DNA from: a virus
Reading direction: 5' to 3' (one strand)
IMG/VR virus record: IMGVR_UViG_3300030117_003472
Location: 1-54,773 of that record
Length of the DNA: 54,773 bases
Below are positions 1-54,773 of the stretch, piece after piece; position 1 is the first letter of the stretch, and each line of letters opens with the position of its first letter. A program made the position numbers and the translations under genes. Under the pieces are notes generated by a model. The model was given only the letters and a program-made list of their open reading frames with translations. It had not been told where the DNA came from and did not search any database.

Positions 1-350
1 CGAGGTTTGTATTTCGAGATCCCCGTTAGGTAATCCTTTACCCCCTCATATGAGATTGATTCCGTCTCTTGGTATGGGAGACCATAAAACTTGGAGTTCT
101 CAAATTCGTATTCGTAATTATATCTCTTACAAAATGACGTGATTTTATCTAACAGACCAACATATATCTCTTGCTTCTGCAAATTAAATAATCTTATCTT
201 ACCATCCCAGTACTTACTACGGTACTGTGGCATAAATTTAGCACCTGGCACATCAAAAGTGAACTCATCCTGCAACTCATGTTGTATGTGAGGATCACAA
301 TCAATCTTCAAGAAGACTTCATTCTTCTTTTTTATAATCAGATCAGCCAT
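1..350 (-). CDS. uvsW: UvsW-like ATP-dependent helicase, N-terminal part (cut by window edge)
   Basis: UvsW is the T4 recombination helicase that unwinds branched DNA and R-loops and shuts off origin-dependent replication. Only the first 116 codons are present, because the gene runs off the left edge, so the helicase motifs are not visible. The visible part matches the N-terminal substrate-binding domain of UvsW: an acidic segment followed by residues about 33-60 reading FDVPGAKFMP, a YWDGKIRLF block like the NWDGRIRLL of T4, and LLDKITSFC. The start ATG at 348-350 overlaps the end of uvsY by 8 nt, which supports co-translation. The uvsY-uvsW order is conserved in T4-like phages. Confidence 0.88.
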   Translation of the reverse strand, partial: MADLIIKKKNEVFLKIDCDPHIQHELQDEFTFDVPGAKFMPQYRSKYWDGKIRLFNLQKQEIYVGLLDKITSFCKRYNYEYEFENSKFYGLPYQETESISYEGVKDYLTGISKYKP

Positions 351-801
351 AACCAGCGTTGAAACGTCTCCATTCGATAGCGTTCTTTATCTGGTAAGTT
401 CTATTGGAGATTTGTCTTAGTATTTCTTCGATATACTTCAACATAGTGTCATAGTACTCGATCTTTAGTTTGGTCTTCCTGAGTTTCTCGTCTGCTTCAA
501 GATATAACTTGAGGTCATCCTTATCTCTGACCTTGTAAGGGAATGGTTCTGCTTCATATACAGATGCAGTTGCCTTACCTGTGTAATACTTTCTCCGATC
601 TAGTAGAACATTACAATGTGTCTGCTCTTCACGCTTTCGCATGAGCAGTATCGTATTATATAGCTCATAATAAGTAGCGTGTAACTGGGGAATCTTGAGT
701 GACTCACTATCCAGTTCATCATTATTAATTTTTGCGTCTTTCTCCCACATGTCTTGAATCATCTCAAGACTTAGAGTGCTAGACCTTCGCTCCATTGACA
801 T
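343..801 (-). CDS. uvsY: UvsY recombination mediator
   Basis: UvsY loads the UvsX recombinase onto gp32-covered single-stranded DNA during recombination-dependent replication. The protein is about 152 residues, against 137 in T4. It is highly charged and helical, with a LDRRKYYTG block matching the KARLDYYSGRG block of T4 UvsY and a C-terminal amphipathic helix. The reading frame opens at a TTG (804), but ATG codons at 801 and 795 are better starts. By similarity the family start could even lie near the MIQDMWEKD segment, so up to about 14 N-terminal residues are uncertain. The 5' end overlaps the upstream structural gene by about 20 nt and the 3' end overlaps uvsW by 8 nt. Confidence 0.85.
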   Translation of the reverse strand: MSMERRSSTLSLEMIQDMWEKDAKINNDELDSESLKIPQLHATYYELYNTILLMRKREEQTHCNVLLDRRKYYTGKATASVYEAEPFPYKVRDKDDLKLYLEADEKLRKTKLKIEYYDTMLKYIEEILRQISNRTYQIKNAIEWRRFNAGYG

Positions 802-1372
802 CAATCACATCAAAAATAGTATATTTAAAGGTAACTTGAGCAGTGAAATATCTTTGTTCTGTCTCTGTGGCACTGAATGGTACACCAGACAATGCTACGG
901 GAAATAAATCTTTGAATTTGACAGTGATACTAGGGTTATAGTTACTGTCTAAGACTATCAAAGTTCCATCAGACCTCTCTACAAACTGATCTTTCTCAGC
1001 AGCATCAGGATAAAACCTGTCTACTTTCTTTAGATCTTCGTACTGTTGTAGAGACTCAGGGAATCCTAGTCCAGTAATCCAATCATATATCTGCAAGTAA
1101 TTCTCGCAGTTTTCATCTACCATAAAACTAAGCGTCAAGTCTTCGTAAGATAACTCTGTGCCTGGTACTGGTATTTGTCTAAGGTACGATGCCTGAACTG
1201 TGGTACCAAGAGTAACTGTTGGTATGTTAGCTTCGTTACAAAAGAAACTAACCTTAGGAGCACGATTCAGCACAAACTTAAACCCAACAATAGAAAGAAA
1301 ATTCTTATTGGTTGGTTCATTTATTTTGAATGGTGGTGTTGCACCTCTAACTCTAGTGTCCGCCAAGATCAT
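779..1372 (-). CDS. Virion structural protein, tail-tube-like
   Basis: A 197-residue protein directly downstream of the capsid gene cluster. Residues about 30-110 have the character of phage tail-tube or tube-initiator proteins: a beta strand (GFKFVLNRAP), a cysteine-bearing strand, an IPxxTLG turn, then LSYEDLTLSFMVDE and a helix (YLQIYDWITGLGFPE). Its PxxLSYEDLTLSFxVDE pattern is comparable to the AGDRRFDPWTITVIND pattern of gp19 in this genome, so I infer the same beta-barrel fold. It could be a gp54/gp48-like initiator or another tube component; sequence alone cannot decide. A CTAAATA late-promoter-like box lies 18 nt upstream. The gene overlaps uvsY. Confidence 0.5.
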   Translation of the reverse strand: MILADTRVRGATPPFKINEPTNKNFLSIVGFKFVLNRAPKVSFFCNEANIPTVTLGTTVQASYLRQIPVPGTELSYEDLTLSFMVDENCENYLQIYDWITGLGFPESLQQYEDLKKVDRFYPDAAEKDQFVERSDGTLIVLDSNYNPSITVKFKDLFPVALSGVPFSATETEQRYFTAQVTFKYTIFDVIDVNGAKV

Positions 1373-1389
1373 TTATACAGCATACACTG

Positions 1390-1396
1390 TATTTAG
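1390..1396 (-). promoter_or_regulatory. Late promoter-like box CTAAATA
   Basis: A variant of the T4 late promoter TATAAATA, read on the minus strand 18 nt before the start of the tail-tube-like gene. It overlaps the last codons of the 86-residue gene. It would give a very short leader for a transcript covering the structural gene, uvsY and uvsW. Confidence 0.4.
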
Positions 1397-1653
1397 TCCT
1401 TCAGTAAAGCTAGTTTTGCAGTCTCTATCTCATCACTCTCATCTGGGTTAGTTTGATGTGTGACTTCTCTTAGTGTCTTTAGATATTCTAAGACATGTTC
1501 TCTGATCTCCATCAGTTCATTGAAGCAACCCTGATTGTGAGCACATCCTCTAAGGTGATGGTCGGGTGCTAAGACTGACTCTGTGAATAAAGCAAGTGCT
1601 CTATCGTATTTTATTTCGGGAGACTCATCTCCAACAGATCCTTGGTCTTTCAT
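1393..1653 (-). CDS. Hypothetical 86-residue protein
   Basis: I do not recognise a function. The product is small, acidic and helical, with one CAHNQGCF segment holding two cysteines and a histidine (residues about 37-44), followed by a long helix (LMEIREHVLEYLKTLREV) and an acidic C-terminus. It sits between the gp23 terminator and the tail-tube-like gene. No clear late promoter or strong ribosome site precedes it. The Cys-His cluster is too small to be called a zinc site with confidence. Confidence 0.6.
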   Translation of the reverse strand: MKDQGSVGDESPEIKYDRALALFTESVLAPDHHLRGCAHNQGCFNELMEIREHVLEYLKTLREVTHQTNPDESDEIETAKLALLKD

Positions 1654-1683
1654 TGCAATTTTATCTCTATTACTAATTTAGCA

Positions 1684-1715
1684 TAAAAAAAGACCCCCTG
1701 CAAAAGGAGGTCTTT
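1684..1715 (-). terminator. Rho-independent terminator after gp23
   Basis: On the minus strand a 10-bp stem (AAAGACCTCC / GGGGGTCTTT, one G-U pair) with a 7-nt loop runs into seven T residues. It starts about 20 nt after the gp23 stop codon and would end the highly expressed head-gene transcript. Confidence 0.9.
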
Positions 1716-1735
1716 GAAGTATATAAGCAACTCGC

Positions 1736-3160
1736 TTACATAAGGTTTGTAACTTTAACACGTCTGTAGTATCTGTTACTGTTACCAGTAATTCTACCAA
1801 GACCTTGTGTAGTACCTTCAGCAAATGGGTTAGCAACCATTCCGTATCTGGTTTTGAAACCAATTTTTGGTTGGAATGTATCCTGACCAACCGCACGAAC
1901 CATCTGTAGAGGAACGTAAGGGCAGTAGAATAATCCTGCGTCATAAGGGTTAGAACCCTTGTAACCCATAACATAGTACTGATCAGCACTTAGGTTTGCA
2001 GCGAATGGATCGATGTAAACTTTGTATCTACCGTTCAATGTACCAGCAAATGTGTTACCAGTATCATCAACGCTCATGTTAGATGAAAGTGCAGGTGTGT
2101 AGTCTAGTTGACCAGCAGCTGTTAGAGAGGAAGCAACATCAGCAGAGCAAAGGATGATGTTACCCTTCCCGCGACGAGTTTCCTGTGCGATTGCGTTAGC
2201 ATCTCTTTCAAGTTGGAAGATCATACCTTTGAACTTCTCAACCATCCATCTTCCGTTACTGTCTGTGTCTAAGTCAAATACACCAGTTGTTGCTGTATTG
2301 ATTTGAGCACCAGGTCTTGCTGCCTTGTAGATTGTACGGATGATCTCTCTATTGATCTCAGCGAGGATCTCAGTAGAAAGGATGTTTGCTAACTCAGCCT
2401 CTGCATCCAATCCATGGATCGCCTTGAGGTCTTGTGCTAGTTCTAAACTGTACTCAGCTTTGAGGGCTCTTGACTTCGCAGTCACAGATACCTTCTCGAT
2501 GCTGAATGCCATCTCTCTGAAGTCGTTGTTAGCACCGTCGCCTAATGCTTCAGAGTTTTGTGTTGAGAAACCTTGTCCAACGTTGTATGCATTCTCAGCA
2601 CCACCATTCAAGATAGATGGGTTTGTACCATTTGTGCTTGGTGTAGTACCTTGTGCAGTTGTACCGAAACCAACGTCTGATCCTCCGTCTGTTGCTCCTG
2701 TGTAATCACCCTGAGTGAATGATGCATCAGAATCTTGAGCAGAGAATGCAGAATCTGGTTCGTTGAAGAATGCTTCTGTACCGTTCTGGTTGTCGTACTT
2801 AGATCTCATCGCAAAGATAAGTCCAGTAGGACCATTCATTGGTTGGACGCCAGCTAAGTCATATGCCACCAAGTTAGGCATAGATCTCCTGATTAGAGAT
2901 ATTAGAACTGGGTCGAAACCAGCAACAGGACCGCCAACAGCAGCACTACCAGAGAAACCTGGGTTACCTGTTGATGATGGGTCTGTGTTTACTGTAGGAG
3001 GTGCTTCTGATAAGAATGCTCTCTCCTCTCTTAAAAATCTTTCTTGGTTTTCTAGAAGTTGTGCGGTAACTGCTCTTCTGTGGTTGTCTTGGATTTTATC
3101 TAATCCTTCAGCCTCTAAGAGTGGTTGCCACTTCTTCTGGAGTTGTCCAGAATTAAACAT
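1736..3160 (-). CDS. gp23: Major capsid protein gp23
   Basis: The main shell protein, forming the hexamers of the T4-like head. The 474 residues fit cyanophage gp23 (T4 has 521). The N-terminal region (residues about 1-52) is charged and helical and probably acts as the propeptide. A Leu-Ser-Glu followed by Ala at residues 50-53 fits the L-x-E consensus cut by the gp21 prohead protease, so the mature chain would begin near residue 53 (inference). HK97-fold features follow: the SLIRRSMPNLVAYDLAGVQPM spine-helix region near residue 88, a long Gly/Ser/Thr-rich insertion at about 130-205, and the conserved end QGLGRITGNSNRYYRRVKVTN (quoted in part). Upstream is gp22; a strong terminator follows. 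Confidence 0.97.
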   Translation of the reverse strand: MFNSGQLQKKWQPLLEAEGLDKIQDNHRRAVTAQLLENQERFLREERAFLSEAPPTVNTDPSSTGNPGFSGSAAVGGPVAGFDPVLISLIRRSMPNLVAYDLAGVQPMNGPTGLIFAMRSKYDNQNGTEAFFNEPDSAFSAQDSDASFTQGDYTGATDGGSDVGFGTTAQGTTPSTNGTNPSILNGGAENAYNVGQGFSTQNSEALGDGANNDFREMAFSIEKVSVTAKSRALKAEYSLELAQDLKAIHGLDAEAELANILSTEILAEINREIIRTIYKAARPGAQINTATTGVFDLDTDSNGRWMVEKFKGMIFQLERDANAIAQETRRGKGNIILCSADVASSLTAAGQLDYTPALSSNMSVDDTGNTFAGTLNGRYKVYIDPFAANLSADQYYVMGYKGSNPYDAGLFYCPYVPLQMVRAVGQDTFQPKIGFKTRYGMVANPFAEGTTQGLGRITGNSNRYYRRVKVTNLM

Positions 3161-3194
3161 TTGGCTTTACCTTTAGGTGTAATTTAAAAATTGA

Positions 3195-4298
3195 CTATTG
3201 GAACTTTGTCAACGCTGATAAGTATGCGTTCATTGCTGATCCATGATCCTCAGGAATCGCATCCTCAGGGTTGGTCTCAGAGTTTTCTACAATTGGTTTC
3301 GCATTGAAATACGACTCCTTGAGTGTAGATAGTTTTTCTCTGTACTGTTCTTCACTTTCAAACTCAACACCTTTAGATAGTTCGGAGAGTTTATCCTTTT
3401 GAGATAACGCCAAACCTTCACTTACTTCATCAAGGATGTTGTCTGATACAGACACTGAGAGACGTTTTGTCAATTCGACATTGCTCTCAATCTGTTCGTT
3501 GAGTTTTGTTTCCATTTCATCTAACTTAGAAGTCATTGCTTCTAAGACATCATATTTGTCTTCAGGGATTTCAACATAATGTTCTTCAAAGAGGGTCTTA
3601 AGACCACTCATAAAGGACTCAGAGAGTTCCCCTCTGATTCCAGTTTCTACAGCGAGTGCATTCTCATTGATCCACTCATTAGCGACGTACTCTAAGTAAG
3701 AGTCAACACGCTCTGTAAGTTCTGCTTTGTGAGAAGCAATCTCCTCATCAAATGCTTTTGTGAACTGCTCTTCGAGTTGGTTAGCAACTTGCTCAACCTT
3801 GCTCTTTACAGCAGCCTCAAAAATTGTAGCAGTTTTTTCTTGGAACTCATCAGAAAGTTCTTCACCTTCTAAGAGTGCAGCAACGTCATCCGCAACGTCA
3901 ATTACGATTTCTTTTGCTACTTCTTCCTGTTCTTCATTTTCTACGACGGGAGTTTCCTCTACTGGTTGCTCCGCTACAACTGTTTCTTCTTCTTTCTCAG
4001 CTTCTTCGTTAGCACCATTACCATATCCTGTGCTCTTTATAGCAGCAGGTCCGGGTAATTGCACCTTAGAAGGGTTACCCTTGAAATGAGGGTCTCCACT
4101 CTGAGCAAAAGTAGCAGTAGCAGTCTTCAACTTATGAGAATCATCAGTTGGTCTACCGTTTGTAGGAGTAGGTCCTCCTAAATCTTCTATCGCCTTGTTG
4201 TCAGGCACATAGTTTGGAGCTTTAGGCATAGGGTCTGCTTTCTTTGCGCCCTTAGTAACCTGGTTCTCCATTTCATGTAGTTGTTTTTTCGCAGCCAT
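3195..4298 (-). CDS. gp22: Prohead core scaffolding protein gp22
   Basis: gp22 is the main internal scaffold on which gp23 assembles; the gp21 protease destroys it during maturation. The 367-residue product has the expected composition: a flexible Pro/Thr/Gly-rich N-terminal third, a Glu/Val-rich acidic stretch (about 95-140), then long Glu/Lys coiled-coil helices up to residue 330. The region around residues 205-330 holds the conserved SYLEYVANEWINENALAVE and ELSESFMSGLKTLF segments (quoted in part) typical of cyanophage gp22. T4 gp22 is shorter (269). A perfect TATAAATA late promoter lies 39 nt upstream, and gp23 follows 34 nt after the stop, probably on the same transcript. Confidence 0.92.
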   Translation of the reverse strand: MAAKKQLHEMENQVTKGAKKADPMPKAPNYVPDNKAIEDLGGPTPTNGRPTDDSHKLKTATATFAQSGDPHFKGNPSKVQLPGPAAIKSTGYGNGANEEAEKEEETVVAEQPVEETPVVENEEQEEVAKEIVIDVADDVAALLEGEELSDEFQEKTATIFEAAVKSKVEQVANQLEEQFTKAFDEEIASHKAELTERVDSYLEYVANEWINENALAVETGIRGELSESFMSGLKTLFEEHYVEIPEDKYDVLEAMTSKLDEMETKLNEQIESNVELTKRLSVSVSDNILDEVSEGLALSQKDKLSELSKGVEFESEEQYREKLSTLKESYFNAKPIVENSETNPEDAIPEDHGSAMNAYLSALTKFQ

Positions 4299-4336
4299 TG
4301 GTTAACTTTCCGTTTCGTATGTATGAATACTGTTAT

Positions 4337-4344
4337 TATTTATA
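4337..4344 (-). promoter_or_regulatory. Late promoter TATAAATA for gp22-gp23
   Basis: Exact T4 late promoter on the minus strand, in the short gap between gp21 and gp22. It gives a leader of about 30 nt and would supply high late transcription of scaffold and capsid genes, ending at the terminator after gp23. Confidence 0.8.
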
Positions 4345-4347
4345 GAA

Positions 4348-4995
4348 TTATAGTTCTGACAAGAAGTTAGCGAATAATCTGAGCTTATTTGCCTCCAATA
4401 TTTTGTCATCTACAAGAGTGTTGATCTCTCTCTTTGCGCCCTCGCATGCCTTTTCACGTAACATGCCACCTTCCCAAACCCATTCCTTTCCTTCCATGAT
4501 ACCATCGACAAAAGCGTCTGGTGCACTGGGATCTGCCACTATATCAGCAGCAGTTGCGAGCATAAAATCTTCTCCAACATAGTTTACACCGTCTCTTGAG
4601 ATTATAGATCCCATTCCTCTAGATGAAACTCCTAACTTCACTCCCTCACCAATGAGAGAAGAAGCGATCTTACCCATAGGTGTTGACAATATTTGTGCCT
4701 TACCTACAAAGTTATTTCCTTCTTGTTGTAAAGATACTATTTTGTGTGATACTCTATCAAGGTTGATTTGAGGACCATCTGGGTGACCTAATTCACCTAG
4801 AGCACGACCTGTAGTTACATGTGCCTCGTTATAACGCTTCACCTCATTGACCATAGTTTCCAATGGGTAGCATCTTTTATTACGATTGACTATTTCTGCT
4901 TGTAAAAAAGGTCCTTGAATATAGAGAGTTTTCTTACCGTTTTTTTCTTCGGTAATAACTTCTACTGATTCAATTTCTTCTGAGATTAGCTTCAT
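4348..4995 (-). CDS. gp21: Prohead maturation protease gp21
   Basis: Serine protease of the herpesvirus-assemblin-like fold that cleaves gp22, gp23 and other head proteins after Glu. The protein has 215 residues, like T4 gp21 (212). The active-site landmarks are visible: GELGHPDG with the catalytic His at residue 71, and GVSSRGMG with the nucleophile Ser at 124-125. NRNKRCYPLE (residues 37-46) is another conserved family block. The start codon shares ATGA with the end of the preceding structural gene, a sign of coupling. A late promoter for gp22 follows immediately. Confidence 0.95.
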   Translation of the reverse strand: MKLISEEIESVEVITEEKNGKKTLYIQGPFLQAEIVNRNKRCYPLETMVNEVKRYNEAHVTTGRALGELGHPDGPQINLDRVSHKIVSLQQEGNNFVGKAQILSTPMGKIASSLIGEGVKLGVSSRGMGSIISRDGVNYVGEDFMLATAADIVADPSAPDAFVDGIMEGKEWVWEGGMLREKACEGAKREINTLVDDKILEANKLRLFANFLSEL

Positions 4996-5552
4996 CCTAG
5001 GTTTACCTCGTGTAAATGCATAGTACTTCCGTCTGATGTTTCAGGTGCCAGTCTAAAGATAACTGTCTTTGTCAACTCTGCTGTTCCTGTGAAATCAGCA
5101 AGTGATGATGTATTAGCATCAACAGTGAGTTTACAAGTATAACCGTTTACTCTATCTGGTATCTGAATAGCAGTGATTTCTTTGTGAGCAATCGTGCTAT
5201 TGTAAGCACCTACGGAAGATCCAGTCATGGTAATATAATCACCAACTCTGAACTTTGTATCCTGTCTGTCCAGTGTAATTACACATGGATTTGCTTTCGA
5301 GACAGACATTGCCTTTGCGTGTGCAGGATGTCCGTAACGATATAAAAAGTCTCCACCTTTCTCTACGTGAAAAGATCCTACACCCGCTTGGGCGATGGTA
5401 TTACATACAGAGATGTGTCCTGACTTTTTCTCGGAACTACAAGCAATGTATAAAATACCGCTTTTCACAGCCTTTGCACCAGAAGCAACTGTAGTAGCAT
5501 CATTACTACTCAGTTCTCCATGATCAGAGACTAAATTTAATACCTGTGGCAT
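4992..5552 (-). CDS. Virion or prohead structural protein between portal-side core gene and gp21
   Basis: An 186-residue protein in the position held by gp68 in T4. It has no obvious similarity to T4 gp68. The sequence looks like a beta-rich structural protein (GILYIACSS, ISVCNTIAQAGVGSF, CVITLDRQDTKFRVGDYITMTG), and its last strand ends at HLHEVNLG. The frame extends 20 codons further upstream, but the ATG at 5552 is preceded at the right distance by AGGAG, directly after the stop of the 66-residue gene, so I chose it. The end overlaps the gp21 start as ATGA. It is probably a head component; the family is a cyanophage-type hypothetical. Confidence 0.65.
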   Translation of the reverse strand: MPQVLNLVSDHGELSSNDATTVASGAKAVKSGILYIACSSEKKSGHISVCNTIAQAGVGSFHVEKGGDFLYRYGHPAHAKAMSVSKANPCVITLDRQDTKFRVGDYITMTGSSVGAYNSTIAHKEITAIQIPDRVNGYTCKLTVDANTSSLADFTGTAELTKTVIFRLAPETSDGSTMHLHEVNLG

Positions 5553-5553
5553 T

Positions 5554-5754
5554 TTACTCCTCTTCTTGCGGTTCTGATTCAACAGCGTCAGTTGGTTCCT
5601 CAACTTCACCAAACTGAGAAGCAGCGACTGTAGGTGTTATTTGATCCACCTTCTCTGCACTCTTTTGATATAGCAAGGTTTTTATTGCATCATGAACTTC
5701 GGATGAAGAAGTCTCATCTGAAGACATCATGTTCAGCAATTCATTGGTGTCCAT
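5554..5754 (-). CDS. Small acidic prohead core-like protein (gp67 position)
   Basis: A 66-residue protein directly after the portal gene, where T4 encodes gp67, the small internal core protein processed to internal peptides. It starts with a Ser/Asp-rich segment, has a central helix (AIKTLLYQKSAEKVDQ) and ends in an acidic tail (EVEEPTD...EPQEEE), which resembles the acidic tail of gp67 in character. The assignment rests on position and composition, not clear alignment. A TATAAATA late promoter overlapping the gp20 stop codon lies 25 nt upstream. Confidence 0.5.
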   Translation of the reverse strand: MDTNELLNMMSSDETSSSEVHDAIKTLLYQKSAEKVDQITPTVAASQFGEVEEPTDAVESEPQEEE

Positions 5755-5778
5755 TATATTTTAAAGTAACGCTAACCC

Positions 5779-5786
5779 TATTTATA
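5779..5786 (-). promoter_or_regulatory. Late promoter TATAAATA inside the gp20 stop region
   Basis: Exact T4 late promoter read on the minus strand. It overlaps the TAA stop of gp20 (5782-5784) and lies 25 nt before the small core gene, so it would drive the core gene, the 186-residue protein and gp21. Confidence 0.75.
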
Positions 5787-7458
5787 TCTTAGCTTTCTTG
5801 ATGTTTAATTCGGGTGCTTCTGTAGAACTTCCGTTGACCTCAGGGTCTTTACCGTTTTTACCCATATTTGTTTTCTGATTATTACCGATCTGTCCATTCT
5901 CTATCTGTCCTTGCATGATAGCATTCTGCGTTTCTAGCGGTACACCTACACCAGTTGCGTTCTCCTCTTCCATTTCTTCTGCCATTTCCTCTATCTCTTC
6001 GTCTGTCTGACGTAGTATCTTACGCTTCACATAGTCTCTTGAATAGTATGTGCCAATATAAGGTTCGATAGCAACCATAAGATTGAGTCTTTCGTTCATC
6101 AACTCAGTCTCTTTGAGTTCAGCAAAGTGATTATCATACAAGTAATCAAACTGTATGTGCTCTGCCATCTTTTCCCAATCCTCTGGTGTAACTATATTCT
6201 TGAGGATAAGTTGTGTCTTGAGTAGATCTAAGAACAGACGACTGAATCTCTTACGCAATCTACCTACAAACTTACTAAACATAAGTTCGTCTCTTAGAAT
6301 TTCTGATGATCTACCTAGATTAAATCCACTGTCAGCACCTATTCTTGACTCAGGCACGTTGAGTGAGCGATATAATTTCTTCTGGAAGTATTCAATATCT
6401 GTTAGTTCACCTAAGTTCTGTCCACCAGGCAATGTAGATATTTCTGTTCCTCTACCACCTTCTCTCCTAGGTAACCAGAAATCCTCAAGCATTGATAGGA
6501 ACTTCTTGTCATCTTTGATCTCACCAGTGTTAGCATCATATACTAACTTGTTTCTATATCTACTCATAACATCACGTAGATACTGCTCTGCCTTGACCTT
6601 AGGTAAGTTACCAACGTCAATATAAAATATTCTTCTCTCAGGTGCTCTAGACAGTCTGTAGATAACAAGGGAATCCTCAATCATACGCAACTGGTTTAGA
6701 CCTTTGATTGCCTTATGTAAGTAAGACAGAGTAATTTTCTTATTTCTATCTACTAAACCAGAATGAACATGGCATATGGCATCCTTTGCAATTCTTACAC
6801 CTTTACCAGCGACTGATCCATACTTCTGTGCTACACCTTGTGGATAGTATGTGTAGAACTCTGTTACTTTTACGTCTTTATTTACGGTCTCTGTACCGTT
6901 AGCATTATCAATTGTAGGGATAGCGATTGCACCCTTTTCTTTATCAGTAGGTTTTACTCTCATCAACTTGATTTTGAGAGCATCAATATATCTTAGTTCT
7001 TGTATCCCTTCGTCTGGTTTCTGTACGTCAATTACCTTATGATAGAATATCCTACCATCTACGTACCAGTTTCTAAAAATCTCGTGTGACTTCTTGTCAA
7101 ATTCTAGTAAGTCCTTTACCTTCTTAAACTCTTGTCTTATAACTTTCTTGAGTGGTTGTCCTATGTTTAGGTTATCAAGGTCTATCTCTACAGGACTATC
7201 ATTCATATCTGAAACGATTGCCTCATTCACCACATGCTCAATCGCTGTATCACACTCAGGGTGTAGAGACATGTCACGATATCTTTTTACAATATCAAAC
7301 TCAGTCTTGAATACTCCCTCAATATCTACATATTGGCCATAAAATCCAGAAGATAGAAAATAATCAGCACCGTCCTCATTGTTAGGAGCGACAGGGCTGA
7401 TTATACCTTTCTTCTTCTTATTTTCGTCTTCAATTGAGAAACCAAAAAGTTTGGCCAT
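5782..7458 (-). CDS. gp20: Portal vertex protein gp20
   Basis: Forms the dodecameric portal through which DNA is packaged and to which the neck attaches. The 558-residue length fits cyanophage gp20 (T4 524). Typical blocks include DIEGVFKTEFDIVKRYRDMS near residue 45, RYIDALKIKLMRV, SGLVDRNKKITLSYLHKAIK, the RRIFYIDVGNLPK block used as a cyanophage marker, FWLPRREGGRGTEISTLPGG, and NVPESRIG. The C-terminal 60 residues are Glu/Asn/Gly rich and probably disordered. A start ATG with an upstream GGAAA fits initiation. An AATAAATA late box precedes the gene. Confidence 0.97.
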   Translation of the reverse strand: MAKLFGFSIEDENKKKKGIISPVAPNNEDGADYFLSSGFYGQYVDIEGVFKTEFDIVKRYRDMSLHPECDTAIEHVVNEAIVSDMNDSPVEIDLDNLNIGQPLKKVIRQEFKKVKDLLEFDKKSHEIFRNWYVDGRIFYHKVIDVQKPDEGIQELRYIDALKIKLMRVKPTDKEKGAIAIPTIDNANGTETVNKDVKVTEFYTYYPQGVAQKYGSVAGKGVRIAKDAICHVHSGLVDRNKKITLSYLHKAIKGLNQLRMIEDSLVIYRLSRAPERRIFYIDVGNLPKVKAEQYLRDVMSRYRNKLVYDANTGEIKDDKKFLSMLEDFWLPRREGGRGTEISTLPGGQNLGELTDIEYFQKKLYRSLNVPESRIGADSGFNLGRSSEILRDELMFSKFVGRLRKRFSRLFLDLLKTQLILKNIVTPEDWEKMAEHIQFDYLYDNHFAELKETELMNERLNLMVAIEPYIGTYYSRDYVKRKILRQTDEEIEEMAEEMEEENATGVGVPLETQNAIMQGQIENGQIGNNQKTNMGKNGKDPEVNGSSTEAPELNIKKAKI

Positions 7459-7480
7459 TACGATATTTCCTTATTCGATG

Positions 7481-7488
7481 TATTTATT
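7481..7488 (-). promoter_or_regulatory. Late promoter-like box AATAAATA before gp20
   Basis: One-base variant of TATAAATA, 23 nt upstream of the gp20 start codon and overlapping the stop region of gp19. Confidence 0.55.
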
Positions 7489-8122
7489 ATACCACAGAAT
7501 CGGCATTATTGCCATCATAAGCAGTCCAGTACTGAACTTGAAGCGTTACTTGGAACTCTTCTACAGCATCTACCTGATCATAAGATAGTTCAACTGTGCT
7601 TACTGCACTTGGCCAGCAACCAACCATTTGGTAGCGTCTTAGTACAGGTAATGCAGCAGGGTTGTCCTTTCCTTTTACATTTAGATCTGTGTTAGCACGA
7701 CCCAACTGGTTTACTACCCAATCAGTGTAGTACTCAGCAGGGTTTAGGGTTCCTGAACCGTCAGATACTTTGACGATGTAGTTTGCCCATCTCTCGAATG
7801 CTGTTCTTAGTTTGAAATCGTTATCGTTGATAACTGTGATTGTCCAAGGATCGAATCTACGATCTCCTGCAACCTTGAGTTGACGACCTCTGAAGGGAAC
7901 AATGACTTCAGCGATGTTAGACGCTGGTAACTGTGCTCCTTTGATCATCATACGATGAGTAGTGTTCTCTATCTCCTCGTCGAATATACCTACACCTGAA
8001 GGGAAGTTTAGCTCAACCTCAAATAGATTAGGACGAGCACCACCACCAATGAGTCTTGATTTGAAAGAGTCGATTGATCTCTCGTTGTTAGGTATAGAAA
8101 AAATGTTTCTATCTAGTGCCAT
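7487..8122 (-). CDS. gp19: Tail tube protein gp19
   Basis: Stacks as hexameric rings to make the inner tube of the contractile tail. The 211 residues contain ARPNLFEVELNFP (about residues 30-42), matching ARPNLFQVEISYL in T4 gp19. VAGDRRFDPWTITVINDNDF corresponds to VAGDRTFDDWTVTVMNDEAH in T4. The C-terminal VGCWPSAVSTVELSYD...EEFQVTLQVQYW aligns with GLWPTNVGELQLDWD...QTFEVTLALDYW (quoted in part). It is longer than T4 gp19 (163), mainly through an N-terminal extension. A GAGGAA ribosome site precedes the start. Confidence 0.95.
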   Translation of the reverse strand: MALDRNIFSIPNNERSIDSFKSRLIGGGARPNLFEVELNFPSGVGIFDEEIENTTHRMMIKGAQLPASNIAEVIVPFRGRQLKVAGDRRFDPWTITVINDNDFKLRTAFERWANYIVKVSDGSGTLNPAEYYTDWVVNQLGRANTDLNVKGKDNPAALPVLRRYQMVGCWPSAVSTVELSYDQVDAVEEFQVTLQVQYWTAYDGNNADSVV

Positions 8123-8137
8123 TGTTTGGTTCCTCTA

Positions 8138-10318
8138 TTATACAGTTCCTACAACTTCACTGAAGGAAACTCCAGTACGTGTAGCAACAAAGGTCAAACC
8201 GATAAAGTTAATTGACCTTGCTGGTTTGACATAAATGTCAGCAATGAATTCATTGCGGTCAATAACGTCAGGTGTGTTATTGGTTTCATCACAAACAAGT
8301 AAGAAGTCTGTGATACCTCTCTTAGCTTGTACATCCCTTAGGAATGGTTCAACGATATTTACGAAGTTGCTTCGTGTCCCTGCATCGTTGAGTTCAAAGA
8401 GTTGTGCTTGTGCAGCGTTCTCGATTGCTTGCTCAATAGTGATGAACAATCTACGAACGTTGATTCTGTCAAACGCACTCTCGTAAGATAATGCAGTCTT
8501 GTCTCCGAATAGGATGATTCCTGCACCTGGTTTGTTAGTTATTGGGTTGACTCTATTTGAATAGAGTTGATCCCTTGCATCTAAACTAGGATTGAATGCT
8601 AGTTTGATAGCAAAATTGAGTCCACCTCTTGCCTGACCAGCAGGAGAGAACCAAGGGAAGTTGTCCCTATCTGTTCTTACACATAATCCTGCAACATCGT
8701 TTGATGTAGGCATGTAGACAAACTTCTTATTGAATCTATCGTAAACATACTGGTAACCAGCATCGAAGATTGCATAAGAAGATGATGTGAGTGGTGAGAA
8801 GAACTCAAGTACATTTTGTAATTGATCCGCAGCACTCGCCACGTTGACCAGAGATGATCTACATGGTGATATGAATGTGATGCAGTCCTTTCTACCTTCA
8901 CATATCTGTATCAGTTTATTTGCTTTAGCTTGCTCTTCTTCTTTTGTTCTGTATGCACTACCTTGTAGTAAGAATCTGATGTCGCTATCTACTGGATCTG
9001 CAAACTTGTCGTATGCTGTGAGTAGATCACCTAGAGGTGCATTGAATACTCCAATACCAGTGTAGTCTAATCCTCCTCCTAGTTCGTAATTTACATTACC
9101 AACAGAGTTGAACTTGACGTTCTTAGCGTCTTGACCCCATGCTCCTGCACCAGATGTGACTGCTGTAGTTCCTGAACTGAATCCAGATGCTAGAGGTGCT
9201 GTTCCTCTAAACGCATCAGTTCCATTTACCAGTGATACACCAGCAAATAATAATCCAGAGTTTTCTGCAATGTAGTCTTTATAGTATATCGCTCTACCAC
9301 CAGACTGTTCGCAATCCTTTGCCTTAGAAAGGTTTGCATGCTTCTCCATGACAGAACCTATCTCACCAGTTACCGCACCGTTTGCGTCAACAACGACAAC
9401 ATGTAATGCATCGTTGGCACCGTCTCTTGTAGATACGTAATTGTTTGTTCTAGGTTTGTTTAGTACTGCTCTCCATGGTAGTGTAACTAAATCAGTTCCA
9501 CCATCAGCAACACTTGTTAGTATATTCTGTGTGCTGTACCAATCCTGAGTAGGATGAGTTGTACTTGATGATGCAACAGTACTACCACTAGAGTTCACAA
9601 AATTGAGTAGAGTTCCGTTCTTGAACTCAAACTGTGAGTTTTGTGTGTAAGACTGTAATGTTTCTGTACCGTCTATGACTGTACTTACAACTCTTACGTC
9701 CACGGTTGTTGCTGTCTTACCAGTAACAATACCTTTTAGTATTCCAGTTGCTGCTGTTACAGTACCAACACCGATTGTTTGACCAGTGAGGTGTTGTGTA
9801 ACTCCCATACCAACTGTAACTGAACCAATGTTACCACCAGTAAATGTTGGTGTTATTATTTGGTCAACAGCGTTATCTATTACTGCAACTCTTAGTTCGT
9901 TCGCCCAAGATCCGGGATTCTTGGATGACCAATACCAGTTTAGATCGTCCGCATTGTTGTTATAGTAATCTTCTTTGCCTTCTACCAATAAAATAGATGA
10001 AGATGCATATCCAACTGCTGCGTTAGCGTTGTTTAAGTCACCGCCTTTACAACGAACAACGTCCAACTTACCACCATAGGATAAGTAATTGGATGCTGCC
10101 ATGAAAGTCTCATAATGAAAATCGGTTGTACCAACACCTGGTAAACCGAAGACATCTACAAGCTCCTTCTCGTTGTTGATCCTAGTAATTTCGTTTACCG
10201 GTCCTTTTCTAAAAGGTCCAACAAAACCACCGACAACGTTGATACTAAAATCTACGCCACCACGAGTTAGGTCGACTTCTCTTATCGAAATTCCCGGAGA
10301 TGCTAATCGAAGTGCCAT
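8138..10318 (-). CDS. gp18: Contractile tail sheath protein gp18
   Basis: The sheath subunit that contracts on infection. The family N-terminus is clear: MALRLASPGISIREVDLTRG followed by VVGGFVGPFRKGPVNE. The C-terminal third has the ring-forming region with NFPWFSPAGQARGGLN, GIILFGDKTAL, the NVRRLFITIEQAIENA segment and the terminal VTFV-type strand. I moved the start 24 nt inside the longest frame, because the ATG at 10318 has GGAGAAAG upstream while the longer version would begin before the ribosome site. The resulting protein has 726 residues (T4 659). The extra length lies in a Gly/Thr/Val-rich outer domain near residues 160-330. Confidence 0.96.
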   Translation of the reverse strand: MALRLASPGISIREVDLTRGGVDFSINVVGGFVGPFRKGPVNEITRINNEKELVDVFGLPGVGTTDFHYETFMAASNYLSYGGKLDVVRCKGGDLNNANAAVGYASSSILLVEGKEDYYNNNADDLNWYWSSKNPGSWANELRVAVIDNAVDQIITPTFTGGNIGSVTVGMGVTQHLTGQTIGVGTVTAATGILKGIVTGKTATTVDVRVVSTVIDGTETLQSYTQNSQFEFKNGTLLNFVNSSGSTVASSSTTHPTQDWYSTQNILTSVADGGTDLVTLPWRAVLNKPRTNNYVSTRDGANDALHVVVVDANGAVTGEIGSVMEKHANLSKAKDCEQSGGRAIYYKDYIAENSGLLFAGVSLVNGTDAFRGTAPLASGFSSGTTAVTSGAGAWGQDAKNVKFNSVGNVNYELGGGLDYTGIGVFNAPLGDLLTAYDKFADPVDSDIRFLLQGSAYRTKEEEQAKANKLIQICEGRKDCITFISPCRSSLVNVASAADQLQNVLEFFSPLTSSSYAIFDAGYQYVYDRFNKKFVYMPTSNDVAGLCVRTDRDNFPWFSPAGQARGGLNFAIKLAFNPSLDARDQLYSNRVNPITNKPGAGIILFGDKTALSYESAFDRINVRRLFITIEQAIENAAQAQLFELNDAGTRSNFVNIVEPFLRDVQAKRGITDFLLVCDETNNTPDVIDRNEFIADIYVKPARSINFIGLTFVATRTGVSFSEVVGTV

Positions 10319-10352
10319 TCTAACTTCTTTCTCCACATACAATGACTACTGA

Positions 10353-10360
10353 TATTTATG
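10353..10360 (-). promoter_or_regulatory. Late promoter CATAAATA before gp18
   Basis: Close variant of the T4 late promoter in the gap between gp17 and gp18, 35 nt before the chosen gp18 start. Its position is one reason to reject the longer gp18 start at 10342. Confidence 0.65.
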
Positions 10361-10374
10361 AAAATGCGTCCTTA

Positions 10375-12033
10375 CTAGCGATATTCCCACATATAGGCAC
10401 GATCCCCGTACTCATCTGTCTTCCAAACTGTCCCATCTGACTCTACAGTTTCTCCTCCCATTTCATCAAAACCATCACATATAAAACCAAAGGGTGCCAT
10501 GTCTTGTTCTATTGCGTTTTTCTGCTCATCGTATATTCGTTTTCTTACGTCAGAATCAGTCATCTCTTTAAAATAATCCTGTGCAACCAACCACGCAAAG
10601 ATAACCAAACACATTGCTAGATCATCATTACAACCCTCTTCTGCCTCAAATGACTGTCTTTTTTGTATGAAGGTAGTCAACTCACTTATAATATTATAAT
10701 CACAGAATGTAAGTTTATCTTCTTCTATCAGTGTCTTCAGGTTAGAACAACCTAACTTCTTAGTTACCTGACTCATCTTGACACCCAACTGTGTCTTCAC
10801 ACCAGAGAATCCTGATCCAACTATCTGTCCTGCACGTCCCCTCATAGCAACCATGAGCAAATTCTCATATTCAAGATCATAGAATAGTATAGATGCTACT
10901 TGATCACCAATATCATTTACCTCACATAGGATATACGCATTGTTATATCCCTTCGCCACATCTGCAATTACAGAAGGGAAAAGCATAGGTTTGATTTCAT
11001 TGTCTCTATATGTGGCAACCACCTTGTATGGGAACTCTGTAATATCAGCAACTATAAAAGCACTATAGTCTTTACCAACTCCTCTTGCTACGTCAACTGT
11101 TACAATATAATCTCTTTTTGGATATGGTCTCTCATATACAAGTAGTTTACCATTCTGCTCTATTGGTTGTTCGTATACCAATGCTTTGAGTTTCGCTGCA
11201 TTTATAAGAGTGTCAACAGATCCTAAGAACTCACACTCAAACTCAATAGCAAACTGTTGCTTACTGGTATTCTTTATAGTTTGTTCTTTCCATTTCTTAT
11301 CTCTACCTGGCACCTCAGACCAGTGCACCTCTGTTGCAACATACTCGTTCTGCCCACGCTCTGCATCATGCCACATTCGATAGAAGTGATTCATACCATG
11401 TGGAGTGGATACTATTATAACCTTCGTAGATTTACCAGAAGATATAGTAGGATACACAGACGCAAAGAAGTCATCTGCCAGATGGTTTTGAACGAAAGCA
11501 AATTCGTCCAAGAATATAATGTTGAATGACATACCTCGAACAGCAGATGCAGATGTAGATGCTGCAATGATCTTAGAACCATTTTCCAGTTCCATAGATC
11601 CTTTGTTCCAAGCGATGATACCCTGCTGCATCCACTTAGGTAGGTTCTCATATGCTAGTTGTAATCTACCAAGCAAGTCTCTTGCAGTTGCTGCTTTGTT
11701 AGCGAGAATACCAATGTTTACCTGATCATTGAAGATCGCATAGTGCAGTAGATATGAAACCACAGTCGTAGACTTACCAGTCTGACGTGGCATCTTACAT
11801 ATATTAAAACGGTTCTTATGGAATCTACTTAGTAATTTTCTTTGAAACTTGTACATAGTAAATGGTACAAGTCCCTCGTCAACGTTGACGATTTGAATGT
11901 ATTTCTCTGTAAAATATATTGGATCATCCTTACATCGAATAAATTCAACAATTTGTTCTTCAGTAAATTGCTGCTTGGTATTCGCTTTTTTTAGATTAGG
12001 ATTACCAAGATATATGTCACTTGCTTGTGGCAT
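10375..12033 (-). CDS. gp17: Terminase large subunit gp17
   Basis: The packaging motor: an N-terminal ATPase and a C-terminal RNase H-fold nuclease that cuts concatemeric DNA. The 552 residues contain Walker A PRQTGKST (82-89), Walker B IIFLDEF (172-178) with the catalytic Glu next to Asp, and the coupling motif VSTPHG (208-213). The nuclease domain shows TVDVARGVGKDYS with Asp314 as a likely metal ligand, CEVNDIGDQV and a later NDDLAM motif. All key residues are present, so the enzyme should be active. T4 gp17 has 610 residues. The start shares TGATG with the end of the 249-residue gene. Confidence 0.97.
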   Translation of the reverse strand: MPQASDIYLGNPNLKKANTKQQFTEEQIVEFIRCKDDPIYFTEKYIQIVNVDEGLVPFTMYKFQRKLLSRFHKNRFNICKMPRQTGKSTTVVSYLLHYAIFNDQVNIGILANKAATARDLLGRLQLAYENLPKWMQQGIIAWNKGSMELENGSKIIAASTSASAVRGMSFNIIFLDEFAFVQNHLADDFFASVYPTISSGKSTKVIIVSTPHGMNHFYRMWHDAERGQNEYVATEVHWSEVPGRDKKWKEQTIKNTSKQQFAIEFECEFLGSVDTLINAAKLKALVYEQPIEQNGKLLVYERPYPKRDYIVTVDVARGVGKDYSAFIVADITEFPYKVVATYRDNEIKPMLFPSVIADVAKGYNNAYILCEVNDIGDQVASILFYDLEYENLLMVAMRGRAGQIVGSGFSGVKTQLGVKMSQVTKKLGCSNLKTLIEEDKLTFCDYNIISELTTFIQKRQSFEAEEGCNDDLAMCLVIFAWLVAQDYFKEMTDSDVRKRIYDEQKNAIEQDMAPFGFICDGFDEMGGETVESDGTVWKTDEYGDRAYMWEYR

Positions 12034-12782
12034 CAGTCTATCATATGATCAGTAGTTCTTTGTATGTATGACTCCCATCCTTTGTCTTTAGGATCAAACG
12101 CTTTAGATGCACCACCTACAGCTTGTACAACTTTACCCGCAATTTGTGCAGTTTTTACTGCTGCCTTGACATAAGGACCTGCTTTCTTCAACATTTTACC
12201 TATACCTTTTCCTTTAGGTTTGGCAGCTGGTTTGTTAGTTTTTGGTTTGCCAGGTTCTGCCTTGTTAGTATTGCTCTTCTCTATTGCTCCATTTTTGGAC
12301 TTGACTATCTCACCCTTATCCTTTACTGTATCTGCTTTTACATCTACAGTCTGATCCTTTGCTTCAGGTTCTGGTTTTGATTTTGGTTCTGGTTTTGATT
12401 TTGTTATTTCGCTAGACTTAGGTTCTGCCTTTACTATTTCACTATTTGATGCTGGTGTTATAGAGGAATTTTGAGATTTTACAATAGGACCACCCTTCTT
12501 ACGTGGTCTTCCACCACCCTTTTTTGTTTCTACATTATTCTTGTCAGCATCATACTTTTCTTTATTGAATGACCCATCATCATTTTTATACTTAGGATTC
12601 TTTATATTTCTTCTGACTTGCTCATCAAGATTTTCATAATCAAAACTCATAGTCAGAGTATCTCTCATCTTTTTGAAAGTATCTGTAGTCATTCCTCCAC
12701 TTTTTTTCCCGCCACCAGAAGACTTTAATCCTTTTGGAAGACCAAATTTGTTTCTATCACTTTTTACGTAGGTGTCGCCCAT
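12033..12782 (-). CDS. Lys/Pro-rich hypothetical protein between terminase subunits
   Basis: I do not recognise this 249-residue protein. Residues 1-75 contain MGDTYVKSDRNKFGLP and a charged helical part (MRDTLTMSFDYENLDEQVRRN). Residues about 85-185 are low complexity, rich in Lys, Pro, Glu and Ser with repeated KSKPEPKSKPEP-like runs, hence probably disordered and strongly basic. The last 60 residues form a small helical domain (GKMLKKAGPYVKAAVKTAQ, then GWESYIQRTTDHM). The gene sits between gp16 and gp17 and its stop overlaps the gp17 start, so it is made with the packaging machinery. DNA or terminase binding is conceivable but unproven. A CATAAATA box precedes it. Confidence 0.65.
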   Translation of the reverse strand: MGDTYVKSDRNKFGLPKGLKSSGGGKKSGGMTTDTFKKMRDTLTMSFDYENLDEQVRRNIKNPKYKNDDGSFNKEKYDADKNNVETKKGGGRPRKKGGPIVKSQNSSITPASNSEIVKAEPKSSEITKSKPEPKSKPEPEAKDQTVDVKADTVKDKGEIVKSKNGAIEKSNTNKAEPGKPKTNKPAAKPKGKGIGKMLKKAGPYVKAAVKTAQIAGKVVQAVGGASKAFDPKDKGWESYIQRTTDHMID

Positions 12783-12803
12783 AGCACTCTCTATCTTCTT
12801 TCT

Positions 12804-12811
12804 TATTTATG
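12804..12811 (-). promoter_or_regulatory. Late promoter CATAAATA at the gp16 stop
   Basis: Minus-strand late box overlapping the gp16 stop codon (12807-12809), 22 nt before the start of the 249-residue gene. It would drive that gene and gp17 separately from gp16. Confidence 0.65.
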
Positions 12812-13295
12812 GAGTCCTATCTATATCTAAAGAACTTAGATCTACACTAGGAGGTTTAGTTTTTGGTACAGGTGCACCCGCTAATCCTTTCTTAATCATT
12901 TTTTGTAGGTCAGCAGTGCTACCAACAAACAAAGAGTTGTTTGTGACTTGTGTGGGTTTATCTTCCTTCTCCAAGTCCTTCATCTTTCTTTGTAGGTCTA
13001 TAATCTTATCAGTTACATCTCCTACTGCTTTGACAAGTTGTCCTGCAACTTCATATGCACGTGGATGTTGAGTATCTTGACACACATCAAGGATACCATT
13101 CATTGCTTCTTGTCCCTTCTCTACAATATTGTATAACTGTGCACGAGAATATTCAAAGTCATCTCTAGGTGTATTATCAACCTTCTGTACCTTCTTAGAT
13201 TGTTTGACTACATCAGTTGCTTTGACTTCTAATGCTTCATCTATAGGACTAAATGTGGTTGTTTGTTTATCTAAAGGATCATAATCTTTTGTCAT
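12807..13295 (-). CDS. gp16: Terminase small subunit gp16
   Basis: Recognises phage DNA and regulates gp17. The 162-residue product matches T4 gp16 (164) in length and layout. An N-terminal flexible region is followed by two central helices (SRAQLYNIVEKGQEAMNGIL and HPRAYEVAGQLVKAVGDVTD, quoted separately). The C-terminal NNSLFVGSTADLQKMIKK corresponds to QNATVFMGSPTELMDEI of T4. The AYEVAGQL segment also resembles AHMEVFATLMGQ-type small-terminase helices. The gene starts on an ATGA overlap with the gp15 stop. Confidence 0.88.
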   Translation of the reverse strand: MTKDYDPLDKQTTTFSPIDEALEVKATDVVKQSKKVQKVDNTPRDDFEYSRAQLYNIVEKGQEAMNGILDVCQDTQHPRAYEVAGQLVKAVGDVTDKIIDLQRKMKDLEKEDKPTQVTNNSLFVGSTADLQKMIKKGLAGAPVPKTKPPSVDLSSLDIDRTP

Positions 13296-14338
13296 GCGTC
13301 ATTACCTAATGCGGGACTATACTCTCGACCATCAGCGTCGAAGAATGATCTAGTCTCACTGAACCCGAAGGTGTCACCCATCTCAATAAGGTCAGAATCG
13401 ACTGCGTTAACAAGATTTATAATATCACCTTTTATATGTTCTGTAATCTTAGAACCAAACTGACCACGAGCAACCACTAAGTTGTTCAAATCTTTCTCCT
13501 TGATACGCATAACTTCATTACCAATTTCTATGAAACCACCAGTAGAGAATGATACACCAGATGTAACTTTGATAAGAGTTTTCTTCGTATCTATAGACTC
13601 TGTAAGTTTGTCAGTTTCATCATCGTTATAATCTTTAGTTGCTTGAGGTGTGACAACGTATCTTTGTTCTCTTGGTGCTCGTATAGCAGTAGAGTAATCG
13701 ATTTGAACCTTCTTGATAATACCGTTCTCGTCTGTTGGAACCTCTTGATAGAAATATGTTTTAGAAACAAAGTCAAGATCATATTGTATAAACCTACGAG
13801 TAGAGTAGTCACCCTCATACTCATCAGTAAATGTAGTAGACATCAAAGTAAATGGTATATCTCTTTTCTCCTCCACACCTTCCAGCATGTTGATTGTTAC
13901 GTTATATGATGGTTGGAAGAATGGTAATATCTGTTCTATAATTTGCAGAGCATCATCTTGTTGTTTGGTAGCAAAACTAAGTCTAAATCCAATATCATAT
14001 GGCACTGGTAAGAACATCTTTTTGATTTTTATCTTGTCATTAGGAGACTTCATAGTAAATTTTTGCACAGGAGATGCCTTTCTTGTAGGATCATAAGTGT
14101 AAGAAGTCAACTCAAATGATAGTCTTGGTAGTGTGATTGCTACGTTATCATCAAAATTTGATTGTTGTTCTATCCTCGCAAGAAACCTTTGTATAGGACC
14201 ATATGCTATGGGCACCTTAATCTGACTTATAGACTTACCATCACTCGCAAACTTTTTGATCTTTATATTATTAAATAAAGTTCCAAAAGCAATTACGGTC
14301 TTTCTAACTGTCTCGTTGTAAAAATAATTGCCTATCAT
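13292..14338 (-). CDS. gp15: Tail sheath terminator gp15, with a C-terminal extra module
   Basis: gp15 caps the tail tube and sheath and joins the tail to the neck. Residues 1-220 align with T4 gp15: NYFYNETVRKTVIAFGTLFNNI against GYFYNSSFRRYATLMGDLFSNI (quoted in part), then TLPRLSFEL, IIEQILPFFQPSYNVTIN and FTLMSTTFTDE. The protein is longer than T4 gp15 (272). Residues about 250-310 form an added beta module (LIKVTSG, FIEIGNEVMRI, LVVARGQFGS, HIKGDIINLV) that recurs in other virion proteins of this genome. TAATG and ATGA overlaps tie it to gp14 and gp16. Confidence 0.92.
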   Translation of the reverse strand: MIGNYFYNETVRKTVIAFGTLFNNIKIKKFASDGKSISQIKVPIAYGPIQRFLARIEQQSNFDDNVAITLPRLSFELTSYTYDPTRKASPVQKFTMKSPNDKIKIKKMFLPVPYDIGFRLSFATKQQDDALQIIEQILPFFQPSYNVTINMLEGVEEKRDIPFTLMSTTFTDEYEGDYSTRRFIQYDLDFVSKTYFYQEVPTDENGIIKKVQIDYSTAIRAPREQRYVVTPQATKDYNDDETDKLTESIDTKKTLIKVTSGVSFSTGGFIEIGNEVMRIKEKDLNNLVVARGQFGSKITEHIKGDIINLVNAVDSDLIEMGDTFGFSETRSFFDADGREYSPALGNDA

Positions 14339-15711
14339 TATACTTCACCAAATGGGTTCTTCTCTGTAAAGTTTAGGATGTCGTCTGCTTCAACTTGGAT
14401 GTCATCACCACTGTTGTATGCATCATTATCATCGTAATTAATACTATGTAGTCTGTATGCAGAACCTTCATTGTCAACAATAAGTTCGCCAACATTGAAG
14501 TCACCAGCAAGATTCCTTGCAGTAAGAGTGAGAGAAGGAGCATGCCATGATGTAACAAATGCAGTTGTAAGTGAGGACTGACCAGTAATAATTTCACCAA
14601 AGGAGAATGTGCCAACACCTATAGTTCCAGCAGCAGAAACAGTTATATCTGGAACAGTTGCATAACCTGAACCAGCGTTTGTAATACGCACAGCACCAAT
14701 TCCACCAGTATCATTCAATACAGCAACAGCAGTTGCAGTTGTACCTGCACCAGGTGGACTGTCAAACGTAAGTGTTGGAGGAACAGTATACTTAGTACCA
14801 ACATTGGTTATGGTAACAACACCCACAGAACCAGTCGTAGATATGGCAACTCTTGCGGATGCTCCACTACCTTTACCATCATCAGGTAAGAACTGAATTG
14901 TGGGTGGTGATGTGTATCCAGCACCAGGATTTGTTATGAATACATCTTGTACCCTTCTACTGTCAGTGAGTCCTATAGCAGTTGAAATAGCAATAGCAGT
15001 TGCAGTGATACCAGTAGATACTACAGGAGCACTGATCCTGATACGTGGATCAGCAGTATAGTTTGTGCCTCCGTTTAGGAGGTCGATCCTGCCAATACCT
15101 CCATTCACAACTGTTGTTATCATGCTCGCAGTGCTACCTACAGCAACTAACTTCAATGTTGCGTCATATCCAGCAGTTGCCATGTCATCATCTATTGCAG
15201 CAATACCAGTGTCGATAACCTCGTCTTGGTACTCGAATGGTTCACAGGTAAGTGTGTATGTGTAGTTCTTACGTAACTGATAGAATTGACTAACATCATC
15301 TACATATTTTATTTCTAGTAGTAAGTCTCTGTATGGGAAGTATAGTAAGTCACCTTCATTAGGACGGTCAGTTGGATTTGCTAAACCTGTCTGCACCAAA
15401 GGTAATACTACATTCTTATATCTCTCCTGAGATATCACAATCTTCATTTCAGCAGTAGATCTCACACCAAATTTTGTTAGTAAATTATATCCAGAATCGA
15501 ACCCTTCATATGACTCAATGTAACCCTCAATAGGAATTGATTGGTCAAAAGTAGAACTAGAGACCTCTCTCATTATAGTTTTTACATTCACAAAGTTTCT
15601 TGGCATGTAAACAAACTCGACCCCATACATTCGGATCTGTTCATTTATCAAGTCCTGAACAAGATTTTGCTCAGACGGAGTACCTTGCTGAAAGAAGGGA
15701 TTGAGTGCCAT
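14338..15711 (-). CDS. gp14: Neck protein gp14, with inserted beta-repeat domain
   Basis: With gp13, gp14 forms the neck that seals the filled head. Residues 1-165 and the C-terminal 35 residues are gp14-like: NPFFQQGTPSEQNLVQDLI, MYGVEFVYMPR, YRDLLLEIKYVDDVSQFYQ and the ending NFTEKNPFGEV. T4 gp14 has 256 residues; the excess lies between about 195 and 425. It contains four repeats of a VxITNxGxGYTxPPTIxF pattern (residues about 205-360) plus a GEIITG...FNVGELI module. The added domain is probably displayed outward from the collar. The start overlaps the stop of the 57-residue gene as TAATG. Confidence 0.93.
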   Translation of the reverse strand: MALNPFFQQGTPSEQNLVQDLINEQIRMYGVEFVYMPRNFVNVKTIMREVSSSTFDQSIPIEGYIESYEGFDSGYNLLTKFGVRSTAEMKIVISQERYKNVVLPLVQTGLANPTDRPNEGDLLYFPYRDLLLEIKYVDDVSQFYQLRKNYTYTLTCEPFEYQDEVIDTGIAAIDDDMATAGYDATLKLVAVGSTASMITTVVNGGIGRIDLLNGGTNYTADPRIRISAPVVSTGITATAIAISTAIGLTDSRRVQDVFITNPGAGYTSPPTIQFLPDDGKGSGASARVAISTTGSVGVVTITNVGTKYTVPPTLTFDSPPGAGTTATAVAVLNDTGGIGAVRITNAGSGYATVPDITVSAAGTIGVGTFSFGEIITGQSSLTTAFVTSWHAPSLTLTARNLAGDFNVGELIVDNEGSAYRLHSINYDDNDAYNSGDDIQVEADDILNFTEKNPFGEV

Positions 15712-15884
15712 TAGTAATCAATTTGTTTTAGAAAAGTATTGAACCTTTTATCTCGTTCTTTACCACGGGAGGATCGTTTGATTATGTTCAAACTTTTATC
15801 AATCTCACCTGGTGTCAAGTTTTTCATACCGTCTATGGTTTTGACGATTCCTGCTTCTGATGCAAATTGTTTGAATGTTTTCAT
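15711..15884 (-). CDS. Small basic protein between gp13 and gp14
   Basis: A 57-residue ORF on the minus strand with TAATG junctions at both ends, to gp13 and to gp14. It begins MKTFKQFASEAG, continues with an amphipathic helix (LTPGEIDKSLNIIKRSSRG) and ends in a Lys/Arg-rich tail (KERDKRFNTFLKQIDY). The MKTxxQF opening recurs in the small gene at 25.0-25.2 kb. Function unknown. The tight junctions and absence of any other use of this 170-nt stretch support a real gene. Confidence 0.7.
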   Translation of the reverse strand: MKTFKQFASEAGIVKTIDGMKNLTPGEIDKSLNIIKRSSRGKERDKRFNTFLKQIDY

Positions 15885-16729
15885 TATCCTATTAGATCAA
15901 GGGGTGGTAATTCATATTCAGTTGCCATTTTACTCTCTAGATTCTCAATCTCACCTAGAGCATCTTCGTATATCTGTCTACCATTTAGTTCTACACCGCC
16001 AGGTAATTTTACACCCGCAAACTTAATGAGATTCTGACCCCATTGTTTTTTCAATAGTGCAGTGAAGTATCTTTTCAAGAATGGATCATTATAAACTTTT
16101 GGATAGTCATTAGGATTCAATACACGATAGCATCTTATAATAAGATAATCATTTGGTTGCATACTGGAGAAGTCAACATCAAGATATAATCTGTTCTGAC
16201 GTCTGTTGAATCTTATCTGCTTCTCTGGATGTAATATATGATCCAAATCTTCCAAATATCTTTTTGTCATTGTGTATCCCATCAGTTCCATGGAACTAAA
16301 GAAGTACACGTCATTCAACATCAACTGGTAATTGATATTGAACATGTTTGTGCTGATGAGTCTATTATCTAATTTGAATACTCTTTCTATACCTATTACT
16401 GCGTCAGGAATTTGAATAAAGTTTTGGTTCTCTTCAAAAGAAAAAACAGTTGTGCCAATACCTGTGATATTAGCAGAAGCTGTAGTAGTTGTAATGCCAG
16501 TTGCGACATCATCTTTCCTCGCTTTTATTGCATCCAAAAAGTTAGTTGTTATCTTATGCTTTAGATACATCAACTCAACACCATCCATGTGACGGTTTTG
16601 ATATATTTGGATAGCATCATCCATCAAGTCTTCGACTTGTTCATCAGCAACATTAACTTCAAGTACAGGTGCACCCAACTGCCTCTTCGCATACTTTACT
16701 AATTCTTCTCTAGTTGCAGGGTTAGCCAT
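15884..16729 (-). CDS. gp13: Neck protein gp13
   Basis: Head-completion protein that joins the portal after packaging. The 281 residues (T4 309) show the family start ATREELVKYAKRQLGAPVLEVNVADEQVEDLMDDAIQ (quoted here only as landmark blocks REELVKYAKRQLG and QVEDLMDDAI). Later blocks are IGIERVFKLD (about 115-125), HPEKQIRFNRRQNRLYLDVD near residue 180 and a C-terminal LKRYFTALLKKQWGQNL helix. A CATAAATA late box precedes it. It heads a tightly overlapping run gp13, 57-residue gene, gp14, gp15, gp16. Confidence 0.94.
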   Translation of the reverse strand: MANPATREELVKYAKRQLGAPVLEVNVADEQVEDLMDDAIQIYQNRHMDGVELMYLKHKITTNFLDAIKARKDDVATGITTTTASANITGIGTTVFSFEENQNFIQIPDAVIGIERVFKLDNRLISTNMFNINYQLMLNDVYFFSSMELMGYTMTKRYLEDLDHILHPEKQIRFNRRQNRLYLDVDFSSMQPNDYLIIRCYRVLNPNDYPKVYNDPFLKRYFTALLKKQWGQNLIKFAGVKLPGGVELNGRQIYEDALGEIENLESKMATEYELPPLDLIG

Positions 16730-16747
16730 TTATGATATACTTTCCTG

Positions 16748-16755
16748 TATTTATG
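16748..16755 (-). promoter_or_regulatory. Late promoter CATAAATA before gp13
   Basis: Minus-strand late box overlapping the stop codon of the fibre-like gene (16751-16753) and 19 nt before the gp13 start. It would drive the neck and terminase operon. Confidence 0.65.
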
Positions 16756-18406
16756 AACGTCTTACAACAATATCTAACTCATCACCTACGTCTAGACCAG
16801 TTGAAGGTTCAATTATTGTTACAGCAGGACTACCTATGCTCCAATCAACACCTTTTGATAGTAAAACACCATTCAAATATATCTCCATATTATCAGAAGA
16901 TGTAAGAGAGTTTGATGGTGCAAATGATACTTGACCATCATTAGCAATTAGTTGATCTTCGGCTTGATCTGAGCATATATCCACTTCATCTCCAGCTGCA
17001 CAAGCTTGAGCCAATACAACAGCAGCAGACGCTTGATAGTCAATGTTGTTTCTGAGTCTGACCCCATTGAGATAAACTCTGTAGTTCTTAGAAGCAGAGA
17101 GAGATCCAGCAAGCGTAAACGTTGTTTGATTTTGCGTTGCTGTAAATAACTCTTCTTCAAACGTGTGTCCAAAATAGACAGTAATTTGTACATTGTCACC
17201 TATATTCACCCCAGAGTTAAAATTGATTGTTTGTGGTGCAGATAGTTGATAATCATTTGATGCACCAACTCTCATTTTTACACCATTCAATGTTACAAGG
17301 ACAGGGAATGAGGTTGCTTGTACACCATCATCAAATACGTTAGGTGCAGTAAATTGGGTTTGTCCCATTGTTGCTACAGTATTATTAGTGCTAATACTTG
17401 TAGCACCACCTACAGCACCACCTCCTCCACCTCCACCTGAGATGGTTTTGAACGATAGCGATCCTGCTCCATCCGTAACAAGTGCCTGATCCTCACTCCC
17501 GTCGGTTGAGGGGAACGTGAACCCTGCTATAGTACTTATACCAGTTGAGTTTATATTACCAGTAAGACCATGATTGGCATTTACTACTCCAGTGAATGTA
17601 GATTCTCCTGCAACAGTAAAGTTTGTACCATTCAGTAGTTGTAAACTATCACTTCTAAATCTACCAGATATATTATTTGATCCTGCTTTCTTGAATGCAA
17701 ATTCTAAGATACCATCTTCAGTACCATCACTTGCATCTAATATCTTACCTGTTATCTTACTATAAACTATCTTCTGACCAGCATCATTTTCACCTTGGAA
17801 CTTTATCTGACCAAGATAGTCAGCGTCAGCAGCAGAAGCACTATTTCTGTAGAAGTCAAGTATAGGTCCTGCACTAGAATCATCGCTAGTGCTGTTGATA
17901 TACACATCACCATTGAATGTTGCATCCCCATCATTAGTAAGACCATCTAAGGTAGTCGCACCATCTACATCAAGGGTTCCACTTGCAGTTACATTACCAA
18001 AACTTCCTATACCAGCATATAACTTTCCAGTGTTTGGATTGTATGTCAATCCGTTTGTCTTTACCTTCTGATATCCAGTTCTATGATCAAAAAATCCTAC
18101 GTGATGCCATTGATTACCAGCATCTGTTGCTACCTCTACTCTTGCTGAACCTGTAGATATACCAGCAATCGCATGTCCTTCATCAGTAATTACTAATGAA
18201 CTAAATGTACCTATACCTGAAGCGAGTACTTGAGCAGTTGATATTCCTACTTCCCTTACAGTTACTCCCGCACCAACTCCTGCTGCTATGAATACCTTTC
18301 CATCAGCAGTGTTGATTGCAAACTCACCTACATCAAGCGTTGTAGGGTAATGCGGTACCTTTCCAGCGATACTAGATCGCTTAATCTTAATTGTTGGACT
18401 TGCCAT
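16751..18406 (-). CDS. Tail fibre-like virion protein 1
   Basis: A 551-residue fibre-like protein. The N-terminus (TIKIKRSSIAGKVPHYPTTLDVGEFAINTADGKVFI, conserved core PxxLxxGExAxNxxDGKxFI) is the attachment-type motif seen at the start of many phage tail fibres and shared with fibre 2 in this window. Residues about 75-320 are repetitive beta strands with GIGTFSSL, GNVTASGTLDVDG and GDVYINST motifs. A glycine linker (SGGGGGGGAVGG, about 320-330) leads to a C-terminal part with repeated LNGV(K/R/L) strands (TLNGVKM, YLNGVRL, YLNGVLL). No enzymatic motif is visible. Which virion structure it attaches to is unknown. Confidence 0.7.
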   Translation of the reverse strand: MASPTIKIKRSSIAGKVPHYPTTLDVGEFAINTADGKVFIAAGVGAGVTVREVGISTAQVLASGIGTFSSLVITDEGHAIAGISTGSARVEVATDAGNQWHHVGFFDHRTGYQKVKTNGLTYNPNTGKLYAGIGSFGNVTASGTLDVDGATTLDGLTNDGDATFNGDVYINSTSDDSSAGPILDFYRNSASAADADYLGQIKFQGENDAGQKIVYSKITGKILDASDGTEDGILEFAFKKAGSNNISGRFRSDSLQLLNGTNFTVAGESTFTGVVNANHGLTGNINSTGISTIAGFTFPSTDGSEDQALVTDGAGSLSFKTISGGGGGGGAVGGATSISTNNTVATMGQTQFTAPNVFDDGVQATSFPVLVTLNGVKMRVGASNDYQLSAPQTINFNSGVNIGDNVQITVYFGHTFEEELFTATQNQTTFTLAGSLSASKNYRVYLNGVRLRNNIDYQASAAVVLAQACAAGDEVDICSDQAEDQLIANDGQVSFAPSNSLTSSDNMEIYLNGVLLSKGVDWSIGSPAVTIIEPSTGLDVGDELDIVVRRS

Positions 18407-18429
18407 TCCTAATGTGGTATATACCTATC

Positions 18430-18450
18430 AAAAAAACAGTAGAGACTGTC
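18430..18450 (-). terminator. Short hairpin with T-tract before fibre 1
   Basis: Minus-strand 5-bp stem ACAGT/ACTGT around loop CTCT, followed by seven T residues. The stem is weak. It lies only a few nt downstream of a late promoter and could instead stop minus-strand read-through from 20 kb. Its GTCTCTAC core matches the stronger hairpin before fibre 2. Confidence 0.4.
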
Positions 18451-18474
18451 ACAGCAGTATTTATGTGTTATAAT
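18446..18474 (+). promoter_or_regulatory. Sigma-70-type promoter for the plus-strand P-loop pair
   Basis: CTGTCA (18446-18451) and TATAAT (18469-18474) are separated by 17 bp, the ideal bacterial spacing, on the plus strand 25 nt before the first P-loop gene. It overlaps the divergent late promoter, so host RNA polymerase and the late machinery may compete here. Confidence 0.55.
18458..18465 (-). promoter_or_regulatory. Late promoter CATAAATA before fibre 1
   Basis: Minus-strand late box 52 nt before the fibre 1 start, lying within the spacer of the plus-strand sigma-70-type promoter. The hairpin with T-tract lies between it and the gene. Confidence 0.6.
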
Positions 18475-18498
18475 TAGTATGGGTTTCAATTTATAGGT

Positions 18499-19335
18499 AT
18501 GGACAAGACACTCGTGATACTCACAGGACCTCAAGGATCGGGAAACCATCTGTGGTCAAAAATCTTCTCACTACACGAGGATGTTTTTGGGTGGAAAAGT
18601 CTTCTGGATAATTACTGGGAGGCACACCGTATATCAGAACCCTTCGCCAAGTACTGGAAAGATCCAGAGTTACTTGACGAATTTGATTGGTCACAAAGCG
18701 AATATTTTTTTACATCGGTTAGTGTCCCACTCGGCATCAAGGAATTAGGGACTATAAGACGTCCAAACATCATGCAGTTTGCAAAAAAGGTCGAGTCACT
18801 TGGGATCAAGGTGAGAATTTGTGTGGTCGGACGCGACCAGAATATTCTCAGACATCAGCAGACGAGACTTAGGGGAGAGTCTACGGTTAGGTACTTCTTG
18901 GATCAGTTGTCTGGTTTTTATAAACCTGTTTTCCTCAGTTACGAACTTCTGTACCTTTACAAAGAGGAGTACCTAAAATCTTTAGATATCGGCATGCCAA
19001 TCGCATGGTACGAGAGAGATAAGATCACTAATATACTTGAGTTAGATGCTAATAACAAGTATATAAGTTACATCAAAGACAGTCCTCTAGACGATTGCAA
19101 TAGAACAGGAGTTCCATCTCCATGGAATCCAAACATAGAAGAACCAATGAAACCTAAAGATAGGGATCATGCATATGATGAGGAAGGAACAGGTTGTTGT
19201 GGTGGATGGTCAGATCCCAATGATAAAAGAAATTTTAAAACTGAAATATCTACTGGAAATATAGTAGGAGATGTAGGTGTAGGTAATACTGCACGTAGTA
19301 GAACCGAAGACGAAAAATGGGTGACCTATGAGTAA
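18499..19335 (+). CDS. P-loop sulfotransferase/kinase-like protein, long paralogue
   Basis: A 278-residue protein with a nucleotide-binding loop at the N-terminus (LVILTGPQGSGNHLWSKI, residues 5-22), like the phosphosulfate or phosphate loop of sulfotransferases and kinases. The following GWKSLLDNYW and EPFAKYW blocks are shared with its tandem paralogue. VRICVVGRDQNILRHQQ (about residues 103-119) resembles the second phosphate-binding segment. The C-terminal 70 residues, absent in the paralogue, are Pro/Asp/Gly-rich, contain GTGCCGGWSDP and look disordered. The catalytic activity is not proven. It is transcribed opposite to its neighbours from a sigma-70-type promoter, and its end overlaps the next gene by 8 nt (ATGAGTAA). 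Confidence 0.7.
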   Translation: MDKTLVILTGPQGSGNHLWSKIFSLHEDVFGWKSLLDNYWEAHRISEPFAKYWKDPELLDEFDWSQSEYFFTSVSVPLGIKELGTIRRPNIMQFAKKVESLGIKVRICVVGRDQNILRHQQTRLRGESTVRYFLDQLSGFYKPVFLSYELLYLYKEEYLKSLDIGMPIAWYERDKITNILELDANNKYISYIKDSPLDDCNRTGVPSPWNPNIEEPMKPKDRDHAYDEEGTGCCGGWSDPNDKRNFKTEISTGNIVGDVGVGNTARSRTEDEKWVTYE

Positions 19336-19948
19336 AAAATTACTAATCGTTACAGGACCACAGGGTTCTGGTAATCATCTTTTTGCAAGACTTCTCTCAG
19401 CACACCCCATGGTCAAAGGATGGGATTCACTCAAAGATAATTATTGGGTGCCAAGTGATGAGGAACCATTTGCCAGATATTGGGTATACCCAGATGAATT
19501 AGAATTTCCAGAAGGAGATTTCTTCTGTGCAAATGTATCTGTACCATTCTTTTATGACGGTGTTAGACGCACACCAAAGATCAAGGAGGTTGCTTATAAA
19601 GCAGTCACCATGGGAATTGAACCGATTATAGCGGTTGTATGTAGAGATAGAAATATAAACGAACTACAACAAAAAAGAGTTGGTGGTGAAGTGACTATGG
19701 ATATTGCACTAGATTACTATTCTGATCTAAGGCATCATTTTATAGACCACGAGGCATTTTTCTTATACAAAGAAAGGTACATGGAGTACCTTGGGAGAAT
19801 ATTAGAGTTCCCTGTAACGAAAGAAGGCATCGACAATTTTGTAACTGTCGATGCCAATCATAAGTATGTCTATCCCATCAAAGAACATTGGTTAGATAAT
19901 GAGATCCGTAAAGGACGTAAATCCTTTAGACAACGGCTAGAGGAGTAG
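19328..19948 (+). CDS. P-loop sulfotransferase/kinase-like protein, short paralogue
   Basis: A 206-residue tandem paralogue of the preceding protein. Shared landmarks are LLIVTGPQGSGNHLFARLLS (6-25), GWDSLKDNYW, EPFARYW, IIAVVCRDRNINELQQ, YKERYM and the ending VTVDANHKYVYPIKEHWLD. The loop GPQGSGNH keeps Gly, Ser and the polar residues needed for phosphate binding, although it lacks the canonical Lys of GKS/T, which fits a sulfotransferase-like rather than kinase-like function (inference). The gene converges with the diiron protein gene and overlaps it by 23 nt. Confidence 0.7.
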   Translation: MSKKLLIVTGPQGSGNHLFARLLSAHPMVKGWDSLKDNYWVPSDEEPFARYWVYPDELEFPEGDFFCANVSVPFFYDGVRRTPKIKEVAYKAVTMGIEPIIAVVCRDRNINELQQKRVGGEVTMDIALDYYSDLRHHFIDHEAFFLYKERYMEYLGRILEFPVTKEGIDNFVTVDANHKYVYPIKEHWLDNEIRKGRKSFRQRLEE

Positions 19949-20600
19949 CAGTGTTCTTATTGCTGATCTCAAGTAGATCTGCTCTCATCTTCTCTACAAG
20001 TGAGAGAACATGTGATTGAAGTTCTTCGCTACCTTCAACTAATCTTGAAAGTGAACGTCCACCTAAGTTTGAGTGGAATCCTTCGTCTTTAGCAATAGTT
20101 GCATAACGTGAAGAGATAAACTTATCTTCTACACAGTCTGCCATTTCTTTCCATACTGCTTCTGCTCTTCCTTCTGCTACCAATTGGTATGCAGCGAGTG
20201 CAGCTTCATCATCAGATGCTTCATACTTATCTAAAAGTTCAGCACCTTTTGCCTGAGGTTTCTCTGCTTCAGCAGCGAATGCAGCAGCAACATCTAGTGG
20301 TTCACCAGTGATGTGCTCTATAACTTCCTTTACCATACGGAAGTGCTTTGCTTCGTCCATAGCTTGACGGCTTAGAAGTTCTAAGTCTTTTACGTCTGTA
20401 GAAGGATCGGAGGTGGCAACCTGACCAGCGATAGCGTACATGTTCTGAGCTTCGTTGACCATGCGTCCACGAAAATGCTCGACTAGATACTCATCACTGG
20501 GGTTGGAAGCGAAGAAACGACGAACGTTTGAGCGTGATGCTTCAAATAGTTCTTTGTTTCCCTCTTTGATCTTCTTGACAAAATCGGTTCCAGAAAGCAT
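19926..20600 (-). CDS. Ferritin-like diiron protein
   Basis: A 224-residue all-helical protein with the ligand pattern of a four-helix diiron carboxylate protein. It has Glu50 in NEAQNMY, DEAKH with Glu83 and His86, Glu143/Glu147 in EGRAEAVW, and DEGFH with Glu173 and His176. Two ExxH motifs separated by about 90 residues, each on a helix and preceded by a helix carrying a single Glu, is the classical arrangement of ferritin-like oxidases and oxygenases. The substrate cannot be told; oxidase, oxygenase, hydroxylase and iron storage are all possible. A CTAAATA box lies 23 nt upstream, within the end of the methyltransferase gene. Confidence 0.7.
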   Translation of the reverse strand: MLSGTDFVKKIKEGNKELFEASRSNVRRFFASNPSDEYLVEHFRGRMVNEAQNMYAIAGQVATSDPSTDVKDLELLSRQAMDEAKHFRMVKEVIEHITGEPLDVAAAFAAEAEKPQAKGAELLDKYEASDDEAALAAYQLVAEGRAEAVWKEMADCVEDKFISSRYATIAKDEGFHSNLGGRSLSRLVEGSEELQSHVLSLVEKMRADLLEISNKNTATPLAVV

Positions 20601-20622
20601 TGTATTTAACTTATCTACATTG

Positions 20623-21153
20623 TTATTTAGTATAGATGAAAAAGTATCTTAGATCATTCTGTTCTGTATATTCCATTTTCAAGTCTTTTACAACATAATT
20701 ATATTTTCTTGCGACTGAGTATATCTTTTTTTGTGACCACCCGAACCATTCAATACCTTCTACACCTCTATGTGGTATGCCAGGATTGACTCTGAATATC
20801 ATCTCCTTTCTAAACAACGGATGCAGTAGTCTTAATTGATTATCAATATTCTTCTCATCACCAAAGTTTATAGAACCTAAACACAACACTATATCAAATG
20901 CACTCTTCTCATATATGGGATCTGTAGGATCTGTTACCAAAGTCTCTAAAGATATTTTCATGTCAGCACAATCATTATAGGGGTCTATTCCTATAAGGTT
21001 GTGTATCTTTCCCTTGAGTCTATTATAACCACACCCTACATCTAGGACGCTATCAGGTCTCTGATTATTAACGTAATCGACCAGACTATAGCCGCTATAC
21101 TTAAGAAATTGATAATTCGTGTCTTTCCAGATTCCATTGAAATACGAGTCCAT
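20623..21153 (-). CDS. Class I SAM-dependent methyltransferase-like protein
   Basis: A 176-residue protein with a Rossmann-type SAM-binding core. Motif I is SVLDVGCGYNRLKG (residues about 35-48), and the acidic end of strand 2 is IGIDPYND. The motif IV region is FDIVLCLGSINFGD, where family members often carry substrate or SAM contacts. The chain is short for a full methyltransferase and lacks a clear substrate domain, so the substrate is unknown (small molecule, DNA, glycan or protein). Its start overlaps the stop of the 68-residue gene as TAATG. Confidence 0.75.
   Translation of the reverse strand: MDSYFNGIWKDTNYQFLKYSGYSLVDYVNNQRPDSVLDVGCGYNRLKGKIHNLIGIDPYNDCADMKISLETLVTDPTDPIYEKSAFDIVLCLGSINFGDEKNIDNQLRLLHPLFRKEMIFRVNPGIPHRGVEGIEWFGWSQKKIYSVARKYNYVVKDLKMEYTEQNDLRYFFIYTK
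20624..20630 (-). promoter_or_regulatory. Late promoter-like box CTAAATA before the diiron gene
   Basis: Minus-strand variant of the late promoter at the very end of the methyltransferase gene, 24 nt before the diiron protein start. Confidence 0.4.
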
Positions 21154-21359
21154 TACTTCGCTGTCTTACCTCTCCCTACATTCTTTTTAGGTGGTGGTGT
21201 TGCAAAGTCACCAGCATCCTTACCTTGTGGTTGCATAGAATTTATCTGATTTATCAACTGCACTATTCTTGCTTCAAATGCTATTGACTTTGATGTTTCC
21301 TCATTCAAACGTCTGATATAGATTTGTAATAGTTGTTGTAATTCTTGAACTTGATCCAT
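21153..21359 (-). CDS. Small coiled-coil protein, 68 residues
   Basis: A helical N-terminal two-thirds (VQELQQLLQIYIRRLNEE...IAFEARIVQLINQIN, quoted in part) with heptad-like leucine and isoleucine spacing, followed by a Pro/Lys-rich basic tail (TPPPKKNVGRGKTAK). It is likely to be an oligomerising small protein. It starts directly after the terminator of fibre 2 and its stop overlaps the methyltransferase start. Function unknown. Confidence 0.65.
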   Translation of the reverse strand: MDQVQELQQLLQIYIRRLNEETSKSIAFEARIVQLINQINSMQPQGKDAGDFATPPPKKNVGRGKTAK

Positions 21360-21385
21360 AAAAAAAGGGGTGTGTATACACCCCT
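21360..21385 (-). terminator. Rho-independent terminator after fibre 2
   Basis: Minus-strand 8-bp stem AGGGGTGT/ACACCCCT with a 4-nt loop followed by seven T residues, about 25 nt after the fibre 2 stop. It ends immediately before the start codon of the 68-residue gene. Confidence 0.9.
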
Positions 21386-21408
21386 AATTATATCACTTTT
21401 TACTCGTG

Positions 21409-23889
21409 TTAGAACGAGCCACCATCCACTGTTATATTTTCCAGACTTCTTGTTGTTCCAGAACATGAAATAACTTGTGATTGTCCTGCACAATCATTCA
21501 CGTATAAGGAACCTATCTCTAGTCCACCATATGCACTTGGTGTCATGACTCCATTTGTCTCAGATGCCTCTCCAGCAACGACAAATCTTGCAGCACTGTC
21601 ATCCCAGTAGAACGCTGATTTCTTCGCAGATCCACTGTAGTAGTTCATTATCAAACCAACGTCTTTGTTAGTATCAGAACTTAGAGCACCACCGTCAACC
21701 TTTTGAAGTTCAAGCAACGTATCCTCAATGGACATGTTGACTGTGTTCATCTGGGTTGTTGTACCGTTGACTGTGAGGTTTCCCTCAATTGTCACGTTCT
21801 GAGCAAAGTCTGCTACACCGTCTACATCTAAAGCACCTGTAACTGTTAGTCCAGCACCAACTGTTGCAGTCGTTGACTTGAGGAATGCAACTGTACCAAT
21901 ACCAGAAACATCGATACCAGTTCCATTCAGATCACCGTCAACTCTACCCGTGGTAGTGACTCCTGTAACTGTTAGATTAGATACAACGTTTAGGTTTTCT
22001 AGGGAATTTATGTTACCTAATCCCTTCCATGCTACTGATTCAAACTCATCTCCTACAGTCGCACCCTCTGTCATAACGAATGTAGATCCGTTTTCAGCAG
22101 CGTAATCTGTACCGTTTATAAGACGAACACCGTTTTGATAAACGTCAATGAATCCTTCTTGATATCCAGCAGATACTGTGAAAGTAGTTTGACCTTGTGT
22201 AGCAGTATGTGTCTGTCTTGATGTAAATGTTGTTGCAGCAACACCAGTTAGGATAACATCAGCAACACCATTTGAAACGATGAAGTTATCAAGACCAGAT
22301 CCTCTGAACTTGAATGCTGTAACTAAACCTGTGTGACCAGAAGCAGTTTGAACACCAACTAAAGGTAGTAGACCATCATTAGAGTCTCTTATGTCTCCTG
22401 CTGTGATCTGACCTGTAACAGTTGCAGTACCGTTTACAGATAAACCAGTTAGTGTACCAACATTAGTAAGAGAAGAGTTGACAACGTTAGCACCAAGAGT
22501 GGTTGCACTCAATGTCTCTACGTTGTTTACTTTGTATACCTTACCAGATGCAATGTTTAGGTTCTCAGAAGATCCTAAGTTGTCACCAGTTGCTTCAAAA
22601 TTGAATGTCTTGTTACCTTCACCAGATACTATAGTAAGACCACCACCGTTAGCAGCAGCATCATTAGCAGCACCTGTACCTAACTCAAGGTTCTTATCAT
22701 CCACTGTCATAGTGGTTGAGTTAACCGTGGTAGTTGTACCGTCTACTTGGAAGTCACCAGCGATTACAACCTTACCTGTGTTATCACCTACACCCGCAGG
22801 GTCAAGTGTGATTGTAGCAGGACCTGAGATTGTGTCTGATGTAACTCTGATTGCTGATCCTTCAGCACCAGTGTGGAATGCAGAAGCAGTAACTGTGCTT
22901 GAAGCATTGATTGTTGAGTGGTTTGTCTGTCCAGTAAATGTTGAGATACCAGATACTTTCAACTGAGTTGCATCTACGTATGCAACTGTACCAATACCAG
23001 ATACTTTGATAGCAGCAAAGTTAGCACCTTGTCCACCACCAAGAACATAGTCCTTTATTCTTGAAGCGTCTACCTTTCTATTAGTGCCATTTCCACCATC
23101 GTCAACGATGAACTCGTCAACATCAACTATAGCAGCACCGATATCAGTAGCACCATCAATGTCTAATGTTGAAAGAGGTGTTGTACCAGCAGATAATCCT
23201 GCTCCAGATCCACTAAATTGGTTAGCAGTTACTGTACCAGATGCGTTTATTGTCGAGTGGTTTGTTTGTCCAGTAAATGTTGAGATACCAGATACTTTTA
23301 GTTGTGTAGAATCTACAAATGCAACTGTACCAATACCAGATACCTTAATAGCAGCAAAGTTAGCACCTTGACCACCACCTAGGACGTAATCTTTTATTCT
23401 TGAAGCGTCTACCTTTCTATTGGTACCGCCACCACCATCATCTACAATAAATTCATCTGCATCAGCAAGTGCTCCACCGATGTCTGTACCACCGTCTATG
23501 TCTAGTGCACTTAGAGGGAATGATCCTCCATTGAATCCTGAACCTGTGTCCCAAGATAGGTTTCCACTTCCATCACTCCTTAGGAAACCACCTGATGTAG
23601 GTGAACCAGGAAAAACATATGTTTGATCACCAGCCAAACTTGCTGGTGCTTTGATTGTTATGGCACTTGTGCCATTATCTGTTCCTTCTACTAGGTTGAC
23701 ACCTGAACCAGCTGTTGTGGTTTCTCTTGTCCAATACCTTGCAGAACCAACTATTTTGTTACCGTTACTGGTGGAGTTTACACCGACAAACAAGTCATAC
23801 TTGTCGACTGTAAAACCCGGTTCACCAGCTTGTAAGGCGGGTAAATCAACTAGATTACCCCTTTTAAACTTTAAAATAGGTGCGGGCAT
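21409..23889 (-). CDS. Tail fibre-like virion protein 2
   Basis: An 826-residue fibre-like protein. The N-terminus PAPILKFKRGNLVDLPALQAGEPGF and the following DLFVG carry the same attachment-type pattern as fibre 1. Residues about 125-335 hold a tandem duplication of a roughly 113-residue unit (LDIDG...DEFIVDDGG...NRKVDASRIKDYVLGG...VSGIGTVA, quoted as fragments). The middle and C-terminal parts contain repeated beta motifs (VNGTTTQMN, GNLTVNGTTT, VTGALDVDG, IDVYQNGVRL). The last 100 residues include DVGLIMNYYSGSAKKSAFYWDDS, a block frequent in cyanophage fibres. No enzyme motif. It is preceded by a TATAAACA box and followed by a strong terminator. Confidence 0.75.
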   Translation of the reverse strand: MPAPILKFKRGNLVDLPALQAGEPGFTVDKYDLFVGVNSTSNGNKIVGSARYWTRETTTAGSGVNLVEGTDNGTSAITIKAPASLAGDQTYVFPGSPTSGGFLRSDGSGNLSWDTGSGFNGGSFPLSALDIDGGTDIGGALADADEFIVDDGGGGTNRKVDASRIKDYVLGGGQGANFAAIKVSGIGTVAFVDSTQLKVSGISTFTGQTNHSTINASGTVTANQFSGSGAGLSAGTTPLSTLDIDGATDIGAAIVDVDEFIVDDGGNGTNRKVDASRIKDYVLGGGQGANFAAIKVSGIGTVAYVDATQLKVSGISTFTGQTNHSTINASSTVTASAFHTGAEGSAIRVTSDTISGPATITLDPAGVGDNTGKVVIAGDFQVDGTTTTVNSTTMTVDDKNLELGTGAANDAAANGGGLTIVSGEGNKTFNFEATGDNLGSSENLNIASGKVYKVNNVETLSATTLGANVVNSSLTNVGTLTGLSVNGTATVTGQITAGDIRDSNDGLLPLVGVQTASGHTGLVTAFKFRGSGLDNFIVSNGVADVILTGVAATTFTSRQTHTATQGQTTFTVSAGYQEGFIDVYQNGVRLINGTDYAAENGSTFVMTEGATVGDEFESVAWKGLGNINSLENLNVVSNLTVTGVTTTGRVDGDLNGTGIDVSGIGTVAFLKSTTATVGAGLTVTGALDVDGVADFAQNVTIEGNLTVNGTTTQMNTVNMSIEDTLLELQKVDGGALSSDTNKDVGLIMNYYSGSAKKSAFYWDDSAARFVVAGEASETNGVMTPSAYGGLEIGSLYVNDCAGQSQVISCSGTTRSLENITVDGGSF
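22885..23517 (-). repeat. Tandem in-frame duplication within fibre 2 (period about 339 bp)
   Basis: Two copies, 23224-23517 and 22885-23178, encode nearly identical blocks spaced 113 codons apart. Identical stretches include KVDASRIKDYVLGGGQGANF and FTGQTNHSTINAS; differences are conservative (for example FVDS against YVDA). This is a recent domain duplication. Confidence 0.85.
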
Positions 23890-23917
23890 TTTTCTATACT
23901 ACTCTCCTAGAGTATTG

Positions 23918-23925
23918 TGTTTATA
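23918..23925 (-). promoter_or_regulatory. Late promoter-like box TATAAACA before fibre 2
   Basis: One-base variant of TATAAATA, 29 nt before the fibre 2 start, with GGAG as ribosome site in between. Confidence 0.5.
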
Positions 23926-23953
23926 ACATTCTCTATTTGGTATGTACCTTTTC

Positions 23954-23978
23954 AAAAAAAAGCTGTAGAGACAGCCAC
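23954..23978 (-). terminator. Hairpin with T8 tract between the 130-residue gene and fibre 2
   Basis: Minus-strand stem GCTGT/ACAGC around loop CTCT followed by eight T residues, just after the stop of the 130-residue gene. A CTAAATAG box overlaps that stop. The hairpin core GTCTCTAC is shared with the one before fibre 1. Confidence 0.65.
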
Positions 23979-23989
23979 TATGTTACTAT

Positions 23990-24382
23990 TTAGAAAGTTC
24001 CAGCGTCTAAATCTATCTTATTATCCAATCTATCGTCCATTTCGTTCTCAATATATCCTAAGGAATCATCTGATAATCCTCCAGCAGCAGGAGCACCACC
24101 TGGCACAGTTCCCGACCCGACTGCTGCATCAATGACCTCATCCGGATTTACAAATTTGAATGATGATGTAGGTGCATCATAAACCAAAACAAACCTATTA
24201 GTGCTTGAAGTTAGGTTAGTTATGTTAACATCAGATAGTTCTGATAGTCTTTCCACGTCGGATCCTCCAGAGCCTGAACCGCCACCGCCTCCTAATTTTA
24301 CCTTGAGTCCAGAAGCATTAGAGAAGGATGATCCTTTTCCTATGCGAACATGAAAACTACTATTAGCAAGGCGAACTCTCAT
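23990..24382 (-). CDS. Small fibre-associated virion protein, 130 residues
   Basis: The N-terminus (MRVRLANSSFHVRIGKGS) is a short beta region, followed by a Gly/Ser linker (LGGGGGSGSGGS, about 30-42). Then comes LSELSDVNITNL...NRFVLVYDAPTSSFKFVNPDEV, a motif widespread in phage fibre proteins (LxDVdxxxxxxgxvLvYdxxtgkfv). The C-terminal part is acidic. It is adjacent to fibre 2 and presumably a virion component or a connector. The end overlaps the upstream gene arrangement without a gap (24382 shared). Confidence 0.6.
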   Translation of the reverse strand: MRVRLANSSFHVRIGKGSSFSNASGLKVKLGGGGGSGSGGSDVERLSELSDVNITNLTSSTNRFVLVYDAPTSSFKFVNPDEVIDAAVGSGTVPGGAPAAGGLSDDSLGYIENEMDDRLDNKIDLDAGTF

Positions 24383-24720
24383 TAGGAAACAGTTCCGTTT
24401 ACTTGTGCTTGACCAGTAATTACCTTAGTCTTCTTACTGGTAGTGTCATTGGTTACTATGACATCATAATCATATCTGCCAGCAGTAATGATACCTGTCT
24501 GTGCATTAGTCAATGATAAAACTATTTTCCCTTCAAGGGGATCGGTACCAAAAGTAACACCAAAACCAATAAAACCTTCTGATTCTGGGTGCTTTCTCAT
24601 CTTACCATCAATACTGTGATTGATCAGATTGAGGTCGGAACCGTTTGCATCTGTCACAAAAAATGTGGCAGAGAAATCAGTCCCCTGTTCAACTTGTATA
24701 TTTACAACTGGGACTGCCAT
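24382..24720 (-). CDS. Ig-like small virion protein, 112 residues
   Basis: The pattern VEQGTDFSATFFVTDANGSDLNL, then IDGKMRKHP, GKIVLSLTNAQTGII and AGRYDYDVIVT, ends in a VITGQAQVNGTVS strand. It matches a common small phage protein with an immunoglobulin-like sandwich found next to tail fibre genes. The function in the virion is not known; a fibre or baseplate accessory is likely. An AATAAATA box lies 22 nt upstream. Confidence 0.65.
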   Translation of the reverse strand: MAVPVVNIQVEQGTDFSATFFVTDANGSDLNLINHSIDGKMRKHPESEGFIGFGVTFGTDPLEGKIVLSLTNAQTGIITAGRYDYDVIVTNDTTSKKTKVITGQAQVNGTVS

Positions 24721-24741
24721 CAGGAAATAGTATATTCAGAT

Positions 24742-24960
24742 CTATTTATTCAGCAACATCTGTTTTATTACAATGATTTCAGATTCTAGATACTCTATCC
24801 TCTCTTGCTGTCTCTGAATAATTGCTTTTTGATTCATGTATTTCTGATAACCAGTGTCATCAGTTGAGACTATAGCATTAGTCTTCGGATCCCTTTCCAG
24901 ATTCGGATGATCCTTCACTTTGATCCTTTTTTTCATTTTTGATAATGGGGTAAGTTTCAT
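24742..24960 (-). CDS. Conserved small protein with KDHPNLERD motif
   Basis: A 72-residue protein. The motif IKVKDHPNLERDPKTNAIV (about 13-31) is typical of a short protein family found in cyanophage genomes. The C-terminal half is a coiled coil (IIQRQQERIEYLESEIIVIK). The start at 24960 is supported by GAGGGA at the right spacing; an internal ATG at 24936 is the alternative. Function unknown; it lies in a run of small genes downstream of the DUF4815 protein. The stop overlaps a late box for the next gene. Confidence 0.7.
   Translation of the reverse strand: MKLTPLSKMKKRIKVKDHPNLERDPKTNAIVSTDDTGYQKYMNQKAIIQRQQERIEYLESEIIVIKQMLLNK
24743..24750 (-). promoter_or_regulatory. Late promoter-like box AATAAATA
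   Basis: Minus-strand late box overlapping the TAG stop of the 72-residue gene and 22 nt before the Ig-like protein. Confidence 0.5.
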
Positions 24961-25012
24961 CTAGGGTTCCCTCAAGAACCTCTGCTGCTAAACTCCAAGC
25001 GTTGATTGGCAT
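24878..25012 (-). CDS. Possible 44-residue protein overlapping the next gene
   Basis: An ATG one nt after the stop of the upstream small gene opens a 44-codon frame. Its first part, MPINAWSLAAEVLEGTLDE, looks like a genuine amphipathic helix with a Trp; the tail is Ser/Glu/Lys-rich. It overlaps the 72-residue gene by 83 nt in another frame and lacks a strong ribosome site. If it is not a gene, the 53-nt gap would be unused, which is unusual here. Confidence 0.4.
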   Translation of the reverse strand: MPINAWSLAAEVLEGTLDETYPIIKNEKKDQSEGSSESGKGSED

Positions 25013-25013
25013 A

Positions 25014-25205
25014 CTATACTTTTACACCGAATGGATTATTTGGAGTGCCTGATTTAACTGAACCTTTACCAACTCCAGCTGCATTTTTATAATTAGGACC
25101 TGCTATTACATCTGCTCCAGGACCTGTTGCAGGGGGAGTTTTGAATAACCGTTTATCATGAGATGCAATTTTTACATCTTTTCTGAATTGACTAAGAGTT
25201 TTCAT
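25014..25205 (-). CDS. Small basic protein, 63 residues
   Basis: Begins MKTLSQFRKDVKIASHDK and continues with a Gly/Pro/Asn-rich tail (TPPATGPGADV, GSVKSGTPNNPFGVKV), probably disordered. The MKT..QF opening recurs in the 57-residue gene between gp13 and gp14. A strong AAGGAGGT ribosome site precedes the start, inside the end of the 45-residue gene. Function unknown. Confidence 0.65.
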   Translation of the reverse strand: MKTLSQFRKDVKIASHDKRLFKTPPATGPGADVIAGPNYKNAAGVGKGSVKSGTPNNPFGVKV

Positions 25206-25329
25206 TTTTCTTTTCAGACCTCCTTATAAGTTTAGCATAAACAATATCAGATGCATTATATTGCTCTGGATGTTTCTTTGCTTTTTTTATAAGTCTCTTT
25301 GCTGTTTTTTTGGGTGCTTCTGTGCACAT
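25192..25329 (-). CDS. Small Lys-rich protein, 45 residues
   Basis: The reading frame MCTEAPKKTAKRLIKKAKKH...NASDIVYAKLIRR begins on a TAATG overlap with the stop of the DUF4815 protein and ends 14 nt inside the next gene. It is very basic and helical. A function as a nucleic-acid-binding or virion accessory protein is possible but not shown. Confidence 0.65.
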   Translation of the reverse strand: MCTEAPKKTAKRLIKKAKKHPEQYNASDIVYAKLIRRSEKKNENS

Positions 25330-28300
25330 TATGCTACTGCGATTGTACGGAAGTCCATTAGTTCGGGAGACTCAGATTGATTCGTTGAGTTGAATACAAC
25401 CTTGATTTGGAATGCAGTAAATTGTGGTAGATTATCTACTGTGTACTCATGCTCTACAAACTGATTATTCAAACTAGCTGGAATTTTTTTATCAGATTGT
25501 CCATCATTGTTATCTGGATTTAGTACATCTCCGGCAGAATCTAAATTCTTGAATCCAGGAAATAGTTCATACTTCTTGTCAAACGCTGATGTGTCTGCTC
25601 TCTTCAAGCGATATAGAACTCTAATGTCAGCACTAGGTGGACGCATCGCTGCAAATAACACCTTGAGTGAAGATGATGGGTTCTCTAATCCAATCTCCTT
25701 TGTCTGATATACAAAGTCATGTGGATCTTCTAGAAGATTTGATCTGTTATCTATCTTGAAGTTATTGATAGGTCTATTGATACGATTTGACTCTGTAAGA
25801 ATAGAACTTGTAAACACGTTGATTGAAGGTGAGACATTGGTGTCTTCAGACGTCAATGTTGCTTCAAATGTGAATGATTTAGCACCAGGCAATGGAAGGA
25901 TTGTACTCTTCGATGTTTCTACTTCCCTAGTAGCAATCATTCTTGTTGATCCAAGATTAGTTTTACCGAATAAAGAGATATCTTGGAATCCTTTATCTAA
26001 GTAAGGTGTCTCTATACCACCAACACTCTTACCTGTGATGGTTCTTACCTTACCAGTAACTTTAGTACCAACAGGCACACTATGACTGATATTTGGATTG
26101 ACTGTGTCAAATATAATGTTAGTAGTTGCTAGTCCTCTAGTTCCACCACCAACTTTGTCTTTGTTGAACAGTTTAGTTCCACCTATCTTGACATAATAAT
26201 GATCAAGTGAAACCTGATCTGGTATAGTGTTGGTATCACTTATATTATGTGTCTTGTTTATCTTACGAAGAGATATACCAGACAACTCATATTTCTGCAC
26301 TGGATCATTGATTGCATGATCACTAGCGAGACTGCTATCGACACCACGTAGTATTGTGCCCGATAGAACATTGGTTCCAACCGAGGTATACTCTATAATC
26401 TCATCCCCAATCAATGCATAACCAGGATTACTTGCGGAAACTTGAGCACCCTCAAAGAAGTTGAATCCAGCAGAACTTGCTATAGAAACATTAGATGTAA
26501 CACTAGAAGCATATCCCACACTCAATTTTGTTGGCACTGTATCACCAGTAATATTATCAAATGTCACTACAGATCCAATATCATGATGACCATGATTTGG
26601 ATGATATACCTTGAAGTGTTGTCCATCAAATTGATTGGAGTCTACTGTTACTTGTTGAGGGATGATAGCACTCTGGGCTGATGCTATACCAGCTCCTGCA
26701 CCAGCAGAAGGTATGATAGTGATAGTGTCAGAAGTGTTGAATTCTGCACCAGAACAGTTTGTAAGTTGTAATGCGTTGGTCACAGTAGTAACACCAACAG
26801 TAAGTATCAAGTCTTGACCTAATCCCTTAGAACCTAAGTTTGCAGTCAAGGTATCACCCACGTTATATCCTTTACCTGTATTATCACCTTTGATGGTTGC
26901 CTGTGTAACTACACCAGATGACACGGTAACAATACCTATAGCACCAGTTCCCTTACCTGTGATAGCAGAGAGTGTTACTTCGTAGTTGTTGTCTTCATAT
27001 CCTGCTCCACCGTTGGTGATTGAGAGCGAGTTCGCTGCTTGTGAGATTGCAGAGAGTTTTGCACCAACAACTCCTCGTGCAGTCGTGTTATTGCTTTGCG
27101 ATATAATTGTTCCTTCTGTGATGAACGGAGTGTCAGTTCCTGATCCAAGTCCGATAAAGACTTGCTTGGAGAATGTTTCGATTGGGTTTTCTCCGAGTTT
27201 GTTTCTTTCATTGTACTTGCCTAATTGTGGGTTATAGAGTCTTACTGTACCATTACCTTCTACAAATTTTGCTCTGTGTGTTACGTATTTTAAGTCTTCT
27301 AACTGTGAAGCAGTCCATGTGGTGTTACTTTGTGCTTTGAATAGTGATCCCTGTGTGGGCTGTTTAGATACAACAATTTGTTGGAATTGACTGAGATTAG
27401 CAGTTGTTATATCATTCTCACCAACCTGTGATATCCATGCATCATAATCAGCAGATGCAGATCCAAGATAGATTGCATAGTCACCTCGTGGTAGATAAAC
27501 GGGTTGAGGGAATTGGAATCTAGTTGGAACTGTTCCGTCATCAGATATATTGACCTGAGATGGTTCTAGTTCAACCTGACTATTCTTCATTATCTTCCTA
27601 GATGGGAATCCATTCTCAAGAGTAACGATGTGGACGTTTACTGGAATTTGTTCAGATCTACTTTGGAAGAATAAGTCAACACCAGTCATGAATATACCGT
27701 TATCTTCACCAACTTCAAAACTCTGTGCTAGTGGGTCACCTTCAATCTCCATGGGTCCATGGTTGATATTGGTTACGTTGGTAATATTAGTAATATTATT
27801 GGTTACATTAGTAATATTGTTGATTACAGGTACAGGAAGGTTTGGTTCTGTCCTTATTACAGTCGTTTCTGTAATTTCAAATCCTTCTGAGAAGAACTGT
27901 TGCTCTGCATTTGATATGTTTTTACCAGGTATTCTATCCTCAGGTTTTACTTGCGTGATTACTGCAACGTTATCACCATCTTGGAATGTATTTGGTGGAA
28001 TATAGTAACAACCCTGTAATGTTCCAACGTCATCACTAACCAATCTGACATTAGATATAGTTGCTTGTGCTCCGCTATTCTCACCTATTAAGAGCATGCC
28101 ATTGGTGATGAATCCAAAGAAGTTACCATCTGATTTTTGGTTCAATGACGCACAGTCAACGTTCAAGACTGTAGATGTCTCAGAATAAGAAGATGATAAT
28201 CCAACTGTAGGACTGTATGGGTTCACAGTGTATGTGATATTAGGAGTTGAGAAAGGACCTGCTTTATGATTTGGTGTGCAAAGTCTGAATCTTATATCCT

Positions 28301-31300
28301 CACCTTGACTTGCGTTCTGTGTTGATACAGCAAGACCTCTTACAGTCTCACCTACTTCAAATGATCCACTGACAGGTGTTACTTCTAATAGTTTTGGTAC
28401 GATATATGAGTTATTGTCAATCATATCTGTACCAGACCAGTAGGCAAAATGATTAGTGTCAGGTTTTAGGGTGGTTACATTGAATTCAATATTTTGCTCA
28501 CGCATGAATGGTTGAGGTTCAGTTTGTGCATAGAAGTCATTAGAGAATGCAATACCCTCTTCTATGGATACTTGATTTCTATTGATGTAAACATCCTGCT
28601 CTGGATCAAGATGTAACCTACCATTCCAATCCCTATACATGTATGGGTTTACACTTTCAAGACGTGTAGCAAATGGTTGATTTCTATCTATTATCTCTTC
28701 GTAATCAAGAGTAACCACATTACCAGTTTTCTTGATGTTAGGTGAATTTAGATCAGTAGCAAATCTAGGATCCACTGTAGGATCAGGTGCACCAGTCAAA
28801 CCTACCACAGTGTTTGACCCCATAAGAAGATCTATAGCATCACGATGTTTTCTTGCAGTAAGTTTACCACCATCTACTTCAAATTTTATTTCTGTCTGTG
28901 TCTTATCTGCTATATCATAATTATTGAATGGATCTACAACAAAACCGTTCTTGAATCTATCAAGACCAGTGGTTGGATCTTTGATAGTAAGTGCAGATGT
29001 TTTAGTCTCAAGGAGTGATAGAGATGTAACCTCTTCTAATGTTTCAATCCTAGTCTCTAACTTACCAATATCTTTCATGGTATAACGTCTGTTAGCTTTG
29101 AAGTCTATTTTGACGTCACCACGAGCATTATACACATAAGGGTTATACTCAATCTCTGCTAGTAAGAAACTATCGTTGATAACATCAGGTAAGACAGGAG
29201 TTTCACTTGGTGTACCTTCTACAACGGTAAAACTACTATTAGGATTGATGTATAATCTATCTTTTCTACCAAGATAGATGTCATAATCAAATGTTATATT
29301 CTCATTACTCTCTAAAATAGCACACGACTGACCAGTAGCACTAAAGTTTCTTGAAGCAAACTCAAATGGAGATCTAGAACCACTAAAGTTAGCAACACGT
29401 GGACGTAAATCTATAATATCAGTATTTCTTTGACCATTTAATGTAGGAACTGTATCATATTGTGTTTTTTCATAAGATGATGCTGTAACCAGATCACCAG
29501 AATCCTCAGAATTTATAGTATAGTGATCCATGTATATCTTCAATTTACCATTTGGTTCAGCAGCAGTTCCTTTTCTTACGAGTCTTCCAAAGTCATAATA
29601 CTCTTCTCTCTGACCATTATCCAATAAGAAGTTTGCACGAATATTAGGATCGCCAGGTGCAACAATAGAGATATTTGCCCTTACACCTGAGGTGTCAAAT
29701 GATATCTCCTCAGTCTCTATAAAGGTCTTAGAGTTCTTGACACATATTTCTACCGCATCTGTTCCAGAACGTGCTAGAACGTACGCTGCACACCCTGAGG
29801 ACTTACCTATACCCACCTCTCCAACAATGATGTCTGAGTTATTACTACTAGGACCTGTGAAAGATGCCATAGTAATTTTTGGTATTACTGGATTGCCTTC
29901 ACCTGATGCTTCAAATACAGCATGAACTGCAACAACATCAGGAACGTCTAAAGATATTTCTCTATCTTGTACTCTCTTACCATATACTGCACTTGTTGTA
30001 AGACCAGAACCATCTCCAGATGCACCAGCATTCTTAGAACCAGTAACATCTAATACTCCTGATTTTACAAGTGTCTTTGATTTAGATGTGACTTTAGACT
30101 TCTGTTTGGTTACATGTACATCAACATTATTTGATTGATTGGCAGTCAAACCAGATATAGTTGCACTTTTACCACCGTTAGTCAATACAAATTGGTCAGA
30201 TGTTAGATCCTCTACAGTACCATCATTGTACATGATGTTATATCTCTCTTCATCAAATCCTGCATATACAAATTCAGTACCTACCAATGAAGGTAGATCC
30301 ATCTGACCAACATTATTAGATGTTAGATTTACCACCTCTTCACGAACAAAGAGAGTAGAATCAGTTAGGTCAACAGACGCAACATAATTGTGTGGCATAT
30401 CTGCTGATAGGAAGGCGTCTTTTGATTCTCTTAGTAGACCAGATACCACTTTTAGTCCACTAATTGCAATAGCACCTGTTGGTAGTGTACCATCACATAC
30501 ATTTGATACGTCAGCAACATCATCTACAGTTGCAGTTAGACCAGTAGCAGCTATAGCAGTAACTTTATGGTAACAAGGAAGGTTTACACCACTCTGAGTG
30601 TATTCTATGATATCACCAACCTTCAAGAATTTTGCCCAACCTGTACCACTAGATGATAGTGTGCTTACACCACCAGATGGAGCACTGATTGAAAATCCTC
30701 TTGCTCCAAAATCTGTTTTTGTTTCTAGTAAAACGTCAGCAGTAAATGTTCTACCACCACCAGATCCTCTGACTGATTTTACATCAGATATATCATACTC
30801 TGTAGTAGCAGTTATGATAAAACCTTGTGCCACACCATTTATTATAATCTGTTCACCATTTACAAATTTACCAGAAGTTTCAGATAAGGTTAGTGTTGCT
30901 GAATTAGAAACGTCAGTCTTCAACATACCTCTAGCACCAGATCTAGAACCCTCTATAAGTGCAGGAGCATTTAGAGATATTGCGTTGTTGATTGTTATTG
31001 ATGTATCAGTTACAATATCATATAAAAATAACTCATACACTGATGAATTATTGGTATAACCGGAGTTCTGAAGTTTATAATCATACACTCTTGCTCGACC
31101 AATTACATTACCAACAGAGTTGGATTTGGTAGATTCTAATCTTGCATCTCTAAGTTCTATAGTATCTGTGGTGTCCATTTTGATTTGAGCACCAGATAAT
31201 ACGTTGTTTAGTCTAAGTCTATTTCCTGCTACGAAAGGTATTGCTCTTGTTTCAATAGTTTTGGTAGTTCTAGGTTTTACAACATCAACAAATGCATTAC

Positions 31301-32405
31301 CCGCAACTTGTGTTTCATATCCTTTTACAAATGCTTTACCAGGACCTATGCGTAGACATAGTAAATCTTTTGTTGGTTTGTTTCCGTCTTCTGTAATTTG
31401 ATTTACAGTGTATTGACCGAAAGTGGAGTATCTATCGTTGAGACACTCTTTTGCCTCTATATCAAACTTAGTAACATAATAGTTTCCACTTTCATCATAA
31501 GTACGACGTGCAAACTCCTTTGCTAACTCATTATATACAGTTCTATTAACTATAGTTTTTACTTCACCTTCTTGTGCTCTTAGTAATTCAATGAAGTTCT
31601 CATCATTGAAGTCTGTTGTAAGTTTTTTGGTAAGTTTTAATTCAATCTTCAAACGATCAGAACCAGGTGCAGTAAAATTACTGAATCCAGCAGCGTTATC
31701 ATATAAACTATCATCGTCTACAGCAGTTACAATACTCTCTACAACATTGAAACCAACTCTATAACTTGGAGAATTAGAATACTGATCCAAAATTATAGAT
31801 TCAGTTTTTACTTCAACAAATGCACCCCTAGCGAAGAATACGCCTCTAACAATTGTAAAAGAACTACCAGTACCAGTAGCGTTTGAAGTAATCGCAGTAG
31901 CAAAATCAGATCCTTCTTCAATTGTAGTTACTCCATAGGTGAAAGTAGATAATGTAATCAGATTTTCACCATCAAGAAATGTATCACGAGTTAAGTCATC
32001 AGAACTACCCTCATACTTTATGTACAGAGTAGTGGATTGTTCTATAGACTCAGTCTGCGATAATACTTTTATAACCTTTGCTGTAACACCAGAGTCTTTA
32101 CCTTTGATACGTCGTCCCACAAGATGTGAGTAATAACCTTCTACAGGAACACCAAAAAATGTAGATTCTATCTTGACATATGTGTAGTCAAAATCATACG
32201 AGAATTTACCAGGTATGACTATTGACCCTTCTTTGAATATATGTTTTCCAAACTTCTCTATTTGTCCTTGCAAAATAGATTGCAAAGTCGTTAGTTCTCT
32301 TGCCTGAACGGGAGTTCCGGGTTTGAATAGGACTTTGTTATAATTCTTTTCAGAATCAAAATCGTCGAAATATGGACTGACGTTTAGGTTGGTGTTCTGT
32401 GGCAT
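25329..32405 (-). CDS. Giant DUF4815-type virion structural protein, 2358 residues
   Basis: The N-terminus (NVSPYFDDFDSEKNYNKVLFKPG, then VQARELTTLQSILQGQIE and EGSIVIPGKFSYD, quoted as fragments) is the DUF4815 domain found in cyanophage tail and fibre proteins. The following 2000 residues are a chain of beta modules. A run of N-[IV]-T-N units lies at about 1525-1548. After it comes a jelly-roll-like part (GDPLAQSFEVGEDNGIFMTGVDLFF, YLPRGDYAIYLGS, quoted as fragments) resembling fibre domains. VTNGGxGY-type repeats follow near 1780-1880, and an RGVDSSLASDHA module near 2030. The last 300 residues form another conserved block (FEATLTSED, IRVLYRLKRADTSAFD). It is encoded between gp8 and the small fibre genes, and is probably baseplate-linked. 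Confidence 0.8.
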   Translation of the reverse strand: MPQNTNLNVSPYFDDFDSEKNYNKVLFKPGTPVQARELTTLQSILQGQIEKFGKHIFKEGSIVIPGKFSYDFDYTYVKIESTFFGVPVEGYYSHLVGRRIKGKDSGVTAKVIKVLSQTESIEQSTTLYIKYEGSSDDLTRDTFLDGENLITLSTFTYGVTTIEEGSDFATAITSNATGTGSSFTIVRGVFFARGAFVEVKTESIILDQYSNSPSYRVGFNVVESIVTAVDDDSLYDNAAGFSNFTAPGSDRLKIELKLTKKLTTDFNDENFIELLRAQEGEVKTIVNRTVYNELAKEFARRTYDESGNYYVTKFDIEAKECLNDRYSTFGQYTVNQITEDGNKPTKDLLCLRIGPGKAFVKGYETQVAGNAFVDVVKPRTTKTIETRAIPFVAGNRLRLNNVLSGAQIKMDTTDTIELRDARLESTKSNSVGNVIGRARVYDYKLQNSGYTNNSSVYELFLYDIVTDTSITINNAISLNAPALIEGSRSGARGMLKTDVSNSATLTLSETSGKFVNGEQIIINGVAQGFIITATTEYDISDVKSVRGSGGGRTFTADVLLETKTDFGARGFSISAPSGGVSTLSSSGTGWAKFLKVGDIIEYTQSGVNLPCYHKVTAIAATGLTATVDDVADVSNVCDGTLPTGAIAISGLKVVSGLLRESKDAFLSADMPHNYVASVDLTDSTLFVREEVVNLTSNNVGQMDLPSLVGTEFVYAGFDEERYNIMYNDGTVEDLTSDQFVLTNGGKSATISGLTANQSNNVDVHVTKQKSKVTSKSKTLVKSGVLDVTGSKNAGASGDGSGLTTSAVYGKRVQDREISLDVPDVVAVHAVFEASGEGNPVIPKITMASFTGPSSNNSDIIVGEVGIGKSSGCAAYVLARSGTDAVEICVKNSKTFIETEEISFDTSGVRANISIVAPGDPNIRANFLLDNGQREEYYDFGRLVRKGTAAEPNGKLKIYMDHYTINSEDSGDLVTASSYEKTQYDTVPTLNGQRNTDIIDLRPRVANFSGSRSPFEFASRNFSATGQSCAILESNENITFDYDIYLGRKDRLYINPNSSFTVVEGTPSETPVLPDVINDSFLLAEIEYNPYVYNARGDVKIDFKANRRYTMKDIGKLETRIETLEEVTSLSLLETKTSALTIKDPTTGLDRFKNGFVVDPFNNYDIADKTQTEIKFEVDGGKLTARKHRDAIDLLMGSNTVVGLTGAPDPTVDPRFATDLNSPNIKKTGNVVTLDYEEIIDRNQPFATRLESVNPYMYRDWNGRLHLDPEQDVYINRNQVSIEEGIAFSNDFYAQTEPQPFMREQNIEFNVTTLKPDTNHFAYWSGTDMIDNNSYIVPKLLEVTPVSGSFEVGETVRGLAVSTQNASQGEDIRFRLCTPNHKAGPFSTPNITYTVNPYSPTVGLSSSYSETSTVLNVDCASLNQKSDGNFFGFITNGMLLIGENSGAQATISNVRLVSDDVGTLQGCYYIPPNTFQDGDNVAVITQVKPEDRIPGKNISNAEQQFFSEGFEITETTVIRTEPNLPVPVINNITNVTNNITNITNVTNINHGPMEIEGDPLAQSFEVGEDNGIFMTGVDLFFQSRSEQIPVNVHIVTLENGFPSRKIMKNSQVELEPSQVNISDDGTVPTRFQFPQPVYLPRGDYAIYLGSASADYDAWISQVGENDITTANLSQFQQIVVSKQPTQGSLFKAQSNTTWTASQLEDLKYVTHRAKFVEGNGTVRLYNPQLGKYNERNKLGENPIETFSKQVFIGLGSGTDTPFITEGTIISQSNNTTARGVVGAKLSAISQAANSLSITNGGAGYEDNNYEVTLSAITGKGTGAIGIVTVSSGVVTQATIKGDNTGKGYNVGDTLTANLGSKGLGQDLILTVGVTTVTNALQLTNCSGAEFNTSDTITIIPSAGAGAGIASAQSAIIPQQVTVDSNQFDGQHFKVYHPNHGHHDIGSVVTFDNITGDTVPTKLSVGYASSVTSNVSIASSAGFNFFEGAQVSASNPGYALIGDEIIEYTSVGTNVLSGTILRGVDSSLASDHAINDPVQKYELSGISLRKINKTHNISDTNTIPDQVSLDHYYVKIGGTKLFNKDKVGGGTRGLATTNIIFDTVNPNISHSVPVGTKVTGKVRTITGKSVGGIETPYLDKGFQDISLFGKTNLGSTRMIATREVETSKSTILPLPGAKSFTFEATLTSEDTNVSPSINVFTSSILTESNRINRPINNFKIDNRSNLLEDPHDFVYQTKEIGLENPSSSLKVLFAAMRPPSADIRVLYRLKRADTSAFDKKYELFPGFKNLDSAGDVLNPDNNDGQSDKKIPASLNNQFVEHEYTVDNLPQFTAFQIKVVFNSTNQSESPELMDFRTIAVA

Positions 32406-32409
32406 CGTA

Positions 32410-33939
32410 TCAGAATTCTAAGATAATTTTTATATCTTCACGTTGGTTTGTTGCTCTTGTGACTTCAGGTCTATTATCAAGGTAGATAATATCTCCTGAG
32501 TACTTCTTAATCTCTGGGGAAGCAATACCAGAGGTAAATGTTTGACCGAAATAATATGCTCTATTGTTTACGGTAGTAGAAACTCCTGTAAACGTATCAT
32601 CAATTTCAAGGGTTTCAGTACCCCCTGTTGTTTTTACAACAACGTTCAAACTCCCGCCTGTAGCAGGGGAAGCCGTGAATCTATTTAGTGCAAATTGGGA
32701 AAGGGAAGTTGCATCACCAGAAGCAACTGATCTATCCTGCCAATACTGTAATACTTGAGTTGCTGGATCGTAGTTTACGATTCTACCTAAAGCAGTAGCA
32801 CCTGTTCCTACAGTTTGACTCACAATACCATCAACTTCAACGGTCATTGTTGTTGATGCTGCACCAGCAAGTCGTAATCCATAAACCCCAGTAGCACTAG
32901 GTTCTGTCAATATGTTTGTACTACCATTGACCTCAGGATTTTTGATGATTCCAATTCTTGCAAACTGGTTTCCAGTTGGGAAGTCAGGGTTAGTTACATC
33001 AGCATTTTCAATTCTACTGTAAACAAGAACCTTGTTAGATCCTAGTTCACGATAGACATCAGCACCATGTCCGCCAGGTGGTGGTATGATAACTGAGAAA
33101 GATGCTCCTGATCCTGTAACAACAGCATCTAAATCCAAAGTAGCAAATGTGTATCCTGAACCTCCGTTTGTTACCTGAACAGCAGTTGGTTTACCATTGG
33201 TAAATGTCACTGATGCTAAACCACCAGAACCATCACCTCTGATAGGCACATTATTTTTAGTACCAGTGAACTGGTATGAAGCACTTGCTATATCATCTAT
33301 TGTGATAACTTCAATTTTCCCATCCACAGCAGCATTTTTTACATCTGCTGTGTCAGTAGAAGTTTTCCAGTTTGCTGGAACTGGTATAAAGTCTGCACTA
33401 TCAAATTTTATGATATCACTAGGTTTGATTGTGAAAAGATACTTCCAAATATATCCATCACTCTCAAGTCTAGGTTGCAAATCTGTATGAAGAGGTTCTT
33501 GTAATGAGATAATACCCTTCCCAGAGTTGGAAGGTGCAGCACCATTATAGATGCACTCATAGATTCTGAAATCAGAGTTGATAACGTAGTAATTACTATT
33601 ATATAAACTTGTGGAACTTGTTTGAGGTGTTGTATTATTGATGCTATAATCATGCCTATACATCTCGTAGATAGAACCAGTTGTCCATTCTCTTTTTCTT
33701 ATAACTCTCAATACGTCTGCTGAATTTATTTTCTTCGCACTAATCAAAGTATCATAAACATTGTCATGTTCATCAAAATTGTCAATGGGGGAAGGAGTAT
33801 TGGTGTTCCAATCAGATGCTACAGTGGTTGCATTAGGCAATCCTATGAAGACATAATAAGAATTATCCGTGGTTGATATCCCACTGACAAAGTTTTCAGC
33901 ATTCAACACTCTAATCTGATCAGTTATAATCGCTGGCAT
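32410..33939 (-). CDS. gp8: Baseplate wedge protein gp8, with insertions
   Basis: gp8 is a dimeric component of the six baseplate wedges. Matches to T4 gp8 include LRVIRKREWTTGSIYEMYRHDYSI against VIPRRDWGDTRYPDPYTF, SDGYIWKYLFTIKPSD against GDGYVWEYLFEIPPD, and the C-terminal GDIIYLDNRPEVTRA...EDIKIILEF against GEMIYMENRPPI...EEINILFTF (quoted as fragments). The protein has 509 residues against 334 in T4. The excess lies mainly between about 225 and 420 and includes a VQVTNGGSGYTFATLD repeat of the kind found in gp14. A CATAAATA box precedes the gene. Confidence 0.88.
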   Translation of the reverse strand: MPAIITDQIRVLNAENFVSGISTTDNSYYVFIGLPNATTVASDWNTNTPSPIDNFDEHDNVYDTLISAKKINSADVLRVIRKREWTTGSIYEMYRHDYSINNTTPQTSSTSLYNSNYYVINSDFRIYECIYNGAAPSNSGKGIISLQEPLHTDLQPRLESDGYIWKYLFTIKPSDIIKFDSADFIPVPANWKTSTDTADVKNAAVDGKIEVITIDDIASASYQFTGTKNNVPIRGDGSGGLASVTFTNGKPTAVQVTNGGSGYTFATLDLDAVVTGSGASFSVIIPPPGGHGADVYRELGSNKVLVYSRIENADVTNPDFPTGNQFARIGIIKNPEVNGSTNILTEPSATGVYGLRLAGAASTTMTVEVDGIVSQTVGTGATALGRIVNYDPATQVLQYWQDRSVASGDATSLSQFALNRFTASPATGGSLNVVVKTTGGTETLEIDDTFTGVSTTVNNRAYYFGQTFTSGIASPEIKKYSGDIIYLDNRPEVTRATNQREDIKIILEF

Positions 33940-33963
33940 TTACCTAATTAATTTCTATCAATC

Positions 33964-33971
33964 TATTTATG
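33964..33971 (-). promoter_or_regulatory. Late promoter CATAAATA before gp8
   Basis: Minus-strand late box overlapping the stop codon of the 955-residue gene (33967-33969), 25 nt before the gp8 start. Confidence 0.65.
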
Positions 33972-36834
33972 GGTAATCCACAAGTAATTTTTCATCTCTT
34001 ATGAGTTGTGGTGCGGTGGATAGTCCAGTAACACCGTCTAAAGTATTGACTGCGAAGGAGGTTCCAATAGATCCTGTAACCACTTTACCCCAAGAATAAG
34101 ACCCGTAATAATTACCTATAGCACTACTGAGACCTGTAAAGTTGAGTCCATGACCTGTCTCAATATTGACGTGAACTCTGACTATCTGTGCGGTGACATC
34201 TTCTATATCAGCAATCTGATAAACTCCATCAATAAATTCTGTTGCGATACCAACAATAGCGTTATCAGCAGTATTTTTAGATGTCAATCCAGTACCAACG
34301 TTAGATCTACTCACCATCATATAATCACCGGTTTGAATACCAGTTTTTGTCAAACCACCAAAACGTGTGTTTCTCAATGAGTTATCTGTTGGTAGATACA
34401 GATGCATTGATAGTCTTGATGCTGCTACACCAACACCTATGATATCACCCTCATCTCCAAAAATATTTGCAGATGTTTGTTTATCAAATTTCATCTCAAA
34501 TGTAGTAGAACCAAATCCTGTTTCAAAATTATCATCTACAATCTTGATAGGGAAGTCTGTAGTCGGAGAGTAACCAGTATTACTCTCAGTTTTCTTGAAT
34601 GATAATGCACCACCCATTACATACGCTGTTGAGTCACCAGCATCCACTGATTTTATCAATCTTGTAGCAGGGAATATTCTTGGTTCGTAGATGTCTCTTG
34701 ATTTACTTACTTTTACACCTTCAATAAACAAATCATCTTGTTGTTTAGACCACATAACTGGTCTTCTTGGTATTTTTGTGGCAGATATGTTAACACCTTT
34801 ATAGTTTGTAGTCTGTAAGGAATCTCTTGCTAAAATACCTCTGACTATTCTCTCATCTTGTCTCTTAATTGTAAGACCATCACCAGTTTTAATTGACTGT
34901 AGAGATGTTGTTGTAGAAATATCTTTATCAGTACCTCTATAGAATAGTATTTGACAGACAGAACCCTCAACTGGTGGTTCTAAAAACTCTATTTGTGTAC
35001 CACCTTCAAATTTATACGCTACACCTGGTTTTTGTAGGGTGTCATTCACAAATATCATCAGTACATCTTGTAAACTTAAGATGCTACCTTCAACTTTTTC
35101 AATACTAATCGTTATATTGTTCTCTTTTAGAGTAAATATCTTCTTCCTACCATCAAATTGTTCAGATATATCATCAAGAACTTGTAATTTACCAAATACA
35201 AACCCAGTAAACTCATCATCTGCTGTATCTACGACAGTAAATTGTGCTGCTGAGAAGTCTGAGCCATAAGATGATATGGTTGGTATACCTACAACATTCA
35301 AATTTTCACCAGTTGTGTATCCAAAACCAGGATTTTGTAGTCTAAATCTTGAAATACTGTTACCAACACCTATCTCTACTGCAATAGATGCACCTATACC
35401 AGTGCTTGCACTCTCTAATCTTATATCATCATACTGACCTGGCAGATATCCTAGTCCTTCTGAGTTAGAAACAGATACTAATATACCTTTTCTTGGAAGT
35501 CTGTTAGCATTTACATCATCATCTGACAATATCTCTGTAACGCCAGGTGCTTCATTACCAGTAAACCTCACAGATGTAATACCTGGTGATGGAGAACTCA
35601 AGAAATTATAATCTACCTCTGGTTTCTGGAAGATATTGTTTATCAATATAGCACCAAAATCGCTAGTGATACCAGTGGTATTATTCCCATCTTCTGTAAG
35701 TGTAAATGTCTTTCCTATACCTGTAAAATTCTGTGATATATCATCTAATATAACATTACCAGCATAATCAGATCTGATAAATTGTCTACCATGGAAAGAA
35801 GAACCCTCTACTATGTCAGCAACAATTAGTTTGTGAGTTCCTATACCAGCATTTGATAAAGTAATAGCAGCACCAACCAATGCCTCACCCTTTGTAGCAG
35901 CAAAAGAAAAGTTATTCGCAGCGTTTGCTATTATGAAGTAATCATCGTTTGCAATTAAGGGTGCTGGTGGGTTCAAACTTCTAATTTTTACCTTAGTACC
36001 AGTCTGGAAAACTTCAGTCAAAGCACCAAACGTATTACCAACAAAATCACTGGAGTCAATACCTACAGTTTGTCTTGTACCACCAAATGGTACATCAGCA
36101 AATGTTATCTTATCATCTACAATATTATAATCACCAAAAACTAACTGCACAGTATCACCAGCAGAGTGTCCCTGCTTTGTAGTGCCCATCCAGTTTCTGT
36201 CTAGCAATAATTTATTCTGTACACCATTGAAATGAAGAGCAGCAATACGAACTATTTCATCGTTGATCTGTAGAAGATCATACTGTTTCATGAATGAAGC
36301 ATCTGTGACATTCGCTTCTCTATTAGCGATATTGACTAATGTTGTTGTTGCACCATTTCTCTTATATACAGGTGACTGTATGATATCGTCAATCGCTATC
36401 ACACACTTTGAATTCTTGTCTACTGATGTAAAAGTATGTGTTACACCAGCACCAACAGTTGTCAGACCAATAGGACTTCCTGCCTTTGCTAATGCTTTAG
36501 TTGCAGCAACCTTGAAATTATTCTCACTTACTTTGATAACAAATACATCTTGTGGCATTGTAGTTGCAGCACCAACCCCATTCAGTCCATGTTGTATACC
36601 TACTGGTCTACCAGATAAGTCTGTGTCTGCCTGATATTTTACTTGCTCTCCAGTTACAAAGAAATGATTTTTGATAACAAAAGAATCATCACCTAACAAT
36701 ACCTGTGAGTTATCAGACCCATCAAATTTCTTATGAAACAATGGATCACCATCATGAGTCAGATTGAAAGACTGTACAAAAGTCTCTGACTCTGTGTTGA
36801 ACTGTCTATTTACGGAACCTAATTGGAATGACAT
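33967..36834 (-). CDS. Large modular virion structural protein, 955 residues
   Basis: A baseplate-region structural protein, between the gp7-like giant and gp8, without a clear T4 equivalent. It is built from beta modules: the N-terminal SVNRQFNTESETFVQSF; two copies of a module with VFVIKVSENNFKVAATK...GVTHTF (residues about 70-140 and again near 300-350 as YFIIANAANNFSFAATK); an IDDIIQSPVYKRNGATTTL block; an IRLESASTGIGAS...FRLQNPGFGYTTGE repeat; and an ILVS-type C-terminal part ending in YGSYSWGKV. Repeated LDDIS(Q/E)xF(D/T)G.xKxFTL motifs occur near 365 and 555. Its start overlaps the gp7-like stop as TAATG, so the two are probably made together. Confidence 0.75.
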   Translation of the reverse strand: MSFQLGSVNRQFNTESETFVQSFNLTHDGDPLFHKKFDGSDNSQVLLGDDSFVIKNHFFVTGEQVKYQADTDLSGRPVGIQHGLNGVGAATTMPQDVFVIKVSENNFKVAATKALAKAGSPIGLTTVGAGVTHTFTSVDKNSKCVIAIDDIIQSPVYKRNGATTTLVNIANREANVTDASFMKQYDLLQINDEIVRIAALHFNGVQNKLLLDRNWMGTTKQGHSAGDTVQLVFGDYNIVDDKITFADVPFGGTRQTVGIDSSDFVGNTFGALTEVFQTGTKVKIRSLNPPAPLIANDDYFIIANAANNFSFAATKGEALVGAAITLSNAGIGTHKLIVADIVEGSSFHGRQFIRSDYAGNVILDDISQNFTGIGKTFTLTEDGNNTTGITSDFGAILINNIFQKPEVDYNFLSSPSPGITSVRFTGNEAPGVTEILSDDDVNANRLPRKGILVSVSNSEGLGYLPGQYDDIRLESASTGIGASIAVEIGVGNSISRFRLQNPGFGYTTGENLNVVGIPTISSYGSDFSAAQFTVVDTADDEFTGFVFGKLQVLDDISEQFDGRKKIFTLKENNITISIEKVEGSILSLQDVLMIFVNDTLQKPGVAYKFEGGTQIEFLEPPVEGSVCQILFYRGTDKDISTTTSLQSIKTGDGLTIKRQDERIVRGILARDSLQTTNYKGVNISATKIPRRPVMWSKQQDDLFIEGVKVSKSRDIYEPRIFPATRLIKSVDAGDSTAYVMGGALSFKKTESNTGYSPTTDFPIKIVDDNFETGFGSTTFEMKFDKQTSANIFGDEGDIIGVGVAASRLSMHLYLPTDNSLRNTRFGGLTKTGIQTGDYMMVSRSNVGTGLTSKNTADNAIVGIATEFIDGVYQIADIEDVTAQIVRVHVNIETGHGLNFTGLSSAIGNYYGSYSWGKVVTGSIGTSFAVNTLDGVTGLSTAPQLIRDEKLLVDYP

Positions 36835-39800
36835 TAGCTGAGTGTTATCGTGTTATCGTCTGCGACGTTATCTGGTTTGTCTATTCTTATTTCAGAAACT
36901 CGTACAACATATGCTTTGCTTGCTGCTGGAGTAAATCGTAAGAGTGCGTTGGTGCCACTAGCAACCATGTTCATAGCACGTATATCACGTTTAGGATTAT
37001 CTGCTGTAGACAGATTATTGTAAACGTTGAAGTTGATACGACTATCGAAAGCATTCGCTGCCACGTTGAAGCAAGAATACTTATTGTCAGTAGTATTATG
37101 TATTTCTACAAAATACTTGAATGATGTAAAGTTACTGAATGATTTTGTTGATAGAGTTGTCTCTGTAGGAGAACCAGAAGCAGATATTTCTGTTCTAGTT
37201 GCATGTAACTGAGAATCTCCAATATCAATATTATTAACGCTGGCACCTGTAGCAGTTGTTGCTACACCAACCATAGTGGTCAATGTCTGCACTGTGACTG
37301 CTGTGTTAGCGTTAGGTGTGTATCTAAGTTTGATTACACCAGCATTTTGTATAATATCAAAGTTACCTATCTTGTCACCACTGTCCATGTTACCAAAGTC
37401 AGTGAATAACATACCAGCACCATTTGCTAAGAAGTTGTATTCTTCAATCTCCTTATCATCAGCACCAGTGTGAACAACTATGATATTACCAGACTTAAAT
37501 TCTGATCCATTGATGTCCTGTAATGTAACTGTTGATGGACTTGCATTTGCTGCAAACACAGAACTTACACCAGATTTGACAATGTTGGAGTATGCGGTGG
37601 TTCCTGTGCTGACCTGTTTACCTATGATCTCCTTATAGAAAGTAACATCATAAGTCAAGGTGGTATTATAAGGACTGAATGACACAGATATAATATTACC
37701 ATTCTGCTGGAGTATGAACTCACCAAGATCAAACGAGTCAGACAAGTCTGAGTATTGGTTTAGATAAGCATCAGATCCATTATGGAATACAGTAAATTCA
37801 CAATACTGTGTTGTGTTGTATGCTAACTGTAATGCAGCATCAAGAACAACTTGTGCATGATATTTGATTGCCTGAGGACCTGAGGGATTAGCAATATCAA
37901 AAGCATCAATTTCAACAACTCTCAATAGGTTAGGATCTGAGTAGAACTGTGGTGAAATATCATCTATCTCTAGTACACGGTTAGTCAGACATACAAGTGA
38001 CTGGTCATATCTAGTGGATTTGAACACCACCTCATTACTTACAGATAAGTCAGGAGCAGGGTTCTCATACACAAGATCGTAATCATGATAATTCTTGAGT
38101 GCACCCTCACCGTCTATAAGAACAACAGATGCAGAAGCAGTTCCTATAGCAACGATACCATTAGCAGTGCTACCAAGACCTACAGGTACAGATGATATGA
38201 GAAGATCAGAGTGCTTCTTGAATCCAGCAGGGTGTGCAAGTGAATCAACTGGTTCACCCCATGAAGATATACCTACTTGTGATCTTAGTGAATATGAAAA
38301 CTGTTGATAATAATCATTGTCTTGTATTCTTTGATCCCTATTAGATAATTTACCAGTATCTTTTTCCCATCCGAATGGTTTACTGTGGAATACACCTACA
38401 TCAAATGATCCTTCATAATCTGCTAGTTTGTCGATAGTGCCACCAGCATTTGACAATTGACCTGTTAGACTGTCACCTGTACTGAATCCAACTATATTGT
38501 CAACACGTAGAACGTTTCTTGATTTACCTTCTCCAGTAATAACCTTTGCTATCTTTCCTTTAGATGTAGTAACAGTTTCACCCTTGAAGAAATCACCTTC
38601 CTTCAAACCAACATCAAACTTAGCAATATCTTTCTCATTGGATACTGAACCATATGTGCCAAGATCATAATCACCAGGATCCACATCTACATCATATTGT
38701 ATGGTTGCTTGATTGACTAATCCAGTCGCTTGATTGACTGATTTCAATGTAAAGAACTCATATCCATAAGTTGATGAATTATATCCATGACCTGTTGTTA
38801 CACCTACGTTTTCAACAAAAACTCTATCACCAACTGCGAATGGTATAGGATTATTTGCATCATATCCAGTGGATGGTGTCTGTAGTTTAATAGTAACTGT
38901 GGGAGCACTATACGTGACAGTAACAATACCAACACCATTAGTATTATTGACAGAGAATAGACTGTTATCACCACTTCTCAAATTACCACCACCACTGATT
39001 ACCTGTACATCAGATACTGATGATCCACTCAACTCTGCTCTAAATTGAGTGAGACTATTTTCTTGTTTTGTTTTGGTGTTGAATAGAACAAGGTCAGGTG
39101 CAGTCAGATACTTACCACCAGTAGATGTAATTGCTACAGTGTCAACTGAGAAGTTATCTTTTAGGAATATAACCTGTGGCATTGCTGCCTGTGGTTTCAA
39201 TGTCTTATCAGAAGGATAATCGAAACCAATGTCTATAAGTTGAACTTCATCAAGTCTACCAATATTATTTCCTCTTGCTTCTATGAGTGCTGATCTACCA
39301 GTTGTACTCGCCACTGAAACTTGAGGTATATCTTTGAAACCTACACCACCAGACACAAGTTGAACCTGTGCTATAGGACCGTGATCATTCTGTGATTCAG
39401 TTGTATATGACATCACAGCAGTGTTGGTAGTATAACCTACTCTTTCTGCTTCTTGATCTATAAAGTAATCAAAGGAGTTGCTGGTTACTGAAGTGATTGT
39501 GCCTTTACCAGTGAACTCACTAGGTATAACAATTATCTTAGTATAATCATCAATATCTTTATTAGTCTCAATAATTTTTGATACGTCTTGAGATGCCAGT
39601 TTGTAATATACAACCTTAGGTGCTTGTGGTGTGAACCTTATAGATGCTTTACCACCAGCTTCACCATGTGCTGCTGTATATGTAATCTCCATAGCGGAGA
39701 CACCAGATCCTACAAATTGTTTCTTATAATCTGGATCTTCGTAGAACTCTAATTTAGTATTCTGTAATGAACCATTAGAAACATCAAATTCTAACAAGTC

Positions 39801-42800
39801 ACCTTCTCTAACCTTTATGAGTGGGTTGACAGATGAACCTATACTTACAAATCTAGTAGCAGAACTATATGTCATACTAAGAGAACTTGTGCCAGTAGAG
39901 ACCACTGACAAGTCAATGATATCAAGGGGTCTCAGGGTATGTTCTTCATTAGTTGTAGCAGTAACCTTGACAATGTCTATGTCACCTGTGATTTGTCCTC
40001 TGACAGTCTGGAAGAAGTGTGTGTTACCAATACCAGTCTGGTCTGGGTAGAAGAAGACTCTTTCTGAGGAAGATCTAATTCCAGCAACAGTTGTTACAAT
40101 ACCCACTAGATTTTGATCTATAACATAACCATACACTTCTGATGGTAGAGGTGCAGACCAACCAGATGCAGTGCCAACACCAGGTGCTTGATATGTAAGA
40201 GTTGTACCAGCACCAGGTGAATATGAAAGTTTCTCACCATGTTGAATACTATGTCTTGGTAAGAAGATTGTCTGTGTTGGTATCTTACGTGTACCAAAAT
40301 CTTTTGATGTAATAGTATGACCTATACCAGTTCCTGCTGATAAACCAGCACCAACTACATTTGCAGCATCAAAGTAAACTGTGTAATCTACAGGTGTTTC
40401 TGGGCAACCTGATAGTGGGAATGTAAATTCATTTACTAACTTTTCAACTTTACTGAATACAGTGTGTCCTGTGCCAGGAGTTCCATTTTGTATTCTTAGA
40501 CAATCTATCTCATTTTGTAATGTATCAATACCAAATATCTTCAACTCTTCATGATCAATTCTGATGATGTCATTTACTTTGAATTTGTTTACATCATCAA
40601 CAAGTCTGATGCTGGTAGTAAGACCTGAGTTGCCACCACCACCTAAGTCTTCTATAGCACTTGCAATTCCTGATATTACTCTAGGAACTGTAATTCTATG
40701 CATACCCTGTATTACATCATGCTCTGTTCCAGATACATTTCTTATGTTTATATCTGTTCCAGTTAGGAATCCATGAGGTACAGTTGTTATACCTGTAATC
40801 TGTCCAGGAGTGTATATAAAAGTTGTGTCTGGTAAGCGTTGTACTGTTGTCGTGATATTATTGAGTTGTGGTCCAAAAATCTTGAGAACAGATCCAATTG
40901 CACCAAATCCATCGGTTCTTTTGTTATCAAATACCAGAGCGTCACCAACACGATACTCGCTACCGCCATCGATAAGATCAATTCCACTGACACTACCACT
41001 ACTTGCACGTATGATTTTGGAAGCGAGTTTTGTGTTTTTCTGAGAATTTGAGATAAATTCATAATCATTGATATTGTAAGGTTTGACGTTTCTAACTAAA
41101 CCAAATAATGTAGGATCTACATCTTGATCAAAATCATACCCTAAATTTAGTGGTTCAACTTTAGATTTGTATGAGTCACCCACTACATATGGGAATACAG
41201 GAACTCTAGCACGGTTGAATGGGTTACCAGCGTTAGCGACTTGAGTTGGTTGTACAGTTGTGTAGTATGCATATACTCCATTTGGAAAATCTGGTGTTAC
41301 GCCAAATCTACCATTGTGCTCATCTAGATCACCTTTACCAGCTGTGTATGTAAAATCTTCCACAAAAAATCCAGCAGGATATTCTGTGATAGAAGGTCCG
41401 TTAGTCCTTTCACCAGTCAACTTAACATAAGATGACTTAATATAATCCAATCCACCACCACCATCAGGTTCTTTGTAAACGAATGGACCGTAGATTGGGT
41501 TACCGTCATATGCCCAACCCAAGATAGGAGAGTGTTCACTTCCATTGTCACCTAGGTATGTTCTTAGATTACGAGGAACATAATAGTTTACATATGGGTT
41601 ACCTAATTCAGAATCACGTTGAACCTCATAGAATCCATCATCAGACATGACGTCATTTATCTTTGCATATCTCTCTACCTGATTGACTGTCCATTCTTTT
41701 ACATTAGATGAGAATATAGCACCATCACCAGGTGTTTCTGCTTTTACAGTTGTTGCTGACTGTGTATAGTTTGCACCCTTCTCAATCATATTGATTGCAA
41801 CTATCTTACCACCAGATACAACTGCTTTTGCCTTTGCACCTACACCATCACCAGTAATCACTATATCAGGGATACTGACAAAGTTTTCACCACCTGATTT
41901 GATTATTATTTGATCTACTCTACCATTGATAATGAATGGTTGTAAGAATGCTTTGTCACCTATGACTGCTGTAACATCTGGTTTGAAATCGTCGTTTATA
42001 ACCTTAGATCCAAAGTCAGTTCCTTTATTATTAACATGTGCTCCTATAATCTTTCCACGTATCAATGGTTGTGCTGTGGCATTGAATGTACTGATTCCCT
42101 GTCTACCATTGATAACAATACTAATAGGAGGATCTTGGAATGTATGTACACCACTACCTGTAGATGTTATATCAACATGGTCTGAAAGATCTTCTGATGA
42201 TGATAATCTAAAGGAGTTTGCATCAATCTTTATAACATAATATTCTGAGTTATTTGTTAGACCAGCAGCAGCTCCTATAGATGAGGAGTACTTTATCTTT
42301 TCTCCTGACTCAAAACCATGTCTATCAATATTGATATGATCAATATAAGTGTTTATACCTGATATGGTTTCCAGTCTTCTATTGTGAAATAATCCAGAAT
42401 TTTCTATACCAATTTTATCTACAGTAAGTCTTCTACGAGTTGTTTTGAATTGATGCAATCCACCACCATTCTGTGATATAGGAATAGTTCCTATACCTAA
42501 CAACGCTTCTTTCTTTGACTCTGATAGGAAAAACTCATGGTCGTTGATCTTTACAATAAAATATGGAGATGAATCAACTAATGTGCCAGGTGTAGTGCCT
42601 ATACCTATAGGTGTACTACTATTGGTGGTGTATATAACCTCTTCATTATCTACCAATCCATGAGGATCTGAGAATACGAATCTATCAGTCAGAGTGCTTA
42701 CTACACCTCCTTGTGTAGTGCTGTCAAACTCCAATGTGATTGGAGCAATTTTCATAACTGCTTTTACAACTGCATCTTTATTATTTCCACCTACGATTGA

Positions 42801-45038
42801 TACTGTTGGAGTCTCCAAATAATCTAAACCTGGTGTTTCTACAAGAGCATCAGTAAGTTCTCCTCTCATCTGTGCTATAACAGATGCTCCGACCCCAGAA
42901 TGTCCTACCTGTGTCACAGATAGACTAGGAGGGTTTATAACATCATAATCATCACCAGTGTTAAGAACATCAACACTTTCTAATGTTCCAAAGTTTACAG
43001 TGTCTGTTGCTTTGTATGAATATATCTCAACACCATTAGCAAATAAACCTACTCCACCCTGTTTAGTCTTCTCATGGTCGTCAGCATATACTGGTTTAGG
43101 GAATTTACGTAATAGTTTTTGAGGTCCTATTTCAGTGCCAAAAAAGAGACTTGGTGTAAGATTATGAACTGAAAGAGATGCAAGATCTGTAGGTGTGAAC
43201 GCAGTTATATATTTTTGACTTCTAATATTTTCAGGAGTGTATGCAAGAGCAATACTATTTGGAGTAAGTCTCTTTACATAATATGACTCACCCACGTTGA
43301 AGTTAGTAAGTTTATTTCCTACCGCTACTGTGTAAGTAACAAGATCACCATCATAGTAATTATGATCTGCAATATTGATTGTTGTACCTAATGACTCATT
43401 GACAGTATCAAATAATCTTATTCTTTTCTGTGGATTGATTGTCCAGTGAGGGAGGGAGTTGGATGCAATAAACACATTCTCTGAAGAATCAGAGTAACTG
43501 TTCTGTACGTCAGCAGAGGCACTGAGATTAGTCTTGATTTTTCGTCGTACATAATATTCCTTAAATTCTGAGAGAGTTCCACATGTTACAGATACTCTAG
43601 TATCAGATAGTAATGCTACAACTGATCCATTTAATATTACACCGTCTGCATCTACTACCTCTATCTCATCACCAAAATAAAATGAATGTTCTGCATTTAA
43701 GGTCAACTCATAACTTGATGATGATAGAGTTCTGAAGGTTACAACATTATATTTGGGAGATACATTATGAATCCAACTAGACCATCTTAGACTATCCTGT
43801 TCCTTTCCAACAGTCTTTACATTTATAGAACTATCTTCTACTTGGTTTAGTGCAGAACCGTTGAATTTAGTAAGAGATCCTACTATCTCTACTGTTACTA
43901 AAGTGCCATCATTGTATGCAAAAGCATTAGGTCCTTGTGTGACTGTAGTACCTAATCCTATAAGATCTGTTGTGGTTGTTATGCCCGTGAACTGTGTGTA
44001 GTTCTTTCCTGTATACGTGTAAGAATAGTCTCCAACATTGAGTTGACCTGCGGTATCGAAGCCCACAGTGCTATCAACATTAATAACAGTAGATCCAACT
44101 GGAGTGCTTGTTGTAACATAGGTTTTATCCTTTTGAACAAATTTTCCGAAGGTTGTTCCTTCAGAAATAGAGAAACTATAATATGTTTCACCATTAATTA
44201 TACTACTACCTACGTTGTATATCGACCCACTTGTCTGTGGGTCAGTATTCTGAAACAATGTTTGACCAGATAATAACTGAGCATTACCTGAAACTTGTTT
44301 TGCAATTATAGTTTCTGTCCTAATGTAATCTGCATCTGATGGTTTGATCAAAAACTTTGCTGGTTGAATCATCTCAACCTTTTCACCATACAGTGCACCA
44401 AATAATATCTGATATGCCTCTTCTGTTCCCTTCGTACGATAGAAGTCTTTTGCTTGTCTTATAAAATTACTCTTAGAAACTTTTCCATGTAATTTTCTTT
44501 CAGTAAAACCAGGCAGCACCTGTGATTTCAATTTCTTAAAGAAATTTTGTAAAAATACACTACTAAGATTCTCTACACGTGCATTATCACCATGTGTTGC
44601 TATACCTGATTTTGTAAATGTTAGATATTCTGGTTGATTGGTTTTCTTATTATTCTCTATACCACTGAATCCTCTTATACAACCTGTAAATGATGTTGTT
44701 CCTATACCTGTGTAAGTAATAATTTCATTATCAATTTTTAATAAACCATAAGAGGTTGGCCACCCCATTGTAGAGTCAACATATATCGTATCATCTCCAC
44801 CTGTAATGTATTGAGATAGTGAAGTGAATCCGATTAGATTTCTATTGTTTAGAAAATCTAGACTTTTATAATCTACTAAATTTTCAGCAATATCAACAGG
44901 TCCCCCTTGAAATTCCTGAGAGAGGTAATATTGTTTTAAGAAATTACCGAAGTTAGGATTATCGGCATCAATGAATTCAGGTACTTGACTCTGAACTACT
45001 TCATTGATTTTGACTCTAGATAACGAGGTTTCTATCAT
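36834..45038 (-). CDS. Giant gp7-like baseplate wedge protein, 2734 residues
   Basis: The N-terminal 240 residues match the C-terminal domain of T4 gp7, the wedge initiator. The chain runs FIRQAKDFYRTKGTEEAYQILFGALYGEKVEM (about 190-222, quoted only for its FYxTKGxExxYxxLFxxLYxExVE core), corresponding to FYSTKGIEASYKFLFKVLYNEEVEIE in T4. Position after gp6 agrees. The remaining 2500 residues are beta modules: RGFSG-type and VIKVDxNxFxL-type repeats, IKSGGENFVSIPDI repeats, a YHYH-like domain at about 1165-1260 (AYDGNPIYGPF, LDEHNGRFGVTPDFPNG), and a late RIQDNDYYQQFSYSLRS...HPAGFK motif known in tail proteins. T4 gp7 has 1032 residues. Confidence 0.8.
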   Translation of the reverse strand: MIETSLSRVKINEVVQSQVPEFIDADNPNFGNFLKQYYLSQEFQGGPVDIAENLVDYKSLDFLNNRNLIGFTSLSQYITGGDDTIYVDSTMGWPTSYGLLKIDNEIITYTGIGTTSFTGCIRGFSGIENNKKTNQPEYLTFTKSGIATHGDNARVENLSSVFLQNFFKKLKSQVLPGFTERKLHGKVSKSNFIRQAKDFYRTKGTEEAYQILFGALYGEKVEMIQPAKFLIKPSDADYIRTETIIAKQVSGNAQLLSGQTLFQNTDPQTSGSIYNVGSSIINGETYYSFSISEGTTFGKFVQKDKTYVTTSTPVGSTVINVDSTVGFDTAGQLNVGDYSYTYTGKNYTQFTGITTTTDLIGLGTTVTQGPNAFAYNDGTLVTVEIVGSLTKFNGSALNQVEDSSINVKTVGKEQDSLRWSSWIHNVSPKYNVVTFRTLSSSSYELTLNAEHSFYFGDEIEVVDADGVILNGSVVALLSDTRVSVTCGTLSEFKEYYVRRKIKTNLSASADVQNSYSDSSENVFIASNSLPHWTINPQKRIRLFDTVNESLGTTINIADHNYYDGDLVTYTVAVGNKLTNFNVGESYYVKRLTPNSIALAYTPENIRSQKYITAFTPTDLASLSVHNLTPSLFFGTEIGPQKLLRKFPKPVYADDHEKTKQGGVGLFANGVEIYSYKATDTVNFGTLESVDVLNTGDDYDVINPPSLSVTQVGHSGVGASVIAQMRGELTDALVETPGLDYLETPTVSIVGGNNKDAVVKAVMKIAPITLEFDSTTQGGVVSTLTDRFVFSDPHGLVDNEEVIYTTNSSTPIGIGTTPGTLVDSSPYFIVKINDHEFFLSESKKEALLGIGTIPISQNGGGLHQFKTTRRRLTVDKIGIENSGLFHNRRLETISGINTYIDHINIDRHGFESGEKIKYSSSIGAAAGLTNNSEYYVIKIDANSFRLSSSEDLSDHVDITSTGSGVHTFQDPPISIVINGRQGISTFNATAQPLIRGKIIGAHVNNKGTDFGSKVINDDFKPDVTAVIGDKAFLQPFIINGRVDQIIIKSGGENFVSIPDIVITGDGVGAKAKAVVSGGKIVAINMIEKGANYTQSATTVKAETPGDGAIFSSNVKEWTVNQVERYAKINDVMSDDGFYEVQRDSELGNPYVNYYVPRNLRTYLGDNGSEHSPILGWAYDGNPIYGPFVYKEPDGGGGLDYIKSSYVKLTGERTNGPSITEYPAGFFVEDFTYTAGKGDLDEHNGRFGVTPDFPNGVYAYYTTVQPTQVANAGNPFNRARVPVFPYVVGDSYKSKVEPLNLGYDFDQDVDPTLFGLVRNVKPYNINDYEFISNSQKNTKLASKIIRASSGSVSGIDLIDGGSEYRVGDALVFDNKRTDGFGAIGSVLKIFGPQLNNITTTVQRLPDTTFIYTPGQITGITTVPHGFLTGTDINIRNVSGTEHDVIQGMHRITVPRVISGIASAIEDLGGGGNSGLTTSIRLVDDVNKFKVNDIIRIDHEELKIFGIDTLQNEIDCLRIQNGTPGTGHTVFSKVEKLVNEFTFPLSGCPETPVDYTVYFDAANVVGAGLSAGTGIGHTITSKDFGTRKIPTQTIFLPRHSIQHGEKLSYSPGAGTTLTYQAPGVGTASGWSAPLPSEVYGYVIDQNLVGIVTTVAGIRSSSERVFFYPDQTGIGNTHFFQTVRGQITGDIDIVKVTATTNEEHTLRPLDIIDLSVVSTGTSSLSMTYSSATRFVSIGSSVNPLIKVREGDLLEFDVSNGSLQNTKLEFYEDPDYKKQFVGSGVSAMEITYTAAHGEAGGKASIRFTPQAPKVVYYKLASQDVSKIIETNKDIDDYTKIIVIPSEFTGKGTITSVTSNSFDYFIDQEAERVGYTTNTAVMSYTTESQNDHGPIAQVQLVSGGVGFKDIPQVSVASTTGRSALIEARGNNIGRLDEVQLIDIGFDYPSDKTLKPQAAMPQVIFLKDNFSVDTVAITSTGGKYLTAPDLVLFNTKTKQENSLTQFRAELSGSSVSDVQVISGGGNLRSGDNSLFSVNNTNGVGIVTVTYSAPTVTIKLQTPSTGYDANNPIPFAVGDRVFVENVGVTTGHGYNSSTYGYEFFTLKSVNQATGLVNQATIQYDVDVDPGDYDLGTYGSVSNEKDIAKFDVGLKEGDFFKGETVTTSKGKIAKVITGEGKSRNVLRVDNIVGFSTGDSLTGQLSNAGGTIDKLADYEGSFDVGVFHSKPFGWEKDTGKLSNRDQRIQDNDYYQQFSYSLRSQVGISSWGEPVDSLAHPAGFKKHSDLLISSVPVGLGSTANGIVAIGTASASVVLIDGEGALKNYHDYDLVYENPAPDLSVSNEVVFKSTRYDQSLVCLTNRVLEIDDISPQFYSDPNLLRVVEIDAFDIANPSGPQAIKYHAQVVLDAALQLAYNTTQYCEFTVFHNGSDAYLNQYSDLSDSFDLGEFILQQNGNIISVSFSPYNTTLTYDVTFYKEIIGKQVSTGTTAYSNIVKSGVSSVFAANASPSTVTLQDINGSEFKSGNIIVVHTGADDKEIEEYNFLANGAGMLFTDFGNMDSGDKIGNFDIIQNAGVIKLRYTPNANTAVTVQTLTTMVGVATTATGASVNNIDIGDSQLHATRTEISASGSPTETTLSTKSFSNFTSFKYFVEIHNTTDNKYSCFNVAANAFDSRINFNVYNNLSTADNPKRDIRAMNMVASGTNALLRFTPAASKAYVVRVSEIRIDKPDNVADDNTITLS

Positions 45039-47134
45039 TAGTATCCGCTATTGCTTGTTGTCTGTGATCCGCTACTGCTTGTTGCCTGTGCTGTTGCTGC
45101 TGCTTGTGGTACATCGGTAATCTGTTGACTACCAACTGTATGTGTTGCACCTGTCATTTTGTTTCCTCCTGCCATAACATGGAATTCTCCATAATATGGT
45201 TGCCCATTCACATATCCCACTAAAGTTGTCTCTGTAGTGGTACTTGTAATAATTGCTCCTCTAACCTTTTTACCCGCAAAGTAACTTGACTCTGGAAGAT
45301 ATCTAGAACCTGATGTATTAGCACCAGTAGAGATGCTATCTATTCTTGTGAAGAAATCACTCTTAGATATATCAAACTGCAAGTACAATTCATTTTTGGC
45401 AAGAACATCATTAGACTGAGGTATTGCTTCTACCTCAATTACATCATCACTCTCTATTGTTGATGTGATGTTCACTGTGTCTAATACTATCTCACCCTTC
45501 TTATAATCAATACGTCCAAAGTTATTTGATATAACCTTGATGCTCTCATCATTTAGAATCTGGAACATGAATAGCGTTCCTGAGTCTTCATTGACCTTTA
45601 TATCACTAAAATAACAAGTACCCACCACATCAGATACATTGAATCCAGTTGAGTGAATATTGTATTTCTCATTTGGTGCATACATCTGATTCAAGAAACA
45701 TAATTCATATTGTGCAAATTGGTTTATCTTAGTGAAGATATTCCTTCGCATTTTCACTAAAGTTATGTTAGAGGTAATAGAAGTATCTACGTTGTCTATG
45801 ACTGACAATACTTTACTATAAGCAAATCTGCCACCAAACTTATTAAGTTCAGTGCCTGATGCAAATTGTGATAGTGAAGTTATTACATCTGTTTTTAGAT
45901 TATCAGGATCACCTACAAAGTTTGAGTTGTAGTAAATATACGAATCAATCTCCACATACAAGAATTTTAGATCCACAAATGATGGAACTATTCCTGCTAT
46001 GGAGTAATTTTTTAGTGAATTGAGTAATTGCTTCTTTGTTAGTTCTGACAAGAACGAACCGTTCTTTGGTTTTGCTGCTATGAATACCCTACCAAATTGT
46101 GGTGGATCGAGATCCTCACCACCATAGGCACTCACAGATTCTATATTTGGATATATTGATGGAATTATTGCTTCATAGTCATTAGCGGTCACTGCTCTAT
46201 GTTGTGCTGCATATAAACGTGGAGCATAGTATTTGACAGACTCTACTGGTTCTATCTCATCACCATTGGCGGATTTTTCATTAGAAGTAAAGAATACTCT
46301 AAAATCTGTTTCTTCAGCACCATCTTCATCGTTTATAAGACCGGCAAAAGTAAAGTTTTCTATACCATTACCTTCTTTACCATTAGTCTTTATGTAACTA
46401 ATTTCAATTATATTTCCTGACTCTAATTTTTTACCAAATACATTGTCACCAAATAATAGTTCGTATTTCTCATCTGTTGTCTCTTGTAACAAGTAGATAT
46501 TAGATGTTGATGTAATCCCTATAATGTTATCCACTAACTCATAACTTGTTGTTGTATTATCAGATGCACTATTTCTTATTTTTACACTAATTGTAGAAGT
46601 GTCTATACCATCATTAGGTAAAACATATCTTTCACTAGGATTATTATTATCTACAACATATGAGTTAGTGACATATTGACCTTGATATATTACTAACCTA
46701 CCTTGAGATGCTCCATTGAAGGCATTGAATGACACAGCCTCAGGTAGTGAGAAGACATAGTTTATATTTGATACTGAACCGTTTGCAATTACACCTGGTT
46801 GAAATGTTATCTGTTTTGTGTCTGTTGTTATACCTGATGCAGAAAAGTTGACAGTTGCTCTCGCTGCTCTTCTAGATCTTGGAACATAACCTATATTTCT
46901 TGCTAATGATACTACATTCTCTCTTAGAGTGGCACTATCAATGAATGTCTCATTGATCGCCATATTCGTATTGTATGCTGTGGTATATGAGTTATACGCT
47001 AATATATCAATCAGGATAGAAAGGTTAGACCCTTCAAAATCCATATCTTTGAATTGAGTATTTGCTCTAAGGTAATCCTTTATGGATGACTTTATATCCT
47101 CAAAGTTTAAGTTTGTAAATTGCTGTAGTGCCAT
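45038..47134 (-). CDS. gp6: Baseplate wedge protein gp6
   Basis: gp6 joins the six wedges into the inner baseplate ring (J-like fold shared with contractile tails). The 698 residues fit T4 gp6 (660). The conserved N-terminus contains FEDIKSSIKDYLRANTQFKDMDFEGSNLSILIDILAYNS (quoted only by its DFEGSNLSILIDILAYNS core) and the following NMAINETFIDSATLRENVVSLARNIGYVP core. VTANDYEAIIPSIYPNIESVSAYGGEDLDPP is the typical central block (core YEAIIPSIYPNI). The C-terminal 60 residues are Ala/Thr/Gln/Ser-rich. TAATG overlaps with both gp25 and the gp7-like gene. Confidence 0.96.
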   Translation of the reverse strand: MALQQFTNLNFEDIKSSIKDYLRANTQFKDMDFEGSNLSILIDILAYNSYTTAYNTNMAINETFIDSATLRENVVSLARNIGYVPRSRRAARATVNFSASGITTDTKQITFQPGVIANGSVSNINYVFSLPEAVSFNAFNGASQGRLVIYQGQYVTNSYVVDNNNPSERYVLPNDGIDTSTISVKIRNSASDNTTTSYELVDNIIGITSTSNIYLLQETTDEKYELLFGDNVFGKKLESGNIIEISYIKTNGKEGNGIENFTFAGLINDEDGAEETDFRVFFTSNEKSANGDEIEPVESVKYYAPRLYAAQHRAVTANDYEAIIPSIYPNIESVSAYGGEDLDPPQFGRVFIAAKPKNGSFLSELTKKQLLNSLKNYSIAGIVPSFVDLKFLYVEIDSYIYYNSNFVGDPDNLKTDVITSLSQFASGTELNKFGGRFAYSKVLSVIDNVDTSITSNITLVKMRRNIFTKINQFAQYELCFLNQMYAPNEKYNIHSTGFNVSDVVGTCYFSDIKVNEDSGTLFMFQILNDESIKVISNNFGRIDYKKGEIVLDTVNITSTIESDDVIEVEAIPQSNDVLAKNELYLQFDISKSDFFTRIDSISTGANTSGSRYLPESSYFAGKKVRGAIITSTTTETTLVGYVNGQPYYGEFHVMAGGNKMTGATHTVGSQQITDVPQAAATAQATSSSGSQTTSNSGY

Positions 47135-47538
47135 TATAACCTAGTTGGTTCTAAAATAAATTGGACATTCTGTGAGGGTGCATTGAGTCCCACAATCTTA
47201 TATTGTATAGAAACATCCAAAGCATTTTGTTCTGGTCTGCTTTCTACTACGACTTGTTGTAAAACTACTCTTGGTTCATGTTGTGATATGACCATCTCTA
47301 TTTCAGTTTGAATTGGTTCAATATAATCATCATTTGCTAATTCAAATAGAGATGAAGTAATTCTAGTGCCTAATTTAGTATTGAAAAATCTCTCACCAAT
47401 CTGTGTGCGTACAAGGTTTTGCACTGCACGTTTGATTGCATCTTCATTTTTTAGCATTATAATATCATTCGTCACAGGATGACGTTTGAAGGTCAAAGAT
47501 ATATCTCTGAATGGTTCTGATGTTCTCTGTAGTGGCAC
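47134..47538 (-). CDS. gp25: Baseplate wedge protein gp25
   Basis: The gp25-type wedge protein (lysozyme-like GPW/gp25 family) that bridges the sheath and the wedge. The 134 residues (T4 132) contain FKRHPVTNDIIMLKNEDAIKRAVQNLVRTQIGERFFNTKLGTRI as the family core (landmarks ERFFNTKLGTRI and DAIKRAVQNLV) and the C-terminal VDVSIQYKIV-type strand. It is the first gene of the baseplate operon, behind a GATAAATA late box, and its stop overlaps the gp6 start as TAATG. Confidence 0.95.
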   Translation of the reverse strand: MPLQRTSEPFRDISLTFKRHPVTNDIIMLKNEDAIKRAVQNLVRTQIGERFFNTKLGTRITSSLFELANDDYIEPIQTEIEMVISQHEPRVVLQQVVVESRPEQNALDVSIQYKIVGLNAPSQNVQFILEPTRL

Positions 47539-47566
47539 TATTCCGTCGTGGAAGGAGTTCTCGGTA

Positions 47567-47574
47567 TATTTATC
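47567..47574 (-). promoter_or_regulatory. Late promoter GATAAATA before gp25
   Basis: Minus-strand late box 29 nt before the gp25 start and directly after a terminator. It probably drives gp25, gp6, the gp7-like gene and the 955-residue gene, which have no other promoter between them. Confidence 0.65.
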
Positions 47575-47587
47575 TATTTAGTGCCAC

Positions 47588-47611
47588 AAAAAAAGGGTTC
47601 GCACGGAACCC
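47588..47611 (-). terminator. Rho-independent terminator after the 53-residue gene
   Basis: Minus-strand stem GGGTTC/GAACCC with loop CGTGC followed by seven T residues. It begins at the stop codon of the small gene and separates the accessory region from the baseplate operon. Confidence 0.9.
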
Positions 47612-47772
47612 TATTCATGTCCTAGGTATCTTACTTCTACATCTTTGGGGTGTGGCCAACCGTTTTCGTAGAATTCATCTGCCAAATCTTGAGTAATCTC
47701 TTCCATTTCTTCTTCAGAGATGCTCTCATGTGTCCTTACCCCGTCAACGTAGATATCGTATCTGTCATCCAT
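47611..47772 (-). CDS. Small acidic protein, YDIYVDG family, 53 residues
   Basis: The chain starts MDDRYDIYVDGVRTHESISEEE and continues as a helix (EITQDLADEFYENG) and a strand (PKDVEVRYLGHE). The layout resembles a second small protein at 51.6 kb (YDVYLDN...AEEKRDQM...ISIKYHS), so they form a paralogous pair. The family is common in cyanophages and uncharacterised. A terminator coincides with the stop. Confidence 0.7.
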   Translation of the reverse strand: MDDRYDIYVDGVRTHESISEEEMEEITQDLADEFYENGWPHPKDVEVRYLGHE

Positions 47773-47805
47773 TCCTATATTGCATACTCAAACGTATATA
47801 GAAAA

Positions 47806-48573
47806 TTAGATTATTCTATTCTTTTCGTGACCTACTCTACATTTAGGATCTACCCATATTTCATACCCTGCTTTCTGTGCATCTAAACAGAATGATACAT
47901 CCTCTCCACACATGTCTTGTACTTCACCAGATTCAAATACTTGCATCTGTGGTGCAAACCATGGATACTTCATTTGCTCATTTTCAAACACACCATGCTT
48001 GATTAGCAACCAACCAAATCCAGAATAGTCAACTGTAAATGGTTTTCTTCTCTTTTGTATGCCATCTAACATCTCGTGGTTCATTACACCACCATTTGCT
48101 TTGAAATCCTCTTCTTCCATCCAATGTGCACAGGATGTGGTCTGTCCGTCCTCTGTAACGTACCAACCACCCGCTATATCCTTATCCATCCAAAGAAGTC
48201 TATAGAACTGTTCTAGACCGAATACGATGTCACTGTCGATCCATAACTGATAGTCATACTTCAACTTACCATCCCATGGTAACTGATCAGGACCTCTGAG
48301 AACATTTGCTCCTAGACACTTACATCTGGCAAAGTTTACCATAGATGAATAGTCTTGCGATATTTGTAGAGTACCGCCCTTCTGTACAATCTCAAATGCT
48401 AACTGTACAAAGTTTTTTAGATAGACGTATGAAACAGTCCTACCAGGTAAACAGAATATGAAAGTTTTGCCCTTGACTAACTCTCTTGCTGCTTCTATAG
48501 AAAACTCATTAGACTTTTCTGATTTACCACTGTTTGCTGGTGGTGTGGTGACCACTTTGAATCCTTTTGCCAT
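47806..48573 (-). CDS. Glycosyltransferase, GT-A fold
   Basis: Transfers a sugar from a nucleotide donor. The 255 residues include LWIDSDIVFG with the metal-binding DxD (Asp113, Asp115), a glycine-rich AGGWYV strand, and the later FCLDAQKAGYEIWVDPKCRVGHEK segment. CGEDVSFC carries the likely catalytic Glu-Asp (224-225) and His249 is a probable metal ligand. This layout matches family 2-like phage and archaeal glycosyltransferases. The donor and acceptor cannot be told from sequence. It opens the accessory cassette and lies beside carbamoyl- and sulfotransferase genes. A CTAAATA box is 33 nt upstream. Confidence 0.75.
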   Translation of the reverse strand: MAKGFKVVTTPPANSGKSEKSNEFSIEAARELVKGKTFIFCLPGRTVSYVYLKNFVQLAFEIVQKGGTLQISQDYSSMVNFARCKCLGANVLRGPDQLPWDGKLKYDYQLWIDSDIVFGLEQFYRLLWMDKDIAGGWYVTEDGQTTSCAHWMEEEDFKANGGVMNHEMLDGIQKRRKPFTVDYSGFGWLLIKHGVFENEQMKYPWFAPQMQVFESGEVQDMCGEDVSFCLDAQKAGYEIWVDPKCRVGHEKNRII

Positions 48574-48605
48574 TCCGAAAGATCTTTCAATTCATTATAC
48601 TGCGT

Positions 48606-48612
48606 TATTTAG
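48606..48612 (-). promoter_or_regulatory. Late promoter-like box CTAAATA before the glycosyltransferase
   Basis: Minus-strand variant in the 40-nt gap between the SGNH-like gene and the glycosyltransferase gene, 33 nt before its start. Confidence 0.4.
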
Positions 48613-48613
48613 T

Positions 48614-49237
48614 CTATGTCAATTGACCTATAATATAGTCTGCAACTCTTTTGTGACCTTCGATATTGAAGTGGCAAAGTGTCTTTTTCTCTATATCGCT
48701 ATAATAATATTTTTTATTTTTTCTTCTACCTAATAATGTTTTTTCCCTGTCAAGAGGGTTGTCGATCATAGTGCGGTTGGCGATTGTCTGCAATTTACCT
48801 TTACAACGTCTGCTCCAAACATTATCACCATACACATTATGATATTGCAACAAAAGAAGAGGAATATTTTTTTTATCAAACTCTTGTTCTAAAATGTATC
48901 GATTCTTATAAAAATTCAATGATCCTACCTCATCGTTATAATATTCTTCATAAAAACTTGGATGTTTCTGAGGATTAACATTTTTATTAAAATTCATTCT
49001 CTCAGCATGTGTCAGCATTATGATGGCATAATCACACACATTATCCTCTAAAAATTCTAATGATCTCATTACAATTTCATCATTGTTAGAACCACCTTTT
49101 GCGTCATTCAAATGATCTGCTTTGAAATAATTACTTACTAGGGTTGAGAATCTATCTCTGACTCCATAATAATCGTACTCACGATTATCCAATTCCATAC
49201 CCTTTGTATATGAGCAACCATTAAAATACAGAAACAT
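48614..49237 (-). CDS. SGNH hydrolase-like protein A
   Basis: A 207-residue protein with the landmarks of SGNH-type esterase or acyltransferase folds. The N-terminal strand ends in FNGCSYTKG with Ser9 as presumptive nucleophile. AKGGSNNDEI supplies the Gly-Asn oxyanion positions, and the C-terminal FNIEGHKRVADYI places His195. The same GCS(W/Y)xxG motif opens two plus-strand proteins near 53-54 kb. The longer start at 49276 adds 13 residues without homology to the paralogues, so the ATG at 49237 was preferred. It overlaps the end of the carbamoyltransferase gene. Confidence 0.6.
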   Translation of the reverse strand: MFLYFNGCSYTKGMELDNREYDYYGVRDRFSTLVSNYFKADHLNDAKGGSNNDEIVMRSLEFLEDNVCDYAIIMLTHAERMNFNKNVNPQKHPSFYEEYYNDEVGSLNFYKNRYILEQEFDKKNIPLLLLQYHNVYGDNVWSRRCKGKLQTIANRTMIDNPLDREKTLLGRRKNKKYYYSDIEKKTLCHFNIEGHKRVADYIIGQLT

Positions 49238-50600
49238 GATACTTTGAGGAGAAGTTGAGTGCGTCACAAAAATCATTTACCATAGGCATACCTCTTATAT
49301 TCAATGACGTATTCAAAAGCACGGGACAACCTGTATGTTCATACCACACCTCTAGAACATCCCTGAGGATGGATTCCGATGATTCTGGTACAGTTTGTAC
49401 TCTAGCACTATTATCGACGTGTAGAACCGCAGGAATGTCGTGTGGACGCTTACATTGATAAACATACGACATATATCTTGAATGTCCTGGCATTTCAAAA
49501 TAATCCGTACAATACTCTTCTAATATCGCAGGAGCGAAAGGTCTGAACTTTTGACGCCTTTTTATCGCATTTACTTGGTGTTTTGTTGAAATTTTGCGTG
49601 GATCCGCCAATAGACTTCGATTACCGAGAGCACGAGGACCAAACTCACTACGACCATTTGCGACACCCACGATTCCTTCTGACAAGAGTTCTGCGACGAT
49701 TTCATTAGGATCTGGTTTTCTAAGAATATTATAACCTAAGAATGGCGAGAATTGTACTTTATCACCATATGGAATCAATGCTGCTCCTAAGGCACCTCCA
49801 GCATCGCCTGGATTCGGCATAATCCATAAATTGCACATTTCCCTTAGTTTGGTGTTTACAACGCAGTTGAGAGCGACTCCACCGCCATAGCAGATGTTAT
49901 TTGAGTAAGTTAGTGCTATTTCAAAGATTTTCTTCAATTCATACTCTAAAACCACTTCTGCACTCTTTGCAATGTCGTGCGGAGCACCATGTAACTCTTT
50001 TATGCCCTTATGGTTGTTTTGGTGCAATAATGCGGAAACTTCGTCAATATACTTCGCTTCTCCGTACGCTGCCATGCCCATGAAGATATATTCCTCATCT
50101 AACGGTCTCAAACCCGCCCATTTCGTCAATGCGGAATACCACAGTCCAATTGACTTGGGATATCGCATACTCCATACTTTTTTGTACTCTGCCTTACCAT
50201 CAACCATTTTTGCAGTCCAGATCGAACTACAGTCCCATTCTCCGATACTATCGACCACCACACATGCTGCTTCCTCAAAAACGCTGGTTTGAAACGCAGC
50301 AGCAGCATGAGACAGGTGATGTTCGCTATAATGCGTTGGTTGCATGCATAATTCTCTATCTCGCCTCCATGCCTTCTGCCCTGCGGTAAATTGGCGTATT
50401 CTCTTGGGTAAGGGTCGTTCATAGAAGGATATTACGTCATCAAAGATATTTAATGCTTGAGCAGTTGCAGCAGCTTCTATACACAACTTCTTGTCATGTT
50501 TTTTTCTCGAAAAGCGTTCTCCATGCGTAGCATAGGCAATTATACCGCCATGCACACACGCAACAGCACTATCATGAAATCCTTCAGAAAAACCAATCAT
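49221..50600 (-). CDS. Carbamoyltransferase, NodU/TobZ-like
   Basis: Enzymes of this family make carbamoyl-adenylate and transfer the carbamoyl group to a hydroxyl of a sugar or antibiotic. In the 459 residues, the HSxHHxxH-type metal site is SEHHLSHAAAAF (His94, His95, His98), followed by VVVDSIGEWD. The ATP part has GGGVALNCVVN (239-249), the NPGDAGGALGAAL block and RSEFGPRALGNRSLL (317-331). KFRPFAPAIL and NTSLNIRGMPMV are the C-terminal YrdC-like-linked landmarks. All key residues appear intact. The frame opens with a TTG, but the ATG at 50600 overlaps the stop of the 39-residue gene as TGATG and is the better start. It probably carbamoylates a glycan. Confidence 0.92.
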   Translation of the reverse strand: MIGFSEGFHDSAVACVHGGIIAYATHGERFSRKKHDKKLCIEAAATAQALNIFDDVISFYERPLPKRIRQFTAGQKAWRRDRELCMQPTHYSEHHLSHAAAAFQTSVFEEAACVVVDSIGEWDCSSIWTAKMVDGKAEYKKVWSMRYPKSIGLWYSALTKWAGLRPLDEEYIFMGMAAYGEAKYIDEVSALLHQNNHKGIKELHGAPHDIAKSAEVVLEYELKKIFEIALTYSNNICYGGGVALNCVVNTKLREMCNLWIMPNPGDAGGALGAALIPYGDKVQFSPFLGYNILRKPDPNEIVAELLSEGIVGVANGRSEFGPRALGNRSLLADPRKISTKHQVNAIKRRQKFRPFAPAILEEYCTDYFEMPGHSRYMSYVYQCKRPHDIPAVLHVDNSARVQTVPESSESILRDVLEVWYEHTGCPVLLNTSLNIRGMPMVNDFCDALNFSSKYHVSVF

Positions 50601-50719
50601 CAATCTTTATCTTCGTCAAACATTGCGTCATCGTCATCATCTTCGTAAATAAACGGGTCTGCTTCTCTAATTTTTTTCAGTTTCCACCATGTAGCGATTT
50701 TATTCAATGGCCAGATCAT
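50600..50719 (-). CDS. Small protein with acidic tail, 39 residues
   Basis: The frame MIWPLNKIATWWKLKKIREADPF is followed by an acidic YEDDDDDAMFDEDKD tail. It overlaps the sulfotransferase-like gene stop by 4 nt and the carbamoyltransferase start. The W/K-rich amphipathic start may touch membranes. Such MIWPxNKI proteins are frequent in cyanophages and have no known function. Confidence 0.6.
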   Translation of the reverse strand: MIWPLNKIATWWKLKKIREADPFIYEDDDDDAMFDEDKD

Positions 50720-51609
50720 AATTTACTCCACTGTTCGGGAAGATCACCGAAGTAATCTTTGAAATGTATATAGACTGGTTTCAACATGTTCATTCCGTAT
50801 TCTTTTACCTCTTTTGGCATATGCATGATATCAGACTCCCACTGATCGTTCAAATATTGGATTCTAGGAGCATTAGGACCTAAATCAGGAACATATGCGT
50901 TTTTGTGTACGTCCTTTATCTCATAATCGATAAAATCCGATAATTCCTTTGTTTGCCCATTCCAAAACTCCTCCATAATTGTTATATGGCAATTATCGAT
51001 CCCAAACGCTTCTACAAACTTTAAAAAGAACTGTACATAGCCAAAATCGACTCCCATCTTCATAAATTGCCGAACTGGGTCTTTAGGATTTTGTTTTTGA
51101 CGCAAACTCCATAATCTGCGTAATGGATCACGGAAAACAACGTGAATTTTTACGTCAAACACGGATTTGAGTGCAGGAGCATATTTTCTTAAGAATTCTG
51201 GAGAACATTGTCCGTTAGGATTGGAAAAATCGCTCACTGCCTTGTAATCGTGTTTTATAAAGTCCCAATGCTTGACATAATACTCAATATACTTCTCTAT
51301 CGTAAATGGAGGACTCCAAAAATACTTTATTTCGTCTTCTGTCCAATTTCCACCTATATATTTCGACTCATGCGTGAATATCTTTGGTTTTCTGTTTGTA
51401 GTTGATTGTTTTGAAGGTCCGAAGAACTGTTTGTAGAATTTAACCCTCTCAAATGTGTTTCTGGTCTCAGATAAGTCCATCAACCACAAATATCCCTTTT
51501 CTTTGCGATGCCCACTGTGACAATACTTATTATACCACCCTAATGTATAATATAATGGAGTTGTACCAGACCATCCGGTTCCAACATTCAGAAATAGGGT
51601 GGGTTTCAT
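50716..51609 (-). CDS. Sulfotransferase-like protein A
   Basis: Sulfotransferases move a sulfuryl group from PAPS to an acceptor. The N-terminal loop NVGTGWSGTTPLYYTL (8-23) fits the 5'-phosphosulfate-binding loop. The strand VVFRDPLRRLWSLR (157-170) fits the 3'-phosphate-binding segment with Arg160 and Ser168. AVSDFSN (124-130) is a conserved core strand. The C-terminal PNAPRIQYLNDQWESDIMHM block is shared with the paralogue at 51.8 kb. The donor is inferred and the acceptor unknown. The start overlaps the stop of the 51-residue gene as TAATG. Confidence 0.75.
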   Translation of the reverse strand: MKPTLFLNVGTGWSGTTPLYYTLGWYNKYCHSGHRKEKGYLWLMDLSETRNTFERVKFYKQFFGPSKQSTTNRKPKIFTHESKYIGGNWTEDEIKYFWSPPFTIEKYIEYYVKHWDFIKHDYKAVSDFSNPNGQCSPEFLRKYAPALKSVFDVKIHVVFRDPLRRLWSLRQKQNPKDPVRQFMKMGVDFGYVQFFLKFVEAFGIDNCHITIMEEFWNGQTKELSDFIDYEIKDVHKNAYVPDLGPNAPRIQYLNDQWESDIMHMPKEVKEYGMNMLKPVYIHFKDYFGDLPEQWSKL

Positions 51610-51764
51610 TACGAGTGATACTTTATCGAGATTTGCTCGGCAGTATAATCAGTTTTGAGTCCTGCCATAATCATTTTCTGCATTTGGTCACGTTTTTCCT
51701 CTGCTTGCTGTCTAGTTAGCACAGAAAAAACAATCTCATTATCTAGGTAGACGTCATAGGACAT
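51609..51764 (-). CDS. Small protein, YDVYLDN family, 51 residues
   Basis: The frame MSYDVYLDNEIVFSVLTRQQ then AEEKRDQMQKMIMAGLKT and ends AEQISIKYHS. It overlaps the sulfotransferase A start (TAATG). It resembles the 53-residue gene at 47.6 kb in its opening YDxYxDx strand, helix and closing strand. Function unknown. Only 25 nt separate it from the divergent sulfotransferase B. Confidence 0.65.
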   Translation of the reverse strand: MSYDVYLDNEIVFSVLTRQQAEEKRDQMQKMIMAGLKTDYTAEQISIKYHS

Positions 51765-51789
51765 TTATTCCACCATAACTACTGTATAT

Positions 51790-52791
51790 ATGTCTAAACC
51801 AACATTATTATTGAATCCTGGCGTAGGATGGGCAGCTACCACTCCCTTCCACTACACTTTGACGCTTGATAACAAGTATGCCCATATGGGTCATAAGAAA
51901 GAGAACTGGTATCTGATGAGATTGTACAATTATCCAAAGTACGAGGAACAATTCAAAGAGATATACTCTGACAACTTCTCATCAAAGTACAATATTGACG
52001 TCAATAAACGTCCTTCTCTTCATCCTTGGGGTCAAACCTTGTCGAAGAGAAACAAATATGTGGCCAACACTTCGCTAGACCCATATTTTGCAAGTCCTCC
52101 ATCAATAGACAACTACATCTCTTACTGGAAGGGTCATTGGGAGAATATAAAAGGCACCTATGCAGCAGTTTGCGACTTCACAAACGGCAATTACGCACTT
52201 CCATACGAATTTTGGGTTGAAGTTGCTCCAAAACTACGAGAACACTTTAATGTAAAGGTCACTTTTCAGTTTCGTGACCCAGTAAGACGTTATTTTTCGG
52301 AAGTTGGTAGTTTATTGACTAAAAAATTCGAGTTTTCAGTTGAAAATTGTAAATTTTATTCAAATATGAAAACTAGGTTGCTAATTCGCAAGAAAAAACA
52401 CAAACAACTGTTCTTTCATCTTTTGAAACAGGGATGTCTTAGCGATTTATGTGATTTTTGCGGAGCATACACTATTTTTACCCGTGTATTCGGTGTAGAA
52501 AATACTTATGTTACCATAATGGAAGATTTGTGGGATAAAAATCAAAAAAAAGAGCAACTCGAAGCACTTAGTAACTTTTTGTCGTATAAAATTACAAAAC
52601 TTCATGACAATTGTTACGTTCCCAACATGGGAAGTCGTGCTCCTCACCTCCCATTCCTACAAGATCAGTGGGAAAGTGATATAGATGACCTAACTGCGGA
52701 TGATTATAATGTGGCACTCCTTTACATGTCTAGATATTATACAGATTTCAAAAATACCTTTGGGTATCTACCTACATCATGGAAAAAATAG
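51790..52791 (+). CDS. Sulfotransferase-like protein B, with insertion
   Basis: A 333-residue paralogue of sulfotransferase A on the opposite strand. Shared blocks include NPGVGWAATTPFHYTLT (9-25), NKYAHMGHKKE, AVCDFTNG (126-133), FQFRDPVRR (159-167) and SRAPHLPFLQDQWESDID. It carries about 50 extra residues after the phosphate-binding strand (170-225), rich in Lys, Phe and Cys (CLSDLCDFC), which differs in character from the rest. In the loop Gly-Ala-Ala replaces Gly-Ser-Gly, so the activity may be altered. Transcription is plus, divergent from its neighbours. Confidence 0.72.
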   Translation: MSKPTLLLNPGVGWAATTPFHYTLTLDNKYAHMGHKKENWYLMRLYNYPKYEEQFKEIYSDNFSSKYNIDVNKRPSLHPWGQTLSKRNKYVANTSLDPYFASPPSIDNYISYWKGHWENIKGTYAAVCDFTNGNYALPYEFWVEVAPKLREHFNVKVTFQFRDPVRRYFSEVGSLLTKKFEFSVENCKFYSNMKTRLLIRKKKHKQLFFHLLKQGCLSDLCDFCGAYTIFTRVFGVENTYVTIMEDLWDKNQKKEQLEALSNFLSYKITKLHDNCYVPNMGSRAPHLPFLQDQWESDIDDLTADDYNVALLYMSRYYTDFKNTFGYLPTSWKK

Positions 52792-52895
52792 CATTTCAAC
52801 AGACACATATCATGACAATGATCATGTTTCGTAAGTTGTTCAAGGACAAATATCAAAGATCCTTCAAGATTATGATGAGTTGCCCATGTTATTAG
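52779..52895 (+). CDS. Possible small protein, 38 residues
   Basis: A frame starting at ATG 52779 inside the end of sulfotransferase B and ending inside the start of SGNH-like B (10-nt overlap). It encodes MEKIAFQQTHIMTMIMFRKL and a Lys/Phe-rich helix ending SCPCY. There is no clear ribosome site. If it is not a gene, 94 nt between the two genes are unaccounted for. A reinitiation role is possible. Confidence 0.3.
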   Translation: MEKIAFQQTHIMTMIMFRKLFKDKYQRSFKIMMSCPCY

Positions 52896-53665
52896 TCACA
52901 TTTGGTTGTTCATGGACTCGTGGTGTCGGTGTGGCATACAAAAATGGCATGAAGAAAGATGAATATCTGTCAAAAAATGATGATGACATCCTTTGTGATG
53001 AATTATCCTTCCGAGGATTGCTTGCAAAGAAGTGGGATTGTACTAATCTCAACTTTTCGCAGATGGGTAGCAGTAATGATAGACAGTTTCGTAAAGCAAC
53101 CACCTATTTTAAGAGAAAACCTAGAGAAAAAGTCGTAGTATTATGGGGTATTACCTCTGTCTTCAGGCATGAGGTATGGTTGACAAAGAACCATGAAGGT
53201 AAATCGGGGTATCAGAACGTATTATATGGTCATGGAATGAATCGAGAGGTCAATAAGAAGTATAAAAAGTTTGATGTCAACCATCATTTGGAGTGGCACT
53301 TTGATAAAGAGCAAAAACTCAAAGAACTTTCACATATGATGAGGCATTGGAACCTCTTTTTTGAAGCATTAGGTATTGAAAACTACTGGTTTGACACATT
53401 CAACCATCATGAGTACCCTATTCCTGTAGATAGGATGCTGTTCAATGATAGAAAATATAGAGATTTGATGTCTATACTATGCGAAGACCTTGAATTTGAA
53501 AATTATGACCCTGATGAGTACCATGTTTCACAGTTCAATAACGATGATAGTAGAAGATTGAAGTTTTTAGAGAGGAGAGAACTGGTAAATCCTTACTCAT
53601 ATCACCCAACTCGTGAAGCACATGTTATGATGGCAAACTTATTCGACGAGGTAATCAAGATATGA
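52886..53665 (+). CDS. SGNH hydrolase-like protein B
   Basis: A 259-residue protein with TFGCSWTRGVG (Ser9 presumptive nucleophile), QMGSSNDRQ (Gly61/Asn64), VVLWGITSVFRHE and the C-terminal NPYSYHPTREAH (His240), fitting SGNH blocks I, II, III-like and V. The frame opens at a TTG (52880); the ATG at 52886 matches the start of its paralogues and was chosen. The next gene overlaps by 4 nt (ATGA), indicating coupling. The substrate is unknown: a glycan acetyl ester is a reasonable guess in this cassette. Confidence 0.65.
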   Translation: MLLVTFGCSWTRGVGVAYKNGMKKDEYLSKNDDDILCDELSFRGLLAKKWDCTNLNFSQMGSSNDRQFRKATTYFKRKPREKVVVLWGITSVFRHEVWLTKNHEGKSGYQNVLYGHGMNREVNKKYKKFDVNHHLEWHFDKEQKLKELSHMMRHWNLFFEALGIENYWFDTFNHHEYPIPVDRMLFNDRKYRDLMSILCEDLEFENYDPDEYHVSQFNNDDSRRLKFLERRELVNPYSYHPTREAHVMMANLFDEVIKI

Positions 53666-54456
53666 ACCTTATAACACTTGGATGCAGTTGGGTTTTTGGT
53701 ATTGGGTCATACTTTGACGCAGAAAACCCCGTCGACAGGGTAACATACAATACAACCTTTAGGAAAGGATCTGCTTATCGTCAAAGTGGAGAGGAATTTG
53801 AAGACGATACATGCTGGAGAAACAAACTTTGTAATGAATTGAACCTTACAAACATCAATTTATCCAGAGGTGGGTCATCAAATCAGTCACAATTCCGTCG
53901 TGCAACCAAATATTTTGCAGAAAATGAGATAGATTGGCAAAATACTGTTGTCTTATGGGGTATTACATCAATCTATCGTGATGAATTATGGTTCAATAGA
54001 CTCAAAAGTTACTCATCTGTAGCATTCAATCAAGCAAACCTTGATCCTACTAATAGATTGAGAGAAAAAAAGAAGACTGGTTTTGATACTTATGCTCATT
54101 TTGAGGAACATTTTGACGAAAAAGTGTTTATGACAGAGTTGAAGAACAATATACTTCATTGGCAGCATTATCTTGATTTACTTGGAGTGCCCTATGCATT
54201 CTATGAGACACTGAATACTACTGGTGCTATATCAAATCCAGCATTAGAAGAGGATATGTGTACGACTCTAGCGAAAAGAAATGGTTGGCGTGGTAAAAAA
54301 GACAAGTTCCATTTCTCAGATTGGTTTGATGACTGTAATCGGATTCAACGACTCATGGAAATAGGTATGGTAAACCCTTATTCATTCCATCCGACTCGAC
54401 AGGGTAATCTTGATATCGTAAAATTCATGAAACCCATTGTGGAGAAAATGCTGTGA
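53662..54456 (+). CDS. SGNH hydrolase-like protein C
   Basis: A 264-residue tandem paralogue of SGNH-like B. It shows LGCSWVFGIG (Ser9), SRGGSSNQSQ (Asn74), VVLWGITSIYRDE and NPYSFHPTRQG (His243). The conserved LWGITSxxRxE block, shared only by B and C, points to a sub-family with a fixed substrate. The ATGA start overlap with B and the GTG start of the next gene within its stop codon give a coupled cluster. Confidence 0.65.
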   Translation: MNLITLGCSWVFGIGSYFDAENPVDRVTYNTTFRKGSAYRQSGEEFEDDTCWRNKLCNELNLTNINLSRGGSSNQSQFRRATKYFAENEIDWQNTVVLWGITSIYRDELWFNRLKSYSSVAFNQANLDPTNRLREKKKTGFDTYAHFEEHFDEKVFMTELKNNILHWQHYLDLLGVPYAFYETLNTTGAISNPALEEDMCTTLAKRNGWRGKKDKFHFSDWFDDCNRIQRLMEIGMVNPYSFHPTRQGNLDIVKFMKPIVEKML

Positions 54457-54581
54457 TAGTCTGGGGAGTTGTCTGGATGATAGCAATTCTGATCGTAATT
54501 GTGTCTTGGTATATCTACTATATACTGAGTATGGCTTATAAGGAGATGAATGATGGGAGTGATGGTTCCACCAAGTCGTAA
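54453..54581 (+). CDS. Small single-pass membrane protein with GTG start
   Basis: A 42-residue frame beginning at GTG (54453) that overlaps the SGNH-like C stop, with GGAG 9 nt upstream. The sequence MIVWGVVWMIAILIVIVSW then YIYYIL is a transmembrane helix of about 24 residues, followed by a short polar tail. The topology (N-out or N-in) and role are unknown; membrane anchoring of a partner is possible. Confidence 0.55.
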   Translation: MIVWGVVWMIAILIVIVSWYIYYILSMAYKEMNDGSDGSTKS

Positions 54582-54773
54582 GAGTTGTTATAACTTCCGT
54601 GTAGTCAAGGTCAACAGAGTTGTCGATGGCGACACTATAGATGTGACGATAGATTTGGGATTTGATTTGATGAAGAAGGAGAGAGTGAGGGTTGCGGGAG
54701 TTGATACTCCTGAGAAGAGGACAAGAGATCTAGAAGAGAAGGCACTGGGTATAGATGCGACTAACTGGTTGAA
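54550..54773 (+). CDS. Thermonuclease (SNase-like), 5' part
   Basis: The window ends inside this gene; 74 complete codons are visible. NRVVDGDTIDVTID and KERVRVAGVDTPE are the calcium-binding and catalytic motifs of staphylococcal nuclease-like enzymes: Asp in VVDGDT, Arg and Asp in RVAGVDTPE, and its Glu. AAGGAG lies 6 nt before the ATG at 54550, which decides the start. It overlaps the small membrane-protein gene by 32 nt. Such nucleases occur in cyanophages and probably degrade host DNA or act in recombination. Confidence 0.85.
   Translation, partial: MMGVMVPPSRKSCYNFRVVKVNRVVDGDTIDVTIDLGFDLMKKERVRVAGVDTPEKRTRDLEEKALGIDATNWL

Follow-up and report, generated by a model that had tools for sequence, protein, structure and literature searches.

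T4-like cyanophages such as S-SSM7, S-SCSM1 and P-SSM2 carry a Nol-like carbamoyltransferase among sugar enzymes, according to sections of PMC3037559 and PMC9602691. The clusters of S-SSM7 and S-SCSM1 build sugars, with epimerases, heptose genes and, in S-SCSM1, many glycosyltransferases, and they sit elsewhere than the locus described here. Another system, the host recognition cluster of pelagimyophages and cyanomyophages, is a hypervariable part of the structural region that encodes glycan enzymes, for which an altered host surface and avoidance of co-infection have been proposed (parts of PMC7029224, whose main text never uses the term 'sulfotransferase'); unlike our locus, it lies between VrlC and gp14, together with tail fibres. 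The closest named relative of the virus studied here is the single-cell virus AG-345-D19 (gp23 87%), which has carbamoyltransferase (CT), sulfotransferase (ST), SGNH and small-protein genes together on one 8-kb contig; inspection of its unannotated record by eye also points to methyltransferases, an amidinotransferase-like gene and a radical-SAM-like gene. In open-licence PMC text we found no paper that names AG-345-D19 or, going by search listings, one that describes a phage set of this kind.

The window analysed here is the whole 54,773-nt stretch of IMG/VR record IMGVR_UViG_3300030117_003472, and all coordinates are positions in it. Open reading frame calls place one CT, two STs and three SGNH-like proteins at 48614–54456, with small genes interspersed, next to a GT-A-like glycosyltransferase (GT) gene. 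Our reading, held with slightly less than even confidence, is that this island looks like the cytosolic sugar-decoration set of an uncultivated marine cyanomyovirus-like lineage, whose enzymes would sulfate, carbamoylate and acylate or deacylate envelope sugars of the infected cell.

Gene map and borders of the island

The island is limited on one side by a phrog_452 nuclease (54550–54773, + strand, 6.5e-37), which continues past the window end, and on the other by the border formed by the GT and gp25. The gp25-like baseplate wedge gene (47134–47538, − strand, GTG start), assigned by synteny with gp25/gp6/gp7 of S-SSM7 and belonging to a cluster of 98, flanks the cassette from outside. On the same strand and 5′ of it lie two late-promoter-like motifs, ACTAAATA and GATAAATA (47567–47582), followed by an intrinsic-terminator-like hairpin with a T6 tail (47594–47612), a gene for a 53-aa protein (47611–47772; phrog_3252, 1.3e-10), the GT gene (47806–48573) and a further late-promoter-like ACTAAATA 5′ of the GT (48606–48613).

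The minus-strand part of the cassette begins with SGNH1 (48614–49237, ATG at 49237, with a longer reading to 49276), which overlaps the stop of the CT gene (49221–50603, TTG at 50603 or ATG at 50600). It continues with a 39-aa protein (50600–50719) that has a Trp-rich basic start and an acidic tail and, judged by eye, resembles a small-protein cluster (c10) present in 23 fragments; with the 297-aa ST-A (50716–51609); and with a 51-aa protein (51609–51764) that has matches in at least 56 fragments and to which the 53-aa protein beside the GT is distantly similar (hhalign prob 90, E 1.7e-6). On the plus strand follow the divergent 333-aa ST-B (51790–52791), SGNH2 (52886–53665, ATG at 52886 or TTG at 52880), SGNH3 (53662–54456), which overlaps the SGNH2 stop, and a 42-aa protein (54453–54581) that, by eye, has a single hydrophobic stretch and whose cluster (c46) occurs in 5 fragments. 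The enzyme types named in the sequence-only reading were right, and the small genes between them are present.

That reading also counted the GT as part of the cassette, which does not hold. The GT matches phrog_1574 and, weakly, a glycosyltransferase PHROG (1.4e-5), and shows a DSD motif by eye; a Pfam search gave no match. It is a common cyanomyovirus gene, matched by 105 phage records, and although it lies within 6 kb of the CT in 95 of 98 cases, it occurs without CT, ST or SGNH in 33 of 47 sampled loci having at least 4 kb upstream. We therefore treat it as a resident neighbour. The terminator said to separate the cluster from the baseplate genes is indeed there (47612–47594, − strand), but it closes a unit that can include the GT: because it lies 3′ of the GT and the small gene, these two and the minus-strand cassette genes can form one unit ending before gp25. 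In 77 of 98 relatives the interval between gp25 and the GT, whose length varies, holds a terminator-like site; 260-base control stretches do so in 5 of 98 cases.

Searched by open reading frame, Pfam and PHROG, the island contains no sugar-building genes such as epimerases or several GTs. It is a decoration-only set directly upstream of GT and gp25, unlike the cyanophage LPS and sugar clusters; it may act like a cyanophage LPS cluster, though we do not class it as one. The examined stretches of S-SSM7, S-SCSM1, S-SSM5, Sf-CH5 and C48C1 gave no ST or SGNH profile match.

Folds and catalytic residues of the enzymes

The CT belongs to the NodU/TobZ-type O-carbamoyltransferases, matching both Pfam Carbam_trans_N (4e-33) and Carbam_trans_C (9.6e-52) and retaining the metal-site residues. 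The motifs reported as intact are all present in the alignment: HHxxH, the next aligned Asp and GPRALGNRS. The closest solved structures are NovN, GdmN and TobZ; with these and NodU the window CT shares both domains and the metal-site histidines, but it is shorter (460 aa). Ten aligned relatives are 64–71% identical to it, and CTs of isolated phages are at most 38% identical, with the exception of AG-345-D19. The company that CTs keep cuts both ways. In S-SCSM1 and S-SSM7 they are placed among sugar genes, as our reading would have it; against it, the neighbourhood of the S-SSM5 CT includes no labelled sugar genes, and C48C1 has one glycosyltransferase 3.4 kb from its CT and its sole SGNH2-like match (26%, E 4e-4) about 54 kb away. 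Within the lineage, an SGNH gene is the first one of at least 60 aa downstream of the CT in 60 of 97 cases.

Alone, ST-A and ST-B have no Pfam match above cut-off and no PHROG match, but among 73 members of their family 10 match Sulfotransfer_1 and 8 match Sulfotransfer_3 (E up to 0.01). The AF2 model of ST-A (pLDDT 94.0) confirms a predicted sulfotransferase fold. Its best match is 3rnl (VIA Z 17.1, rmsd 3.2, 220 aligned), followed at ranks 2–15 by heparan-sulfate 3-O- and N-sulfotransferases (Z 15.1–16.5) and, further down, by the olefin-synthase/curacin STs (Z 13.5 and 12.8), tyrosylprotein ST (11.4–12.5) and SULTs (around 10). ST-A has in common with 3rnl and the heparan-sulfate enzymes the fold and the 3′-phosphate site RDPxRRxxS, across which the ST profile matches 3rnl and the 3-OSTs and in which R160 and S168 are conserved in 98% and 96% of 245 aligned members. 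At 10–16% identity, the closeness of the ST-A model to the heparan-sulfate enzymes does not fix its acceptor. The first loop of the STs appears to lack the usual basic residue: PAPS enzymes usually carry Lys or Arg at this column, and in about 99% of 244 STs the expected 5′-phosphosulfate-loop position holds W, F, H or Y, which we count against our reading, with a nearby K36 conserved in 88%. ST-B is placed in the family of ST-A by sequence alone. Two proteins encoded near the fibre genes in the window, from a cluster (c22) considered as further STs, gained no support in profile comparison.

SGNH3 likewise has a predicted SGNH fold, confirmed by its AF2 model (pLDDT 93.0), which aligns with 4rw0 (VIA Z 15.2, rmsd 2.9, 160 aligned). 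The best 50 Foldseek rows are mostly GDSL/SGNH esterases, with just one at E ≤ 0.001; carbohydrate esterases are among the structural neighbours, ranked behind TesA-like esterases. The folds proposed earlier thus hold for the two proteins modelled, SGNH3 and ST-A, and SGNH1 and SGNH2 share an SGNH BLAST cluster, a family assignment from sequence. Family columns are strongly conserved (S 96%, G 90%, N 99% and H 95% of 284–289 aligned members), and S, N and H are present in all three window proteins, which on their own have no Pfam match above cut-off and no PHROG match. Several observations weigh against the preferred reading. In the SGNH alignment no acidic residue is conserved within the five columns ahead of the His (D in 8% at the first), although the triad acid could sit outside them; 6 of the 75 members of the SGNH family hit phrog_5240, whose label reads tail fiber protein; and cytosolic esterases working on glycan are unusual. 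A simple hydropathy count, as distinct from a signal-peptide predictor, found no strongly hydrophobic N-terminus in any of the six cassette enzymes.

Distribution, selection and promoters

Searches by ST or CT match collected at least 118 viral fragments. Among the matches listed, CT, ST and SGNH occur together in 80 of the 118, and single fragments carry up to nine STs and up to ten SGNHs; recurrence of the same families in more than 100 viral fragments puts the set beyond chance. In a sample anchored on the GT, ST or SGNH without CT was never seen. The expectation that the set would co-occur in related phages holds within the lineage; outside it the CT can stand alone: in the annotated phage collection 134 records match the CT, compared with three for ST-A and ST-B, all from AG-345-D19. 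In the same collection SGNH1 matches one AG-345-D19 record, SGNH2 only C48C1 (the weak match above) and SGNH3 none. Distant CTs are present in isolated phages without the set, which is essentially confined to one phage lineage. A scan for bacterial donors among genome contigs with 13 STs, a weak search by a single peptide pattern, found none; with the CT alignment it returned one contig only, from a Rhodobacteraceae bin, phage-like by eye and with an SGNH gene directly after the CT.

On a quick GT tree (65 rows dereplicated from 184, 22 with and 43 without the cassette; 7 of 62 inner branches starred), presence of the cassette needs two changes, compared with a shuffled mean of 18.6. We therefore do not argue from independent repeated acquisition on this weakly supported tree. 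Fisher values for co-occurrence overstate independence for the same reason, and we count co-occurrence within essentially one lineage, rather than in many independent events, against the preferred reading.

In the listed comparisons, CT, ST-A, ST-B, SGNH2 and SGNH3 show purifying selection (dN/dS 0.07–0.39); against our reading, one of three SGNH1 comparisons gives 0.71 at dS 0.06. The ST arrays are not recent tandem duplications: for STs from fragments with at least three, and with outside matches above 90% identity excluded, 145 of 153 find their best relative on another contig (median best identity 74% outside the array, 35% inside). The lineage has a second ST locus, a methyltransferase–ST–ST arrangement (MT-ST-ST) in the tail-fibre region, which also speaks against the preferred reading.

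The late-promoter motif stands 5′ of gp25 in 98 of 98 cases and is rare at CT (2 of 96) and ST genes (6 of 257); its presence at 29 of 294 SGNH and 28 of 101 GT genes counts against our reading. None was found inside the window cassette.

Possible substrates and roles

The same enzymes could instead modify sugars on baseplate, fibre or capsid proteins, altering the charge and adsorption of the virion, which we regard as unlikely though worth serious weight. The island borders the baseplate block, relatives have a second ST pair beside tail-fibre genes, the cassette enzymes look cytosolic, the neighbouring GT carries the late motif in the window, and some SGNH members match a tail-fibre PHROG. 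However, the motif found at every gp25 is missing at 94 of 96 CT and 251 of 257 ST genes, which leans towards the host surface over the virion, and the GT, which would be the obvious enzyme for glycosylating proteins, lacks the cassette in most sampled loci. Tailoring of a secondary metabolite or signalling sugar is improbable. NovN, GdmN, TobZ and the curacin ST are tailoring enzymes, and the best solved CT relatives tailor antibiotics, but the island proteins inspected by eye include no scaffold-making genes, and up to nine STs per fragment would suit a polymer better than one metabolite.

It is hardly probable that the genes are low-benefit cargo, kept because the gp46–gp25 hot spot tolerates insertions: purifying selection, conserved catalytic columns and the lasting persistence of separate ST paralogues stand against this, even though cyanophages are known to have a hot spot here and the possibility of stuffer DNA has been raised for LPS clusters (in part of PMC3037559). 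Very improbable is modification of DNA, with the CT carbamoylating 5-hydroxymethylcytosine (5hmC) like the MetaGPA enzyme and the other genes as helpers. A phage CT with 5hmC activity exists, and the sections of PMC8670742 that describe it give the discriminating positions as W408, G421 and R423 of TobZ. The window CT, which shares 25.7% identity with that enzyme across 440 aligned positions, differs there, which disfavours this role: by hand placement it keeps G and R (GPRALGNRS) where the 5hmC enzyme reads GPRALCNTT, and has V instead of W at the third position. In the same sections, modified contigs are the only ones where a CT accompanies thymidylate synthase, and ordinary CTs have unrelated neighbours, glycosyltransferases for example; by eye, the representative island proteins include no thymidylate synthase.

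Action on envelope sugars of the infected cell best explains the gene content, the ST-A and SGNH3 folds, the catalytic motifs, the conserved place, the purifying selection and the ST assortment. PAPS is the known cofactor of sulfotransferases, as carbamoyl phosphate and ATP are of carbamoyltransferases; host PAPS would supply the STs, and carbamoyl phosphate and ATP the CT. Both would act on sugar hydroxyls while these are still cytoplasmic, on nucleotide- or lipid-linked units of envelope polysaccharide, and the SGNH proteins would attach or strip O-acyl groups. The altered glycan would then arrive at the outer membrane and change phage adsorption, most plausibly blocking co-infection. As each phage has its own assortment of long-diverged ST and SGNH paralogues, the pattern may differ from phage to phage. 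A possible but doubtful extension is a combinatorial sulfation and acylation code, in which an ancient ST/SGNH pool is reshuffled phage by phage around a near-constant CT at a single edge of the structural gene block, and each phage marks the infected cell (or virion) with a charged glycan pattern of its own, excluding rivals. We know of no earlier phage system with sulfation as a variable barcode, so such a code would be the first.

The biological function of sulfotransferases in phage genomes is called unclear in a section of a recent paper (PMC10580990). Here, rather than being stray genes, they form a set that is maintained in several copies at a fixed position and linked to the CT, which indicates a substrate class and supplies enzymes for testing. 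If our reading is true, ocean viruses would sulfate cyanobacterial surfaces during infection, which would matter for superinfection, for grazing and for the chemical make-up of the material that cells release.

Gene order and enzyme families

The window, a virus record of 54,773 bases, comes from a T4-like phage that has cyanophages as its named relatives. The phage gp23 shares 87% identity with that of the single-cell virus AG-345-D19 and at most 73% with the next records among the matches listed. Read from the baseplate side, the minus strand carries gp6, gp25, a terminator, a 53-aa protein, a GT-A-like glycosyltransferase gene (GT, 47806–48573), SGNH1, a NodU/TobZ-type carbamoyltransferase (CT), a 39-aa protein, the sulfotransferase ST-A and a 51-aa protein. 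Divergent from this block, the plus strand carries ST-B, SGNH2, SGNH3, a 42-aa protein and a nuclease. CT overlaps SGNH1, and SGNH2 overlaps SGNH3. The resident 53-aa protein (47611–47772) and the cassette-borne 51-aa protein (51609–51764) are distant relatives (hhalign probability 90, E = 1.7e-6).

The CT, ST and SGNH genes of the cassette lie at 48614–54456. In CT, the histidines of the metal site are intact, as is the GPRALGNRS motif. Its distant relatives are common in annotated phages (134 records), and phage CTs do not always sit among sugar genes: S-SSM5 CT has no sugar-gene neighbourhood, judged from annotation. On contig L156, which belongs to a Rhodobacteraceae bin and carries genes that look phage-like by eye, a CT is followed directly by an SGNH gene (7995–10132), near epimerase-like and cytidylyltransferase-like genes.

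Single-sequence searches of the window proteins were insufficient for the ST and SGNH proteins, whose identity was resolved by family profiles and two predicted structures. The ST-A prediction (pLDDT 94.0, alignment of 73 sequences) has as its top VIA match the bacterial sulfotransferase 3rnl (Z 17.1), followed by heparan-sulfate enzymes (Z 15.1–16.5), olefin-synthase/curacin (13.5 and 12.8), tyrosylprotein (11.4–12.5) and small-molecule sulfotransferases (about 10). Among the 73 STs, 10 match Sulfotransfer_1, 8 match Sulfotransfer_3 and none matches a PHROG phage protein family at E up to 0.001. R160, S168, E213 and Q256 are conserved at 96–100% (n = 245). PAPS enzymes usually carry Lys or Arg in the first loop, and the STs have an aromatic residue or His at the column compared with it.

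The SGNH3 prediction (pLDDT 93.0, alignment of 75) finds GDSL/SGNH esterases as its structural matches. Pfam families DUF6071, Lipase_GDSL_2 and Lipase_GDSL are matched by 18, 8 and 7 of the 75 SGNHs, and a PHROG named tail fiber protein by 6. Across 289 aligned sequences, Ser (96%), Asn (99%), His (95%) and an additional Arg (96%) are conserved; no conserved acid was found in the five columns preceding the His.

Recurrence, lineage and array composition

IMG/VR scans with the ST alignment (best 80 of 109 confirmed matches), CT (best 80 of 235) and SGNH2 (2) yielded 113 fragments from 109 contigs; four contigs of AG-345-D19 and the window itself bring the set to 118. CT, ST and SGNH occur together in 80 of these selected fragments; the others hold CT+SGNH (10), CT+ST (6), CT only (2), ST+SGNH (8), ST only (11) or none (1), counts in which genes may be missed as many fragments are short. 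Joint presence of CT and ST arises partly by selection, since fragments were picked by ST or CT from best-80 lists. SGNH was scarcely used in choosing fragments, and 297 SGNH ORFs (nested ORFs removed beforehand) are spread over 98 of the 118. GT lies within 6 kb of CT in 95 of 98 CT-bearing fragments, the usual arrangement being gp7-gp6-gp25-GT-(SGNH)-CT-array. In annotated phages, matches to ST-A and ST-B are restricted to three records, all AG-345-D19.

Scans anchored on the window GT and the S-SSM7 GT (best 80 matches each) gave 136 distinct loci. Among the 47 GT loci from these best-80 lists whose upstream sequence is 4 kb or longer, CT, ST and SGNH are all absent from 33, 9 have all three, 4 have CT+SGNH and 1 has CT+ST; ST or SGNH without CT was found in none. 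This pattern persists after dereplication at 95, 90 and 85% GT identity, with the CT–ST association borderline (p 0.048) in the 10 loci left at 85%. The cassette is absent from all 51 S-SSM7-anchored loci, from the best 80, with at least 2 kb upstream. On a weakly supported GT tree, two changes suffice to explain cassette presence, which makes the cassette a hallmark of one lineage and not a unit gained repeatedly.

A single fragment can hold as many as 9 STs and as many as 10 SGNHs. For STs from fragments with at least three, the best relative (identity ≤90%) is on another contig in 145 of 153 cases, and median identity is 74% to other-contig matches versus 35% within the array. On these ST sequence comparisons, each ST array is a collection of old paralogues. 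Among the comparisons listed, dN/dS is 0.07–0.17 for ST-A, 0.10–0.19 for CT, 0.24–0.34 for ST-B, 0.29–0.39 for SGNH2 and SGNH3, and 0.18–0.71 for SGNH1 (three comparisons) (NG86; pairs 68–97.5% identical, dS 0.03–2.5; a single pair for each identity value and no more than eight in a listing). An HNH-endonuclease-like gene (by eye; protein cluster c12, present in 21 fragments) lies within many of the islands and may drive island mobility. The AG-345-D19 cassette (L002, 1–7955) has two extra methyltransferases and amidinotransferase-like and radical-SAM-like proteins (by eye), the last from a cluster in 20 of 118 fragments.

A second variable place adjoins the tail-fibre genes (window 19926–21153). 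Relatives L077, L078 and L079 carry methyltransferase-ST-ST there; the window has no more than a methyltransferase-like gene and one further protein, which matches the ferritin superfamily weakly, below the cut-off, and carries a late motif. Two adjoining plus-strand genes of cluster c22 (18499–19948) also lie beside the tail-fibre genes. Neither has a Pfam or PHROG match, and the first has none in annotated phages; their start looks P-loop- or sulfotransferase-like by eye, a resemblance for which comparing profiles with those of the ST family gave no support. Beside an ST in AG-345-D19 (L003, 7443–9102) are CMP-Kdo-synthetase-like, SIS-isomerase-like and HAD-phosphatase-like genes (by eye).

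Transcription signals

A late motif published for cyanophages, NATAAATA (PMC2984593), was broadened here with [AC]CTAAATA, and genes too close to a fragment end were excluded. The broadened motif is found ahead of gp25 in 98 of 98 cases, of GT in 28 of 101, of SGNH in 29 of 294, of ST in 6 of 257 and of CT in 2 of 96. Neither gp6 (0 of 96) nor gp7 (0 of 73) has it, because both lie downstream of gp25, so little can be read from a missing motif at any gene that is not first in its unit. Its absence from the cassette carries weight mainly because no window cassette gene has it; late motifs in the window are on the minus strand only. Given the terminator 3′ of the 53-aa gene, minus-strand cassette transcripts can include GT and should end before gp25.

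Function of the cassette

For CT and ST, family membership defines the chemistry well. The most economical reading is that the cassette decorates cytosolic sugar units destined for the cell envelope, thereby blocking co-infection: the enzymes, in which a simple hydropathy count found no signal-like N-terminus, would modify sugar units in the cytosol before envelope delivery, and the modified sugars would block co-infection, a role of the kind suggested for glycan genes in related phages (PMC7029224; PMC9602691). Its main rival is decoration of the virion by the same enzymes, for which the second ST pair adjoining tail-fibre genes in relatives speaks. Modification of DNA by CT is disfavoured, as the known DNA-modifying carbamoyltransferase is 25.7% identical to window CT and lacks the GPRALGNRS motif kept there, and that enzyme is tied to thymidylate synthase (PMC8670742).

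Cyanophage carbamoyltransferases, LPS clusters and the gp46–gp25 hot spot were already known (PMC3037559), as were single sulfotransferases in phages (PMC10580990). A published phage set of CT, ST and SGNH was not found in the open-licence literature, judged mostly from listings.
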